From Planctomycetia bacterium (GTDB lineage Bacteria; Planctomycetota; Planctomycetia; Pirellulales; Thermoguttaceae): 64,000 bases of DNA. The stretch spans positions 54,098 through 118,097 of the forward strand of contig JAUNMR010000003.1 in assembly GCA_030537455.1 (NCBI GenBank), in the 5' to 3' direction. The notes beneath the pieces were generated by a model that was not told where the DNA came from, did not search any database, and saw only the letters and a program-made list of their open reading frames with translations. How positions within the stretch are numbered: position 1 is the stretch's first letter; each line of letters begins with the position of its first letter. Positions 1 to 64,000 of this stretch are shown here, one piece after another. The translations under genes were made by a program, and so were the position numbers.

Positions 1-53
1 CCCTCGACAACAACATTGGCAACGTTGTGCTCTGCCAACTGAGCTACGCCCGC
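1..53 (-). tRNA. tRNA-Gly(GCC), partial (3' end off the window)
   Basis: The acceptor 5' strand GCGGGCG, D arm and anticodon arm are identical to the complete copy at 126-198, with anticodon GCC in the loop TTGCCAA. The T arm is only begun and the 3' acceptor strand lies beyond the window edge. It is the downstream member of a tandem pair, 72 bases from the complete copy. Confidence 0.9.
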
Positions 54-125
54 AAAGGCTTGTCAGTCTTTAACGACCTCTGACAGGTCGCGCTCCTGGC
101 CAGAGAAACTTCCGGCTAAGAGAAG

Positions 126-198
126 AGCGGGCGAAGGGGTTCGAACCCTCGACAACAACATTGGCAACGTTGTGCTCTGCCAACTGAGCTACGCCCGC
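126..198 (-). tRNA. tRNA-Gly(GCC)
   Basis: The sequence folds as a full 73-nt cloverleaf without encoded CCA. The acceptor GCGGGCG pairs with CGCCCGC, the D stem is GCTC/GAGC, the anticodon stem is CAACG/TGTTG around loop TTGCCAA (anticodon GCC), and the T loop is TTCGAAC. The partial copy just downstream indicates a tandem tRNA-Gly transcript. Confidence 0.95.
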
Positions 199-245
199 AA
201 GGACTCGTCGCTAAAACACAAAGGTCTCAACCACGATACTGATTG

Positions 246-273
246 ATTATAACCGACTTCATACACGACGCAA
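246..273 (-). promoter_or_regulatory. Probable sigma70-type promoter for the tRNA-Gly pair
   Basis: On the minus strand there is a TATAAT -10 box (246-251) and a TTGCGT -35-like box (268-273) with a 16-nt spacer, about 48 bases upstream of the tRNA 5' end. The -10 is consensus and the -35 is weak. Confidence 0.5.
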
Positions 274-372
274 GTAGCTTTTTGCAAAAAAAGCAGAAAT
301 CGCACAGTATGCGCCGACGCCGACCACGCCGTGAAAAAAGTCAAGAAAAAGTCGTTCTATGTTGTAATTCGC

Positions 373-502
373 TTGTTTTTAAATGCGCACGCTCTATACT
401 ATAGTCAAGTGCGCGTCACTTTTGCGCCTGACCACACGCGACGCGTACGACGCCGCCGCCAACGCTCCTGCAACTTGACATAACCCCTTACGTTAATAGG
501 AT
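373..502 (+). promoter_or_regulatory. Candidate promoters for the FHA gene
   Basis: Two candidates lie in the otherwise featureless stretch 274-616. One is TTGTTT (373-378), 16 nt, TATACT (395-400). The other is consensus TTGACA (475-480), 16 nt, TAGGAT (497-502). The second would give a leader of about 105 nt before the ATG at 617. Both are read by eye only. Confidence 0.4.
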
Positions 503-616
503 CGGAACTTGCGATTTAACACGCGAATCTTCCGACCTTCCCCGGGAAGCGCCTGCTTGCACACGTCTGTCGCGCCTTTTCCTTAACCAAATCGTTCCGC
601 CCAGAGGAGCGCACGC

Positions 617-2611
617 ATGAATATCAAGCTACGGATTTACAGTGACAATCGCGAATTATTCTCTCGCGAGGTTAGTCTGCCCTGTACGATCGGACGCAGC
701 AAACAGAACGACGTCACAATCATTCACCCGATGGTAAGTCGCCGTCACTGTGAAATCTACGAAAAAGACGGCTACGTTATGGTGCGCGACTTTGGTTCGC
801 TCAATGGAACCTTCTACAATAACCAGGCGATCGGTAGCGGCATGCCTCTACCAAACGGCGCGCACTTTTCTATTGCGCGTTTGAACTTCCAAGTTGACGC
901 CGTTTCCCCTGAAAATACCGAGGAGTCCTCCTCCGCGTCGGAAGAACTCGTACTTGACGCGTCGTTAGAGGGCAATGACTCCGACGACGACCCTCTGATA
1001 CTTTTCGGCGGCTGTCGTGTTCGACCCGGTCGTTGCCGCCCGACCTCCGCGCGTTCTGCTGAATCCCTGGCTCTTGTCAATCAAAAGCTAGTGGTCGAAG
1101 CGTGCGACGCCTGTATAGACGATGCGGCGTTAGTCTCTGCGCCCCTCGACGTTGCACAGCCCCTGATCGTTGCGCCAACTCTCAACGTGGCTACGCCTCT
1201 CAACGTTACTACGTCCTTTGTAAGCGCGCCTACCCCTGTAGTTACGCCAATCCACAACGTGGCTACGTCTCTCAACGTTACTACGCCTCTTGTAGTTTCG
1301 TCTACGTCTGAGGTTGCGACGCTCCCGAAAGCCGCGCCGTCTCCAGAACCAGTGGGCGTGGCGGCTGAAAAAGTTCCATCGCAAAGTCTTTCCACGCAAT
1401 TCATTAACGTCATAAAGAACCTCTTGGGAAAACAGACCGAAGACTCACGCGACGCCAACGTCTCGAGTCAAGAGTCGCTCGACGCGCCTGAAGATCCCAA
1501 TATTTCAGACGACGATCGGGGCGAATTAGGGTCGCATGTTCCGGTTCAGAACCAGGAGGATACGGTCGTGGAATCGGGCGACGACGAGCTTGAAGTTCCA
1601 GAGGTCTTGTCGACGTCCGCCGCGGACAGCGTCGAAGAAACAATCGTAACGCCAACGCAAGACGTTACCGACGACAACGTTGCGTCAGAGGCGTTGGAAG
1701 AAATCGACGATCATGCCAGTTCCGTCAGGGAGAATGAAAACGATTCCTGCGCGTTTGACGCCGACGCTTCGCTCAACCCAACCCTTGAGCCGAACGTAAA
1801 CGACACGGCGCCGTCGCAAACGCAAGGCGACACAACCACGCCAACCTCGTCGCCTGACGCGGTCACGACGCTACAAACTAACGACGACTCCCCAGCGCGA
1901 CAAGAGGAACCTACCGCGCAAGAGCAAACGCAAGACAATGCAGGTTTTGAGCTAACGCATTCGTCCGAAGCGGCGACAGCGCCGGTGGAATCACAGGAGC
2001 GTCTGACCTCAACGGTAACGAACGAGCAACCAAACGCGGCAGGTACTCCGTCTGATAATACGTCTGTCCCTGCCTTCTATACGGATCCCACGCAACCCGT
2101 GGCGCCGAAGGAACCTAACGCGCCCAAATTCGCACCGGACGTCGTCCAAATGGACAATGTTGCGCCGAACGACACGTCGCCCGAAGATACGAATGTGGAT
2201 TTGTCGATACGTCGTAAAGACTTGCCGGACGTCGCTCCGCCGACCCGCAAAACCTTTGACGCCGCCGTTCTCGCAGCCGCTCAAAACAAGACAAACGACG
2301 ACTCACAAGCGCCAGCCAAGGACTCCGCCTCCACGAGTCCAGAAAGCGACTCCTGCAATGGCCCGCTTTTTGAAGCGCCGGTGGATGATGATGATATTGA
2401 TATTGATCTGCCCCCGCCAACTCCAACCAACGGTGCATCAGTTATCAAGGACAATTCCGGTGCGAATGCCGCGTCCGACGACGACGACTTCGAGTTAGAC
2501 GGCGACGGCGACGACGAAATCGCCTCTCCTTCAGAGGAGTCTGAGTCTGTCAATCTAGCGGAAACTTTGAAACCAAACGCCGACGGTGTGATTGACTTGA
2601 ATCAACTTTAA
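617..2611 (+). CDS. FHA-domain protein with long acidic Thr/Pro-rich tail
   Basis: Residues 1-95 form a forkhead-associated domain, a phosphothreonine-binding module. The hallmark residues are present: GRS (26-28), SRRH (41-44) and SLNGT (61-65). Residues 100-664 are low complexity, rich in Thr, Pro, Ala, Asp and Glu, with LNVATPLNVTT-like repeats around residues 185-235 and acidic Asp runs near the C terminus. No second domain, signal peptide or membrane segment is visible, so it is probably a cytoplasmic phosphopeptide-binding scaffold working with a Ser/Thr kinase. No kinase gene lies in the window. The ATG at 617 follows a GAGGAG ribosome-binding site. The partner and pathway are unknown. 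Confidence 0.85.
   Translation: MNIKLRIYSDNRELFSREVSLPCTIGRSKQNDVTIIHPMVSRRHCEIYEKDGYVMVRDFGSLNGTFYNNQAIGSGMPLPNGAHFSIARLNFQVDAVSPENTEESSSASEELVLDASLEGNDSDDDPLILFGGCRVRPGRCRPTSARSAESLALVNQKLVVEACDACIDDAALVSAPLDVAQPLIVAPTLNVATPLNVTTSFVSAPTPVVTPIHNVATSLNVTTPLVVSSTSEVATLPKAAPSPEPVGVAAEKVPSQSLSTQFINVIKNLLGKQTEDSRDANVSSQESLDAPEDPNISDDDRGELGSHVPVQNQEDTVVESGDDELEVPEVLSTSAADSVEETIVTPTQDVTDDNVASEALEEIDDHASSVRENENDSCAFDADASLNPTLEPNVNDTAPSQTQGDTTTPTSSPDAVTTLQTNDDSPARQEEPTAQEQTQDNAGFELTHSSEAATAPVESQERLTSTVTNEQPNAAGTPSDNTSVPAFYTDPTQPVAPKEPNAPKFAPDVVQMDNVAPNDTSPEDTNVDLSIRRKDLPDVAPPTRKTFDAAVLAAAQNKTNDDSQAPAKDSASTSPESDSCNGPLFEAPVDDDDIDIDLPPPTPTNGASVIKDNSGANAASDDDDFELDGDGDDEIASPSEESESVNLAETLKPNADGVIDLNQL
1183..1285 (+). 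repeat. Internal direct repeat, about 31 bp, 72-bp period, in the FHA gene
   Basis: The segments 1183-1213 and 1255-1285 differ at a single base. The 72-bp period is a multiple of three, so it repeats the LNVATPLNVTT-like peptide in frame and suggests slippage-driven growth of the linker. Confidence 0.8.
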
Positions 2612-2626
2612 AAGAAAATATAATAC

Positions 2627-2664
2627 GTTACTGGCGACTCCTGTTCGCACGAGTCGCCAGTAAC
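2627..2664 (+). terminator. Perfect 14-bp hairpin after the FHA gene
   Basis: The inverted repeat 2627-2640 / 2651-2664 has a 10-base loop and starts 15 bases after the stop codon. No T-run follows on the plus strand, so termination is inferred from position and stem strength. Confidence 0.5.
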
Positions 2665-2709
2665 GAAATGGTCGGGTTTCTTCCGACTGAACGTCGCGTC
2701 GCCGCGAGT

Positions 2710-2737
2710 TTGTGCGCTGTGACGCGTTTTTTATATG
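2710..2737 (+). promoter_or_regulatory. Candidate promoter of the beta-galactosidase gene
   Basis: TTGTGC (2710-2715), a 16-nt spacer and TATATG (2732-2737) lie between the upstream hairpin and the ATG at 2775, giving a leader of about 30 nt. Both boxes are partial matches. Confidence 0.45.
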
Positions 2738-2750
2738 GCGATATCGATAA

Positions 2751-6656
<3,906 letters not shown>

Positions 6657-6680
6657 ACACTCCTGAACAGAGAACTAATT

Positions 6681-6706
6681 AACCGCCGCGCTACCGCGGT
6701 TTTTTG
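6681..6706 (+). terminator. Rho-independent terminator of the beta-galactosidase gene
   Basis: The stem AACCGC/GCGGTT with a GC-rich loop is followed directly by a T-run, 25 bases after the stop codon. Confidence 0.8.
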
Positions 6707-6767
6707 CACGCGCGCGTTATGTTCCGGCATGACGCGCGTTTTTATTTGAACGAGAAATCGTAGCGCC

Positions 6768-6811
6768 GTTAAAATAAGAAAACGCGAGGTCGAAAGAACC
6801 AACCTCGCGTT
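6768..6811 (-). terminator. Rho-independent terminator of tRNA-Pro
   Basis: On the minus strand a perfect 10-bp stem (6781-6790 / 6802-6811) is followed by TTTTCTTATTTTAA. It begins five bases after the tRNA 3' end. Confidence 0.85.
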
Positions 6812-6815
6812 CCAG

Positions 6816-6890
6816 TCGGGGCGACACGATTCGAACGTGCGACCCTCTGCTCCCAAAGCAGATGCGCTAGCCAGGCTGCGCTACGCCCCG
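6816..6890 (-). tRNA. tRNA-Pro(TGG)
   Basis: The 75-nt cloverleaf has acceptor CGGGGCG/CGCCCCG, D stem GCGC/GCGC, anticodon stem TCTGC/GCAGA with loop TTTGGGA (anticodon TGG), T loop TTCGAAT and discriminator A. CCA is not encoded. It has its own promoter and terminator. Confidence 0.96.
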
Positions 6891-6920
6891 GTTCGACGCC
6901 AAAGCGCCAAATTTCTGTCT

Positions 6921-6948
6921 ATTATATCGCCCTATGCGCTATCGTGAA
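6921..6948 (-). promoter_or_regulatory. Promoter of tRNA-Pro
   Basis: On the minus strand TTCACG (6943-6948), a 16-nt spacer and consensus TATAAT (6921-6926) lie about 30 bases upstream of the tRNA. Confidence 0.6.
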
Positions 6949-6991
6949 GGGGGTAAATTTCAAAAAGCGTGGAGTAACCTCCGCTTGGAGT

Positions 6992-7354
6992 CTAAAGAAA
7001 ATCCTCATGTCGAAGAATACCGGACTCTTCCTCAAGTTCCGCATGGGTTTGCCATCTCCAGCGTCGACTCGGTTTACGTATTTCCTTTTTCACTCCATAA
7101 CGCGGGGCGACCTTTAGCCCTAGCGCTTCTTTAAAGCGATCGAACCAGTTTTTCGGCAGGACATACTCCACCTCGACCGTCTCCGGTGGCTTTTCCGGCT
7201 CAAGAAATAGCTTACGGACAGAGATTTTCGCGCCGAATTCACCGCCACAAACGCTACAGGGCGCTTCATTTTTCGGCGCTCTCACGGCGTGACCGCAACT
7301 CTTACAGATGTATCGGTACTCCCAGGGACCGTATCCGTATCGTTTTTCTTTCAT
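6992..7354 (-). CDS. Small zinc-ribbon protein
   Basis: This basic protein of about 120 residues carries an N-terminal CxxC...CxxC zinc ribbon (CKSCGHAV then CSVCGGEFG). Charged, Trp-containing sequence with no recognised domain follows. Such ribbons usually bind structural zinc in nucleic-acid or protein-binding factors; nothing more specific can be said. Two starts are possible: GTG at 7369 or ATG at 7354. I chose the ATG because it begins in the sequence typical of the ribbon and has a GGAAA motif nine bases upstream. No neighbour suggests a role. Confidence 0.65.
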   Translation of the reverse strand: MKEKRYGYGPWEYRYICKSCGHAVRAPKNEAPCSVCGGEFGAKISVRKLFLEPEKPPETVEVEYVLPKNWFDRFKEALGLKVAPRYGVKKEIRKPSRRWRWQTHAELEEESGILRHEDFL

Positions 7355-7625
7355 GACGCGATTTTCCACAGGACAAGGAGTCGAGCGCTCTGTCGCAAGC
7401 TCAGCGCGCTCTTCTTATAAAGATTCAATTTGGATTATAATGCGAAATTGGTCTGACGTCGAGTCGCGACCGATAAAAAAGCGGAAAAAAACCCCTAAAC
7501 GCATAATTAAGCTAGTCGACAAACTGATTAATCCGATTACGTAAGTTTTTAGCGCGCCTATTCTCTGTCACAAGAGCGCCGACAATCTCTTGAATTCTTC
7601 GCGGTTTCGGCGTCACGCATGTATG

Positions 7626-9728
7626 TTATCCGAGCCATTCGATCACTGAGGCCTGCGTCACCGAGGTTGTCTGATCAACTTCCGGAAACGCCATTACGCT
7701 CACACTGGGCTGAACCTGGCGCATAAACTCGTACATAGCGATACGAATCTGCGCGTCGACCAGTATTGTCGGAGCGAATCCCTCGAGCGACGCCTCTTGT
7801 AGCGCCATACGCACGGCGTCCTCGAGGGTTTGACGCTGTGCGTCGTTGAGGTCAAATTCCGGCGCCTGTTGGTTCGAGCCGGGAATTAAGGCGGCGCGTA
7901 ACGCGTCCTCCCCCTCCGGATCCAGCATAACGGCGTGTAGCACAGAGTCGTCGTCGCGCATTTGTGCGGAAATCGCACGCGCCAAACGCACGCGCACGAA
8001 ACTTAGCGCGTCGTATACCGTCGCGTCGCTCTGACGCAACGCCAGATCCCCGAGCGCCTCGAGAATAGTCTCCAATGGACGAATCGACACGCCCTCGCGC
8101 AGTAGCAACTGTAAGACGCGTTGAATAGCGGCCAGTCGTGTGGCAAAGCCTTGCTCTTCGGCGCTGCCCAGGGTTTCCTCCACCAGAGCAGGAGACGCGA
8201 CGCGCAGACGCTCCACCAAGCGTTTGGCGCCGTCGCGACTGAGGAGGTCGTCGGCATGTTCACGCGCCAAAGCGACCAGACGCATTTCTATCGCTTCACC
8301 AGGGGAGACGACGCTATACCCGAGTCGCTGTGCATTTTCCGCTTCAGCGCCTTCAATCCAGTACGCGCTTTGACCCTGGAGAATATCCGTTTGTAGTCCG
8401 TGAGGAGATGAAACGGCGTCGCCGCAGTCGTATGCAAGGAGCATATTGGGGTAAATCGTCTGGTACGCCACGACGTCGCCGTTGATAATTAACGCCAACT
8501 GACCGTCGTCGAGCTTGGGATTATCGCACACGCGCGCCTTCGGCAGAACTAGCCCGAGCTCTGAGGCAACGGTCATACGCACGTTCTTAACGCGTTGAAG
8601 TAGGGACGGCTCCCCCTCGGGCTGCGCCAATGCAAGTAAGCCTGAGCCTAATTCAATACGCAGAGGATCGACCGCAAGGGATTCTTCCAATTGTGCGCGG
8701 TCGGCGTCCTCTTGATCCGCGTTGAAGTTATTGCCATTGGCGTCGGCGCCGGACTCTTCTTGGTCCGATTCCCAGAAATCGACGCGTTTACTCATACGCC
8801 ACGCCAGAAGCAGACAACCGGCGGCAATGGTCAGTAGCGGCGCTAGCGGAAGACCGGTAAATGCCAGAAGAATTAAAAAGACGCCAACGAGCGTCAAGAC
8901 GACGGGTCGTCCAAAGGTCTGACGTAGCGCCGTTTGAGAAAGATTCTCCGAGGAGGACGCGCGCGAAACAAGCATGCCTGTGGCCAGGGAAATCAAAAAG
9001 GCCGGAACCTGCGACGCCAAACCGTCGCCGATCGTCAGTTTAGCATAGAGCGTGAGCGCGTCCGTCACGCTGATATGCTCCTGCAGAATCCCAATCGCCA
9101 GCCCACCGATAATATTGACCGCGACAATGAGTAGACCCGCGACCGCGTCGCCGCGAACAAATTTACTCGCGCCGTCCATGGCGCCGAAAAAGTCGGTCTG
9201 CCGCGCTAACTCCGCGCGTGCGCGACTTGCCTGAGCCTCGCTCAGGCGTCCCGCGTTCAGGTCGTAATCGATCGCTGACTGACGGCCCGGCAGTGCGTCA
9301 AGGGTAAAGCGCGCGCTCACTTCGCTAATACGCGTCGCGCCCTTGGTGATCACGACAAATTGAATAATAATAAAGATTAAAAAGACAACCGCGCCAACAA
9401 CCAAATTATCGCCTGCCACAAAACGACTGAACGCGTCTATCACACGACCCGCGTCGTGCTGTGTGAGAATAAGACGCGTCGTGGAGACGTTTAACGCCAA
9501 ACGTAGCAGAGTCGTAATCAGTAGAACCGTAGGAAACGTACTAAATTCCAGCGGCTTACGCACAAAGAATACTGTCAGAAAGACAACGGCCGACAGCGCT
9601 AAATTGACCGCCAGAGCGACGTCCATGACGGACGTCGGTAGACGAAAGAGCAAGAGCACGACACATACGATCGCAAAGCTCGGGATCGCAAGGTCTTGCC
9701 AATGATTGGCATTTTTCAATTCGGTCAT
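7626..9728 (-). CDS. flhA: FlhA/SctV-family export-gate protein (orphan)
   Basis: This is the large inner-membrane subunit of the flagellar or type III secretion export gate. The N-terminal half has about eight hydrophobic segments and the FHIPEP signature region (SARFTLDALPG, FFGAMDGASKFVRGDA). Residues of about 340-700 match the cytoplasmic docking domain. The length of 700 is normal. FGAMDGASKFVRGD favours FlhA, while STTRLIL and IIQFVVITKG are also seen in SctV, so the flagellar assignment is likely but not certain. No other flagellar or secretion gene lies in the window. A perfect 8-bp inverted repeat (9758-9765 / 9785-9792) sits upstream and could be an operator. Confidence 0.88.
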   Translation of the reverse strand: MTELKNANHWQDLAIPSFAIVCVVLLLFRLPTSVMDVALAVNLALSAVVFLTVFFVRKPLEFSTFPTVLLITTLLRLALNVSTTRLILTQHDAGRVIDAFSRFVAGDNLVVGAVVFLIFIIIQFVVITKGATRISEVSARFTLDALPGRQSAIDYDLNAGRLSEAQASRARAELARQTDFFGAMDGASKFVRGDAVAGLLIVAVNIIGGLAIGILQEHISVTDALTLYAKLTIGDGLASQVPAFLISLATGMLVSRASSSENLSQTALRQTFGRPVVLTLVGVFLILLAFTGLPLAPLLTIAAGCLLLAWRMSKRVDFWESDQEESGADANGNNFNADQEDADRAQLEESLAVDPLRIELGSGLLALAQPEGEPSLLQRVKNVRMTVASELGLVLPKARVCDNPKLDDGQLALIINGDVVAYQTIYPNMLLAYDCGDAVSSPHGLQTDILQGQSAYWIEGAEAENAQRLGYSVVSPGEAIEMRLVALAREHADDLLSRDGAKRLVERLRVASPALVEETLGSAEEQGFATRLAAIQRVLQLLLREGVSIRPLETILEALGDLALRQSDATVYDALSFVRVRLARAISAQMRDDDSVLHAVMLDPEGEDALRAALIPGSNQQAPEFDLNDAQRQTLEDAVRMALQEASLEGFAPTILVDAQIRIAMYEFMRQVQPSVSVMAFPEVDQTTSVTQASVIEWLG

Positions 9729-9893
9729 AACGCAAGGGCGCCTTCGCGCGGTTGTTCGCTAGCGCACAAGCGTATTAACACATAGCGCTAGCCGTTGTCA
9801 CAAGCGCCCTTTGAGCGCGAGCGTTTTGCACGGCGTCACGTCGTCTTTACAACGTCAACGACGCGCGTGGAGAAGCGCACGTAGCTTACCGAA

Positions 9894-11882
9894 TTATTGA
9901 TTGACACGCAAGCGCTTTTTTTCGCGCTTATGGCGTTTGTCGTTTCGTTTCTTCTTATTCACGCCTTTGGACGTGGCGCCCAGGCAGAAGCATAGAAATA
10001 GCCCGGACAGGAGAATATAGGCTTGAAGATAGGTGAGGGAGCGACCGTTCCTTTCGAGCTCCTCTTCCGCCTCGGGCGCGTCGTCGACAATAGCGTTGAC
10101 GTCATGCATACGCTCGTCGTTCTTTTCACGGTCGACTAGCTCTTCCGGGGTCTTAGCGTCTTCTGAATTGGGCGCGCTTTCACTTACGCTTTGTTTTTCA
10201 GGATCGCGATTGGGCAGAATTAAGGTCGCAGGCTCGATAGTTAGTTGACTTCGACTCTGCTCAGTGAAATCGGCGTTCATCATCTCGCCATTAGCGGGGT
10301 CTTTGACGTCCTTTTCCTCGTCGTCGACCTGAGAACCGAGTGTTGTGACGTTCGTATAAACGACGCCTTTGTTCTGCTCCTCTACAGGCAAACCGCGCTC
10401 TTGTCGCGTCTGAGCGCGCGTGGTCTTAACGAACTGATACGCGTTGGCACGTCGCTCGTCCAGTTCAGTCTGCAAGTAGGTTTCCGGCTGATCTTTTCCG
10501 TGACAACGCTGTTGACTCACAAAGGTCGTTGAGAAAATCGGCGGGTACGGCGGTAGATCGACGCCGGTGCGTTTGAAGTAGGCGTCAGCAGCGGCGTACA
10601 CGCGACGGTTCGCCACCATGACGTCGAGTTTACGCAGAGAAGCGGCGGTGTCCAAACCGTCGCCGGAAACATAGATCGGCTGAGAGCTTATCGGGAGAAA
10701 TCTGGACTTCTCCAGCGCGTCGTACATTGACAATTCGGAATATTGCGCGTCTTTCGCCGTCATAGCGCTACCGCGCGAGACGATTTGGTCTTGAGATTGA
10801 CCGTCGAACCAGCGTTCGATCTGAATACATTCCGCGCGTTGAATCGCCTGGGTGAGGAACGCCTGCAGGCGCACGCCAGTGGTCGCCATTGTCGTCGAGT
10901 GACTGTCGGATCCCCAGAGAATACCGGCGACTTCGCCAAAGCAATTCAGGACTGGTCCGCCAGAGTCGCCACGACGCGCCGAGGTCGCAAGCACCATGGT
11001 TTCATAAAGCGCTGTGGCGGAGGTCTGGTCGTACTCGATATTGACCTCCTCGATTTGCTTACCGGTAATGCGCGCGCGTTCCTCAAGTTTCTCCTGCAGT
11101 TCCTGCGCCTCGCTAGCGTCGACCAGAGAGCCGTAATTAAGCAGTTCGCCGCCCTGAATACGGAACTCGTCTAAGCGCGCGCTGTACCCGTAACCGCAAC
11201 TCCAGAATCGTTGTTTAACCTTAGGAACGTCCAAAGAAATAGGAACTGGCTTTATATTGATCGGCTTACGAATCGCGAGCGCCGCTAGATCCCAGACTTC
11301 GTCTTTAAGCACGACCATCGCGGGCGTAACGCCCCCGGGAAAGACTACGTCTATGGAGTCGTCAGACTCGCTCACCACGTGCCAGTTCGTAACGACAATT
11401 CCCCAGGCGCCGAAATCCGCAAGATAGGTTCCTGTGCCGTAAAAGATCGGGATAATCTCCATACCGTCTCGCACTTTGGGAGTGGTGCGACCGATGATCT
11501 TCGCCACTGCCGGAAAGCGCGTTTGAACGCCGTGACCATTCGGTTTGAGCGCGTCGTCCTTACCAGAAAACGGATTGCCAGACTTCGATTGTTCCGTTTG
11601 TTCGCTCGCTGGCGCTGCCGCCGTCCAATTATTCGACGGATTCGACGTCGCGTTCTGACCTTGCGCGACGCTTGGCGACGTGGAAGAACTCGCCGACGAC
11701 GTGGTAGTCTGCGGTTTATGAGCGCCGAAATTAGCTGTATAAGATTTCGGATCGTTGACCAGAGAACGCCTTTCCTGCGCAAAAGCAGGCGCGACGACAC
11801 AGAACGTCAGACACAGGATCAGCATAATCCTAGCTAGCGTCCCATGATTATATCGACGAACTCTATGGAATCTAAACGTCAT
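9894..11882 (-). CDS. Membrane-anchored trypsin-like serine protease
   Basis: The protein starts with a signal peptide (residues 1-36, ending APAFAQ), then a Ser/Thr-rich linker. An S1-fold protease domain follows at about 125-335 with catalytic His168 (VTNWHVV), Asp198 (EVWDLAAL) and Ser307 (RRGDSGGP). No PDZ domain is apparent, unlike DegP/HtrA. Residues of about 615-640 are a hydrophobic transmembrane segment followed by a very basic Lys/Arg tail. The protease domain should therefore face the outside with a cytoplasmic C terminus. Substrates are unknown. An alternative start at 11825 would leave a shorter signal peptide. Confidence 0.82.
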   Translation of the reverse strand: MTFRFHRVRRYNHGTLARIMLILCLTFCVVAPAFAQERRSLVNDPKSYTANFGAHKPQTTTSSASSSTSPSVAQGQNATSNPSNNWTAAAPASEQTEQSKSGNPFSGKDDALKPNGHGVQTRFPAVAKIIGRTTPKVRDGMEIIPIFYGTGTYLADFGAWGIVVTNWHVVSESDDSIDVVFPGGVTPAMVVLKDEVWDLAALAIRKPINIKPVPISLDVPKVKQRFWSCGYGYSARLDEFRIQGGELLNYGSLVDASEAQELQEKLEERARITGKQIEEVNIEYDQTSATALYETMVLATSARRGDSGGPVLNCFGEVAGILWGSDSHSTTMATTGVRLQAFLTQAIQRAECIQIERWFDGQSQDQIVSRGSAMTAKDAQYSELSMYDALEKSRFLPISSQPIYVSGDGLDTAASLRKLDVMVANRRVYAAADAYFKRTGVDLPPYPPIFSTTFVSQQRCHGKDQPETYLQTELDERRANAYQFVKTTRAQTRQERGLPVEEQNKGVVYTNVTTLGSQVDDEEKDVKDPANGEMMNADFTEQSRSQLTIEPATLILPNRDPEKQSVSESAPNSEDAKTPEELVDREKNDERMHDVNAIVDDAPEAEEELERNGRSLTYLQAYILLSGLFLCFCLGATSKGVNKKKRNDKRHKREKKRLRVNQ

Positions 11883-12512
11883 ACCACAATTATCCCCGAT
11901 AAATTAGAGCCGAACGCCCTGTTGACTCATGTCCGTTTGCGCCGATTGTGATTTCGAATCGTTTGTCGTCTCGAATATACGATTGTCGAAAGTCACGTAC
12001 TTATCTCTTTGGTTCGGCGCGCGACACGCCGCCATGCGCGTCGTATTCCATCCTATGATCTTCGCGCGCGCTTCCTTTACATACGCGCGAAAACTCCTAA
12101 CTTATCCCATTATAGCGCGCGTGCACACAATACTATGACCTCAAATGACTCCCTTTACGTTTTCAAATAAATCGCGTGACTCTACATTCCAACCAAACAA
12201 ACATTTTGTTTTATTTATCTTCAATTTCCTACTTTATACAAAATAGCCAGATTATTATTTCACACAAATTCTCGTGAAAAACGCGCTCTTTCGCCGAGAA
12301 AGATTGGTAAAAGAGTAAAAAAATTTGATATTTTCCAGTGTGGCGCCGATTACACGATAAAAAATACCGTTAAAATCAATCGTAGCGCATATAGGCGTTC
12401 TATACGTCATTGCCGAAAGCGTTGCGAGAACCGAGCCACGGCGGCTCCCTAAGCTCGCGTCCCAAACATGCGTCGCTCAGCGACGCCAACTGAAAGAATA
12501 AAGAATAGAGCA
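11883..12512. other. Non-coding divergent region, AT-rich
   Basis: This stretch separates the divergent protease and sulfate-binding genes. It becomes clearly AT-rich from about 12140. Short open frames lack family features and ribosome-binding sites. Apart from the candidate promoter at 12349-12376 I see no RNA gene or repeat. Confidence 0.5.
12349..12376 (+). promoter_or_regulatory. Candidate promoter of the sulfate-uptake pair
   Basis: ATTACA (12349-12354), a 16-nt spacer and TAAAAT (12371-12376) lie about 135 bases before the preferred ATG. No riboswitch fold was recognised in the leader. Confidence 0.35.
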
Positions 12513-13625
12513 ATGCAAAAACAAGTCGCGCTCATTGCGGTAGCGATTTTATCGCTCGTTGCACTCGTCGGTTGTAAGAATAGTCAGCAACGTGAGCTTT
12601 TGAATGTATCGTACGACCCGACCCGGGAACTATACGAAGCGTATAATAAGGCGTTTGCCAAACACTGGCTAGAACTCACCGGCGAAACAATCGCTGTTGA
12701 AAAGAGTAACGGCGGTTCCGGCTCACAAGCGCGCGCGGTCGTCTCCGGCCTGGAAGCCGACGTCGTCACGCTTGCTCTCGCCAGCGACGTCGATATCGTC
12801 GCCAACGCCGGGCTGTTCGCCGATGGCGCCGATAATCCGGAAAGCCCCGACTACTGGCAGAAGCGCCTGCCGAATAACAGCTGTCCCTACGCCTCCACCA
12901 TCGTCATTCTCGTGCGTAAAGGCAATCCGAAAAACATCAAAGGCTGGGACGACCTCGCACGCGCGGACGTCGCGGTCGTAACGCCTAACCCCAAGACCTC
13001 CGGGGGCGCGCGCTGGAATTACCTCGCCGTGTGGGGATACGCGCTCGATAAAGCGCTCGCGGATCACGGCGGTCTTAACGCGATTAAAGACGGCAATCTC
13101 GACACGAACGTTTTAACCGTGGCGCAAGCGCAGGCGTATGATTTCACCGAAAAAGTCTTTCTGAACGCCTTTGCGCAGGGTATGCAGTCCGGCGCGCGTG
13201 GCGCTACCGACGATTTCGTTAAAAACAACGTCGGCGACGCCTTCCTCGCGTGGGAAAACGAAGCGATTCTCGCGCGTGAATACACTAAAAACGACCTGGA
13301 AATCATCGTGCCGAAAATGTCAATACTCGCGGAACCACCCGTGGCTATCGTCGACAAGAACGTCGACTACAAAAAGACGCGCGATATCGCCGAAGAGTAC
13401 CTCAACTATCTCTACTCGCCCGAAAGCCAAGAGCTCATTGCACAGAATCACTATCGTCCCTCCGACGAAACTGTTCTGGCAAAATACCGTGATCAATTCC
13501 CGGAACTGGAACTCTTTACCGTAGACGACGTCTTCGGCGGGTGGGTTCAAGCGCAAGAGGAGCATTTCGGCGACGCCGGCTACTTCAACCAGATGCTCGA
13601 AAAATTCGCAAAGAAAGCGCGCTAA
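12513..13625 (+). CDS. Sulfate/thiosulfate-binding lipoprotein of an ABC importer
   Basis: This is the solute-binding component for sulfate uptake, anchored outside the inner membrane. The family opening NVSYDPTRELYEAYN and the anion-binding segments GGSGSQARAV and KTSGGARWNYLA are intact. I prefer the ATG at 12513 because it starts directly on a lipoprotein signal with lipobox LVGC and lipidated Cys21. The ATG at 12468 would add a charged 15-residue extension. At about 370 residues the length fits Sbp/CysP. The CysT permease follows 83 bases later with an intercistronic hairpin between them. The ATPase and second permease are missing from the locus. Confidence 0.9.
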   Translation: MQKQVALIAVAILSLVALVGCKNSQQRELLNVSYDPTRELYEAYNKAFAKHWLELTGETIAVEKSNGGSGSQARAVVSGLEADVVTLALASDVDIVANAGLFADGADNPESPDYWQKRLPNNSCPYASTIVILVRKGNPKNIKGWDDLARADVAVVTPNPKTSGGARWNYLAVWGYALDKALADHGGLNAIKDGNLDTNVLTVAQAQAYDFTEKVFLNAFAQGMQSGARGATDDFVKNNVGDAFLAWENEAILAREYTKNDLEIIVPKMSILAEPPVAIVDKNVDYKKTRDIAEEYLNYLYSPESQELIAQNHYRPSDETVLAKYRDQFPELELFTVDDVFGGWVQAQEEHFGDAGYFNQMLEKFAKKAR

Positions 13626-13674
13626 GCCATACGCCCAACGCGCAGACAGGGACGTCCACACTCTTAGGAACAGA

Positions 13675-13695
13675 CCAGTCGCCCGGGGCGACTGG
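13675..13695 (+). promoter_or_regulatory. Intercistronic hairpin between the binding-protein gene and cysT
   Basis: A perfect 9-bp stem with a 3-base loop (13675-13683 / 13687-13695) lies 13 bases before the cysT ATG and touches its GGAG ribosome-binding site. Hairpins at this place often protect the binding-protein message and lower permease expression; that role is inferred. Confidence 0.55.
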
Positions 13696-13708
13696 AGCGA
13701 GTTAAGCG

Positions 13709-14533
13709 ATGAGAATAGTACAACGTAGCGTTCTACCAGGCTTTAATATCACGATGGGTTTTACCATCACGTACTTGTGCCTGATCGTTTTGATTCCTCT
13801 TTCGGGTCTGTTTCTTGCCAGCGCGCACGTGTCCTTTCCTCAGGTCTGCCAGATTATGTCGCACGTCATGGTCAAGCGCGCGTTCTACCTAACGTTTCGT
13901 GCGTCGTTTCTCGCGGCGCTCGTCAATTCGCTCTTCGGGCTGATTATCGCCTGGACGCTTGTGCGGTATCGTTTCCTCGGTCGACGCCTGCTCGACGCTA
14001 TGGTCGACCTTCCCTTTGCACTGCCCACGGCGGTCTCTGGTATCGCGCTGGCTAGAATCTATGCCGACAACGGATGGATCGGTCGCTATCTGCCGTTGCC
14101 GATACGCAATACCGAGACCGGCGTCATGCTGGCGCTGGTCTTCATTGGGCTCCCCTTTGTGATACGCACATTGCAACCGGCCATCGAAGAGTTGGAACGC
14201 GAGGTGGAAGAGGCGTCCTCAAGTCTGGGCGCCACGCGCTGGCAAACCTTCCGTCGCGTGGTCTACCCCAGTCTTCTACCGGCGCACATTAGCGGTTTCG
14301 CCATGGCGTTTGCTCGCGCCCTGGGAGAATACGGTACCGTTATCTTTATCGGCGGCGTGATTCCCGGCAAAACGCAAACGATCTCCTGCATTATTTTAGA
14401 GAAGGCAGAAGAAAACAATCTCGTCGCGGCGTCCGTCGTGGCGACCGTTACCCTTGGGGTTTCGTTCTTAATCTTACTACTGATTAACTTCACGCAAGCG
14501 ATTATGAACCGCCGATATAACAGACCGGCATAA
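13709..14533 (+). CDS. cysT: Sulfate ABC transporter permease CysT
   Basis: The protein is an inner-membrane permease subunit with about six transmembrane segments. It matches CysT/CysU along its length: LLDAMVDLPFALPTAVSGIA-type region near residues 90-110, the EAA loop (EEASSSLGATRWQTFRRVVYP, about residues 167-188) that contacts the ATPase, and ARALGEYGTVIFIGG. CysT rather than CysW is indicated by the DLPFALPTAV segment. GGAG precedes the ATG. A strong hairpin follows at 14594 and no cysW or cysA is present, so the transporter must be completed by genes elsewhere. Confidence 0.92.
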   Translation: MRIVQRSVLPGFNITMGFTITYLCLIVLIPLSGLFLASAHVSFPQVCQIMSHVMVKRAFYLTFRASFLAALVNSLFGLIIAWTLVRYRFLGRRLLDAMVDLPFALPTAVSGIALARIYADNGWIGRYLPLPIRNTETGVMLALVFIGLPFVIRTLQPAIEELEREVEEASSSLGATRWQTFRRVVYPSLLPAHISGFAMAFARALGEYGTVIFIGGVIPGKTQTISCIILEKAEENNLVAASVVATVTLGVSFLILLLINFTQAIMNRRYNRPA

Positions 14534-14593
14534 GTTTTACTATTTGACAGTTTCGTCGCGTCAGAAATTCAACGCGCTCCACGCTAAACAATA

Positions 14594-14650
14594 AGGGCGT
14601 CGTCGCTGAGGTAAGATCGTATAACCATCGGCGACGACGCCCTCTTCTAT
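14594..14650. terminator. Bidirectional terminator between cysT and the alpha/beta hydrolase gene
   Basis: A perfect 13-bp stem (14594-14606 / 14631-14643) lies between the convergent genes, followed by CTTCTATTT on the plus strand and TTATTGTTTAG on the minus strand. Confidence 0.7.
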
Positions 14651-14678
14651 TTAAATCAACGATTCGTCGTAAAAGCGA

Positions 14679-16697
14679 TTACTCCTCGACTTGCAACTTG
14701 CCAATCCGCTTGAGATACGAGACCAGGTCGTCAGTGTCGAAATCGTTGAGCGCCCCGAAGAGCGTATTAGTCATTTGAATGGGACCATACTCTTGAGACA
14801 TTTGCTCCATCCAAGTCGGAGGCTGATTGATAAGTTCAACGCTTTCAAAAAGTTCCGGCGCAATAATCACAGCGAGCATCGCGACGGTACAAGCGTAGCC
14901 TTCCGCATGAAGCGCAATTTTAGCGCCGTTCTTTTCACGATAGTACTGTGCGACCGCCAGTAGATCCTCCACACGCATGCCAATATAGGACTTGCCGAGG
15001 AGGAAAGCCAGGCAGTTGTCAGAACCGTCGGTACCGAAATGCTCGTAAGAATAGTAATTACGACCACGCGCTTGAGTATCGCCATAACCGCGTAACTCCA
15101 CCGCGGCGGTTTTCGCGCCGTCGTTTTTAAAAGCCTCGTTCGTTGGCGTGGAATTGCGTCCCAAATCGCTAATGCGAAGATCGAGGGTTTCAAACTGTTC
15201 GTCGGCGCCAAAGTTCGTGCGCGCCGTAAGATAAATTCCCTCTTCGGTCTGGAATGCGGTCGTATCGTTTTCACTGGCGAGTACTACCGCCTTGGCGCGT
15301 TCGTTTTCCGGACGAACAGCAGCGCGTTCCGCTACGATCTTCGCGGCTTCTTCTGCGCTGATATTGGCCCATTTCGTGGAACGATTTTCCGCCAGTTCGC
15401 GCGCTAAGTCAAGATTAAGCTCATAAGAACGACGCGCGTTGGGCAACGACATAACGCCCTTACCGCTCTTAACCGACAGGATCTCCTGATCGTCGAGCAA
15501 GGGTTGGTCGTGTTCGACGATCTCGTCGTTGCGGTCGGCGAACCATCGCAACGCCAAGCGAACCGTGGCAACGCGCGCTTCTTCGGAATAACCGTGTTCG
15601 GCGTCCTTCTCCACAATGGAAATGCGATTGCTGTAGTTCATACGCGAGTACATACGCGCGGCGTAACGATAGGAACGCCACCCGTCGTCGCAGTTAAAAA
15701 AGTCCTGGGTCGCGCAGCACATGAGCATAGGGATCGGCGCGCGAAGGAAGAGGTAGTCGGCGTGATCAACGCCAAACTTGAGCTGACCAAAGATATTCTG
15801 CTCGCCGTCTTGCGGTCCGAGATTATGCGACAGATCGTCAAAGATACTGCAAATATAGCACGAGGGCGCCGACAGTTTAATTCGATCGTCGACCGTGGTC
15901 ACGTAAGCTGTTTGAGTACCGCCGCCGGAGGTGCCGCACACGCCGAATTTTTCCGAATCAATATCCTCACGCGTACTGAGATAATCCAGCGCGCGCATGG
16001 CGTCCCAGACCTCAAAGGTCGCGGCGCTACGACCGACTAAAATCGCCCCGGCGTTCACCATATTGTGTGCTTGTACCGACTGAATGACAACCTTGCCGTC
16101 AGCGTTAAGATATTGGTAACGTTCGCCTTGATCGATCGGATCCATCACAAAGGCCGCAATTCCATTGACCGCCGCGAGAATGCCAATGCTCTGATAAAGA
16201 TCAAACGCCTTGCCATTGCTAGAGTGTCCACATAGTACAAGCATCGTCGGATAAGGAGGAGCAAAGAGTTCCTCTTTGGGCAAAAAGAGAACGCCGGTCA
16301 CATAGACGTTGGGACAACTTTGGAAAATGATATTCTCGTAGCGATATTTTTCCTTGACGCCGGATCCGGTGATCTCCGGATTCAATGCGGCAGAACGATC
16401 CCACATGGGACCGAGCGCGGCGCGAAAGGCGTCGCGGCGTTCACGCTGATACTGCGCGATTTGTTCCGGAGTCTTGACCGCTTCGTAATTATCGATCCAC
16501 GTCTGGCGCGACTGCTCGATCTCCTGTAGCAACTTCGTGCGCGTCATTGCTTCGGTATCGTCGCAAATACCCTGCTGAGTAAGGAACGGCTTTTCTTTCT
16601 CCTGCGCGTTGGACGCGGTCGTAGCACACACTGCGACGCAAGCGAGCAACGTCAGCGACGCTAAGAAGCGAACGCTATGAAAATAACGGCGTTTCAT
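14679..16697 (-). CDS. Secreted alpha/beta hydrolase, acetyl-xylan-esterase-like
   Basis: The preferred ATG at 16697 begins a clear signal peptide (MKRRYFHS...TASNAQ); the open frame reaches further upstream but that part is not protein-like. The first module (about residues 120-395) has nucleophile Ser257 in GTSGGG, a likely acid Asp332 and His368 in AEHGY. It resembles the planctomycete acetyl-xylan-esterase/dienelactone-hydrolase families, so an esterase acting on plant polysaccharide is likely. The C-terminal part looks like a second hydrolase fold in which the nucleophile elbow reads HAEGYA, with Glu599 where Ser is expected, so it is probably inactive. Substrate unknown. Confidence 0.78.
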   Translation of the reverse strand: MKRRYFHSVRFLASLTLLACVAVCATTASNAQEKEKPFLTQQGICDDTEAMTRTKLLQEIEQSRQTWIDNYEAVKTPEQIAQYQRERRDAFRAALGPMWDRSAALNPEITGSGVKEKYRYENIIFQSCPNVYVTGVLFLPKEELFAPPYPTMLVLCGHSSNGKAFDLYQSIGILAAVNGIAAFVMDPIDQGERYQYLNADGKVVIQSVQAHNMVNAGAILVGRSAATFEVWDAMRALDYLSTREDIDSEKFGVCGTSGGGTQTAYVTTVDDRIKLSAPSCYICSIFDDLSHNLGPQDGEQNIFGQLKFGVDHADYLFLRAPIPMLMCCATQDFFNCDDGWRSYRYAARMYSRMNYSNRISIVEKDAEHGYSEEARVATVRLALRWFADRNDEIVEHDQPLLDDQEILSVKSGKGVMSLPNARRSYELNLDLARELAENRSTKWANISAEEAAKIVAERAAVRPENERAKAVVLASENDTTAFQTEEGIYLTARTNFGADEQFETLDLRISDLGRNSTPTNEAFKNDGAKTAAVELRGYGDTQARGRNYYSYEHFGTDGSDNCLAFLLGKSYIGMRVEDLLAVAQYYREKNGAKIALHAEGYACTVAMLAVIIAPELFESVELINQPPTWMEQMSQEYGPIQMTNTLFGALNDFDTDDLVSYLKRIGKLQVEE

Positions 16698-16769
16698 GGC
16701 ACTGTCTCTCTGTTGGTTTCCATTGTCATAAATCACAGGACGCATTGAGGCAGAACGCGTCCTGGCACG

Positions 16770-16798
16770 ATTATACCAACGCCCCTTTGCGTATGCAA
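16770..16798 (-). promoter_or_regulatory. Promoter of the alpha/beta hydrolase gene
   Basis: On the minus strand TTGCAT (16793-16798), a 17-nt spacer and consensus TATAAT (16770-16775) give a leader of about 65 nt to the ATG at 16697. Its position also supports the shorter start. Confidence 0.65.
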
Positions 16799-16825
16799 CA
16801 CGCCGTAGGCCTCCTCTTTTAGCGC

Positions 16826-16853
16826 TTGACGAAATTGTCAAATAGACCACAAT
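16826..16853 (+). promoter_or_regulatory. Candidate promoter and dyad before the WecA-like gene
   Basis: TTGACG (16826-16831), a 16-nt spacer and CACAAT (16848-16853) lie 66 bases before the ATG. The dyad TTGAC-6-GTCAA (16826-16841) covers the -35 box and could bind a regulator. Confidence 0.4.
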
Positions 16854-16919
16854 ATCGAAAAGTAACGTCGCGTCGCGACGTACGTTTGATTCCACACCCC
16901 AACAGGCGCCGCCCCTGTA

Positions 16920-18476
16920 ATGACACAACGCCTACTTTTGTTTTACGTGCTTTTAGCGGTTTTGGTCGCGGTTGCCACTGCGCTCTTCTGCGCCGTGGCG
17001 CGTCGAATGAACCAGGTCGATCGTCCCGACGCCTACCGTAAAACACAACGCTCCCCGATACCGGTCGGCGCCGGCGTGATCGTCTATCTCGCCTATCTCC
17101 TGGCGCTTTTCTGCGTTTCGCGCATTCTTCCCCAGAGCGCTGCGCTACATAGTCTTCAGACGCACGGCATAATCGGCGCATGGCTTGTCGTCGTTGGCGC
17201 GCGCGACGACCGTCGCCCGCTCTTCGGTCCGATTAAATTGGCGCTGCAACTCGCGCCCGTGGCGCTATGGCTGATTCTGGCGCCTCCGGTACATAACATA
17301 ACGCTTTTCAGGCATATCATCCCTCTGGGCGTTTTCTATTACTCGTTAGCGGTTCTGTGGCTCTTTGGCGCGATTAATTCGTATAATCTCCTCGACGGCG
17401 CCGACGGGTTTTTATCAACCCTCGTTGTGATTACCGCGCTGGCGCTAGCCTTTATAGCGGTCTGGACACATGATCGCGCCGGAACCTTGGCGTCCCTTGC
17501 GCTCGCGTCGAGTACGCTCGGTTTTTTGGCGCTGAACTTTCCCCCGGCGCGCGCCTATCTCGGGGACGCCGGTAGCCTGACGCTTGGGTTCCTCCAGGCG
17601 TCGCTAGCGCTACACGTCTTGACCGTCGACAACGTCGTTCACGTGGCGCCGGCGCTTTGTCTCATGACAACCCCGATCTTTGATTCTCTGTGCGCCATTG
17701 TGCGTCGACGTTGTGTGGGACGTAGCGTCTTCTCGCCCGACCTGGCTCATTTCCATCATCATCTCCAGCGTCGTCTCGGCTCGGGCGAACGACCCCTCCT
17801 CGCCCTGATAATAATGCAAACAGCGCTGGCGCTCGCTGCGTATTGGAGCGTGCGTTGGCATATGGACGTCCTAGCGCTTGCGACGTCGCTGGTCGTATGT
17901 GTCGCGCTCGTGACGTTCGACCTCTTCGGACGCGACGAGGCGTTCATGATAGTCGCGCTACAACGCTATCGTCTGTCGCGTCTAATTCACGGTCGTCAGG
18001 CGACGTCGGCGCTCTTTTTAGCGCCCAGAGCGTCGCAAAATTGGCACAAATTCTGGCAGAACGCACAGATACAAGCGCGCCAAGCACAATGTTCTGGTTT
18101 AGCAATGCACCTTTATATTCCCCTAGCGAACGTCGACTGGTTCGGCTCTTGGGGCGTAACGCGTCGTCACATTTCCCCGTGGCGCGCGCGACGTACGCGT
18201 GTTTGTCATGACGCGCAAGGGGTGGAAATTGAAATACCGCTACGTTTGGATAAACGATATATCGGCGCTCTTTACGCGCATATTCCGCACAACGCCGACC
18301 TTCACAACGCCACGTTAGCGCTAGCGGCGATTTTAGAGTCGTGCCGTCAATTATTGCAGAACGAAAATGAAAAATTTGAAACGTCGCCGGAACTTCCCTG
18401 GACAGAAGAACTTATTACGGATTTTTTCCTAAAAGAGAAATACTTGAGTGGTTCGGCGACGTCGCCACGTTCATAA
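16920..18476 (+). CDS. WecA/TagO-type undecaprenyl-phosphate sugar-1-phosphate transferase
   Basis: This integral membrane enzyme should transfer a HexNAc-1-phosphate from UDP-sugar to a polyprenyl phosphate, the first step of surface glycan assembly. About ten hydrophobic segments span residues 1-340. Family motifs are DD96-97, NLLDGADG (156-163), GDAGS (215-219) and HFHHHL (278-282). Residues of about 345-518 are a soluble extension absent from typical WecA and of unknown role. The UDP-GlcNAc 2-epimerase gene follows after 31 bases, which points to a GlcNAc/ManNAc-containing glycan. The start at 16920 has no clear ribosome-binding site and is less certain than the rest. Confidence 0.85.
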   Translation: MTQRLLLFYVLLAVLVAVATALFCAVARRMNQVDRPDAYRKTQRSPIPVGAGVIVYLAYLLALFCVSRILPQSAALHSLQTHGIIGAWLVVVGARDDRRPLFGPIKLALQLAPVALWLILAPPVHNITLFRHIIPLGVFYYSLAVLWLFGAINSYNLLDGADGFLSTLVVITALALAFIAVWTHDRAGTLASLALASSTLGFLALNFPPARAYLGDAGSLTLGFLQASLALHVLTVDNVVHVAPALCLMTTPIFDSLCAIVRRRCVGRSVFSPDLAHFHHHLQRRLGSGERPLLALIIMQTALALAAYWSVRWHMDVLALATSLVVCVALVTFDLFGRDEAFMIVALQRYRLSRLIHGRQATSALFLAPRASQNWHKFWQNAQIQARQAQCSGLAMHLYIPLANVDWFGSWGVTRRHISPWRARRTRVCHDAQGVEIEIPLRLDKRYIGALYAHIPHNADLHNATLALAAILESCRQLLQNENEKFETSPELPWTEELITDFFLKEKYLSGSATSPRS

Positions 18477-18507
18477 ACGATAACTGATTCATTCCACGAG
18501 GTTCACG

Positions 18508-19605
18508 ATGTCGACAATTATGTGCGTGGTCGGCGCGCGTCCTAACTTCATTAAGATCGCCCCCATTATGGCGGCGTTACAAGTCTATTCTAGTATCACA
18601 GTTAAGCTAACACACACCGGTCAGCATTACGACGCAATGCTCAGCGACGTCTTTTTTCACGACCTAGGTCTGCGCGAGCCGGACGTGCGACTCGGCGTCG
18701 GATCTGGCTCGGCGGTCACGCAAGTCGCGCAGATCATGACGTCGTTTGAAAGGGCGTGTGAAGAAGAACGACCAGACGCCGTCTTAGTGGTCGGCGACGT
18801 TAATAGTTCACTAGCGTGTGCGTTAACATCCGTAAAGTTAGGAGTTAAACTAATTCACGTCGAGGCGGGTCTACGTTCGCACGACCGACAAATGCCGGAG
18901 GAGATTAACCGCGTGCTAATTGATGCGGTCAGCGATTTGCTCTTCTGTACCGAGGAAAGCGCGGTGAAAGCGCTTATCACAGAAGGTAGACCAAAGGAAA
19001 AGATCTATTTGGTTGGCAATGTCATGATTGACTCGCTTCTGCAGAATCTTCCTCGCGCGCGTGAATCAAAAATACTTGAAGAGCTTGGAGTTACTCCCCA
19101 CAGCTACGCGGTGGCAACGCTTCATCGCCCCGGCGCGGTCGACTCGCCCGAGCGGTTCGCAGAGATTCTCAACGCGCTCGAAACGATTCAGCGCGACCTG
19201 CCGCTAATCATGCCATTGCATCCTCGCACGCGCAAAAATATCTATGCCTTTCACTTCGAGGAACGCTTGGCACAAATGTCAAATCTACGCGTGTTAGAAC
19301 CGCTTGGCTATCTCGATTTTCTACAGCTCAATAGCAATGCGCGAGTCGTGCTAACGGACTCCGGCGGTCTGCAGGAAGAGACAACCGCGCTACATGTGCC
19401 GTGTATAACAGTGAGGGAAAACACAGAACGTCCCATAACCGTCGACGTCGGCTCCAATCAACTCGCCGGTCTATCGTGCCAGGGAATTCTAGACGCATAC
19501 CACCGCGTCCAAACCGAGCAATTCTCCAACCGCGCCGTTCCCCCGCTATGGGACGGTCACGCCGCGACGCGTATCGCAAAAATCATCGCCGACTTCCTCG
19601 GCTAA
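18508..19605 (+). CDS. wecB: UDP-N-acetylglucosamine 2-epimerase (non-hydrolysing)
   Basis: The enzyme interconverts UDP-GlcNAc and UDP-ManNAc in the cytoplasm. Family marks are the N-terminal GARPNFIKIAP, GDVNS (96-100), HVEAGLRS (117-124), PEEINR (130-135), TLHRPG and LTDSGGLQEE. The length of 365 residues is normal and CGAGG precedes the ATG. It follows the WecA-like gene closely in the same direction, so the pair probably makes a surface-polysaccharide precursor. Further genes of the pathway are not in the window. Confidence 0.95.
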   Translation: MSTIMCVVGARPNFIKIAPIMAALQVYSSITVKLTHTGQHYDAMLSDVFFHDLGLREPDVRLGVGSGSAVTQVAQIMTSFERACEEERPDAVLVVGDVNSSLACALTSVKLGVKLIHVEAGLRSHDRQMPEEINRVLIDAVSDLLFCTEESAVKALITEGRPKEKIYLVGNVMIDSLLQNLPRARESKILEELGVTPHSYAVATLHRPGAVDSPERFAEILNALETIQRDLPLIMPLHPRTRKNIYAFHFEERLAQMSNLRVLEPLGYLDFLQLNSNARVVLTDSGGLQEETTALHVPCITVRENTERPITVDVGSNQLAGLSCQGILDAYHRVQTEQFSNRAVPPLWDGHAATRIAKIIADFLG

Positions 19606-20590
19606 CCCAACCTAGACGTCTTCACATTACCTCCGACGTAGTTCAGAATAGACTATGACTACCGATGAGGTATACAATCATAAACGTTCTTCATACACGA
19701 CGTCGAACGATAGTTCGGATCCAAGCGTTAGTACATTCGGCTGACCTGCTACGGAATCATGAGCTCTTTCGTCGGTCGGAGGAATCATACACAAGACGCC
19801 GATTATAAGGAAATGGAATCTGAGCTCTGTCAGGGGTAGTTATAAAACAGCTTCTAGAAAGGTTCTAGACTCCAATGAAGAGGTCGTAGGGGTGAAAAGA
19901 TCTATTACACGTCCCATTAAACACGGTTAAATCTCTCGCCCATACATTGGTAAAAGATTTATTACAGGAGGAACCGTGTAACATTACTGACATGTCTTGA
20001 GCGCAAGCGCTTCCAAGGGAGTCTCGTCACCAGTTCGGGAAACGTCATGATAATTTTTGCGCCGTTCCAACGAATACCAATTCGCCTCAAGTGTTTTTCT
20101 ATCGTCTCAGCCAACAATTGTCAAGTCTTTCTATAAAAACACAAAATATTATGAATAATAATACAATTTTACGCTAACATTAACTAAAATAGTATAATGA
20201 TAAACCGATATATGTCATGGCATACCCAAGGTTTTCAATCGTCTATTAACAACAATAAGAGATAAGTCTTGAAATTACATGACTTTTCTGTCGTCTCACA
20301 AACTCATTCGCTTTTATCCAGTCAATCTGACTTATAGCCGTTTTTTGATATACCGATCATTTCAATAAGGTTTAATCGCCTTGACTATCGACTTTGAGAT
20401 CGTAACAGTCGTCTCTCATTCAAGGCAAACTACTCTTCGGGCGCGTTGTTACAAGTTTATCTCTGGTTTTACGACGAAATTCAACTCTAACTGTTATTAG
20501 TTCAAGCTATCTGAATAAGTATAGACAGAGGTCGTTCCACGTCTACGTGATATTAAACCGACTGTCAAATGTGCGGTAGAATGTTTACAT
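19606..20590. other. AT-rich non-coding kilobase
   Basis: The region is much more AT-rich than its flanks and has dense stops in all frames. I found no conserved core of RNase P, tmRNA, SRP or 6S RNA. One structured element stands out at 19921-19979. It could be a decayed gene or an unrecognised RNA. Confidence 0.4.
19921..19979. other. Two-step hairpin with AGGAGG in a bulge
   Basis: An outer 8-bp stem (19921-19928 / 19972-19979) stacks directly on a 6-bp stem (19929-19934 / 19955-19960). An 11-nt bulge on the 3' side only (19961-19971) ends in AGGAGG. No open frame starts at a suitable distance behind it. Confidence 0.35.
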
Positions 20591-20648
20591 AAAAAGCCAA
20601 AGGACGCATGACGCTCCCGTTACGGGACGCCCAGCGTCCTTAGGCTTT
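20591..20648 (-). terminator. Rho-independent terminator of nadC
   Basis: On the minus strand a long stem, AAGCCTAAGGACGC against GCGTCCTTTGGCTT with one mismatch, is followed by a T-run, about 50 bases after the nadC stop. An inner hairpin fills the loop. Confidence 0.8.
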
Positions 20649-20697
20649 ACAACTTAGTCGCGTTTCACGTCTTTACAGCATGAGTATCGTATTTGAG

Positions 20698-21618
20698 TTA
20701 AACCCAGTCCAGACCGACGTCGAAGGTCTTGGCGGAGTGAGTAAGCGCGCCGACGCTAACGCGTTCCACGCCGGACAGAGCCTTCGCGCGTACGGTTTGA
20801 AGATTAATCCCGCCGGAGGCTTCCAGTTCGGCGCTAGAATGCGCGTCGTTGCGCATCTGTACCGCCTGCTTCATCATCTCGGGCGACATATTGTCGAGCA
20901 GTACAATATCGGGGTTTTCCGGCAGAACCTGCCGAAGCTGTTCGAGGGAATCGACCTCGATTTCAAGAAGCGGCAACGCGTCTTGAGGATAGTGTTCCAC
21001 AAGATAAGCGCGAGCACGACGCACCGCTTCTGCCGGTCCGAAGTCGGAGATACCGCCAAATGCCAAGTGGTTGTCTTTAATGAGGATCGCGTCGTAAAGA
21101 CCGGTGCGATGATTACGCGCGCCGCCGCAACGCGTCGCGTATTTCTCCAAACGACGCCAGCCGAGCGTGGTCTTGCGCGTATCGTAAATATGAGCCTGTG
21201 TTCCGGCAATGGCGTCCACGTAGGCGCGAGAGAGCGTCGCTACGCCGGAAAGACGACCGACGAGATTCAGTAGCAGTCGTTCGGCGGTCAGCATTGAGAG
21301 CGTGGGACCGGAAATGTACCCCAAGACGGCGCCGGGCGTGACAAGCTCGCCGTCTTTAACCTCGGTCGACTCCCAGGTCAACGCGCCGTCGATCATCGCC
21401 AGCAGTTCCTGTGCAAAGACCAGCCCGGCGACGACGCCGCGTTCACGCGCAACGACCGCCGCGCGACCCGGCGCATTCTGGGGAATGAGCGACATACTCG
21501 TGAGATCGCCAACGGTCGAGTTGTCTTCACGAATCGCCAACGAGATGATCGAGCGCATATCCGCGCGTAGCTCGTCGTTATATTCCGTCTGATGAAAATC
21601 ACGCTTACTCGCCGTCAT
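20698..21618 (-). CDS. nadC: Nicotinate-nucleotide pyrophosphorylase (carboxylating)
   Basis: NadC converts quinolinate and PRPP to nicotinate mononucleotide, CO2 and pyrophosphate in de novo NAD synthesis. The type II phosphoribosyltransferase signature is present: DTRKTT (146-151), LEKYATRCGGARNHR (157-171) and IKDNH, then IEVDSLEQL and ASGGINL for the barrel phosphate site. The length of 306 is slightly above the usual 280. GTAGGAG precedes the ATG. nadA and nadB are not nearby, so the gene appears to be transcribed alone, with its own terminator and the tRNA-Glu array behind it. Confidence 0.96.
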   Translation of the reverse strand: MTASKRDFHQTEYNDELRADMRSIISLAIREDNSTVGDLTSMSLIPQNAPGRAAVVARERGVVAGLVFAQELLAMIDGALTWESTEVKDGELVTPGAVLGYISGPTLSMLTAERLLLNLVGRLSGVATLSRAYVDAIAGTQAHIYDTRKTTLGWRRLEKYATRCGGARNHRTGLYDAILIKDNHLAFGGISDFGPAEAVRRARAYLVEHYPQDALPLLEIEVDSLEQLRQVLPENPDIVLLDNMSPEMMKQAVQMRNDAHSSAELEASGGINLQTVRAKALSGVERVSVGALTHSAKTFDVGLDWV

Positions 21619-21749
21619 AAACCGCTCCTACGCCATAAACACAGCGTCGTATAAGTTCATCGATTTGCGTCTGACGTCAGTCGCCAAACGCGCGTCTGCG
21701 AGTCGCACAAGATCCGCGTCAAGGCGACGCGACAGAAGAAATTGATACC

Positions 21750-21780
21750 AAAAAGGGTCTTGAGCGTTGACCCAAGACCC
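21750..21780 (-). terminator. Rho-independent terminator of the tRNA-Glu array
   Basis: On the minus strand the stem GGGTCTTG/CAAGACCC (21755-21762 / 21773-21780) is followed by TTTTTGG, seven bases after the last tRNA. Confidence 0.9.
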
Positions 21781-21787
21781 ATGAAAA

Positions 21788-21860
21788 TGACCCCAACGGG
21801 ACTCGAACCCGTATTCCGGCCTTGAAAGGGCCGTGTCCTAACCGACTAAACGATGGGGCC
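21788..21860 (-). tRNA. tRNA-Glu(TTC), copy 3 of 3 in transcription order
   Basis: The 73-nt cloverleaf has acceptor GGCCCCA/TGGGGTC, anticodon stem CGGCC/GGCCG with loop CTTTCAA (anticodon TTC) and T stem ACGGG/CCCGT. The discriminator is A and CCA is not encoded. It is identical to the other two copies. Confidence 0.96.
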
Positions 21861-21927
21861 ATGACGAAACCGTCAGAGACGACGCAAGGCGCCGCTCCAG
21901 TTGCCACGTCACAACTGCGACGTGCAA

Positions 21928-22000
21928 TGACCCCAACGGGACTCGAACCCGTATTCCGGCCTTGAAAGGGCCGTGTCCTAACCGACTAAACGATGGGGCC
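21928..22000 (-). tRNA. tRNA-Glu(TTC), copy 2
   Basis: The sequence is identical to the copy at 21788-21860, with the same anticodon TTC. It is the middle member of one three-tRNA transcript. Confidence 0.96.
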
Positions 22001-22067
22001 ATGACGAAACCGTCAGAGACGACGCAAGGCGCCGCTCCAGTTGCCACGTCACAACTGCGACGTGCAA

Positions 22068-22140
22068 TGACCCCAACGGGACTCGAACCCGTATTCCGGC
22101 CTTGAAAGGGCCGTGTCCTAACCGACTAAACGATGGGGCC
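22068..22140 (-). tRNA. tRNA-Glu(TTC), copy 1
   Basis: The sequence is identical to the other two copies. It is the promoter-proximal member, 31 bases downstream of the -10 box. Confidence 0.96.
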
Positions 22141-22170
22141 AACCTGACTCAAAAAAAATCAAGTGTACCG

Positions 22171-22198
22171 ATTATAGATAGGAGCGCTAGATTGTCAA
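22171..22198 (-). promoter_or_regulatory. Strong sigma70 promoter of the tRNA-Glu array
   Basis: On the minus strand both boxes are consensus: TTGACA (22193-22198), 16-nt spacer, TATAAT (22171-22176). It is the best promoter in the window, as expected for a stable-RNA operon. Confidence 0.85.
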
Positions 22199-22307
22199 GT
22201 GAAAAACCTTAAAAAAAAGCCAAAGAATCCTTCACAGGATACTAACCATAGGCTCACACGTATCGCCTGTCGCCTGTAATCCGTGTGACAACGCGCTTCT
22301 AGAATCA

Positions 22308-22359
22308 CGCGAAGCTCCTCGCGCGCCGACTTGCCCCGGAAGGAGCTTCGCGATATAAT
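22308..22359 (+). promoter_or_regulatory. Promoter of the membrane/heme-propeller pair with overlapping 12-bp inverted repeat
   Basis: TTGCCC (22331-22336), a 17-nt spacer and TATAAT (22354-22359) precede the gene at 22429. A perfect 12-bp inverted repeat (22308-22319 / 22341-22352) brackets the -35 box, with its right arm filling the spacer up to the -10. This looks like a repressor operator or an RNA hairpin site. A second dyad, TCACACG/CGTGTGA (22254-22260 / 22282-22288), encloses two copies of CGCCTGT further upstream. Confidence 0.6.
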
Positions 22360-22428
22360 AACGACAGCGAGTCGTCCTGGCGCCGGTCGACGCCTCATCG
22401 TTCACCGATTCATTCTCACACAAACGTC

Positions 22429-24573
22429 ATGCCACAGTTGTTCCGTTCGCACAATAGCGCTTTGACGCTGTTCTCCGCATTTTTTCTACTCTTCTGCGTA
22501 TGGTTCTGGCGCGTGCGTTTCGGCGCGTTTCTCACCGTTGTCAACCTCTTTGCGCTACCACTCGACGCCAGCGGTGATCCGCTCTGGCGCCTACACGACC
22601 CCTACGCCCCAATGGAAGCGCTCAGTCTAACAGTTGCGCAAACCTTTGCCTTCCCCTGGCTCGGCGCCTTGATCATGACTCTCCTGACGAGCGCAATCAC
22701 CGCGCTCGCGTTCCTGTCGCTTCGCCGCACGATCGCAATTCTCAAGAGTAAGGGTCGAGCAGACGAAGGCGCCGTCGCACTACTGACCGCCTGTGCGTTC
22801 CTACCCGGGATATTATCGGCGGCGCTCTTTCTCAACGTCGGGCTAAACGTCTTCGAATCCCTCTTTGGACTCTTTTATCTAGCCCCTACCATTGGCTCGA
22901 TCCTTACGCTAGCGATCGCCGCGCTACTACGACAGATCCCCCACGACCGTACGCGACGCGCGCTCGTCCTTATTCTACCGCTTGCGCTCTTTCCGGCGCT
23001 TGGGGTCTTTGTCATAATCCTTGTTCTTTCTGGACTATTTCATGAATTTGAGCGCGCGCTCGCCAACGCGTCGCAGTCGGTCGAAACGAAAAAGACGCCT
23101 TTGCCCTGGCGCTACGCCCTTGGCGCGATACTTGTCGCTCTGGTAGAGCCCGCTTTGTATCGCGCGCTCCTGTGGCGTGAATATCCCCTTGAACGCGTCT
23201 ATCGCGCCGGACTCTTTCCCAATTCCATTGTCCCTCTCGACAACGCGATTAAAACGCGACTCACCCTGCTCTACCTCGCGCTACTGGTCGTGCTAACGCT
23301 CATTCTCGCCGCCCCGATTATGGCGCGTATAGCGCGCGTGCGCCTCGGCGAACCAAGTAAAACAAAGGAAACGCGCCGAGCGCTCACGCGTGCGGAAAAA
23401 CGCGCGGCGCGAAAATTCGCCAAGCGCGCCAAGGGACAACGCGGTAAAAGCCACGAAGACGATCAGAACACGCTGAACGAACCTGTTGAAAACCAAGAGT
23501 CCCCCGGAACACACGACGTGCTCTTGCGTCCCAGTCTAGCAGCGGCGCTTGTGCTCGCAACCCTTTGGCTGTGCCCATGTAGCGAAGAACTACGCGCGAC
23601 TTGCCTGAGCGCGCGCTACGTTCTACAGGAGAATTGGGAAGACGCATTGCGCGTTCAGGCGCGTTTGAAATTCACCACGCGCACACAGCCCCATATGGAA
23701 TACCCGAGTGAAGCGCTCTACCTTGTGCGACTCACCGCGCTCTATCGTACCGACCGTCTAGCAGAGGAACTCTTTGCCGTGCCGACGCCAAGCGCCGAGT
23801 CACAACGCGCGCGCGTCGACGCCTACCGCGTCCTCGCCGCTCAAGCGCTCTATGCATGGCGGTTTGATAATCTCGCCGAACGCGCGGCAATGAATAATTT
23901 CGTCGCGACCTGCGGTCGATCCTGGCCCGCCAATCTCACGCTCGCACAAGTCGCGCTCGCACGCGGCGACCGTGCGCTGGCAGAACGTTACCTCCGCCGA
24001 CTCGAAGGACACAGTCCCGGCTGGCGTCGTGAAATCGTCGCACAACTTCGCAAAAGCTTAGACGCTCCAACTCAGGCGTACGCGCGACCGATAGCGCTGG
24101 CGCGCGCGGATCACGACGTCTTCGCCACCGGTATTGAATCGCCGCGTCGCTCTTTAGCGCAGGCGCTCCTGCTGCGCAATGACCTCGCGGAACGCGCCAA
24201 TCGTGGCGAAACGCTCTCCCCACAAGAGCTGGCGCTCTGGCAAGCGCGCGTGGCGTTTGCGCTTCTGGATCTGAACTTCGAACTTTTTCGCGCCGAAGCG
24301 CCCGCTTGCGTCGTGCTATTGTCCGCGCCGCCGCGGAGCTTTCAGGAAACCGCGCTCTTTCTCGATCGCTTGGCGCCGTTTGACGTGTCCCCTTTTAAGA
24401 TTCCTCAGCAGACGCGCGATAAATTTCAAACCATGACGCAGGTACTAGAGTACTATAAACTTACTCACAGTAAGAAGGTTCTGCGCAACTTTGAGATGTT
24501 CTTCAGCGACACAGCCTGGCGTTACTTCCTCTTCAACGACGTCGACGCGCCCACGCAAGGAGATACAAAATGA
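22429..24573 (+). CDS. Polytopic membrane protein with TPR-like C-terminal region
   Basis: Residues 1-310 contain about eight hydrophobic segments. A basic loop (about 310-360, rich in Arg/Lys/Ala) follows, then another hydrophobic stretch near 365-385. The remaining 330 residues are Ala/Leu/Arg-rich helices with alternating pattern, such as ALARGDRALAERYLRRLEG, resembling tetratricopeptide repeats. The layout recalls the DUF6057-type proteins of Bacteroidota; that link is from memory and unproven. The stop overlaps the next start (ATGA), so the two proteins are probably made in fixed ratio and work together. Function is unknown; no catalytic motif is visible. Confidence 0.7.
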   Translation: MPQLFRSHNSALTLFSAFFLLFCVWFWRVRFGAFLTVVNLFALPLDASGDPLWRLHDPYAPMEALSLTVAQTFAFPWLGALIMTLLTSAITALAFLSLRRTIAILKSKGRADEGAVALLTACAFLPGILSAALFLNVGLNVFESLFGLFYLAPTIGSILTLAIAALLRQIPHDRTRRALVLILPLALFPALGVFVIILVLSGLFHEFERALANASQSVETKKTPLPWRYALGAILVALVEPALYRALLWREYPLERVYRAGLFPNSIVPLDNAIKTRLTLLYLALLVVLTLILAAPIMARIARVRLGEPSKTKETRRALTRAEKRAARKFAKRAKGQRGKSHEDDQNTLNEPVENQESPGTHDVLLRPSLAAALVLATLWLCPCSEELRATCLSARYVLQENWEDALRVQARLKFTTRTQPHMEYPSEALYLVRLTALYRTDRLAEELFAVPTPSAESQRARVDAYRVLAAQALYAWRFDNLAERAAMNNFVATCGRSWPANLTLAQVALARGDRALAERYLRRLEGHSPGWRREIVAQLRKSLDAPTQAYARPIALARADHDVFATGIESPRRSLAQALLLRNDLAERANRGETLSPQELALWQARVAFALLDLNFELFRAEAPACVVLLSAPPRSFQETALFLDRLAPFDVSPFKIPQQTRDKFQTMTQVLEYYKLTHSKKVLRNFEMFFSDTAWRYFLFNDVDAPTQGDTK

Positions 24574-26153
24574 CGCACGCGCTCCTGTCTTCCCGCCGCA
24601 TGCCAGGCGTCCTCCTGGCGGTCTCCCTTGTGCTGGCGTTCCTAGCGTTTGTCGTCGGCGCGCGCGCTTGGCAAAGAGTCGCCGACCAGCCGCCTCGCCG
24701 ACTCTTTGCACAAATCCTCGCCGACGCCGACCCGACGGAAGAGTCGCCCGAGATTTGGCCCGATTACTTCGACGCGCTCGTACCCGTCAATATCGCCCCG
24801 TTGAACTTTGAAATACAGACCGAGGGGGAGCGTTTTCTCACTCGCCTGGCGTCTCCTAATCTGAACGCGCTCTTGCCCGGGAAGGTCGTACAATGCCCCG
24901 TCGACGTCTGGAAACGCCTAACCAACGACGCGAAAGACGGGCAGATCAACGTCGACGTCTATGTGCAACGTCAGAACCAGTGGCGACGCCTTCAGACACG
25001 CCGCTTCTATATTAGCGGTACGCCGATTACCCCCTGGCTGACCTACCGTCTCCTTGAGCCGGGCTACGAACGGTTCAATCAGATCGAAATCCAGCAACGT
25101 TGCTTAGAGAACTTTGAGGAACACACGCTGACACACGCTCGCGCTATTAACGAGCGCACTTGCGTCAACTGCCACACGTTCCAGAATTACAACAGCGACG
25201 TCTTCCTACTACATGCACGACGCGCTTGCGACGGCACGTACATACGATACAACGGCTCCTCGAGTAAAGTCTCGCTCCGCGCGCCTGACTCCAATCTCGG
25301 CTGCGCCTATGCGTCCTGGCGCGCACAAGGAGCGGAAATCGCATTCTCCGCCAATGCGACTTTTCAGCTCTTCCACGACGTCGACCCCGATAGAATCGAC
25401 GTGCTCGATACCGCGTCAGATCTAGCGCTGTACAACGCGCAAACCCAAAAGCTCCGCGCGATCACTCAGACCGACGATCTCTTTGAAACCTTCCCGAGCT
25501 GGTCACACGACGGTCAAACGCTCTATTACTGCGTCGCGCGCAATCCCTATGCCACGCCCAGTCGCGCTCCAGACGCGCAGCAGAAGCGTCGCGTCGAGGC
25601 GCTACAGGTCGCGCGCGAATTCCACTATAATCTCGCGCGCATGAGTTACGACCCAGAAACGGGTGATTTCGGCGCGCCCGAAACCTTACTTGACGCCGAA
25701 GCGCTCGAAAAAAGCGTCGCACACCCCAGAGAATGCCCCAATGGCTCATGCGTCGTCTATACCCTCAGCGATTACGGAACCTTTCCGATCTGGCGACGCG
25801 GCGCCGACCTGTGGGAACTCAACCTCGAGACTGGTGAAAGCCGCTCTATCGAAGAAATCAATAGCGACCAGACCGAAAGTTGGCACGAATGGGACAAGTC
25901 CGGCGAATGGCTCGTCTTCAGCTCGCGCCGCGACGATCATACTTACACGCGCCCGTACTTCGCACATCGCGATCCCATCACGGGTCAATGGTCCAAGCCC
26001 TTCCTACTGCCACAACGTCGACCCAGCGACAATCTCGCGAGAATGAAAGCGTATAACCTGCCGGTCTTCACAGAAACAATGACCACAACCACGCCGTACA
26101 ACGTGGCAAAGACGCTACGTCTGCCCCTGACAAACCAAGAGACCAAACGCTAA
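24570..26153 (+). CDS. Membrane-anchored TolB-like beta-propeller protein with one c-type heme motif
   Basis: An N-terminal hydrophobic segment (residues 12-32) is an anchor or uncleaved signal. A c-type heme site CVNCH lies at residues 198-202 (Cys198, Cys201, His202). From about 225 on, repeated units of WD40-like/PD40 type occur (SWSHDGQTLYYC, EWDKSGEWLVFSSRRDD), giving a probable six-bladed TolB-like propeller. The protein should face the periplasm, where heme is attached. A second axial ligand cannot be assigned. It overlaps the upstream gene by four bases and has an AAGGAG site. A redox or sensing role is inferred only from the heme motif. Confidence 0.75.
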   Translation: MTHALLSSRRMPGVLLAVSLVLAFLAFVVGARAWQRVADQPPRRLFAQILADADPTEESPEIWPDYFDALVPVNIAPLNFEIQTEGERFLTRLASPNLNALLPGKVVQCPVDVWKRLTNDAKDGQINVDVYVQRQNQWRRLQTRRFYISGTPITPWLTYRLLEPGYERFNQIEIQQRCLENFEEHTLTHARAINERTCVNCHTFQNYNSDVFLLHARRACDGTYIRYNGSSSKVSLRAPDSNLGCAYASWRAQGAEIAFSANATFQLFHDVDPDRIDVLDTASDLALYNAQTQKLRAITQTDDLFETFPSWSHDGQTLYYCVARNPYATPSRAPDAQQKRRVEALQVAREFHYNLARMSYDPETGDFGAPETLLDAEALEKSVAHPRECPNGSCVVYTLSDYGTFPIWRRGADLWELNLETGESRSIEEINSDQTESWHEWDKSGEWLVFSSRRDDHTYTRPYFAHRDPITGQWSKPFLLPQRRPSDNLARMKAYNLPVFTETMTTTTPYNVAKTLRLPLTNQETKR

Positions 26154-26551
26154 AGACGTCGTCCCAAACAACGCCAGGCGCGTACGAGAAATAAACGTGT
26201 GCGCCTGGCGAACTAGCGCTTCGCCAAAAACGCTACAATCGCGATTTTACCGGCTAATGAACGGCTTAAACTTCAGCGATTTTTCTGCAAATTAGATATT
26301 ATTTTTCAAAAAAAGATCGTTCTGTCGTAATTTATTGGAACTTTTCGATCGAACCGAGCAGCTATCTAATTCGTTAGTATTTCAACAGTTATTTTAATTA
26401 TTTTTTCTTTAAGGTCGCTTTTAAGCGCACAACTTTTGGCGCGCGCCGATATAATGAACGACTAGTCAGACATTCGCGATCGAGATTCGTAGCGACGCAA
26501 GCGTCGGTTCGACGCAACGCACGCGCGACCTTATGGCATAAGGAGCTTTTT
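26154..26551. other. Non-coding leader region of the giant gene
   Basis: After the hairpin at 26172 the region is AT-rich to about 26420. A TATAAT box at 26450-26455 is the best -10 candidate for the giant gene, but no good -35 precedes it. No other feature was recognised. Confidence 0.4.
26172..26210 (+). terminator. Hairpin after the heme-propeller gene
   Basis: A perfect 10-bp stem CGCCAGGCGC/GCGCCTGGCG (26172-26181 / 26201-26210) lies 18 bases after the stop codon. No T-run follows, so it may be factor-dependent or only stabilise the message. Confidence 0.5.
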
Positions 26552-29500
26552 ATGACGCGCTTAGTATCCCTGACCAGATTTTTGAGTCATACTCGCCAGG
26601 AACGTTCCTCGAGTTCACGTCGAGCGCCACGCACGCGCGCGCTACGACTGGAATCGCTGGAATCGCGCGAAATGCTCAGTGTGTCCAATGTTGAATATCA
26701 AGAAATTCGCGAAGCGTACCAGGAATTCAATCTTCCCGAGAACCCCAGTGGCGTCAATATCATCGAGATCAGCGCCTCCGACCTGTCGCTGACAGCCGTT
26801 AAAAACGCGCTCGACGCCGCCGCCACAACACGACAGAACGATCTAATCGTTGTGCGCACCACCGCCGACGCCTATACCGTCGATTTCACCAAGGCGTCGG
26901 ACGAGATTAAATTTGAACAGGCGTCTGATTTCTTCGGTAAAACCACTCTTGTGGCGGTCGGTTCGCAGTCGCTGGTAATCGACGCGCACGGCTACGCGCG
27001 CGCGCTCTCCCTGGCGTCAGGTTCACTGGAACTCGGTAATGTCGCAATACGTAACGGCGCGGCACAAGAGGGGGGGAATATCTATCTTAAAGAAGAGCTT
27101 GTGCTCAAAAATTGCCAACTCGACGGCGGCGCGGCGACCTTAGGGGGCAATCTCTACAGTCTCGGCTCTCTAACCGCTTACGACAGCGTCTTTTCCGGCT
27201 CAACCTCCGGTCAGGGAATCTACGCCTACGGCGGCGCGCTCGCGTTAACCAACTGCGTCGTGAACGCAAATGCGGAAGACGGTCTGGCGATCTATCATCT
27301 TGACAATGCGCAAGTTAACGCGTCGACCTTTTCTAACAATGGCGCCGCTGGCGTGTACGACTTCCTCTCGACGCTGGAACTCAATAACGCTACGATCGTT
27401 AATAATACCGGCGCCGGACTAATGAACCTGGGCGAGGTCACGCTTGCCGACTCCATCCTGCGTGGCAACGCCGGGGGGGGCGCGGTCAACCAGAGCCACT
27501 ATGTGACCTCGAACTACTCCGCCACGCTTAAGGCGTCGCGTTGCTTCTTTGTCGACAATCAAAACGACTTAGGCGCTGGTCTCTATAATATCGGCGGCGT
27601 CGTAAACCTCGACAATTGCGCAATTTATGGCAATGTTGCTCGTCTGGGCGGCGGCGTGTATAACCAGCGTCAGGACGACTATTCTAATCGCACCGTCTTG
27701 GTCAACTGCACCGTCGCGGGCAATAGCGCTTCCTCGCAGGGCGGCGGCGTCTACGACGAAGAACGATTCGGCGACGCGATCTATAACTCTATTGTCGCCA
27801 TGAATTACGTCGGCGATCTACACGCTAACCTCGCTGGTGAACAGACCTTGCGCAATAACCTCATCGGCGGTAATCCCGAATTTGTCGTCGCGCCCTACTT
27901 TAATTTCACTACCGGAGCGCTGGCGAACCTCGAGGAAATCGACCTGCGACTAACCTCCAAAAGCGCCGCTGTTAATATCGGCGATAGCGCGCGTGTGAAC
28001 GACGACGACCTCGACCTCGCCGGCGCCCCAAGACTGGTCGGACGCAACGTCGACGCCGGCGCTTACGAATACCAAAACGACGGAACCACAGCCCCTACGC
28101 GTACTTACGTTGTCGATACCCTCGACGATTCCTTCAACCCCAACGACGGCAAAACCTCCCTGCGTGAAGCGCTCTACTGGGCAAGCGACGCCAATGCGAC
28201 CGTGACCTTCGCAAGCTCGCTCAAAGGCGAAATCAAACTCGACTCGCAACTACTGACCTCTAGCGCAATTACCATCGAGGGAAACGGTAAGGTCGCTATA
28301 AATGCGCAATCGAAGGGACGCGCGCTGCTTAATGAATCAGATCTCACATTAATCAACCTGACGCTAAAGAACGGCGCCGTCGATAGTTCCGGCGGTTTAA
28401 TCTATTCCTCCGGCACGCTGACGCTCCAAAATGCTACGCTCGACTCAGGCAAAGTCGGCGACGACGCGCTCGGCTCGCTCGTATATACCGGAGGCGCGCT
28501 AAACGCCTCAAATTCTACCTTTACCAATGGCGTCGGCGGTAGCGCGCTCTATACCCTGGACGAAACAAACCTCAGATCCTGCTCGATTGCCAATAGTTCC
28601 GGCGTCGCGCTCTACCTCAATGGCATTGCAAGTCTCGACGACGTCACAATTTCCGGTTCAAAGAGCGACGCTATCGTCAATCATTTCGGAGAACTAACAC
28701 TCAATAACGCCACGATTTCAGACAATACCGGCGTCGGTCTACGAAATATCGGCGCGGCGTCGCTTGAGAGCGTAAATGTCTTAAACAACGCTATGGGAGG
28801 TATTTATAATCAGAGCGAAGAACTGGCAAATTCCAATTTTTTGATTGCGACTCTCTACGCCTCCCATTGCGTCGTCAAGGGCAATAGCGCAGACAATGGC
28901 GCCGGGGTCTATAACCTCTATGGTCGCGCACAGTTATACGATAGCGAAATCTCCGCTAACGTCGCAGCCAACCAAGGCGGCGGTCTATTCAATGATTATC
29001 ACGAAGACTGCCCTAACCTCCTGTCGCTGGTCAATTGCACCGTCGCCGGTAATCTTGCCTCTCAAGGGGGCGGCTGTGTCTCTACGACGTCGTCGGCGTT
29101 GCTGTTCCTTTATAACAGTATTATTTCCCAGAACTTCGCGCTCGACCACGATTCAAACCTTCTCGGGGAATACTCCGAATCGATCGGTTGCTACCTCAAT
29201 GGCGCGCCCGGCTTTCGCGTAGCGCCGATCTTCGATTACCAGAATCACAGCCTAACAAACGCCGAACAATTGGACCTGCGCCTGACCCAAAACAGCCCCG
29301 CGCTGGCGATCGGTGCGTTGGAATACCTCCTCAATGACCTCGACCTCGACGCTCTGCCGCGAATCTGGAACCTCACCGTCGACGCCGGAGCCTACCAGTA
29401 TCGCGGCTCCGGTCAGACCAGCGTGTCGCCAAACTACCTCGTCGATACTCTCGAGGACTCCTTCAATCTCAACGACGACAAGAATACGCTACGCGAAGCG

Positions 29501-32500
29501 CTCTACTTCGCAAATCAAGACGGCGCGACTATTACCTTCGACCCGAAACTGAGCGGTACAATCTCGTTGAATTCTCAACTCGTTGCAAGCGCGTCGGTTA
29601 CAATCGACGGCGACGCGCGCGTTACCCTCGACGCTCAAAACGACTCCCGTATTCTTCTCGCTGACGTCGACGTGACGCTACAAAACCTCACGCTGGTCAA
29701 TGGTCGTACGCAAAGCGCGGGCGGCGCGATCTATGCCTCACACGCGCTAACACTCCTGAACGTCAACTTGTCACACAGCGGCGTCGACGCCAGCGCCAAA
29801 GGGGGCGCAATCTACTCGCTTGGCGCGCTGGAGATTACAGAATCAACCGTAACCAACGTTTCCGGGGAATTTGCGATCTACGCCAAGGGCGATATGACGC
29901 TAACGCAAACCTCTATTAGCGCTTGCGATAACGGCGCGGTCTACTGCGAAGCAAACGCTACGGTCAATAAGTCGCAAATCGCTAATAACGTCGGCGTCGG
30001 ACTTTCGCTCAATTACGGCGCGCTAACACTTGCCAATTCCACGATCTCTGACAATACCGACGTGGGGCTCGAACTTCTGGGCTCCGCCTCCCTTGTCGCC
30101 GCGAATATCCTACGCAACGGCAACGGCGGTCTACTTGTGCGTAGCGAACAAGCGCGCGACGGACAATACTACTGCTCTAACGTTCGCGTTTACAATAGTT
30201 CTATTATTGCCAATCAAAGGGACGACAGCGGCGCTGGCGTCTATAACCAGGGCGGAGCGCTGGAGTTATATAACAGCGTGATTGCGCAGAATAGCGCAAA
30301 ATGCGGCGCCGGCGTGTATAACGAATACCTCGCCGGCTGCGCCAATAAGACGCAACTAACGAACTGTACCGTCGCCGCTAATAGCGCGTCTGAACACGGC
30401 GGCGGCGTCTATTCGGTCAATAACTCCTTTGCGCTCTATCTTTATAACACGATAATCGCGCGAAACTACTCCACAGTATCCAATGCGAATCTAGAGGGAA
30501 GCGCCACGGGCTCGGTTTGCAGTCTGACCTCGGGCAACCCGGGATTCTGCGTCGATCCGATCTTCTCGGAAGACGGTAAACTTACCAATGGCGATCAGAT
30601 CGATCTAACGCTCTCGAGTCTGAGTCCGGCCATCGACGCTGGTAATAACGAGCGAGTTTACGGCGATTACGATCGTCTCGGGCATATTCGTATCTGCAAT
30701 TTAATCGTCGACGTCGGAGCCTATGAATACCAGCCGAATTACTCGACCATGGTGACGACCCTGGAGGACTCCTTCGACCTCTCCGACGGGGCAGTCTCCC
30801 TACGCGAAGCGCTCTATTATGCGCAAGACGGCGACGTTATTGTCTTTGACGACGCGCTCGCCGGCGCTATTCAATTAAACGAAACGCTTGAGGTTAACGC
30901 CAACGTTACGCTGATCGGTAATAGCGCTATTACTCTCGACGCGCAATATTCCGTTGAAATCATGCGCGTTAACGGCAGTCTCACCGTGTCAAACCTGACG
31001 TTTGCCAACGCACGAGAAGACGGACCGGGCGCCGCGATCTATAACCTCGGCGACGTAACCATTGAGAACGCGACCTTTAGAAACTGCCGAGGCACGCTTG
31101 GCGGCGCAATTTATAACGGCTCCAACGCCACTGTGACCCTGCGCAATTGCGACTTTAGCAATAATACCGCTACCGCATCGGGCGGCGCGATTTACAACGT
31201 CGGAACTTTAACGGTTATAACGTCGCGATTTGATAATAATCAGACCCAAGGCGCGGGAGGCGCGATCTATAATGCGGGTACGCTTACGCTTGTCAATTCG
31301 AGTCTTACGTCTAATATCGCTCAAACGTACGGCGGCGCGCTACTTCAAAACGGCGTGAGAATGACCAGTACCAACTGCACAATCGCCGGTAATAGCGCCA
31401 GTTCTGGCGGCGGCGTCTATGCACAGACCGGCGCGGTGAGACTCTATAACCTTATCGTCGCACAAAATACCGCCTCCAATGGCGCCGACTTACTGTGCCT
31501 CGACGCCAGTCTTGCGGCGGCTAATACGATCAGCTCCTATTCCTTCGCTAACGGTTCTAATAACGTCCTTTACGACGGTTCTCAGCCACTCTTTGCCGAC
31601 TCCAGCGCCAAGGATTATTCTCTGAGCGACAGCTCAATTGCAATCGACGCGGGCTCGTCTCAACTAGCGATTCAATCGGGTTTAGGGATCTATTCCACTG
31701 ACCTTTCGGGCGCCGTTCGTTACTTGGGCGATTCCGTTGATATCGGCGCATATGAATTTCAGCGTCCCGGCGAGAACTTCATTAGCGTCGTACAGGGTTG
31801 CGCGATTAACTTAAACGCCGCGTTAGACCGTAATCAGCGCGTTCTTTGGGACCTTTCTGGCGACCTTTCCGGTGAATTTAAGGAATACGGCGACGACTTC
31901 TGGACGACGCCGGAAGAACTAGGGTTCTCCTCCGGAGTCTATCTCCTGCAACGTCGTATACTTAACGCGCAAGGTAGTGTCGTAAGCGAAACCACGCTCA
32001 AATTGCAAGTACTCGACGCTCTGCCGTCTCTGGAGATCACAGCGCTACCGTCGCCGGACTCTCAAGTGGTTCTCTACTCGGTAATCGCCTATTTCCAAGG
32101 CGCTTGGGACTCGCGACAATGGCGCGTTAATTGGGGCGATCAAAGCGATGGGGAGATCTATCTCATCGACGCGTTTGTCTGCGGTCACTATTACCAGTCG
32201 ACCGACGCGCGTCAGACGTATCCGATCACACTAGAGCTCCTCGACGCCGACGGTTACCTGCAATATGAATTCAGCGTCGGCGCCTATCATAGCGTCCCGA
32301 CGCTGGCGAGTAACGCGCTGTCCGTGACGCCGACAGAGGAAAACGTAAGCGCTACCGTCACGACAAACTCAAACGCCATTCGTGAATTTGCCCAAGTTAC
32401 AAGCGTCCTGAACGAAAGTAATACGACCAACGCTACCGACGCGTCCGCCACTGCGACGCCCTATGCGCTGATCGACTTGGCGCTTGAAGAATTACTTGAT

Positions 32501-32815
32501 ACGGAACTGAGCTCCGCATTGACTTTAGAGTCGACCTTACGGGAGCGCCCCGTCGTCTACTCGCCAACGGACGCCCACGAGCTAGCGCTCTCGCTGACAG
32601 ACGCCGACGAGGCTGATACCGCTACGCAAACCGATAACAATAAAGAGATTGTCCAAAACTCCAACACATCCGTCGACTCGAGCCAAACGCGCGCAACGAG
32701 CGCTATAACCGTCGCTAAAGCGTCCGTAACGCAGACGGCGCGACGCATTCGTCGCAAGGATTTCCTACAGTCGCTCGACGTCCTCTTTGAATCGCTCAGC
32801 GCGGAAGATTTTTAA
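26552..32815 (+). CDS. Giant secreted parallel beta-helix protein with four CSLREA-type repeat units
   Basis: The 2087-residue protein begins with a basic N terminus and the planctomycete LEPR-XLL-like motif RALRLESLESREMLSV (about residues 29-45). Four homologous units of roughly 340-460 residues follow. Units 2-4 each open with a CSLREA-like segment (DTLDDSFNPNDGKTSLREAL and variants). All contain short right-handed beta-helix turns (GGAIYNAGTLTL, NCTVAGNSAS) and close with a VDAGAYEYQ-like sequence. After residue 1740 comes a PKD-like region, then a Ser/Thr/Ala-rich tail ending in a basic Leu/Phe motif. It is probably a cell-surface protein that binds or acts on polysaccharides, or an adhesin. 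No catalytic residues were identified. AAGGAG precedes the ATG. Confidence 0.85.
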   Translation: MTRLVSLTRFLSHTRQERSSSSRRAPRTRALRLESLESREMLSVSNVEYQEIREAYQEFNLPENPSGVNIIEISASDLSLTAVKNALDAAATTRQNDLIVVRTTADAYTVDFTKASDEIKFEQASDFFGKTTLVAVGSQSLVIDAHGYARALSLASGSLELGNVAIRNGAAQEGGNIYLKEELVLKNCQLDGGAATLGGNLYSLGSLTAYDSVFSGSTSGQGIYAYGGALALTNCVVNANAEDGLAIYHLDNAQVNASTFSNNGAAGVYDFLSTLELNNATIVNNTGAGLMNLGEVTLADSILRGNAGGGAVNQSHYVTSNYSATLKASRCFFVDNQNDLGAGLYNIGGVVNLDNCAIYGNVARLGGGVYNQRQDDYSNRTVLVNCTVAGNSASSQGGGVYDEERFGDAIYNSIVAMNYVGDLHANLAGEQTLRNNLIGGNPEFVVAPYFNFTTGALANLEEIDLRLTSKSAAVNIGDSARVNDDDLDLAGAPRLVGRNVDAGAYEYQNDGTTAPTRTYVVDTLDDSFNPNDGKTSLREALYWASDANATVTFASSLKGEIKLDSQLLTSSAITIEGNGKVAINAQSKGRALLNESDLTLINLTLKNGAVDSSGGLIYSSGTLTLQNATLDSGKVGDDALGSLVYTGGALNASNSTFTNGVGGSALYTLDETNLRSCSIANSSGVALYLNGIASLDDVTISGSKSDAIVNHFGELTLNNATISDNTGVGLRNIGAASLESVNVLNNAMGGIYNQSEELANSNFLIATLYASHCVVKGNSADNGAGVYNLYGRAQLYDSEISANVAANQGGGLFNDYHEDCPNLLSLVNCTVAGNLASQGGGCVSTTSSALLFLYNSIISQNFALDHDSNLLGEYSESIGCYLNGAPGFRVAPIFDYQNHSLTNAEQLDLRLTQNSPALAIGALEYLLNDLDLDALPRIWNLTVDAGAYQYRGSGQTSVSPNYLVDTLEDSFNLNDDKNTLREALYFANQDGATITFDPKLSGTISLNSQLVASASVTIDGDARVTLDAQNDSRILLADVDVTLQNLTLVNGRTQSAGGAIYASHALTLLNVNLSHSGVDASAKGGAIYSLGALEITESTVTNVSGEFAIYAKGDMTLTQTSISACDNGAVYCEANATVNKSQIANNVGVGLSLNYGALTLANSTISDNTDVGLELLGSASLVAANILRNGNGGLLVRSEQARDGQYYCSNVRVYNSSIIANQRDDSGAGVYNQGGALELYNSVIAQNSAKCGAGVYNEYLAGCANKTQLTNCTVAANSASEHGGGVYSVNNSFALYLYNTIIARNYSTVSNANLEGSATGSVCSLTSGNPGFCVDPIFSEDGKLTNGDQIDLTLSSLSPAIDAGNNERVYGDYDRLGHIRICNLIVDVGAYEYQPNYSTMVTTLEDSFDLSDGAVSLREALYYAQDGDVIVFDDALAGAIQLNETLEVNANVTLIGNSAITLDAQYSVEIMRVNGSLTVSNLTFANAREDGPGAAIYNLGDVTIENATFRNCRGTLGGAIYNGSNATVTLRNCDFSNNTATASGGAIYNVGTLTVITSRFDNNQTQGAGGAIYNAGTLTLVNSSLTSNIAQTYGGALLQNGVRMTSTNCTIAGNSASSGGGVYAQTGAVRLYNLIVAQNTASNGADLLCLDASLAAANTISSYSFANGSNNVLYDGSQPLFADSSAKDYSLSDSSIAIDAGSSQLAIQSGLGIYSTDLSGAVRYLGDSVDIGAYEFQRPGENFISVVQGCAINLNAALDRNQRVLWDLSGDLSGEFKEYGDDFWTTPEELGFSSGVYLLQRRILNAQGSVVSETTLKLQVLDALPSLEITALPSPDSQVVLYSVIAYFQGAWDSRQWRVNWGDQSDGEIYLIDAFVCGHYYQSTDARQTYPITLELLDADGYLQYEFSVGAYHSVPTLASNALSVTPTEENVSATVTTNSNAIREFAQVTSVLNESNTTNATDASATATPYALIDLALEELLDTELSSALTLESTLRERPVVYSPTDAHELALSLTDADEADTATQTDNNKEIVQNSNTSVDSSQTRATSAITVAKASVTQTARRIRRKDFLQSLDVLFESLSAEDF
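26700..31770 (+). repeat. Four long coding repeats in the beta-helix gene
   Basis: Approximate units are 26700-28090, 28105-29430, 29437-30735 and 30749-31770. Units 2-4 share the SLREAL opening, and all share the order of turn motifs and the DAGAYEY-like end. They have diverged at nucleotide level, so the duplications are old. Confidence 0.75.
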
Positions 32816-32846
32816 CATTTCGCTTCGAGTATCAGAGGATAGGCGC

Positions 32847-32905
32847 ACAAGCCCCGCTCGGACGTCGTCGCAGAGATTGACGTCCCAGGCAGGGCTTGTT
32901 GCTTT
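32847..32905 (+). terminator. Terminator-like hairpin after the beta-helix gene
   Basis: The stem ACAAGCCC/GGGCTTGT (32847-32854 / 32892-32899) encloses an inner GGACGT-type hairpin and is followed by TGCTTT, about 30 bases after the stop. Confidence 0.6.
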
Positions 32906-33023
32906 AAGAACGCGTTTGAGATACTAAAAAACTATGCGCGTATGTCCTTCGTCATTATTCCCACCCTTGGCAGGAGGAAGCGACGCAATAGGCGTATTAT
33001 AAGAGACTGGAATACTGGTTCCG

Positions 33024-35237
33024 TCAGGGGCTTTTACGAAGAGACAGTTCTCCCATTGCTGCGTCGTATTGTCTTTTTGCCTCAAGCGCTTCAAGTAAAC
33101 GAGTAGCGACGTCTTCGAGGGTTAAAGAGCGCCCCATCGCGAATGTTCCCAAATGCAAGCCTGTTCCTCCGATGTTGTAGATGCTACGCGATCGCGTATA
33201 TCCAAATTGCATGAGCAGATATTCGCGCATTCCCTCTATTCGAAGGCGTCTATCTGCAGGAGATAGATTGACCAAATCAAATTCGTTGATTCGACTCAAA
33301 TCTAAATCAACTTGCTTCCTAAAAGAGAGTAGAAGCTCATTGAACACATAACGTTTTCTATAGGTCAAACTCTTACATGGAGGGGGTAAGAGCGGTGATT
33401 GTAAATCAGTATAAAGCTCCCATGCCACAACGACATAGAGAACGTGGGGCAATACGTTCGTACAGAACTGTAGGATCTCCTCGTCTGTACACCCCATGTT
33501 CAAAAAGGGATTGTGATCGCCAAGGAGGTATTGAAACGTCCACACGTCATAGCGCCAGTTTTTATTCCAAGTTTTACGCCATGCATTTAAATCGGATTCA
33601 ACGGGATTGTTTCTTTTCTTCAAAACTAAGAATTGTCTACTTTCTGGAAAGACGACGTCTTTATGTTCTTCCATAACTATCGACTTATTTAGCGCTTCGC
33701 TAAGTCGATGAAATGGCACGCTTTGCCTATCAAATATTGTGTCATTATTTAACCAATAATAGGTTCGAGCTATAAATAACAACGCTTTCTCTTTTGACGA
33801 TAACTCCTCAAGATGATCAAGGGCGTCGTTGAGCTCTTCCACCGAAGTCTGTTCGAACCTATGGCAAAATTCAAAGAACGGTTGGTATAGATTATAAGTC
33901 AAATCTAGACAACGTTCGTGTTCGCTTTCTCCTTTCAAAACATATATGTTTGGACGTCGAGGCGCTGTGATACGTTTAGGTCGCAAGAGCGCTTGCTTCA
34001 AGCTAAAGAATTTTATTTCTGGCGCGATATTATGCAGAAACTCCAAAAATGGCTCGTCGGTATTGGAGTCCTCGCTTACGAGCGGCGCTTGTGTCGGAAC
34101 GTCGCAAGTCTCGGGATTTGCGCCTGATTCAATTCTCTCTGAATTGATCGCGTTAAGCAGGGACGTAGCAATCGCGCCTAACGTAATGCAATCTGGCGAA
34201 CTGTCTCCACAAAGACCTCCTTGTAACACAAAACCATTCAAACGAGTATAGACGAATTGAGTCCTTAGAAACTCCCGCATAATAATAACTTCGTAAAAGG
34301 ACTCAATGTAATTGGCGTCTGAGAGAACGTCCCGGGAACTTTCGGCGAGGTTATGTAATAGCAGCCTTTTCGGTGATAGTCTTTTAACCTCGTCAATCGA
34401 GTCTTTCATGACGCTTTTATCGTCAAAGCTAATACGAAGTTCATAAGACATAGGTTCATTATGTAAAGACTCCAAAAGAGTTAATGTATACAGAAAACGA
34501 ACTGACGCTTTGTCTAGCTCATATATTGAGCGCCTTTTATTATCTCCCGGCACGGGGCTTAGGGGACTTGTTTCTATATTTTTTTCATGGAGAATTGGAT
34601 TGCCTCGGAGCATTCCAGTCACACAATCTGTGTAATGTGCTACGGTTTGGAATGCGCGTACCTGCATACGAAAATCCTCTTCCCAAGACTCGGCGTCAGC
34701 TTCCTTAGTCTTTTGAACGCAGACCGCTTGACTATATCGATAGGAATTCAATAGATCGATAAATTGAGCGAGTTGGCTCTCATCGAAGGGTTCCCCGAGC
34801 GGGACGTCTTTATCTGGATAAAACTCGTGAATAACGTCAAGGTTCAAAGGCGAAGAGACGTTACAATGGTAGACATAAAGCGCAATTAACGTCAATCCCT
34901 TCTCTTTCGCAGACATGTCGTCTATTTTAGCCAAACACTCTAGCACGTCCTCCTTGGACGATAGTTCGGCCGCTAACGCCATACCATACAAGAGTCGAAA
35001 ACGAGGATAGGTAACGTCATAGCGAAGTTCCCAGTCTGAAAACGCTTCTGACGAATTATTCAGAATCACGTCGATGGGTAGCGCTTCCAGTTCGCTAGCA
35101 GTCCTTTGGATCGTTTGTAAAAGGGACGGTTCAGCAGGATCCGGTTGTGACGGCGTCGTTTGTCCCTGCGTGAAAGCTGCGCTAAGCAGATATACGCTCA
35201 ACGACTTGATAATTAGTAGAGGCAAGCGTCTGATCAT
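33024..35237 (-). CDS. Secreted protein of unknown function with two tandem homologous halves
   Basis: No known family was recognised. The ATG at 35237 is chosen over 35279 because it starts a signal peptide (MIRRLPLLIIKSLSV...GQT) and follows AAGGAGAG. The 737-residue protein contains two similar alpha-helical units, about 60-390 and 440-735. Compare CLAKIDDMSAKEKGLTLIAL with ALDHLEELSSKEKALLFIAR, and MREFLRTQFVYTR with MREYLLMQFGYTR; each unit ends in a TLxxxATxLLxAxxxxR helix. It lies 38 bases downstream of the transglutaminase-like gene, in one operon. It may be a partner, substrate or inhibitor of that protein; this is inferred from position only. Confidence 0.65.
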   Translation of the reverse strand: MIRRLPLLIIKSLSVYLLSAAFTQGQTTPSQPDPAEPSLLQTIQRTASELEALPIDVILNNSSEAFSDWELRYDVTYPRFRLLYGMALAAELSSKEDVLECLAKIDDMSAKEKGLTLIALYVYHCNVSSPLNLDVIHEFYPDKDVPLGEPFDESQLAQFIDLLNSYRYSQAVCVQKTKEADAESWEEDFRMQVRAFQTVAHYTDCVTGMLRGNPILHEKNIETSPLSPVPGDNKRRSIYELDKASVRFLYTLTLLESLHNEPMSYELRISFDDKSVMKDSIDEVKRLSPKRLLLHNLAESSRDVLSDANYIESFYEVIIMREFLRTQFVYTRLNGFVLQGGLCGDSSPDCITLGAIATSLLNAINSERIESGANPETCDVPTQAPLVSEDSNTDEPFLEFLHNIAPEIKFFSLKQALLRPKRITAPRRPNIYVLKGESEHERCLDLTYNLYQPFFEFCHRFEQTSVEELNDALDHLEELSSKEKALLFIARTYYWLNNDTIFDRQSVPFHRLSEALNKSIVMEEHKDVVFPESRQFLVLKKRNNPVESDLNAWRKTWNKNWRYDVWTFQYLLGDHNPFLNMGCTDEEILQFCTNVLPHVLYVVVAWELYTDLQSPLLPPPCKSLTYRKRYVFNELLLSFRKQVDLDLSRINEFDLVNLSPADRRLRIEGMREYLLMQFGYTRSRSIYNIGGTGLHLGTFAMGRSLTLEDVATRLLEALEAKRQYDAAMGELSLRKSP

Positions 35238-35275
35238 TGTGTCTCTCCTTGAGAAGAACGTTATCGTAAAGCCTA

Positions 35276-37945
35276 TCACAGTTCCGTATATATCGTAAAG
35301 ACGGAAGTTGGAATTGATCCATTGTCAAACAGTGGTTCATATGTTTGACCATAGGCGCCGTACGAAGAGACTTCTTCCCAGGTTCCATAGCTGTGTAAGT
35401 AAGAGACGAATACCGATAGGGCATTATTATAGTCCCCATAGCATACCGCATAAGCAGGATCATAGACGACGCCGTCATATTTGATTAATGCATGATCACC
35501 CCAAATATTTTCGCGTGGCTGTCCTCCGCCTTGTCCAGTTAAACCTGGATCAACTTTGAAAGCATAATGCAGCGTGTCAAGGACGCTTACCCCAACTTTA
35601 TCAACCGCTAGACCTTGGATTCTGAATAACGAATATGCAAAATCTTGCCAAGCGCCACACGTACCGTCTGTGTTATACAATAACGATTCCACTTTAAAGC
35701 CATAGTAAGGATCATTGTCGGGATCATTTACCGAGTTTATGACTATTTCACGAGCCAACGAAGGGCTTTGATCCACAAGATATGACGTGGGAGCGGATGG
35801 GGAGGTCAACTTTGTTACCTCAAGATACTGATACAAGTCTTGTCTGATTGCGTCGCTTGATGCGTCTTGACCGTAATATGTCAACAAATCGCCATTATGA
35901 ACGATAGAGCCGTTAATAAGCTGGACTTTGTGAATATACTTTGATTCGATTATGTTCCAAAGAGCTTGAAACACACCGGCGTCGGTCGTAACAACAGACG
36001 AATACGCTGCTACGCATCCCAAGTGTACTAGCGACAAATAATTCTGAGATCCGGACAGCGGCGCCTTGTAGGTAACGTACAGAGGATTAGCGCTCGTGCC
36101 CATATCGCCCAATTCGTCACGATCTTCATCGTCATATACTCTAAACTCCCAGTCGATTTCAGAACTTAGATCGTAATAAGCCTGCGAGCGACCGAAGATT
36201 GACGCGAAGCTTGAGTTTAATTCAACGACACAGGAACTATTTACGCTAACCGTTTGCCAATCGGAATATACAACGCTACCGTTTAGACGATTCCACTTCA
36301 TGCGTACTTCGTAGTTTTGCGTGGAGTCTCGCGTACCGTCTACGGTAACCTGGCATTTCATTGTGGCGTCGCTGGAATACGCCACTGGCAATGTTTGCAT
36401 TGAATCGGTTTCATACCAGTGTGTAGAGTTTTTCCAGTTTGTGTCAAAGGCGTCCACGGAGTCTGAAACCAAATCCAAATTATCCAGGAACTTAACCGTG
36501 GAAACGCGAAGTACGTCGTTGTCCTTGATTCTGACTTGAACGGATTCAGAAGAAACGTTATAGGCGATGTAAGAAAGCGGATAAGAAGTCGCGGTGGTAA
36601 CCGAGATATCGATCGTTTCGTACAGGCGTTCGACTATTGAGTCGTCTTTTGCTTTGATTGTTAGCGTTGCATAGAGTTCATTTTCAGGGATTCGTACCGT
36701 GAGAACGCCGTTACTATTGGGCGACAAGAGGACGCGTGAACCGTCGGCGTTGTTTAGGTAGACGTTGTAATCGGCGCTGTTATCGGCGACCGACGCGGAA
36801 CCGGTAAAACTTAGCGTTGCGTCGATAGCGTAATGTTTGTCCTCGCTGTATCCGGAACCAGCGTCAACGCGCGCAACTGTGAATGACGCTTCGGTTTGTT
36901 CCTCTTCCGTAAGTAACGTATACCCAAGTTCGGAGTCGTCAACCACGGGATAGACGGCAATTAACCAGTCGTCGTTATCAACGATGGCGGCAGTTACAGA
37001 GGTATTGATATTATTGAAGGAGTAAAGAGTCTCCGGTTCGAAATCATAGTACGGAGCGCCCATGGAAAGCGATACCGTCTCGAGCGACTCAGTAATTCTA
37101 TCGTCCACCGGTACAATGTAGAGCGTAACGGCGCTACCGGAGTGGACGTAGCCGTTATAAACGCTCGTAGAGCCGCCGTAATAGGGAATATAGACGTAAT
37201 AGTCGCTAGCCGACGCCGTCCCGCCTAGGGTTATCGTCGCCATATACCCGTCGGGCAGAGCAGGCAGCGTCACGGCGAGATAGTCGCTTGAAGAGGGATC
37301 GCCAAGACTGCCAGGAAAACTCAACACAGAACCGTGACCTTCATGTAACGCGTAGTCGACGTCTTCTGGCGTGGAGGCGTCAGTATCGCTACAAAATCGG
37401 GTAATCTGGAATTCAAGATTCCACGTAGGCGTCGTCCGCGTCGCCCCGGGGTCGTTCGGTTCATCGACGTCGTCGGAATCAAGATACATCTGGTTCTTTT
37501 GAGCGAACGAAAGCGATATGTAAGGTTCTCCTAGAACAAAGACGCCCTGGCTGGCAAAGAGTTCGTCCGTATCCAGGTCAATGAGAGATTGTGAATCGCA
37601 GAGGTCTTGTTCTTTCAGAGAAATAATCGAGTCAGATTCAGCGTTTGCATTGTGTAATGAATTAAGAAAGGGGGCGGCGTATAGGGGTAAAGCCTGCTCT
37701 GCTTCGACCGCCTGAGCGAGTTGGCGCATGAGAGGTTGTTCATCGCTTGGCGGTTCACAGAACACGAAGCCAGAGGCGTCGAGCATTTCACGCGCCTCCA
37801 ACCCCTCAAGACGCAGACGACGCGTTCCAGGCGGAGTCGACGCCATTCTATTACGACCTTGAATTGGAAACTCCGACTTGACGAAGTTGAGCGCCGTATT
37901 GAAGATTTTGACCACGAGAGTCTGTTTGTACGATAGGGATTTCAT
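35276..37945 (-). CDS. Secreted Calx-beta protein with C-terminal transglutaminase-like domain
   Basis: A basic N terminus carries the LEPR-XLL-like motif RRLRLEGLEAREMLDAS. The middle (about residues 150-480) has at least two Calx-beta-like domains (SVADNSADYNVYLNN and TIKAKDDSIVERLYE segments). The C-terminal 200 residues look like a transglutaminase/papain-type core: Cys763 in GTCGAWQDF, His818 in WGDHALIKYDG and Asp829 in VVYDPAY, in the order and spacing of that superfamily. It could be a surface protease, amidase or cross-linking enzyme. AAGGAC precedes the ATG. The duplicated-unit protein follows in the same operon. The activity is inferred from the triad alone. Confidence 0.75.
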   Translation of the reverse strand: MKSLSYKQTLVVKIFNTALNFVKSEFPIQGRNRMASTPPGTRRLRLEGLEAREMLDASGFVFCEPPSDEQPLMRQLAQAVEAEQALPLYAAPFLNSLHNANAESDSIISLKEQDLCDSQSLIDLDTDELFASQGVFVLGEPYISLSFAQKNQMYLDSDDVDEPNDPGATRTTPTWNLEFQITRFCSDTDASTPEDVDYALHEGHGSVLSFPGSLGDPSSSDYLAVTLPALPDGYMATITLGGTASASDYYVYIPYYGGSTSVYNGYVHSGSAVTLYIVPVDDRITESLETVSLSMGAPYYDFEPETLYSFNNINTSVTAAIVDNDDWLIAVYPVVDDSELGYTLLTEEEQTEASFTVARVDAGSGYSEDKHYAIDATLSFTGSASVADNSADYNVYLNNADGSRVLLSPNSNGVLTVRIPENELYATLTIKAKDDSIVERLYETIDISVTTATSYPLSYIAYNVSSESVQVRIKDNDVLRVSTVKFLDNLDLVSDSVDAFDTNWKNSTHWYETDSMQTLPVAYSSDATMKCQVTVDGTRDSTQNYEVRMKWNRLNGSVVYSDWQTVSVNSSCVVELNSSFASIFGRSQAYYDLSSEIDWEFRVYDDEDRDELGDMGTSANPLYVTYKAPLSGSQNYLSLVHLGCVAAYSSVVTTDAGVFQALWNIIESKYIHKVQLINGSIVHNGDLLTYYGQDASSDAIRQDLYQYLEVTKLTSPSAPTSYLVDQSPSLAREIVINSVNDPDNDPYYGFKVESLLYNTDGTCGAWQDFAYSLFRIQGLAVDKVGVSVLDTLHYAFKVDPGLTGQGGGQPRENIWGDHALIKYDGVVYDPAYAVCYGDYNNALSVFVSYLHSYGTWEEVSSYGAYGQTYEPLFDNGSIPTSVFTIYTEL

Positions 37946-38476
37946 GCTTTGTCCTTTACTATTATTACGACAGGCTCACAAAAAACTAGCACGTGACGTC
38001 AACACGCGCCGACAACTACATAATGGTATGGTAACCATTCAGTGATACAAAATCAATTCAAATTTGGAAAAAAATTACTTTTTCTTGAAAGAACTTAATA
38101 GACTTCACTAACCCTAAATGGAACAATGCGTTTTAAAAAACCATTGAATATTTCAGCTTGGGCGCCATAAGTCCAAGCTGAAGTTAATTGATAATTAACA
38201 AGTTAGGCATTTATAACTAATAAACGATTACATGACGTCGTCTGGTCGCGCCAGATGATAAAAACAAGCGTTCTTCTATATACTCTCTGTGATCGACAAA
38301 GTCGTTGGCGATTTCCCTGCTGGAAACACGAGAGTACTCGCGCTTGGTTAAGAAACGCTCAAAAAGGGGGCGTAGACGACGTCCTCGAGTGTTTTGGAGG
38401 CGTCCTTGGCGATTATCTCGAGCGCCATGACTTGAATTAGGAGGCGATGAACCTACCTCTGGCGCCGTAAAACGCG
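37946..38476. other. Intergenic region with a possible frameshifted small ORF
   Basis: 37946-38210 is AT-rich with no feature recognised. In 38217-38428 on the minus strand a protein-like frame starts at ATG 38428 (MALEIIAKDASKTLEDVV). It would need a shift of frame near a C5T5 run to continue into FERFLTKREYSRVSSREI and end at 38217. Confidence 0.3.
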
Positions 38477-38515
38477 ACGCGCCCAGACGTCGTGGCGTCC
38501 AACGTCTGGGCGCGT
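38470..38515 (-). terminator. Terminator of the MATE pair
   Basis: A perfect 14-bp stem (38477-38490 / 38502-38515) lies 22 bases after the second MATE stop. On the minus strand it is followed by CGCGTTTTA. Confidence 0.7.
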
Positions 38516-38536
38516 TCTTTACCCTTCGCGGAAGTA

Positions 38537-39943
38537 TTAGCAATTCGCGGAATGACAACGCGCTTTGGAGCGTCGCGAGATTTTAACGTCCGGCTCCTCG
38601 CACGGTTCGGCGCGTCGTACGTACACATAAAAGCAATACGCCGCCGCAAGAGTCGCCAACCACGACGCCGGGTAGGTCAAAAAGAGTGACGCCACCGTAT
38701 GAAACCGCGGGATTTGAAAGAGCGTTCCGATCCAAATCAAACGCAAGCCACATGCGCCGACCAGCGCGATTATGGTCGGCGTGACGTTATAGCCCAGCCC
38801 GCGAATCACGCCGATTAGACAGTCCATCAAGCCACAAATCGCATAAAAGCAGCAGACCATAAACAAACGCGTCATACCCGCGTCGATCACCTCGGAACGA
38901 TGGTCGAATAAATTCAACAACATCGGTCCAAAGAGGTACGCTAAATTGCCCGCAATCACGCCAACGGTAAATGTGCTTGCACAACAGCACAAGCAGACCT
39001 TGCCGACACGATCGTAACGCTTCGCCCCTACGTTCTGGCTGGTAAATGTCAACGCGCACTGGGTAAAGGCGTTCATACTCATCCAAACAAACGCCTCAAT
39101 ACTAGCGGCCGCGGCGCTGCCCGCCATGACAATCGGACCGAACCCGTTCACCGCCGATTGAATCACTACGTTCGACAAGGAAAAAACAACCCCCTGGACG
39201 CCCGCGGGCACGCCTACGCGCAAAATCTCCCACACAATCGCAGTCTCAAGGCGTAACTTCCGCCATTGCAGACGAAAGGCGTCCGTCTCGCGCGCCAACG
39301 CCCACAAAACCAAAAACGCCGATAAATACTGCGACAGTACCGTCGCTAACGCCACGCCCTTAACGTCCAATTTGTACGACACGACAAAGACAACGTTAAG
39401 AACCACGTTCACTGCGCCCGCTATGATAATATAGATCAGCGGTCGTTGCGTGTCGCCCTTGGCGCGAAGAATCGCCGCGCCAAAGTTGTACAACGTCACC
39501 GCGACCATGCCATAGGCGCACACGCGCAAATATTGCGTCGCTAAATCCAACGCTTCGATTGGCGTCTGCATCCATATGAGAATCGTACGCGCGCCATAGT
39601 ACGCCGTAGCAAACATAAACACGCCGCCCAAGGCGCCCAAGACAATCGAAGAATGCACCGTGCGCGCCACACGGTCGTAATCGGTCGCGCCCCAGTAATA
39701 CGCAACCAGTTTATTAGCGCCCAGCGACAATCCCAAAAAAACTGTCGTGATTAAATTCATTAGCGCAAAAGTTGAACCGACCGCCGCTAAAGAGTGTTCG
39801 CTCCCAAAGTTGCCAACCACGACAATATCCGCGGCGTTAAAGAGCAACTGCAAAATACTCGATAAAATCAGCGGAATCGCCATCTGTAATAGTCGCGGTA
39901 GAATAGCGCCCGACGTCATCTCGAGTTCTCTTCCTCGCGCCAT
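38537..39943 (-). CDS. MATE-family multidrug/metabolite efflux transporter (second copy)
   Basis: The protein exports small molecules in exchange for Na+ or H+ across the inner membrane. It has twelve hydrophobic segments in two homologous halves, with the family sequence LQLLFNAADIVVVGNFGSE in helix 1 and a parallel SNVVIQSAVNGFGPIVMAGSAAA region in the second half. The length of 468 fits NorM-like proteins. The ATG at 39943 lies two bases after the preceding stop and AGAGG is placed for it; a GTG at 39952 would overlap the upstream gene. It is a paralogue of the adjacent transporter. Confidence 0.9.
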   Translation of the reverse strand: MARGRELEMTSGAILPRLLQMAIPLILSSILQLLFNAADIVVVGNFGSEHSLAAVGSTFALMNLITTVFLGLSLGANKLVAYYWGATDYDRVARTVHSSIVLGALGGVFMFATAYYGARTILIWMQTPIEALDLATQYLRVCAYGMVAVTLYNFGAAILRAKGDTQRPLIYIIIAGAVNVVLNVVFVVSYKLDVKGVALATVLSQYLSAFLVLWALARETDAFRLQWRKLRLETAIVWEILRVGVPAGVQGVVFSLSNVVIQSAVNGFGPIVMAGSAAAASIEAFVWMSMNAFTQCALTFTSQNVGAKRYDRVGKVCLCCCASTFTVGVIAGNLAYLFGPMLLNLFDHRSEVIDAGMTRLFMVCCFYAICGLMDCLIGVIRGLGYNVTPTIIALVGACGLRLIWIGTLFQIPRFHTVASLFLTYPASWLATLAAAYCFYVYVRRAEPCEEPDVKISRRSKARCHSANC

Positions 39944-39945
39944 AA

Positions 39946-41334
39946 TTAACACGTCCTCTCTTCAAGTTCGTCTACCTTAGGGTAGCCGCGTCGCGCGATT
40001 ATATACACAACGCCATGCGCCGCGCCTGTGACAACCCACGTTATGGGATATATCATAAGAAGCGCCGAAAAGGTATGAAACTCCGGAAGTTGAAAGCCCG
40101 TGGCGATCCACGCCACGCGCAATACACACGCGCCAACAAGCGACGTAACCGCCGGCGTCACGTTATAACCGAGACCGCGAACGATATTCGCCAATGAGTC
40201 CATGAAGCCGCAGAGCGCATAAAAGCCGCTAACCCAAAACAGTCGCGTCATACCAGCGCTGATCACTTCCGCACGACTGTCGTAAAGGCTCAGTAGGAAA
40301 GAACCATAAAGGTTCACGACCAATCCTAACGTCAACCCGACCGCCATCGCGCAGCAAATAGACGTCGCCGCTATACGATTGAGTCGACTGTACTTGCGCG
40401 CGCCCAATGCCTGACTGGTAAAGGTCAGCGAACACTCCGCAAAGGAGTACATTGTCACCCATATAAAGTCTTCTATATTTTCCGCCGCCGCGCTGCCCGC
40501 CATGACAATCGGACCGAACCCGTTAATTCCAATCTGAACCGCCACGTTGGCAATCGAAAAGAGCGACGCCTGAAGCCCCGCGGGTACGCCGCGACGAAGC
40601 AACGCGCCCAAAATGCGCCAATCCATTCGGAATTTCCGCCATTCCACTCGTGTGGCGCAAGGCTGACGCATGAGTCGACGAAAGATTAAAATCGCCGATA
40701 AATACTGCGACGTCACCGTCGCGAGCGCCACGCCCAAAACGTCCCAATGCAAGACCGCGACAAGAATGAAATTCAAAATCACGTTCAATACGCCTGCGAC
40801 GAGCAAGTAATACATCGGACGCTTGGTATCGCCGTACGCGCGCATAATCGCCGCGCCGAAATTGTAGATCAGCGCCGCAAACGCTCCGAAAAAATAGACT
40901 CGTAAGTAGGTCGTAGACAACCCGAGAGTCTCCTCCGGAACAGAGCATATCCGCAAAAGCGTCGGCGCCAGCGGCACGCCCAGCGCAACTACAATTACGC
41001 CGGCTAGCGCCGCCAAAACCAAGGACGCATGAGTCGCTCGCGCGCACAACGACTCATCGCGCGCGCCAAGATAGTACGCCACGAGAATATTAACGCCTAC
41101 CGAAAGGCCAAAGAAAAAGTTTAATACTAAATTGACCAGTGGTATCGTCGACCCGACAGCCGCAAGGGAATATTCGCTTGCACAATTCCCCAAAACGACC
41201 ATGTCCGCGGCATTGAATAGCAACTGCAAAATACGTGACGCCGCCTGAGGCGCCGCCATGGCTAAAAATGCCGGTAAAACCGCGCCCGACGTTATTTCAA
41301 CGCCCGACAATGTACGTTTAGATTCTCGTGTCAT
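39946..41334 (-). CDS. MATE-family multidrug/metabolite efflux transporter (first copy)
   Basis: This is the upstream member of a tandem pair, with twelve hydrophobic segments and 462 residues. It shares ILQLLFNAADMVVLGNCASE, GINGFGPIVMAGSAAAE and GLGYNVTPA with the downstream copy, so the pair arose by duplication. The two stop/start codons are two bases apart, indicating co-translation. Whether they act separately or together is unknown. Substrate cannot be predicted. Confidence 0.92.
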   Translation of the reverse strand: MTRESKRTLSGVEITSGAVLPAFLAMAAPQAASRILQLLFNAADMVVLGNCASEYSLAAVGSTIPLVNLVLNFFFGLSVGVNILVAYYLGARDESLCARATHASLVLAALAGVIVVALGVPLAPTLLRICSVPEETLGLSTTYLRVYFFGAFAALIYNFGAAIMRAYGDTKRPMYYLLVAGVLNVILNFILVAVLHWDVLGVALATVTSQYLSAILIFRRLMRQPCATRVEWRKFRMDWRILGALLRRGVPAGLQASLFSIANVAVQIGINGFGPIVMAGSAAAENIEDFIWVTMYSFAECSLTFTSQALGARKYSRLNRIAATSICCAMAVGLTLGLVVNLYGSFLLSLYDSRAEVISAGMTRLFWVSGFYALCGFMDSLANIVRGLGYNVTPAVTSLVGACVLRVAWIATGFQLPEFHTFSALLMIYPITWVVTGAAHGVVYIIARRGYPKVDELEERTC

Positions 41335-41534
41335 ACGAATATGTCCCCATTTTGCGCGCTCATTCGCTCGCTCTATCTTTCGCCTTGCTTCTATTGGAAC
41401 GCGATTTTAACCCCTAATAACATTTTCGTCAACCCGATTTAACAAAACTTTAATCCCGTCATTGCTTATTTTAGAGACTATTTTTATCCACAGTTTCGCT
41501 TTTATTTCTAAACTGTATTTCTACGTCATTTCTC
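41335..41534. other. Intergenic region between the MATE pair and the glycosidase
   Basis: This AT-rich spacer lies between the MATE promoter side and the terminator of the glycosidase gene. No gene or repeat was seen and no convincing promoter was read. Confidence 0.4.
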
Positions 41535-41583
41535 CCGAAAATATAATAGAACGTCCCGAACTCAAAAGGAGTCGAGACGTTCT
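41535..41583 (-). terminator. Terminator of the GH106-like gene
   Basis: On the minus strand the stem AGAACGTC/GACGTTCT (41548-41555 / 41576-41583), extended by an inner CGACTC/GAGTTCG helix, is followed by ATTATATTTT. Confidence 0.75.
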
Positions 41584-41644
41584 GAACTTATCTACGCGTC
41601 AGAAAAAACGCAGGAGATTTCCGTTGTTTTTCTCCTCAAACAGG

Positions 41645-44600
41645 TCATTCAGTCAGGGTAACTTGCGGTTCGCTCTGAATCGTGACCGGTCCAAAGAGTC
41701 CGGAGTCGGTCGACCCCTTGTACCCCGAGGGAATATTGCGATAGAAATTCGACAAGGTGTTGTACGTCTCAACCTCGAGGATATTCTCACCGGAGCACAA
41801 CGCGTCGGTGACGTCGACGTTCCAGGGCTGAGCGACCAAATCGCCGACCGCCTGACCATTGAGCTTCACGCGACAGCTCGCGCTCACCCGTGTGAGTCGC
41901 AGGATCGCACGACCCTGGAAGCGCTCCTGACCGTCCCAGGTAAAGCGTTTGATATACCGCACGCCGCCGGAGTAATTCGCCAGTACGCCTCGATCGTTCC
42001 AATTGCCCAGTGGCATAACGCCGCGTTGACACTCAATTTCAATCGGTTCTGGCAAAATTGCCCCGCCCGTTGCGCTACCTTTGGTCGTAAACAGCAGTTC
42101 AATTGTCGCCGCCTCGCGAATAGGCTCTTGGAATCTCACGAACTCCATCGTCACGGGTCGTTGCGCAAGTGTCGCGCCGATCGGCGGTTGTTCGTTCGCG
42201 CCGTCGTTCTGCGCCGGCACGCCGGTGCGTACGCTGTCCCAGGCATAAAAATCCTTGCCGTCGATTACGCGCGTTTCACGCGTCGCTTCGACCTCTTGAC
42301 CATTCACACAGACCTTCTCCACGCGCCCATAGCAGGGTATCTCTAATGAGGCGACGCCTGGCGCGCAAAGGAATTTCAACGCTTCACGACGCGGCTGAGA
42401 CCCGCGCGCTTGGAAATCAAGAACGCCCGGCACGTCGAACCAGATCGTCGACAGCGCAGTACGTGGTGAGCTTACAAAGTCGGGCGTCTCTGAATTCAGA
42501 CCGGTCGACAGCCCGTTAAAGGCGCCGGAATCCTGACCGTCGGCGTGAATCAAGCGCGAGGAGGTTCTCTCGGCGCTAGTGCGAGCGACAAAACACAGCG
42601 CGCGTCGCCCCGCGGAATCGTAACGACACAATACAGGCGTGGTCTGACCGTCTTGACGAAGCGTCAAATTGATCGCGTTATGCTCCAAATCCAGCGCGCG
42701 ACCGTCAAGATACAGCGCATTCGGCGCCCCGGCGCTTACGTAGAGATCGACCAGAACGTCCGACGCCTCCGCCGCTGCGTCGCGCGCGATCACCCCAACG
42801 GTTGTCCAAAGATAATAGATCGAACCGTGCTCCTCCTCGCCAAAGACCGTCTCATTAAAACCGTTGGTACGTTTGCCCAGCGCGATAAAGCGCGAGTCAA
42901 TGCGCTCCTTCAGACCATGATAGCCCTGACGACCCGGCGCGTTCTCCACGCCCCAGCGCCACGAGAACGAATAAGGTCGCCACGCGTATTCCTGGTCGCC
43001 CAGTATGAACTTATCGCCCGACTCGACCTTCTGGAGCTTCGCCAATCGCGACTCTAGCTCCGCGCAATCGACGTCCTTCGGGAACGGTCCGAGACGCCAG
43101 AACTTCAGACCAAAGTCACACAGTTCCGACGCGCCCTCCGTAGAATAGTGAACCGCGCCCTGTGCGTCTACCAGCCCGGTCGCAACGCGTTGCGCCTCAA
43201 CGCCCAACTTGCGATCAACCGCCGGAAGACGGAAATCTCCCCAACGATTGTCAAGCGTCGGAATAAACTCCGTTTCCCAATCGCCGCTTAGCGTTAGCGT
43301 CGTGCCGTTCTGGGACGGTTTGCCACGTAACGTTACGCTCTTACCGTCGCGAGTACTGAGCGTTAATTCCGCCGTAGCGCCATTGGCGGCGTCCTCCGAC
43401 GAAAGATAACCGCGCGCAGTCCATCGCCCCTGGGCGTCATGCGTTAGTTCTGTCAGTTCCGCGAGATTCGTCTGGAGCCCCTTGAGCGGCTCGCGCGTCG
43501 ATTCCGCGGCGCTGAAAAGAATCAACCCCGCCGTGCCGGTCGCAAATGGCCAACGTAGACGCATACACGCCGCGCCGTCAGACGTTGTGCTTTCGTAGGC
43601 GTCGGGAATTTCGCGAACCTCGCCCGTCCAGGCGTCGAGCGCCAACGCACGACCGCGTGAACGGAACGTCATAAGCTCGCCCTGCTTCGCGCGTGATAAA
43701 AAGTACAGATCGCCGTCGGACGTCGCGCGCTTCATGTGTCCCAGACCTTGACCGGCGGAATCGGTCGTCACGCAGGGATATTGAGTAAGTTCTCGCTCGA
43801 ACCGTTCCCAAAGCGTAGCGTCGCTATTCTGCGCGACCGAACCGGCGATTTCGCTATTAACGCCGGTTCGATGCAAAACGTGAACATTGCCCACGTCGAC
43901 GGGAGCGAGGGCGTCGTAACCCTCGGCGTTACGGCGCGCGTTTGCGTCAAACGCAACCTTGGAATATCTCAATGACTCAGACGACATAACCGTTTTATCG
44001 TCAAGAGTTAGCGCAAAGAAGACTCCAGCGGATCCGCGACGCGGCGCGTCTTGGTCGTGGCAATCCAGTGTGATAACGTCTCCGTCGTGCAACGTGAGCG
44101 CTCCATGCCAACCGTCGCTGTAATTAACGTTCTCACAGATTAAACGCCCGTTAACATACAACTTACCGTCGTTGTCACAATAGAAGAGCGCCTTGTATTC
44201 CTTCGGCTCCTTCCCCAGTCCCGAGGCGACCCACTTGAACCAAACGTCTTGAATCTCCTGCTCAGACCATACCCAACGTCCTTGGAATCCACCGGGATAC
44301 TCGCGCAAATAGGACGGCGTAGCTTTTGAACCTAAAACAACTTGCTCCTGTGAGTCGGCGCCTTTGTGGTCAATTTCTTTTCCCAAATAAACGCCGCGAC
44401 CGCCGGAAAGATGGCGCGTTTCACTCGAAGTCGTACCGGCGGTAACGCCGAAAATCTCTTGGATTGCCTCTTTAAGCAACGGATCGTCGGTTCCGATGCG
44501 ATCGGAGCCTTCCGGTAGCGCGTCGAGAGCAATAACCACGCCGCCATGACGATACAACTCCAGCGCCTTGCTGAGCGTCGACCAGTGTATCGCGCGAATA

Positions 44601-46384
44601 CTCGGCAGAATTAAGACGCGATGGGACGCGCCTGCCACACAGAGTCGACCGTCTTTAACTTCTGCGCGCGCTAGGGATTCGTCGTCAATAAAGAGCACGT
44701 CGTGCCCCTTGTTGAACAGACGTTGCGCCGCTTCGAACGCCACGTCCCGCGCGCGTGCGCCATCGAGGCGAGCGTGATATGGCGACGTCGGATAGAGCAC
44801 GACAAACTCGGTCTGTTCCACTCCGCGAGTCAACGCAAAAGATAGACGCTCGAAATAGCGCAAAAAGACCTCAAAGTTCTCCCAATAAGGCTGGCGAAAA
44901 TGATAACACGGCGGCGCCCATTCCCAGAATCCGCCATAGGTCGTGTAATAAAGACCGTGTAGATTCAGTAAGTTCGCGCCAAATAAGAAGTTGTCATTTG
45001 TGGCGTCGAGCAGTTTTTCCGGCGCGGCGCCCCAGCCGAAGGAATGATAGCCCTCGAGCCACACGCGAGGACGCTCATAAAAATGCGCGATCGACGAGGA
45101 CACTTTATTCTTAATAAAGTCCGCGCGACCTCCTGGGGTATCGTGACCCGGCGCGGTGTACCAGCGAATCGCGCTGTAATAATCACAAAACTCGCTGGGA
45201 TCCCGACCGCGACTGCCTGGGTCGCAAGCATATATGCGCCCGGCGTCCGCGTGCCAGTGGTAAATCGGAATAAAATAACGCTCTTCCGCCAGACGTACGC
45301 GTAACGCCATGAAGTCGAGACGATATTTCATGCCCTTAGCGCCTACCTGCGCGTTAAACATTGCCGGGGCGGCGCTCCAGTAACTATAGCCCTGACGCTT
45401 AAAGAATTCCTCCGGCACGTCGTCGTACCAGGACGTCTCGCCTGTGCCAAGCTGTAACTCGTCTTGGAAGAAGTAGTTCAAGCCCAAAGTACGATCAGCG
45501 CCAAGCTCTTCGTCAGCCCCCGCGCCCTGTAAAAGACGTGCGCGCGCGGCAAACGGCTCCAAAAATCGTTCGACAACACGTTGTCCCGCAAGAGGATGCA
45601 ATGGATTTAATGTGTGAGCTTGACGTCGTGCGCGATAGACCCAAACCTCGCAGTCGCGCTCGACCTTTGTGTCCCACAACGCGTTATTTTCGGCGCTCAG
45701 ACCTAAAACAATCGGTTCTTCGGTCGCCAGGACGCCGTCGCGTCCCTTGGGATAGGCGACGATTTGCGCCAAATCGTCCGCGTCCCGCACTCGGATTGCC
45801 TCTTGAAAATCGCCGCGTTCCAGTAACGCTCGCCACACCGTGCCAGGAGCAATGGCAATGCGCGCGGCAACGTACAACGTACGCCCCTGAAGTTGCTCGT
45901 CGCAATAGATCAACCGATCGAAAAGATTGCCCGGCGAATTCTGCCAGTCGAGCGTGTAACCGCTCAGCCCCACGCCCATCTGTAATTCATGAGCGTGAGA
46001 AGCCACCTTAGTAAAATCGTCAAACCATTCGTCCGTAAGGACTTCCGGCTCGTTCGGAAAAGTCAGCCAGTTCGGTTGTTTCTCGTTGCGAACGTCCTGA
46101 TGCGCGTAATTCACCTGTACGCCAGGAATCCCTTTGGCGGCCAATGCGTCCAGTTGCCAGTTCAAACGCTCGACGTTGAGCTTCTCGCCGGTCCACCACC
46201 AGAAGGGAACCTGCCCATACCCTCGCGGGGGGTGTGCAAATCCCTCTAACAGCGTAGTCGAAAGCCCATAGGGATCCCAGTCGCCCTGGGAGGCGCGAGA
46301 CTGTTCTGGTTCGATCGCATGCGCAAAATTCGTCAAAATTGCAATGACGCAAACGCACGTTATTGCATATAGAAGACGTCTCAT
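41645..46384 (-). CDS. Secreted glycoside hydrolase, GH106 (alpha-L-rhamnosidase)-like
   Basis: A signal peptide covers residues 1-23 (MRRLLYAITCVCVIA...AHA). The family opening lies at about 56-90: QVPFWWWTGEKLN followed by a QLDALAAKGIPGVQV segment, as in GH106 and related barrels. A PA14-like or carbohydrate-binding module seems inserted near 715-840 (YCDNDGKLYVNGRL, DGWHGALTLHDGDVITLD). The C terminus is a beta-sandwich (RVKLNGQAVGDLVAQPWNVDVT). At 1579 residues it is longer than usual GH106 enzymes. The likely role is release of rhamnose from pectin, plant glycosides or bacterial polysaccharide; substrate is inferred. GGAG precedes the ATG. A 13-base palindrome (GTCTTGACAAGAC) lies upstream. 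Confidence 0.72.
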   Translation of the reverse strand: MRRLLYAITCVCVIAILTNFAHAIEPEQSRASQGDWDPYGLSTTLLEGFAHPPRGYGQVPFWWWTGEKLNVERLNWQLDALAAKGIPGVQVNYAHQDVRNEKQPNWLTFPNEPEVLTDEWFDDFTKVASHAHELQMGVGLSGYTLDWQNSPGNLFDRLIYCDEQLQGRTLYVAARIAIAPGTVWRALLERGDFQEAIRVRDADDLAQIVAYPKGRDGVLATEEPIVLGLSAENNALWDTKVERDCEVWVYRARRQAHTLNPLHPLAGQRVVERFLEPFAARARLLQGAGADEELGADRTLGLNYFFQDELQLGTGETSWYDDVPEEFFKRQGYSYWSAAPAMFNAQVGAKGMKYRLDFMALRVRLAEERYFIPIYHWHADAGRIYACDPGSRGRDPSEFCDYYSAIRWYTAPGHDTPGGRADFIKNKVSSSIAHFYERPRVWLEGYHSFGWGAAPEKLLDATNDNFLFGANLLNLHGLYYTTYGGFWEWAPPCYHFRQPYWENFEVFLRYFERLSFALTRGVEQTEFVVLYPTSPYHARLDGARARDVAFEAAQRLFNKGHDVLFIDDESLARAEVKDGRLCVAGASHRVLILPSIRAIHWSTLSKALELYRHGGVVIALDALPEGSDRIGTDDPLLKEAIQEIFGVTAGTTSSETRHLSGGRGVYLGKEIDHKGADSQEQVVLGSKATPSYLREYPGGFQGRWVWSEQEIQDVWFKWVASGLGKEPKEYKALFYCDNDGKLYVNGRLICENVNYSDGWHGALTLHDGDVITLDCHDQDAPRRGSAGVFFALTLDDKTVMSSESLRYSKVAFDANARRNAEGYDALAPVDVGNVHVLHRTGVNSEIAGSVAQNSDATLWERFERELTQYPCVTTDSAGQGLGHMKRATSDGDLYFLSRAKQGELMTFRSRGRALALDAWTGEVREIPDAYESTTSDGAACMRLRWPFATGTAGLILFSAAESTREPLKGLQTNLAELTELTHDAQGRWTARGYLSSEDAANGATAELTLSTRDGKSVTLRGKPSQNGTTLTLSGDWETEFIPTLDNRWGDFRLPAVDRKLGVEAQRVATGLVDAQGAVHYSTEGASELCDFGLKFWRLGPFPKDVDCAELESRLAKLQKVESGDKFILGDQEYAWRPYSFSWRWGVENAPGRQGYHGLKERIDSRFIALGKRTNGFNETVFGEEEHGSIYYLWTTVGVIARDAAAEASDVLVDLYVSAGAPNALYLDGRALDLEHNAINLTLRQDGQTTPVLCRYDSAGRRALCFVARTSAERTSSRLIHADGQDSGAFNGLSTGLNSETPDFVSSPRTALSTIWFDVPGVLDFQARGSQPRREALKFLCAPGVASLEIPCYGRVEKVCVNGQEVEATRETRVIDGKDFYAWDSVRTGVPAQNDGANEQPPIGATLAQRPVTMEFVRFQEPIREAATIELLFTTKGSATGGAILPEPIEIECQRGVMPLGNWNDRGVLANYSGGVRYIKRFTWDGQERFQGRAILRLTRVSASCRVKLNGQAVGDLVAQPWNVDVTDALCSGENILEVETYNTLSNFYRNIPSGYKGSTDSGLFGPVTIQSEPQVTLTE

Positions 46385-46409
46385 ATCAACTCCAGCATAA
46401 AGAACGCTT

Positions 46410-46422
46410 GTCTTGACAAGAC
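46410..46422 (-). promoter_or_regulatory. Operator-like palindrome before the GH106-like gene
   Basis: GTCTTG-A-CAAGAC is a perfect 6-bp dyad with a one-base centre, 26 bases upstream of the start codon. A repressor site controlling the glycosidase is possible. Confidence 0.3.
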
Positions 46423-46498
46423 GCTGCCATTAAAATCGCAACGTCGTCGTGTATTGTACTCACAGTCGAAACGATTTCAAATTAATTGCGCGTAAGAA

Positions 46499-47353
46499 CT
46501 ATTGACGCGCCAGTAGATAGTCCAAATCAAAAGGGTTCGACGCCACGCGCGTGAACGCCCCGTCGTACAACCGCTCATAGAAAGCGCGTTCGTCATGATA
46601 CGGCGAAAAGGATAATATCGTCAAATCCACATGAGGAAAGAGTTTACGAACACGCGCCACCGCTTCGCGCGTTTCCTGGGCGCTGAGGTCATACGCCTCT
46701 AAAAACACGCGTGTCGTCGTAATGTCGCTGCAGAGCGAACCTTCCACGTCCTGCAGTCGGCATAACTGCGCATTGAGACCGCGAGATTTACACGCGTCGC
46801 AAAGAGCCTTACCCAAATAGGGATCGTACGCAATCACCAGAATGCGTCCCCCTTCGGACGCGATGCTCGAAGAGTCGTGGCGTTCGCGTCGATTCACGAG
46901 TAGGTCGACGTTAGTCGAAAGTTGCGAAGAAGTAAATAACCCGCGCGAAGAACGCCGTTGGAGATATGACTCAAATTCAGCGCGACCATACGCTCGCCAG
47001 TCTGAAAGATACAACCGCCTCACACACGGGAATGTTTCGCCCGTGCGGTTCTCGCCCGCGCAAAGGTCGCCCGCTAGCAATAAGACTGGCGCCAGAGGCG
47101 CTACGCTGTGTAACGCCTCGACGTCCTTCTGGCAAAAATCGTTCGGGTAAGAACGCAGGAGAATAAAGAAATCAACCTCGCGCAATTCCAAGCGCAATGC
47201 GTCGCTGAGCGTCTCCTCGCCTAGTAACCCTGTGCCTAAAGAGACGCTACGACAGACTAGCTCAGCCCCTGTACGCGCGACAAGGTCTGTCACGTCTTGC
47301 ACAAACGTCTGAAATTCAATACGTTGCGCGTCGCCTATTAGGTAAATCTTCAT
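46499..47353 (-). CDS. Receiver-like protein with two degenerate halves
   Basis: The 284-residue protein has no signal peptide or membrane segment. The second half (from about residue 165, GGRILVIAYDPYLGKALC) has the beta-alpha alternation of a response-regulator receiver. The first half (MKIYLIGDAQRIE..., VDFFILLRSYPNDF, APVLLLAGDLC) shows a similar rhythm. Neither has the clear Asp-phosphorylation site and Lys of an active receiver, and there is no output domain. It could be a pseudo-receiver in a signalling complex. AGGACG precedes the ATG. The fold assignment is tentative. Confidence 0.55.
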   Translation of the reverse strand: MKIYLIGDAQRIEFQTFVQDVTDLVARTGAELVCRSVSLGTGLLGEETLSDALRLELREVDFFILLRSYPNDFCQKDVEALHSVAPLAPVLLLAGDLCAGENRTGETFPCVRRLYLSDWRAYGRAEFESYLQRRSSRGLFTSSQLSTNVDLLVNRRERHDSSSIASEGGRILVIAYDPYLGKALCDACKSRGLNAQLCRLQDVEGSLCSDITTTRVFLEAYDLSAQETREAVARVRKLFPHVDLTILSFSPYHDERAFYERLYDGAFTRVASNPFDLDYLLARQ

Positions 47354-47499
47354 GTCCGTCGTCCTGACCTAACGCCATGTTGCGCTTTGTGTTAATGCTA
47401 AAATTTAACACCGCCGATACAATCGATATATCTTACGGCAATTAGGCAAAGGGGCGTCTAGTCGTCTGAATCAAATGACGATTATACTGTTAAATCTTA

Positions 47500-48537
47500 T
47501 TAGCGTGTAAAGACGTACTTCTCGCCCCACACAGGCAATAGGACGGAATCGTTATTGCACTTCTTGCAAATATTATATCCGTAAGTATAGGACCAACGCC
47601 ATTTATCGATGAGGTGCCCCAATTCGAGAATGTGAGACAGTAGCGTTACGCCCGGGTGGAGTTTGTCATTGACCGCCTCGGGAACGTTCAAGCCAACGGC
47701 CAGGTGAGGAATAAAGACGTCAACCTGTTGCGCCGGGTTAAGCTGTCGCACACGGCAAGCGTCGCCGACGTGGAAAATGACGCAATTGCCTGACGCCTCG
47801 CCGCAATTGATCTCAAAGGTTGTGACGAAGTTAATCAACTGGTCGTTGTGGTCTACCTGGGTCGTCTTAACGGTACAGTCGCCGAATTTCAGCTCGCGCC
47901 CCTCGAGGGTCGGCGTCCATTCGTTCTCAATAAAAGGCGCCACGACCGGCTTGCCTGCGGCAGCGACCTGCTGACAAAACGCGTCCGTGTAATGGTCGCC
48001 GTGCTTGTGAGTGACAAGAAGGAACTCGATATATGGCAGGAGTTCCTTGGCGCGACGATGCTTAATATCGACGGCAAAGGTCTGCGTCGGCGTCTTAACG
48101 ACGTAGCCCATATTGTAGACGTGCCAGAGCACGACGGTGTTCGCAGCGACCTCCGTCTTCGGGATTTCCTCTAAGATCTTATCAAAGGACGCGTTAAGAT
48201 AGCGCAAGACGCCGCGTTCGTTTTCCCAGCGCGACGCTTCCTCCGCGGAAGAATTAAAATAGGTCGAGAACTCCTTCGCGCGAAGACGATCGACCGAGCG
48301 TTGAATCGTCTCGCAAGCTTCCAGACGCTCGCTGGTCACATTGTCTGAGGTAGTGCGCGCCATGATATCAATTGCGCGCGCCACCTCCTGCGACGTCGGC
48401 TCCGTCACGCCTTCCTTAATGTCTTCAGCGAAAGCCCAAGGCGAATCAAGACCCGACAAAAGACAGGAGGACGCCAGCGCCGTTTGCAAAAGCGTTCGAC
48501 GTGAAATCTGCAAACTACTCGTTGACTCGTTCTTCAT
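47500..48537 (-). CDS. Tat-exported metallo-beta-lactamase-fold hydrolase (UlaG-like)
   Basis: The N terminus carries a twin-arginine signal (SRRTLLQTALASSCLL), so the protein is exported folded. The metal-binding motif THKHGDH lies at 176-182, preceded by the YVVKTPTQTFAVDI strand pair and followed by QVDHND and IFHVGDACRV for further ligands. This matches the UlaG/ComA-like branch of the family, which includes lactonases and phosphodiesterases. The last 60 residues include KKCNN and a Trp-rich part not typical of the core. The length is 345 residues. The substrate is unknown. Confidence 0.85.
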   Translation of the reverse strand: MKNESTSSLQISRRTLLQTALASSCLLSGLDSPWAFAEDIKEGVTEPTSQEVARAIDIMARTTSDNVTSERLEACETIQRSVDRLRAKEFSTYFNSSAEEASRWENERGVLRYLNASFDKILEEIPKTEVAANTVVLWHVYNMGYVVKTPTQTFAVDIKHRRAKELLPYIEFLLVTHKHGDHYTDAFCQQVAAAGKPVVAPFIENEWTPTLEGRELKFGDCTVKTTQVDHNDQLINFVTTFEINCGEASGNCVIFHVGDACRVRQLNPAQQVDVFIPHLAVGLNVPEAVNDKLHPGVTLLSHILELGHLIDKWRWSYTYGYNICKKCNNDSVLLPVWGEKYVFTR

Positions 48538-48555
48538 TTAAATCTCCCTATTACG

Positions 48556-49221
48556 CTATTTGTGACCGTAACGCTCTCGTAAATTGGGATCCAAAGCAAA
48601 CGCTTCTTCTTCTGTTATAGGCTTTAGATCTATCTTACGAATGACGTGCCACACGACGCGACCATATTGCCGCTGAAGGTCTGCTAAATTATACTCGAGA
48701 AATTTATAGACGTCCAAGGGCGGATCGGTGGAAAGCCATTTGTCACAAAAATACTGCGACTTAATTTCAAAGTGTCCGTGAGGACCGTGCTTCCAATTTT
48801 TCCCAGGAAAGCGACGAGTGGCGCCATTAAATCGCGGATCAATGTGATAAAGCTCGTGCATTATTGTGAGGAGCTTTTCGTTGAAAGTCAGATTGTCGAT
48901 GAACCGCGGCGTCATGATAGTAAAGAGGTACAACAGCGCACGACCGTTCCTTTGTGGCGTCAGCGATGAGGTATAATAAAATCTTTGTGTAATAGGACGT
49001 TGCGTACGAGGATCCAACCTCGTAGCAGTGTGGACGCAAACAGGCGAACCGTTCTGGAAACGCAACGGCGTCACCGAAGCCCACGTGCCAGTTTTACGTC
49101 TGTTTCGCGACGTTCGACAGTAGAACCCTATACGTTCCACGTCGAAATTGACAAACTCTGGAACTCGCAAACATATGTCCTTACAAAGCTTGCGTATCGC
49201 TTCATTATAGTCGAATGCCAA
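48556..49221 (-). CDS. Putative zinc metallopeptidase (HExxH)
   Basis: The protein has the zincin motif HELYH at residues 122-126 (His122, Glu123, His126), followed by a His-rich segment (KHGPHGHFEIK) that may supply the third ligand. Its layout recalls the putative phage-type metallopeptidase domain, but no family can be fixed. I prefer a TTG start at 49221 because a perfect GGAGGAGG lies nine bases before it; ATG codons at 49242 and 49296 lack such a site. The metallo-beta-lactamase-fold gene begins 18 bases after its stop, so the two are probably co-transcribed. Confidence 0.65.
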   Translation of the reverse strand: MAFDYNEAIRKLCKDICLRVPEFVNFDVERIGFYCRTSRNRRKTGTWASVTPLRFQNGSPVCVHTATRLDPRTQRPITQRFYYTSSLTPQRNGRALLYLFTIMTPRFIDNLTFNEKLLTIMHELYHIDPRFNGATRRFPGKNWKHGPHGHFEIKSQYFCDKWLSTDPPLDVYKFLEYNLADLQRQYGRVVWHVIRKIDLKPITEEEAFALDPNLRERYGHK

Positions 49222-49427
49222 AGTTCCGCGCCTCCTCCACATGAGTATCAGCCAATCAGTCGACACGAACCAACTATCGAGAACGTGAGAAGCCAACGCG
49301 TCGCGTTGAACATTGACTACCGATTCGCCATCGCAACGCGATTATAACACATTGGGAAGTAAAGTGAAAGAAGAATAATAATAGCGACTCGTGAGGTAAG
49401 ATTGAACCAAACCGACGTCGTCATAGA

Positions 49428-49473
49428 GATAAAAAACAGAGGGCACAATTTCACAAAGAAATCGTACCCTCTG
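49428..49473 (-). terminator. Terminator of the alpha-operon block (after rplQ)
   Basis: On the minus strand a long stem starting CAGAGGGTACGATTT, with G-U pairs, is followed by TTTTTTAT, about 50 bases after rplQ. Confidence 0.9.
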
Positions 49474-49521
49474 ACGTCAATTCAAGGCGTTGCGTTGATC
49501 AGAACGCACGGATTAGTCAAA

Positions 49522-50100
49522 TCATTCTTCGACTTGCGGAATCGCGGAAGTCTGCTTGCTCTTGCGATATTCGTCTTTGCCGACGAATTCGATCAGCGCA
49601 CGACGTCCGGCGTCTCCCAGACGCGGCTTGGCGAGCTTGAGAATGCGGGTATAACCGCCTTGACGATCGACATATCGCGGGGCAATTTTATCGAAGAGCA
49701 ACGAAACCGCTTCGCGAGAGTTGAGCTTTTGGTAAACGGCGCGACGCGCGGCAACCGCGGGAGCGCTCGCTTTAACCCAAGCTTTCCACCCTTCGCCATT
49801 ACGCCAGGCATTCCATTCATCGGAATGCTTTTCGGCGGTACAAGCGAGAGCTTTGGCTTCTTCGATTGATTTCTGAGCGTGAACAGCTTTGGTAATGAGC
49901 TTTTCAATGAAGGGACGAAGTTCTTTGGCTTTTGGCAACGTCGTAACGATGCGACCGGGAGTCTTCGCCGCTTGCGCGCTATCGTCGTAGTCTTCAACAT
50001 CACGTTCGGTGAGAATCAAAGCGATGGCCAGATTTCTCAAAAGCGCACGCTGGTGACTCGGGTTACGCCCGAACTTTTTACCAATTCTTCTATGTCGCAT
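49522..50100 (-). CDS. rplQ: Ribosomal protein L17 with extended middle and tail
   Basis: L17 sits near the peptide exit tunnel of the large subunit. The start MRHRRIGKKFGRNPSHQRALLRNL is diagnostic of the family. At 192 residues it is longer than the usual 120, owing to an insert around residues 85-115 (EKHSDEWNAWRNGEGWKAW) and a longer C terminus. It is the last gene of the rpmJ-rpsM-rpsK-rpsD-rpoA-rplQ block, directly after rpoA. Confidence 0.95.
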   Translation of the reverse strand: MRHRRIGKKFGRNPSHQRALLRNLAIALILTERDVEDYDDSAQAAKTPGRIVTTLPKAKELRPFIEKLITKAVHAQKSIEEAKALACTAEKHSDEWNAWRNGEGWKAWVKASAPAVAARRAVYQKLNSREAVSLLFDKIAPRYVDRQGGYTRILKLAKPRLGDAGRRALIEFVGKDEYRKSKQTSAIPQVEE

Positions 50101-50133
50101 GGCACTATCTTATTCGTTATCTAGTTCGTTAGT

Positions 50134-51180
50134 TTAGTACAGTTTCATGGAGGTCATGACGGAGGGATCTTGCAATCTCATGCCCAGACGCAGACCTTTC
50201 TCGTTGAGCTTTTCTTTGACTTCGTTCAAAGAGGTTTCGCCGAAGTTTTTGAGCTCTAGGAGGCTGTCTTCGTTCATCTGGATCAACCCGCGCACGGAAT
50301 CGATATGCACGCCTGCGAGGCAGTTGATAGCGCGCACAGAGAGTCCAAGCTCAGACAAGGACATATCGAGTTTGCTTTCCAGCGCGGGATCGAGTCCGCT
50401 GGCGCCGACTGCTTTGGCACGACTGAAGACGGCTCCGTCGGTACGATCGTATTGAACGAACGGATTGAGGTGTTTACGAAGGATCTTCGAAGCCTCAACC
50501 AGAGCCATACCGGGTTCAATGGAACCGTCAGTCGTAATTTCGATAATGAGTCGATCGTAATTAGTCTTTTGACCGACACGCGCCTCTTCAACTTTGTAGT
50601 TAGCCATTTTAATGGGGCTAAAGGACGCGTCGACCAGGATCAGACCGAGGTCTTCGTTACGATCGCCTTTCTCGACCTGTTCAGCCACAGGAACGTATCC
50701 ACGACCGTTTTCCACGACCATTTCCAAATAAAACGGCACGTCGTCGGTAAGCTCCGCGATGTGCAAATCGGGATTAATGATCTCGATTTGAGCGTCGGGA
50801 ATAATATCAGCGGCGGTAACGAAGCCCTTTTCGTTCTTTTCGATACGAATCACGTGCGGTTTTTCGTCATGAGAACGCACGATCAATCTTTTGACGTTGA
50901 GAACGATTTCAGTGACGTCTTCTTTCACGCCGGATAGAGAACTGAATTCGAGGTTCGTGCCGCGCAGTTTCATTTTCGTCACTGCGCTACCTTCCAAGCT
51001 CGACAAGAGAATGCGACGCAGACTATTGCCGATGGAATGACCAAAGCCGCGTTCAAAGGGTTCGGCGATGAACTTACCATAGGTTGCGGTAAGCGTCGAT
51101 TCTTCGCATTTGACTTTGCTCGGAAGTTCAAAACCGCGCCAGTTAATACGCACGGAATTGCCAATTCTCGATGTACTCAT
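50134..51180 (-). CDS. rpoA: RNA polymerase alpha subunit
   Basis: Alpha dimerises to start RNA polymerase assembly, and its C-terminal domain contacts promoters and activators. The N-terminal domain is marked by FERGFGHSIGNSLRRILLSS and the C-terminal domain by LLELKNFGETSLNEVKEKL. The length of 348 is usual. AGGA precedes the ATG. It lies between rpsD and rplQ in the normal order. Confidence 0.97.
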   Translation of the reverse strand: MSTSRIGNSVRINWRGFELPSKVKCEESTLTATYGKFIAEPFERGFGHSIGNSLRRILLSSLEGSAVTKMKLRGTNLEFSSLSGVKEDVTEIVLNVKRLIVRSHDEKPHVIRIEKNEKGFVTAADIIPDAQIEIINPDLHIAELTDDVPFYLEMVVENGRGYVPVAEQVEKGDRNEDLGLILVDASFSPIKMANYKVEEARVGQKTNYDRLIIEITTDGSIEPGMALVEASKILRKHLNPFVQYDRTDGAVFSRAKAVGASGLDPALESKLDMSLSELGLSVRAINCLAGVHIDSVRGLIQMNEDSLLELKNFGETSLNEVKEKLNEKGLRLGMRLQDPSVMTSMKLY

Positions 51181-51299
51181 TGCGCTTTCCTGTTGATTTG
51201 CCGTTTAGAAGCGCCGAACGCAAAAGCGCGCCGACGACGCGCGTAGCTTGAATTATGAAGTTACGCGCTGTATAGGGAATACACGCGTTATTCGCGAGA

Positions 51300-51971
51300 T
51301 TACTTCGAGCAGAGCTCGACGATCAGCTGCGGATTGACGGCTAGTGAGACGTCGTCAAAAATAGGATAACGCATGACCACGCCGCTGGGAAGCGCGCCGG
51401 GATTGCGCATGAGGTACTCAGGAACCGCGACCTGTGCGGTGATCGACATAGCAGCCGCTACGATTTCCATAGAACCAGGACGTTTCGCCTTCGCGCCTTG
51501 GTACTTGTGTTCTTTCACGGAGACGACGTCGCCGGGACGAACCAAGTAGCTGGGTACGTCAAGGCGTTTGCCATTGACACAAATGTGACCGTGAGTCACC
51601 AATTGGCGAGCTTGCGCGCGAGAAACCGCGAAACCAAGACGATAGACGACGTTGTCAAGACGACGTTCCAGCAGGGACATAAGAACCTGACCGGTATTGC
51701 CTTTGGAACGTTCCGCCATTTCGTAATACTTACGGAATTGTGATTCGAGAACGCCGTAGTACGTCTTGACCTTCTGCTTTTCGCGAAGTTGTTCGCCGTA
51801 CTCGGTCATCTTACCTCGTTTAAAGCCATGCATACCGGGAGGCAACGGTTTTTTGTTCGCGCCAGCCTTCATGAAGGGGCAATGTTCGGAGTTGCAACGA
51901 GCGCCCTTGAGGAAGAGCTTCACGCCTTCACGACGGCATCTTTTGCACACGGGGCCTAAAGTTCGAGCCAT
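51300..51971 (-). CDS. rpsD: Ribosomal protein S4, zinc-binding form
   Basis: S4 is a primary 16S rRNA binder of the small subunit. The family core ([20 protein letters not shown]) and S4 RNA-binding domain are intact. Cys9, Cys12, Cys26 and Cys31 form the zinc-binding N terminus of the C+ type. It is 223 residues long. It is followed by rpoA, which it may co-regulate as in other bacteria. Confidence 0.97.
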
Positions 51972-52079
51972 TTATCTTGCTCCAATATATTAAATTCGAT
52001 ATGTAAATTGCGGAATTAAACTCAACGTCGAGCCGCTTAGACAAACATGCCGTAAGCGTCGACGCGCGTCACTTGGCGA

Positions 52080-52463
52080 TTAGACGCGACGTTTCTTCGG
52101 AGGACGACAACCGTTGTGCGGCAACGGTGTGACGTCTTCGATCGACTTCACGGTAAGACCCGCTTGTGCAAGTGCGGAAATCGCCATATCACGCGCGCTA
52201 CCGGGACCCTTCACGCGCACTTCCAACTCTTTCATACCGAATTTCTTCGCTGCGTCTGCCGCTTTTTGCGCGGCCATCTGACCGGCAAACGGCGTCGCTT
52301 TACGACTGCCTTTGAATCCTGCGGTACCGGCGGTAGCCCAACACAGCGTATTGCCTGCCATGTCGGTGATCGTCACGTTCGTGTTATTGAAGCTAACCTT
52401 GATGTGAGCGACGCCGCTTGCTACGTTTCTCTTTACCTTACGTTTCTTAGAAACTTTTGCCAC
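52080..52463 (-). CDS. rpsK: Ribosomal protein S11
   Basis: S11 forms part of the small-subunit platform. The sequence shows [19 protein letters not shown] and the C-terminal [17 protein letters not shown] typical of the family. It starts with GTG at 52463, ten bases behind GGGAG. The length is 127 residues. Confidence 0.97.
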
Positions 52464-52657
52464 TTTGAATAATCTCCCAAATTACGTCTCGTGCACGTGA
52501 AGCACAGAGACATGAGTCTGTTTTTTTACAGCGACGTCTCGCGTTTATATTTGAAGAACCAAGAGGGAGTCGTGCGCTTAGCGCTGGATCGTCGACTCGT
52601 AATAGAAACGGTTCGAGACTGACAAAACGCGAGAGCAAGTTCCAGTGGGAACGTCGC

Positions 52658-53038
52658 TTAGCGATCCTTGACGCCCTTCTTACCGGCAACGGTCTTCTTA
52701 GGACCTTTGCGAGTACGCGCATTAGTTTTCGTACGCTGACCGCGCACGGGGAGACCCTTACGATGACGGATACCGCGATAGCAACCGATTTCACGAAGTC
52801 GGGCAATATTTTGATTGACTTGACGACGCAATTGACCTTCGACGACATAGTCGTTTTCGAGAATTTTGGCCAAACGCGCAACTTCGTCCTCTTTGAGCTG
52901 GCTCGCGCGCACGGTCGGATCTACGCCGGCCTTACGACACAGTTCGCCCGCAATTTGCGGTCCGACGCCATAGAGGTACGTCAGCGCAATTGCTGTCGGA
53001 CGATTATTCGGAATATCAACGCCCAATAAACGAGGCAT
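52658..53038 (-). CDS. rpsM: Ribosomal protein S13
   Basis: S13 lies in the head of the small subunit and contacts the P-site tRNA. The start MPRLLGVDIPNNRPTAIAL and the C-terminal RGIRHRKGLPVRGQRTKTNA are diagnostic, with a Lys-rich tail. It is 126 residues long. A 190-bp gap separates it from rpsK. Confidence 0.97.
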   Translation of the reverse strand: MPRLLGVDIPNNRPTAIALTYLYGVGPQIAGELCRKAGVDPTVRASQLKEDEVARLAKILENDYVVEGQLRRQVNQNIARLREIGCYRGIRHRKGLPVRGQRTKTNARTRKGPKKTVAGKKGVKDR

Positions 53039-53166
53039 TCAAACTCTCCTATGGTATAAACCTACGAACGAAAAAATATTCTCGTCCTTAACTCTGGACG
53101 TTCGGTAGACGTTTAAAACATTACCCGTTCGTCGTCTTCCGCCTACGCTAAACGCCCCGTCAATTC

Positions 53167-53280
53167 TTAGCCTTGGCGTTGCTTGTGTCGTGGATTGACA
53201 CAAATAACGTAGACTCGACCCTTACGTTTCACGATTTTGCAGTTTTCGCAAATTCGCTTAACACTAGCTTGAACTTTCAT
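53167..53280 (-). CDS. rpmJ: Ribosomal protein L36
   Basis: This 37-residue protein is encoded by ATG at 53280 to TAA at 53167. It starts [15 protein letters not shown] and keeps the zinc ligands Cys11, Cys14, Cys27 and His32. It is the first gene of the third block. infA, which commonly precedes it, is absent. Confidence 0.96.
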
Positions 53281-53357
53281 GGTACTTCTTTCTGTGGTTT
53301 TGGTTAACGCCAATCGACGGCATAATACCGTCCAGACAATAACCGACGTAGCTTTTC

Positions 53358-53385
53358 ATTATATTGTTCTCACCAAGAAGCGCAA
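53358..53385 (-). promoter_or_regulatory. Promoter of the rpmJ-rplQ block
   Basis: On the minus strand TTGCGC (53380-53385), a 16-nt spacer and consensus TATAAT (53358-53363) lie about 78 bases before rpmJ and after the map terminator. Confidence 0.65.
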
Positions 53386-53520
53386 GGGGCGTTTAAGAAA
53401 AAATCGACCATTTAAAAGAAAATAGATAAAATTCTCCATTTTCTCCCCCAAACTTCCCCTAAAAATAAACTAGTCGTATCAACGCTGAATCTTAATTGAG
53501 CGCGCCACAGTTGGACTCAA

Positions 53521-53567
53521 AATGTCAGCAGAAGACCAATTCGACTTACTGTCGAATCGGTCTTCTG
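53521..53567 (-). terminator. Terminator after map
   Basis: A 17-bp stem (53529-53545 / 53551-53567) with a 5-base loop and one G-U pair is followed on the minus strand by CTGACATTTTGAG. It ends the secY-adk-map block. Confidence 0.8.
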
Positions 53568-53605
53568 ACGACTACTACGACCGAACGCGTGAAGCGTCGG
53601 CGTTA

Positions 53606-54436
53606 TCAGTGATTGTGCTCGTAGCGATCGAAGAACTGGTCGACGAGTTTGTGGTCTTCCTCGGTTTCGGGCGGTCCGGTCAGAACGAACGGTCCGGATT
53701 TGAGGATACCAACCGTGTGTTCTTCGTGAGCGCTCAAACTACCGTCAGCAGTTGAAACAGTCCAGAAGTCGTGACCGATCTTAACGCGTTTACCGCCGAT
53801 GTTCACCATTGGTTCAATAGCAATCACCACGCCGGGCTTAATTTGAAAATCTTCACGGCGCAGGAATTCGTTGTAGATGAAATTGGGAACCTGCGGTTCT
53901 TCATGCATCGAACGACCAATTCCGTGACCGACAAAGGACTCAACGACGGAATATCCGTTGCCGCGAACGTATTTTTCCATCTCTCGAGCGACGTCGCTCC
54001 AGTATTTTGCGGTCTGAAGTTCACGAATCGCTATATTTAGCGTCTCACGCGTCGTCTCAACAAGTTTGCGCGCTTGAGAAGATACATTGCCGACCATACT
54101 GGTGTAGGCGGAATCACCGCACCAACCGTCGATTTTGCAACCGGTGTCGACGCTTACGATATCGCCGTCTTTAATCACGCGGTCGCCGGGAATACCATGA
54201 ACGATCTGGTCGTTAATGGAGATACAGGTCACCGCAGGATATGGCACGCGACCGGGCACGCCTTTAAACATACCGACGGAGTAGTTGCGCTCGAAGAGTT
54301 TTTCCACTTCCGCATCGAGTTCACGCGTCGTCATACCGGCGCGAATGATTTTGCGCACAAGCTCATGCGCCGCCCAGGTGAGCAGACCGGCTTTGCGCAT
54401 TTTCATAATATCTTTTTCAGTTTTTAAAGAAAGCAA
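53606..54436 (-). CDS. map: Methionine aminopeptidase, type I
   Basis: The enzyme removes the initiator methionine from new proteins. The two-metal site is complete: Asp97, Asp108, His171 (HGIGR), Glu208 (IAIEPM) and Glu239 (AHEEH). No type II insert is present. The start is TTG at 54436, eight bases behind AAAGG; an ATG ten codons later is possible. It is 276 residues long. It follows adk after 32 bases. Confidence 0.96.
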   Translation of the reverse strand: MLSLKTEKDIMKMRKAGLLTWAAHELVRKIIRAGMTTRELDAEVEKLFERNYSVGMFKGVPGRVPYPAVTCISINDQIVHGIPGDRVIKDGDIVSVDTGCKIDGWCGDSAYTSMVGNVSSQARKLVETTRETLNIAIRELQTAKYWSDVAREMEKYVRGNGYSVVESFVGHGIGRSMHEEPQVPNFIYNEFLRREDFQIKPGVVIAIEPMVNIGGKRVKIGHDFWTVSTADGSLSAHEEHTVGILKSGPFVLTGPPETEEDHKLVDQFFDRYEHNH

Positions 54437-54468
54437 AGGGGTAGCCTTTCATTAAAAACGGGTCAAAT

Positions 54469-55020
54469 TTATTTATATTCATTCAGAACCGCTTGAATAC
54501 GAGCATAGATTTCCTCAACGGTACCGAGACCGTCGATTTTGCGAAGAATGCCCGATTGGGTGTAGTAACCGACGAGCGGTTCGGTCTGTTCGTGATAAGC
54601 GACCAGACGTTGTTTAATCACCTCGGGATTATCGTCAGCGCGACCGCGCGAAGCTAGGCGCTTGAAGAGTTCCTCTTCCGGCACGGCAAGTTCAAGGACG
54701 ACGTCGAGGGGCGCGTTCTTTTCCGCGAGGATTTTATCGAGCGCTTCGGCCTGTGCAATCGTACGCGGGAAACCGTCGAGCAGGCAGCCGTCCTTCGCTT
54801 CGTCGAGGCGTTCAACGACAACGCCGATAACGACTTCGTCGGGAACCAGCGCGCCAGCCTTCATGTATTCGTCCGCCTTGATACCGATCGGCGTTTGCGC
54901 CTTGACCGCAGCGCGAAGCGCGTCGCCGGTGGAAAGATGGAACAGACCATAATCGCGAACGATATTTTCCGCTTGGGTGCCTTTACCTGCGCCCGGAGGT
55001 CCTACAAAAACTACTCTCAT
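54469..55020 (-). CDS. adk: Adenylate kinase, short-LID form
   Basis: The enzyme interconverts ATP and AMP with two ADP. The P-loop GPPGAGKGT is at residues 7-15, and STGDALR and LLDGFPRT mark the AMP site. The LID is the short form without zinc ligands (RLASRGRADDNPE), giving 183 residues. The gene lies between secY and map as in many bacteria. Confidence 0.97.
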   Translation of the reverse strand: MRVVFVGPPGAGKGTQAENIVRDYGLFHLSTGDALRAAVKAQTPIGIKADEYMKAGALVPDEVVIGVVVERLDEAKDGCLLDGFPRTIAQAEALDKILAEKNAPLDVVLELAVPEEELFKRLASRGRADDNPEVIKQRLVAYHEQTEPLVGYYTQSGILRKIDGLGTVEEIYARIQAVLNEYK

Positions 55021-55099
55021 GGCTATTTCCTTATGAATTTATTTGTCTGAAATTATGATTTATAGGGACGAGTTAGCTGGTCGTCAAGGACGTCGCTAA

Positions 55100-55149
55100 G
55101 AATAAATACAACAGGCGTTCAACGCGCCGTAAACGAGCGTCGAACGCCT
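55100..55149 (-). terminator. Possible terminator or attenuator after secY
   Basis: On the minus strand the stem AGGCGTTC/GAACGCCT (55113-55120 / 55142-55149) is followed by GTTGTATTTATT, about 130 bases after secY. It may reduce readthrough into adk. Confidence 0.5.
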
Positions 55150-55276
55150 ATTGGGTCGTTAAATCGTCGAATTGCAGCGTGCGAGTAACACAGAAAAGAC
55201 CATGCGCGAGGTTGACATTAGGCAACCGTACGCGTCGCGCGTTGCGCGCGGATCTTTTCATTTGAGGGCTGACGCA

Positions 55277-56677
<1,401 letters not shown>

Positions 56678-57159
56678 CGAATCCTCGATCTTTACAACAA
56701 ACGTCTGGGTACAGAAAGCGCTACGCCACGAATGTCAAACGCACGTTCGTACGATCGCTCGTCCTTTCGACTCCAAACGTTTTGACAAGTCTACCGTTGC
56801 TACGGTAGCGCGTCCAATGGGACCATCGACGCACGCGCACACGCACGCAAGGTCGAATAGTTAAAACCCGTAACAGTCGCTCGAGTTTAGGCGAGCGCCG
56901 ACTTAAAGCGTCTCGTGGAGGCTCTAACGTTTGAACGTCATTAGCACGCCAATTCGACCGCTACGGAGACTCGAACGCCGAGCGTTTGAACGCTGGCGGT
57001 TATATGCAATTTATCGTCAGAGAGACTCTGACGAATACGGTATTCGCTAATTTTATACAAGAACTGCGTCGTAACAAGGGCTAGCCACACGACGAGGTAA
57101 TGGCGAAAGCGCTGGCGCGTTCTGTTGATTCTGTGTTAAGACACAAGCGCAGAGTTCGG
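56678..57159. other. Leader region of the secY block
   Basis: No protein-like open frame was seen in this gap, which is long for a ribosomal cluster. It contains the promoter at 57050-57077 and so a leader of about 370 nt. An inverted repeat, TCAGAGAGACTCTGA, lies at 57017-57031. Confidence 0.5.
57050..57077 (-). promoter_or_regulatory. Candidate promoter of secY-adk-map
   Basis: On the minus strand TTGTTA (57072-57077), a 16-nt spacer and TAAAAT (57050-57055) lie just after the rplO terminator. Confidence 0.55.
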
Positions 57160-57196
57160 AAAAAAAAAGCCCGGTTCGCACAAGGTCGAACCGAGC
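57160..57196 (-). terminator. Rho-independent terminator after rplO
   Basis: On the minus strand the stem GCTCGGTTCG/CGAACCGGGC (one mismatch) is followed by nine T residues. It ends the S10/spc block before secY. Confidence 0.9.
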
Positions 57197-57343
57197 GTAC
57201 GTATCCGAGTTTGATCGTGTGAGTACCTACGACTTAAACGGCGCTCGCACAACCGCGCGAGGAACGCGCGACGATAGCGGTTTAAGAATCGCACGTCGCA
57301 CGTAACCTCTTGGTTCTCTGCAGAGTGAAACGGCGCTGGTTAC

Positions 57344-57844
57344 TTACGCTTTCTTGGTCTTCGGCTTCATCTTATTCTTCACGACGGGCTTTTTACCGGG
57401 AAGAATTTCGATGGTACCGCCGACCTTTTCGATCGCGGCGCGCGCGCCTTCGGAGACGCGATGAACTTTGAAGCTGTAAGCGCCGGGCAGTTCGGAGTCG
57501 CCGATAATCTTAACGACAGACTTGCTACTGGAGATCAGCCCGCGTTCTTCGAGCGTTTCGGGGGAGATAACAGCGCCTTGTTCGAATTTACGAACAACCG
57601 TCTTGAGCGCAACGCTTTCGACGACGTCGGCGAAGACTTTGTTATTGAAGCCACGTTTCGGAATACGGCGAGCTAGAGGCAACTGACCGCCTTCGAAGGT
57701 CGCAGAGAGCGAGAAACCAGCGCGAGAACCTTGACCGTTAGCGCCACGACCAGCGGTCTTTCCATTACCGGAACCGGGACCACGACCGACGCGATCTTTA
57801 CGGGTATTCTTACGAACACCTTGATTAACAGTATTGATATCCAT
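57344..57844 (-). CDS. rplO: Ribosomal protein L15
   Basis: L15 binds 23S rRNA late in large-subunit assembly. The Gly/Arg-rich start (KDRVGRGPGSGNGKTAGRG) and GFNNKVF are typical, with a Lys-rich tail. It is 166 residues long. Its ATG overlaps the rpsE stop (TAATG), leaving no room for rpmD (L30), which usually lies here. Confidence 0.96.
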   Translation of the reverse strand: MDINTVNQGVRKNTRKDRVGRGPGSGNGKTAGRGANGQGSRAGFSLSATFEGGQLPLARRIPKRGFNNKVFADVVESVALKTVVRKFEQGAVISPETLEERGLISSSKSVVKIIGDSELPGAYSFKVHRVSEGARAAIEKVGGTIEILPGKKPVVKNKMKPKTKKA

Positions 57845-58332
57845 TAGAGCTTAACTCCTCGCAAGGCTTCGATTTGTTCTTTGGTACGAAGTTGTTCAAG
57901 CGCGTCGATAGTCGCCTTGACCAAGTTGGTGGGATTAGCGCTACCGTAGGACTTGGTAAGAATATCGCTAATACCAGCGGCTTCGCAGACCGCGCGCACA
58001 GCGGCGCCAGCGATAACGCCGGTACCGGGACGAGCAGGGATCAACTTAACGCGCGAGGCGCCGAAACGACCTTCGACCGCGTGCGGAATCGTGGAGTCTT
58101 GCAGGCAGACAGCGGCGAGCTTGCGCGTGCCGTCTTGAACCGCCTTGCTCACAGCGGGGGGAACTTCATTGGCTTTGCCATAGCCCCAGGCGACCTTGCC
58201 TTTGCCGTCGCCGACGACAACCAGAGCGGTGAAACTAAACCGACGACCGCCTTTAACGGTCGCCGCGCAACGACGAATATTCACGACTTTATCGATGATT
58301 TCGCCGGATTCTTGATTATTTTCACTGGACAT
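57844..58332 (-). CDS. rpsE: Ribosomal protein S5
   Basis: S5 lies near the decoding centre and the mRNA entry. The family core [21 protein letters not shown] and the C-terminal fold are intact. The ATG at 58332 is preferred to 58422 because it matches the usual start of the family; the longer frame would run upstream into unrelated sequence. This gives 162 residues. It is translationally coupled to rplO by TAATG. Confidence 0.95.
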
Positions 58333-58442
58333 GAGTAGTACTTTATATTCTATTGTTTTGGTGATCTGCAAACAATGGATAAACACGCTAGGCGTTGGCT
58401 CAACGGCGTCGCGCCAGATCAAGCCAAGGGTGTAAGTCGTGC

Positions 58443-58832
58443 TTATTCGGCGTCAGATTTCGCTCCAATATCCAAACCGGCGTCACGAGCCGCGTCGGCC
58501 AAAGCGCGAACGCGACCATGATACTTGTACCCCTTACGGTCGAAGGCAACGCTGGTAACGCCAGCGGCCAAAGCGCGTTCGGCAACCAATTTACCGACGA
58601 TCGACGCGGCTTCGACGTTTCCGCCGTTCTTATTAGAGGAGCGGAAATCTTTTTCGTAGGTGCTCGCGCTAGCAAGCGTTTTACCGGCGAGATCGTCGAT
58701 CACTTGCGCGCTAATGTGGCGGGAGGAACGGAAGACGCACAGGCGAGCGCGCGTGCTATATCTTTTGACAGCGTTAGAAACTCGGAATTTGCGAGAAGTG
58801 CGCTGTTTATTCAAACGAAGTTGTTTTCTCAC
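58443..58832 (-). CDS. rplR: Ribosomal protein L18
   Basis: L18 binds 5S r[21 protein letters not shown] and the C-terminal [20 protein letters not shown] are diagnostic. It starts with GTG at 58832 and has 129 residues with a short acidic tail. Confidence 0.96.
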
Positions 58833-58944
58833 GGTAATACCACTGAATTTAAAAGTTGTGTTACAGACGAGCGTTCGGCGTCCTAGCGCGAAATTAGGCG
58901 CTTAGCAGGGTGAAACCTAGCCGACCGCGACAAGCGTAGGGTAA

Positions 58945-59496
58945 CTATTTCTTACCGGCCGCCTTGCTTTCCTTACGACGAATAACTTCGCCTTCATACT
59001 TGATACCTTTACCGAGGTAAGGTTCGGAGGGACGAATGGCGCGAACGTCCGCGGCGAATTGACCGACCAATTGCTTATCGCAACCGGAAACAACGATATG
59101 TTGTTGATCGGGACATTTCACTTCGAGACCAGCGGGAATCGTTTTGTGAACTTCGTTTGCGAAACCAACGCGCACTTGCAGGACGTTACCTTGCACCGCG
59201 GCGAGATAACCAGTACCGAAGATTTCGAGTTTCTTTTCGTAACCGGTGGCGACGCCGGTGACCATATTTTGAACCAAAGCGCGGGTCAAACCGTGCATTG
59301 CGTTGGCAATGCGAGTGTCTTGCAGGCGTTCGACCGTGATAGCACGAGCGACTTCGTCATACTGTAGAGCGACTTCCGGACGGAATTCACGAGACAATTC
59401 GCCTTTGGGACCTTTGACATTAAGACCGCGGGCAGACGTCAGTTCGACGGTAACGCCTGCTGGTACGGCAACCGGTTTTTTTCCAATACGTGACAT
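58945..59496 (-). CDS. rplF: Ribosomal protein L6
   Basis: L6 lies at the base of the L7/L12 stalk. MSRIGKKPVAVPAGV and the C-terminal IRPSEPYLGKGIKYEGE are diagnostic, and two homologous halves are present. It is 183 residues long. A 378-bp gap with its own promoter separates it from rpsH. Confidence 0.97.
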   Translation of the reverse strand: MSRIGKKPVAVPAGVTVELTSARGLNVKGPKGELSREFRPEVALQYDEVARAITVERLQDTRIANAMHGLTRALVQNMVTGVATGYEKKLEIFGTGYLAAVQGNVLQVRVGFANEVHKTIPAGLEVKCPDQQHIVVSGCDKQLVGQFAADVRAIRPSEPYLGKGIKYEGEVIRRKESKAAGKK

Positions 59497-59874
59497 GAAT
59501 TAATACCTTTGTGTTACTGAAACGTGTAGCTCTTTATCGCAATCATTATTTCAGAATGGCGTTACAGCGACCTCGCAGAGCAATCTGAGAGGTTCATAGC
59601 GCCGGACGCGTTTACCGCCCCTCGCCCCTAAAAAAATCACCGCCTACGTAAACCGTTAAACAGGGACTGCTTTTTGTCGGGAATCGGGCGCGTCGTTAAC
59701 ACGCGCGTTTCTTTTGCGGAGAACCGAGCGTTGCACATGCGACGCTCGGTTCAAAACAATAGAGCGTTTAGTCTATTTTATACCAGGAGCGCGGCAGTTC
59801 AAGGGGCTGTGAGAAAATTCACGACCCCGAGAGAATCTCTGCGACTTGTGGGAGGCGCGACTGGTTCTGCTTAA
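59497..59874. other. Unusual gap inside the spc block
   Basis: No protein-like frame is seen. The gap holds an 11-bp hairpin (59721-59731 / 59742-59752) and the promoter at 59775-59802. The hairpin lies downstream of the promoter start and so would be in the 5' leader of rplF. Confidence 0.55.
59775..59802 (-). promoter_or_regulatory. Candidate internal promoter before rplF
   Basis: On the minus strand TTGAAC (59797-59802), a 16-nt spacer and TAAAAT (59775-59780) lie about 280 bases before rplF. Confidence 0.5.
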
Positions 59875-60270
59875 TCACCAGACTTCGCAGAGAACTTCGC
59901 CGCCAACGTTCTTAGCGCGAGCTTCGCGGTCGCTCACGATGCCTTCGTTCGTACTGATGATGCTAATGCCCATGCCGTTGAGAACCGGCTTGAGTTCCTT
60001 AGGACCGCAGTAGTAACGGCGACCAGGCTTACTGATCTTGCGAATCGACTGGATGGCTTTTTCGCCACTGGGGCTGTACTTGAGGCTAATGCGAATAGAA
60101 TTGAAGGGAGAGCCTTCGATAATCTGATAGCCAAAGATATAGCCTTCGCGTTTGAGAACGTCAACGACGCCTTCCTTGAGTTTGGAATAGGGAACGTCGA
60201 GCGTTTCTTTTTCGACTTTAATAGCGTTGCGGATACGAGTCAACATATCGGCAATGGGATCGGTCGTCAT
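59875..60270 (-). CDS. rpsH: Ribosomal protein S8
   Basis: S8 is an early 16S rRNA binder. The start MTTDPIADMLTRIRNAIKV and the end GISIISTNEGIVSDREARAK are diagnostic. It is 131 residues long, the usual size. In other bacteria S8 represses its own operon through an spc leader; no such site was recognised. Confidence 0.97.
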   Translation of the reverse strand: MTTDPIADMLTRIRNAIKVEKETLDVPYSKLKEGVVDVLKREGYIFGYQIIEGSPFNSIRISLKYSPSGEKAIQSIRKISKPGRRYYCGPKELKPVLNGMGISIISTNEGIVSDREARAKNVGGEVLCEVW

Positions 60271-60286
60271 ATTAAATTCTCCTCTC

Positions 60287-60472
60287 TCACCAACTCGCTT
60301 TTGTCACGCCAGGAATGATACCTTGATTGGCCATATTGCGGAAGCAGATACGGCACAGACCAAATTTGCGATAGACGGCGCGGGGACGACCGCAGACCTT
60401 GCAACGATTCTCACGACGGACGCTATACTTAGGCGTTCTATTCGCCTTGTTGATTTTTGCTTTGCTAGCCAT
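60287..60472 (-). CDS. rpsN: Ribosomal protein S14, zinc-binding short form
   Basis: The protein belongs to the small-subunit head. It is the 61-residue type with zinc ligands Cys24, Cys27, Cys40 and Cys43 and the sequence [14 protein letters not shown]. The longer zinc-free form is not present here. Confidence 0.97.
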
Positions 60473-60494
60473 AATTTCGTGTTCCCTACCGGGT

Positions 60495-61049
60495 TTAGTG
60501 ATCGTTATCTGTCTTGAAAGGCATGCCGAATTCGCGAAGCAGTTCGCGCGCTTCGTCGTTGCTTTCCACGTTGGTGACGAAGGTAATATTCATACCTTGA
60601 CTCTTCGTGTACTTATCCGGGTTCAATTCCGGGAAGACGAGCTGTTCAGCCAACCCGAGGTTGTAGTTCCCATGGCTGTCGAAGCTATTGGGGTTCAGAC
60701 CGCGGAAGTCGCGCACACGAGGAAGAACGATGGAGATGAGACGATCCATGAACTCGTACATACGCGCGCCGCGCAGAGTGACCTTAGCGCCAATATTCAT
60801 GCCTTCACGCAGGCGGAAACCGGCGATAGAACGACGCGCTTTGGTAATCACTGGTTTTTGACCGGTGATTTGCGTCAAGACGTCAAGCGCTTCATCCAAG
60901 TATTTCTTGTCTTGAATCGCGCTGCCGACGCCCATATTCACGACGATTTTCTCCAGCTTCGGAACGGAGTGAATATTAGTTTTTCCAAGCTTCGTTTTGA
61001 GATTGGAAATGATTTGGGTGTTGTATTTTTCAAATAGTCTTGGCGTCAT
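60495..61049 (-). CDS. rplE: Ribosomal protein L5
   Basis: L5 binds 5S rRNA and contacts the P-site t[19 protein letters not shown] and [18 protein letters not shown] are diagnostic. It is 184 residues long and lies between rplX and rpsN as usual. Confidence 0.97.
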
Positions 61050-61061
61050 GACTGCTTCCTA

Positions 61062-61421
61062 TTAGCGTGTTTTCTCGTACTTGGGTTCCGGAAGAACGGC
61101 GCCACACTTTTTGCAGATACGCACTTTGCTGTGACGAGCTTTCTTACCCTCGGCGACCGTCTCGGTGAATTTGTAGCCAACGCGCGTGGGTTTATTGCAG
61201 GACGGGCAGACCAGCATGACCTTGGAGGCAGGAACCGGCATGTTAAGAGAAAGGCGACCGCCTTGCATATTGCGTTGCGAGGGGCGAACGTGTTTCTTGA
61301 CTTCGTTTACGCCGGAGACCGTTACTTTACTATTTTCTGCGTCGACCTTGGTTACTTGGCCTTGCTTGCCGCGATCTTTACCTTGCAGCACAACAACTTT
61401 GTCATTAACTTTAATACGCAT
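61062..61421 (-). CDS. rplX: Ribosomal protein L24
   Basis: L24 starts large-subunit assembly. The KOW motif VVLQGKDRGKQGQVTKV lies near the N terminus. The C-terminal zinc-ribbon-like CPSCNKP...CKKCG part is present. It is 119 residues long. Its ATG overlaps the rplN TGA by one base. Confidence 0.96.
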   Translation of the reverse strand: MRIKVNDKVVVLQGKDRGKQGQVTKVDAENSKVTVSGVNEVKKHVRPSQRNMQGGRLSLNMPVPASKVMLVCPSCNKPTRVGYKFTETVAEGKKARHSKVRICKKCGAVLPEPKYEKTR

Positions 61422-61789
61422 CAGACCACCTCGCTCGCCAGGCTGACAATTTTCATGAAACCAAGGTCGCGCAGTTCACGCCCGACCGCGCCAAAGATGC
61501 GCGTACCGCGTGGGTTCTTATCTTTATCGACGAGAACTGCCGCGTTGGTGTCGAAACGAATGTAGCTACCGTCTTCGCGACGCGTGGGTTGTTTGGTACG
61601 AACGATAACCGCCTTAACGACTTCGCCCTTCTTAATGGCGCTGCCGGGGATTACCGACTTCACGGAACAGACAATAATATCGCCAAGATTAGCGGTTCGA
61701 CGGTGAGTTCCGCCCAGCACTTTAATGCACTGCAATTCTTTGGCGCCAGTGTTGTCCGCGGATTCCAGTCGAGTTTGCATTTGAATCAT
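61421..61789 (-). CDS. rplN: Ribosomal protein L14
   Basis: L14 lies at the subunit interface. [20 protein letters not shown] and [19 protein letters not shown] are diagnostic, and 122 residues is the exact usual length. It is coupled to rplX by a TGATG overlap. Confidence 0.97.
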
Positions 61790-61861
61790 GGTACTTACTC
61801 GCTTTCTTGCATCATATATTCGAGTTATCGCGAACGCTATGCGTTATGCGATTAGGTCGGC

Positions 61862-62119
61862 TTAACCGCCGATCTTCTCCGCTTTCTTAACAATACTGAC
61901 AAGCGTCCAACGCTTCAGCTTCGACTTCGGACGACTTTCTTCAATCTCGACGACGTCGCCGATCGAGGTTTCGTTATTTTCGTCGTGCACGTAGCAGACG
62001 GTCCGAGCGTGGCTATATTTGCCATATTTCGGATGCTTTTTGATTCGCGGAATTTCGACTCGTCGAGTCTTCTTCATGGCGTCGGACTTTACGACGCCGA
62101 CCAATTTCATCTTAGGCAT
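61862..62119 (-). CDS. rpsQ: Ribosomal protein S17
   Basis: S17 binds 16S rRNA early in assembly. GVVKSDAMKKTRRVEI and IGDVVEIEESRPKSKLKRW mark the OB fold. It is 85 residues long. Confidence 0.96.
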   Translation of the reverse strand: MPKMKLVGVVKSDAMKKTRRVEIPRIKKHPKYGKYSHARTVCYVHDENNETSIGDVVEIEESRPKSKLKRWTLVSIVKKAEKIGG

Positions 62120-62203
62120 TGTATCCTCGCTTGAGAGCGTCTCCAGGTCGCGACAAAGCGAACTATAAGCGCTATCTATTGCTTAATTTCGTTTTTCAAC
62201 GGG

Positions 62204-62392
62204 TTATTGCTCAACTTCATTCTGAATGGTTTTGATTTGAGCGATAATTTTCTTCGCTTTGCCGACTTCGCTAGGAGAATCGAGACGCTCCATACGCGCT
62301 TGAACGCGGAGCTTGAAAAGATGCTCGATGGTTTCTTTGAGCAGGCTTTCGCGTTGCTCGTCGCTCATTTCTCTGATTTCTTTGGCTTTCAT
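62204..62392 (-). CDS. rpmC: Ribosomal protein L29
   Basis: L29 sits at the exit tunnel, where the signal recognition particle binds. The ATG at 62392 gives a normal 62-residue protein (MKAKEIREMSDEQ...). An upstream ATG in frame at 62497 would add a basic non-homologous stretch and is rejected. GAGAG precedes the start. Confidence 0.95.
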   Translation of the reverse strand: MKAKEIREMSDEQRESLLKETIEHLFKLRVQARMERLDSPSEVGKAKKIIAQIKTIQNEVEQ

Positions 62393-62509
62393 AGTATCTC
62401 TCGCTTGGGGATGGAACGCATTGGTCGCTAAGCGCGCGACCAATGCGATTCTTCCTGGGGGTATGGTACGCTTGCGACGTAGTGTGCTAGTTAGCAAGCG
62501 TTACGGCGA

Positions 62510-62926
62510 TCAGATCGATTTACGACGAATGAGTCTGCATTTAACGGGCATTTTATGCGCAAGTCTGTTAAAGCAGAGTTTCGCGGTTTCTTCCGGAACG
62601 CCGGCAACTTCGTACATCACGGTGCCGGGATGAACGACAGCGGCCCAATATTCCGGTTCGCCCTTACCTTTACCCATACGAGTTTCCAACGGGATCGAGG
62701 TGATCGACTTGTGCGGGAAAATTCTGATGTAGAGTTTTCCTTCCGCGCGAAGGTATTGCTGAGCGGCAATACGGCCTGCTTCAATGGTGGCGGCGGAGAT
62801 CCAGCCGCCTTCGAGGGTTTGAAGCCCGAAATCGCCGAAGCAAACGGTTTGTCCACGGGTCGCGTTACCTCTTATACGACCTCTTTGGATTTTTCGGTGT
62901 TTCACTCTTTTCGGCATTCTGGCCAT
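62510..62926 (-). CDS. rplP: Ribosomal protein L16
   Basis: L16 lies near the A site of the large subunit. [17 protein letters not shown] and [14 protein letters not shown] are diagnostic. It is 138 residues long. Its first 62 bases overlap the end of rpsC in another frame, and the GAGG ribosome-binding site lies inside rpsC. Confidence 0.96.
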
Positions 62927-63596
62927 TGTTATCGTCCTCGTTACTATATTCGCCTTGATTAATCCAAACTTGAATTCCGATGTGACCTTGCGCGATTTTC
63001 GCTTCGGTGAAACCGTAGTCGATGTGAGCGCGAAGGGTCGAAAGCGGAATGGAACCGACAGATTGCTTTTCGCAACGCGCCATTTCAGCGCCGCCCAAGC
63101 GACCGGAAAGCTGAATCTTAATGCCTTTGGCGCCGCTTTCCATGGCTTTGGACATCGCGTGTTTCATGACGCGACGGAAACTAGCGCGACGAATGAGTTG
63201 ATCTCCGATATCTTCGGCGACCAGTTGCGCGACCAGCTCGGGGTGTTTCTCTTCGATCGTCTTGATATTAATACGACGACCGGTGAGGTTTTCAAGTTCG
63301 GTTTGTAATAGTTCGACACGTTCGCCCTTACGACCGATCAGCAGACCGGGTCGGGAGGTCGTAATGATCACGCGAACTTCGTCGCGCGTTCGTTCGATTT
63401 CAATTTTAGCGACGCCGGGGAAGCTGAGTTGTCCCTTTTGGTCGCCGTCGTTTTCACGATGCTTTTTGATGTAGTCGCGGATTTTTTTGTCTTCGACTAG
63501 CAGAGAAGAGAATTCTTTTTTGGAAGCATACCATCGGCTCTTCCAACCTTCCATGACGCCAGTACGAAACGCGACAGGGTTTACTTTCTGACCCAT
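62865..63596 (-). CDS. rpsC: Ribosomal protein S3
   Basis: S3 lines the mRNA entry channel. MGQKVNPVAFRTGVMEGWKS and the KH-domain GLLIGRKGERVELLQ are diagnostic, as is the C-terminal domain (EMARCEKQSVGSIPLSTLRA). After the family core the tail (about residues 215-243) is Asn/Lys/Glu-rich and is encoded where rplP begins. Confidence 0.97.
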   Translation of the reverse strand: MGQKVNPVAFRTGVMEGWKSRWYASKKEFSSLLVEDKKIRDYIKKHRENDGDQKGQLSFPGVAKIEIERTRDEVRVIITTSRPGLLIGRKGERVELLQTELENLTGRRINIKTIEEKHPELVAQLVAEDIGDQLIRRASFRRVMKHAMSKAMESGAKGIKIQLSGRLGGAEMARCEKQSVGSIPLSTLRAHIDYGFTEAKIAQGHIGIQVWINQGEYSNEDDNNGQNAEKSETPKNPKRSYKR

Positions 63597-63659
63597 ACTA
63601 TACGTATTCCTCGTAGTTTTGGCGGGGTCGCAAACGAAGCCGCCCGATGATCAATTTCG

Positions 63660-64000
63660 TTATTCAAGAACAACGCTGATGTGACTGGAGCGTATCTTAA
63701 TGATTCGCGAGGCGCCTCGCGAACCGGCCTTCCAACGACGACGCATGGGTCCGCCGTCTACGCGAACGTCTACGATACGAAGATCTTGGTTCGCGGAGTT
63801 ACGATCAGCGGCATTCGCCATCGCGCTTTTGAGCGTGTGTTCCAGCATACGAGCGCCGCGGTTAGGGTAGCAACTGAGCAAGGTCATCGCCTCGTCGGCA
63901 TACTTACCGCGGATCAGGTTAGCGAAAACGCGAACTTTCTGCGCGCTGATCGGCGCATATTTGTAGATCGCGCTGTACGTCGGGGCGACGTATTGTTCTG
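63660..64000 (-). CDS. rplV: Ribosomal protein L22, N terminus off the window
   Basis: L22 lines the peptide exit tunnel. The frame is open to the window end: APISAQKVRVFANLIRGKYA, then LEHTLKSAMANAADRN and the SRIIKIRSSHISVVLE end match the family. The start codon lies to the right of the window. It precedes rpsC as in the S10 operon. Confidence 0.96.
   Translation of the reverse strand, partial: EQYVAPTYSAIYKYAPISAQKVRVFANLIRGKYADEAMTLLSCYPNRGARMLEHTLKSAMANAADRNSANQDLRIVDVRVDGGPMRRRWKAGSRGASRIIKIRSSHISVVLE

What the first reader, a model, noticed from the sequence alone, without database searches (positions are those of the whole stretch)
33024..37945. Secreted two-gene operon: Calx-beta/transglutaminase-like protein plus a protein with duplicated unknown domains
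The first protein ends in a Cys763/His818/Asp829 triad of transglutaminase/papain type after Calx-beta-like domains and a LEPR-XLL-like sorting motif. The second, 38 bases on, is exported and made of two homologous helical units of unknown family. A surface enzyme with a dedicated partner is plausible and I know of no described system like it.
Basis: partly seen in the sequence, partly recalled or inferred. Interest (0 to 1): 0.62.

Follow-up and report, generated by a model that had tools for sequence, protein, structure and literature searches.

The report
Polymorphic surface enzyme with exported partner
A ruminant-gut-type planctomycete carries a surface protein whose swappable enzyme tip (here a transglutaminase-like cysteine enzyme) always comes with its own exported partner protein, so the pair looks like one cassette of a toxin-and-antidote-like repertoire rather than a lone enzyme.

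Summary
Protein A (889 aa) has an N-terminal sorting motif, Calx-beta-like domains and a C-terminal Cys763/His818/Asp829 domain. The triad is invariant in 11 homologues, and the domain matches the transglutaminase core in profile-profile comparison, but no Pfam model. Protein B, 38 bases downstream, is exported and internally duplicated. The pair is multi-copy in this genome. In close relatives every transglutaminase-like tip found (13/13) is followed directly by B, across three genera. The same N-terminal module carries other tips in sister species: class-3 lipase, protein-arginine deiminase, zinc protease and others. Most of these are followed at once by a different exported partner, and never by B (0/12). 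Two neighbouring genes in one relative are DNA-identical for 630 bases and then end in different enzymes. Headless tips, B arrays, B-only genomes and a locus with two orphan partners also occur. Best reading: a polymorphic-toxin-like system built on planctomycete surface proteins, with an extracytoplasmic enzyme tip and an exported cognate immunity or inhibitor protein. The tip-plus-partner cassette is well supported. Toxicity, substrate and neutralisation are inferred.

The parts
35276..37945 (-). Gene A: modular surface protein, 889 aa
   Evidence: ORF; paralogues at C65, C41 (two) and a fragment at C80 in the same genome
37778..37825 (-). A residues 41-56 (TRRLRLEGLEAREMLD), planctomycete sorting motif (LEPR-XLL / PF07595 type)
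   Evidence: Sub-threshold PF07595 match at residues 42-55; 10 of 15 homologues match
36536..37945 (-). A residues 1-470: N-module with Calx-beta-like domains, shared with proteins that carry other tips
   Evidence: Family search; Calx-beta in 5 of 15 homologues
36101..36535 (-). A residues 471-615: beta-rich domain between the Calx-beta-like region and the tip
   Evidence: Predicted strands, part of it at pLDDT 70-80; conserved HW...LPVAY motif
35279..36100 (-). A residues 616-889: transglutaminase-like tip
   Evidence: Tip border: headless copy L119 begins at the equivalent of G616; synonymous change-point at about residue 617 against the C65 paralogue; profile match to the transglutaminase core
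35657..35659 (-). Codon of Cys763 (predicted nucleophile, N-end of predicted helix 763-776)
   Evidence: Invariant; helix in the AF2 model
35492..35494 (-). Codon of His818
   Evidence: Invariant; predicted strand
35459..35461 (-). Codon of Asp829
   Evidence: Invariant; predicted strand
33024..35237 (-). Gene B: exported helical partner, 737 aa, start ATG
   Evidence: 13 of 13 close TG tips have a B directly downstream
35160..35237 (-). B residues 1-26: Sec-type signal peptide (by eye and hydropathy)
   Evidence: MIRRLPLLIIKSLSVYLLSAAFTQGQ; hydropathy
34044..35159 (-). B unit 1 (residues 27-398)
   Evidence: Internal duplication; single-unit relatives of about 350-450 aa
33027..34043 (-). B unit 2 (residues 399-737)
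   Evidence: Internal duplication

Best explanation
A and B are one tip-plus-partner cassette of a polymorphic-toxin-like surface system of Thermoguttaceae-type planctomycetes. A is exported and held at or outside the cell surface by its N-module, and its C-terminal tip (residues 616-889) is a papain/transglutaminase-fold cysteine enzyme that acts outside the cytoplasm on proteins of neighbouring cells (cross-linking, deamidation or cleavage). B is co-expressed and exported by Sec, and binds the cognate tip to protect the producer and its kin. Related strains keep the N-module and change the tip together with its partner by recombination. Shown by sequence: gene pairing, conserved triad, modular tips, cassette exchange, orphan tips and partners, export signals on B. 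Inferred: surface display, enzymatic activity, toxicity, target, and neutralisation by B.
For: Triad invariant in 11 A proteins and kept in most distant phylum members. Tip versus transglutaminase-core alignment: hhalign P 1-2e-5, probability 77-82%, against 0.2-0.3% for NlpC/P60 and reversed controls. B directly downstream of 13/13 close TG tips in three genera, and of 0/12 N-module genes with other tips (Fisher 1.9e-7, uncorrected for relatedness). The same N-module carries PAD (PF03068, 6.9e-39), Lipase_3 (7.5e-6) and a zinc-protease-like HEIGH tip. Partners differ by tip: ankyrin proteins with two of the lipase tips, one 369-417 aa family with the zincin-type tips. L249: two neighbouring N-module genes exactly identical for 630 nt, then lipase versus PAD tips. 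Headless tip between two B genes (L119) and tip remnant plus intact B (L017). Five B genes in tandem upstream of an A-B pair (L061). Six genomes with B but no detected tip. Orphan B beside an orphan zincin partner in L068. B is the fastest-evolving part (mean identity 0.21, against 0.38 for the tip).
Against: No toxicity, binding or expression data exist. No known delivery system (RHS, filamentous haemagglutinin, T6/T7SS) is attached. Most described immunity proteins are cytoplasmic (PMC3482391), whereas B and most other partners look exported. Tip-B distance correlation is weak (r 0.35, p 0.01) and no stronger than N-module-B. Distant TG-like tips (G034, G126, G127, other classes) lack B. MAG incompleteness could create false orphans.
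Confidence: 0.6

Rival explanations
1. A family of modular surface or secreted enzymes for nutrition or matrix remodelling; each partner is a dedicated chaperone, foldase or zymogen-type inhibitor that helps its enzyme mature. No conflict is involved.
For: Strict tip-partner pairing; partners exported; gut habitat of relatives; lipase-specific foldases are a known kind of partner (background knowledge).
Against: B occurs in arrays, in genomes without a detected tip, and beside another orphan partner, where a chaperone would have no client. Variable tips on one N-module, including PAD, are unusual for nutrition.
Confidence: 0.2
2. Same architecture, but the tips act on eukaryotic targets (rumen ciliates, fungi, host mucus or epithelium), with partners guarding the producer.
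For: PAD, transglutaminase, lipase and protease tips all modify proteins or lipids; papain-like and lipase tips also occur in the surface effectors of Amoebophilus (PMC3482391); named relatives come from ruminant guts.
Against: B arrays and orphan partners fit kin competition better; nothing tested points to a eukaryotic target.
Confidence: 0.12
3. B is the substrate of A: A cross-links or trims B to build a surface layer or matrix.
For: A transglutaminase-type enzyme next to an exported protein present in many copies.
Against: Lipase, PAD and zincin tips also have their own partners in the same position, so the slot is not a substrate slot in general.
Confidence: 0.05
4. Chance neighbours without functional link.
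For: None found beyond the small genome sample.
Against: 13/13 pairing across three genera with fast-diverging sequences.
Confidence: 0.02

Closest known systems
Polymorphic toxin systems with Tox-TGase (Zhang et al. 2012, PMC3482391)
   Same: C-terminal enzymatic tip with Cys-His-Asp; conserved N-terminus; partner gene directly downstream; orphan cassettes and polyimmunity-like loci; ankyrin immunity also known there, including in planctomycetes
   Different: N-module of planctomycete sorting motif plus Calx-beta-like domains (the word Calx is absent from the held text of that paper); no RHS or filamentous haemagglutinin; partners nearly all carry export signals; tip not matched by any Pfam model; B is a new family
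MafB toxins of Neisseria and APD1/APD2 effectors of Amoebophilus (PMC3482391 section 37)
   Same: Lineage-specific conserved N-terminal module with polymorphic C-termini, proposed to anchor the proteins to the surface
   Different: Different N-module; MafB has the MafA lipoprotein upstream; [quoted passage not shown]
Transglutaminase-like superfamily (PF01841 Transglut_core)
   Same: GxC at the start of a helix, then His and Asp on strands; profile-profile match
   Different: Not detected by Pfam; His-Asp spacing 11 instead of about 15-16; tip preceded by a conserved beta-rich domain
T6SS periplasmic effector/immunity pairs such as VgrG2b (PMC6899460; title, abstract and term counts only)
   Same: Extracytoplasmic toxin; periplasmic immunity is known for such effectors
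   Different: Delivered by a T6SS spike; no T6SS link was seen here

Membership tests
Polymorphic toxin system | Conserved N-terminal trafficking or anchoring region | tested here: met
   N-module found over most of its length in about 20 proteins of the genus
Polymorphic toxin system | Different C-terminal enzymatic domains on the same N-terminus | tested here: met
   TG-like, Lipase_3, PAD, zincin, LRAT-like tips; L249 pair identical for 630 nt then divergent
Polymorphic toxin system | Cognate partner gene immediately downstream, matched to the tip | tested here: met
   partner families follow tip families. L208, L076 and L077 have no clear partner.
Polymorphic toxin system | Standalone tip cassettes and arrays of partner genes | tested here: met
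   L119, L017; L061 array; L068
Polymorphic toxin system | Tip is toxic and the partner neutralises it | not testable with these tools
   needs experiment
Polymorphic toxin system | Known secretion or delivery signature (T5/T6/T7SS, RHS, PVC) | tested here: not met
   Pfam and NCBIfam scans show none; the Sec/T2SS route is not excluded, and one homologue, L063, has a plain signal peptide by eye
Transglutaminase-like superfamily | Cys-His-Asp triad | tested here: met
Transglutaminase-like superfamily | Profile similarity to the core | tested here: met
   hhalign P 1-2e-5 with controls; the confident alignment covers the Cys helix only
Transglutaminase-like superfamily | Pfam PF01841 score above cut-off | tested here: not met
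   no match at E<=1 in 11 members
Transglutaminase-like superfamily | Fold with the triad clustered in space | tested here: inconclusive
   AF2 mean pLDDT 50; local order helix (Cys), strand (His), strand (Asp) is right; best enzyme fold hit is transglutaminase 3 at E 0.18; coordinates not available for distances
Calx-beta domain | Pfam PF03160 match | tested here: inconclusive
   none in A itself; 5 of 15 homologues, best E 2e-5
LEPR-XLL / Planc_extracel sorting motif | Model score above cut-off | tested here: not met
   14.8-15.8 bits against 25.5; the motif is still readable

The most novel reading that the evidence does not exclude
Gut planctomycetes use their lineage-specific surface LEPR/Calx-beta proteins as a toxin platform whose conflict is wholly extracytoplasmic. 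Enzyme tips (transglutaminase-like, arginine deiminase, lipase, protease) are exchanged together with dedicated exported immunity proteins, in cassettes often followed by a GT4 glycosyltransferase.
Probability: 0.5. Interest if true: 0.75.

Novelty: new variant of a known kind. Interest (0 to 1): 0.62.

Why it matters
Literature searches for interbacterial toxin/immunity systems in planctomycetes returned only papers mentioning the phylum in passing, apart from the 2012 survey. If right, this gives a function to a class of planctomycete surface proteins known mainly by their sorting motif, adds an unnamed transglutaminase-like tip and a new all-helical partner family, and makes testable predictions about which partner guards against which tip.

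Tried and rejected
Pfam, NCBIfam and PDB sequence searches gave nothing for the tip or B. Fold search with the AF2 models was not decisive: the A model (pLDDT 50) gave integrin and Asf1 beta-sandwich hits, with transglutaminase 3 at rank 33; the B model (pLDDT 53, nearly all helical) gave nothing. The viral contig scan found no relatives. Mirror-tree comparison does not single out tip-B coevolution. A sharp C53/C65 recombination break at residue 616 is only moderately supported: fourfold sites 0.43 before against 0.66 after, p 0.0013, and the change-point statistic barely exceeds the permutation maximum. The substrate model for B was set aside because other tips have unrelated partners in the same slot.

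Full report
Observation. A is 35276-37945 (-), 889 aa. B runs from the ATG at 35237 to 33024, 737 aa, 38 bases after A. Cys763, His818 and Asp829 are invariant across 11 homologues of the C-terminal region, including one from another genus. B begins with a signal peptide and consists of two homologous units (score 92, shuffles 36 +/- 5, maximum 54). B relatives with a single unit are common.

What the tip is. Neither the tip nor B matches Pfam, NCBIfam or PDB sequences. An alignment of 25 tips from across the phylum was compared with an alignment of genuine PF01841 domains from relatives. The match has P 1-2e-5 and probability 77-82%, with the catalytic Cys helix in register; NlpC/P60 and reversed controls give 0.2-0.3%. 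The His-Asp hairpin is shorter than usual (11 against about 15-16 residues). The AF2 model is weak overall (pLDDT 50), but places Cys at the start of a helix and His and Asp on following strands. Transglutaminase 3 appears among the weak fold hits (E 0.18). The tip is therefore best called transglutaminase-like; the reaction is not known.

The pair is a family. The same genome has further A-B sets: C65 (A-B-B, the two B copies 99% identical), C41 (A-B-A-B) and C80 (tip remnant plus intact B). In relatives, named ones being Thermoguttaceae bacteria from goat omasum and water-deer rectum, every close TG tip is followed by B on the same strand: 13 of 13 in three genera. B was not found in any of 391 other genomes sampled across the phylum. 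More distant TG-like tips have other genes downstream, which resemble each other within G126/G127 and within G409.

The larger pattern. The N-module of A (sorting motif plus Calx-beta-like domains) is shared by proteins with other C-termini in sister species. They include class-3 lipase (L247, 26.3 bits, over the cut-off), protein-arginine deiminase (L249, PF03068 6.9e-39), a HEIGHAFTLNH zinc-protease-like tip (L251) and LRAT-like tips (L205, L208, L248, by eye). Most are followed within about 15-130 bases by a gene whose product starts with a hydrophobic export-type segment, and none by B. The partner family tracks the tip: ankyrin proteins after two of the lipase tips, and one 369-417 aa family after the L250/L251 tips. 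Exceptions are L208, L076 and L077, with no clear partner, and L207, whose partner's start is uncertain.

Exchange. In L249 two neighbouring N-module genes are exactly identical for their first 630 bases and then end in lipase and PAD tips with different partners. The TG-tip protein of G017 shares 87-88% identity over its first 60 residues with proteins of G008 and G010 that carry zincin-type tips. A headless TG tip lies between two B genes in G095, starting at the equivalent of residue 616. Against the C65 paralogue, synonymous divergence rises at about residue 617, and B shares the deeper divergence (fourfold-site test p 0.0013). This last point is suggestive only.

Orphans. Five B genes stand in tandem before an A-B pair in L061. 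Six genomes have B but no detected tip. L068 has an orphan B close to an orphan partner of the zincin tip. Such partner-only loci are expected of immunity genes and not of chaperones, though incomplete MAGs weaken the point.

Mechanism. I infer that A is displayed outside the cytoplasm, that the tip modifies or cleaves proteins of neighbours, and that B, exported with it, blocks the tip in the producer and its kin. Export of the partner fits a tip that acts outside the cytoplasm. Zhang et al. note that nearly all known immunity proteins are cytoplasmic, except where the toxin works at the surface (PMC3482391). Sequence shows the cassette logic; it does not show toxicity.

Comparison. The design is that of polymorphic toxin systems, in which Tox-TGase and ankyrin immunity are known (PMC3482391). 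The carrier, the partner family and the near-universal export signals on the partners set it apart, so I call it a new variant of a known kind. A GT4 glycosyltransferase follows or flanks many of these cassettes in relatives but is not beside the window's pair; its role is open.

Noticed in passing
L249:13139-17170 (-) (relative G005): A strong protein-arginine deiminase domain (PF03068, 6.9e-39) as the tip of a bacterial surface protein, followed by an exported 482-aa protein.
   Followed up: partly
L067, L061, L205, L207, L208, L247, L249, L213-L215: A conserved GT4-type glycosyltransferase (LFSSxHNYLDxxSGAAxSTR) beside tip-partner cassettes in many relatives, absent beside the window's pair.
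   Followed up: partly
window 26552-32815 (+): 2087-aa LEPR-type surface protein with right-handed beta-helix, choice-of-anchor Q and POMP-like repeats, convergent with the A-B operon.
   Followed up: no
window 41645-46384 (-): 1579-aa protein with a GH106 alpha-L-rhamnosidase domain near two MATE-like transporter genes (38537-41334, identified by eye).
   Followed up: no
G000 C33 end (L252:6611-6905) and C41 start (L016:2-1276): Probably the two halves of one A gene split by an assembly break, since N-terminus and C-terminus match neighbouring copies.
   Followed up: no
G000 C78 (L211:4323-5716) and C29 (L018:2067-2394): Decayed remnants of A and B, suggesting repeated gain and loss of the cassette in this genome.
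   Followed up: partly
L128:6782-10548 (relative G409, another lineage of the phylum): Distant TG-like tip followed by two tandem paralogous genes with possible signal peptides, unrelated to B.
   Followed up: no
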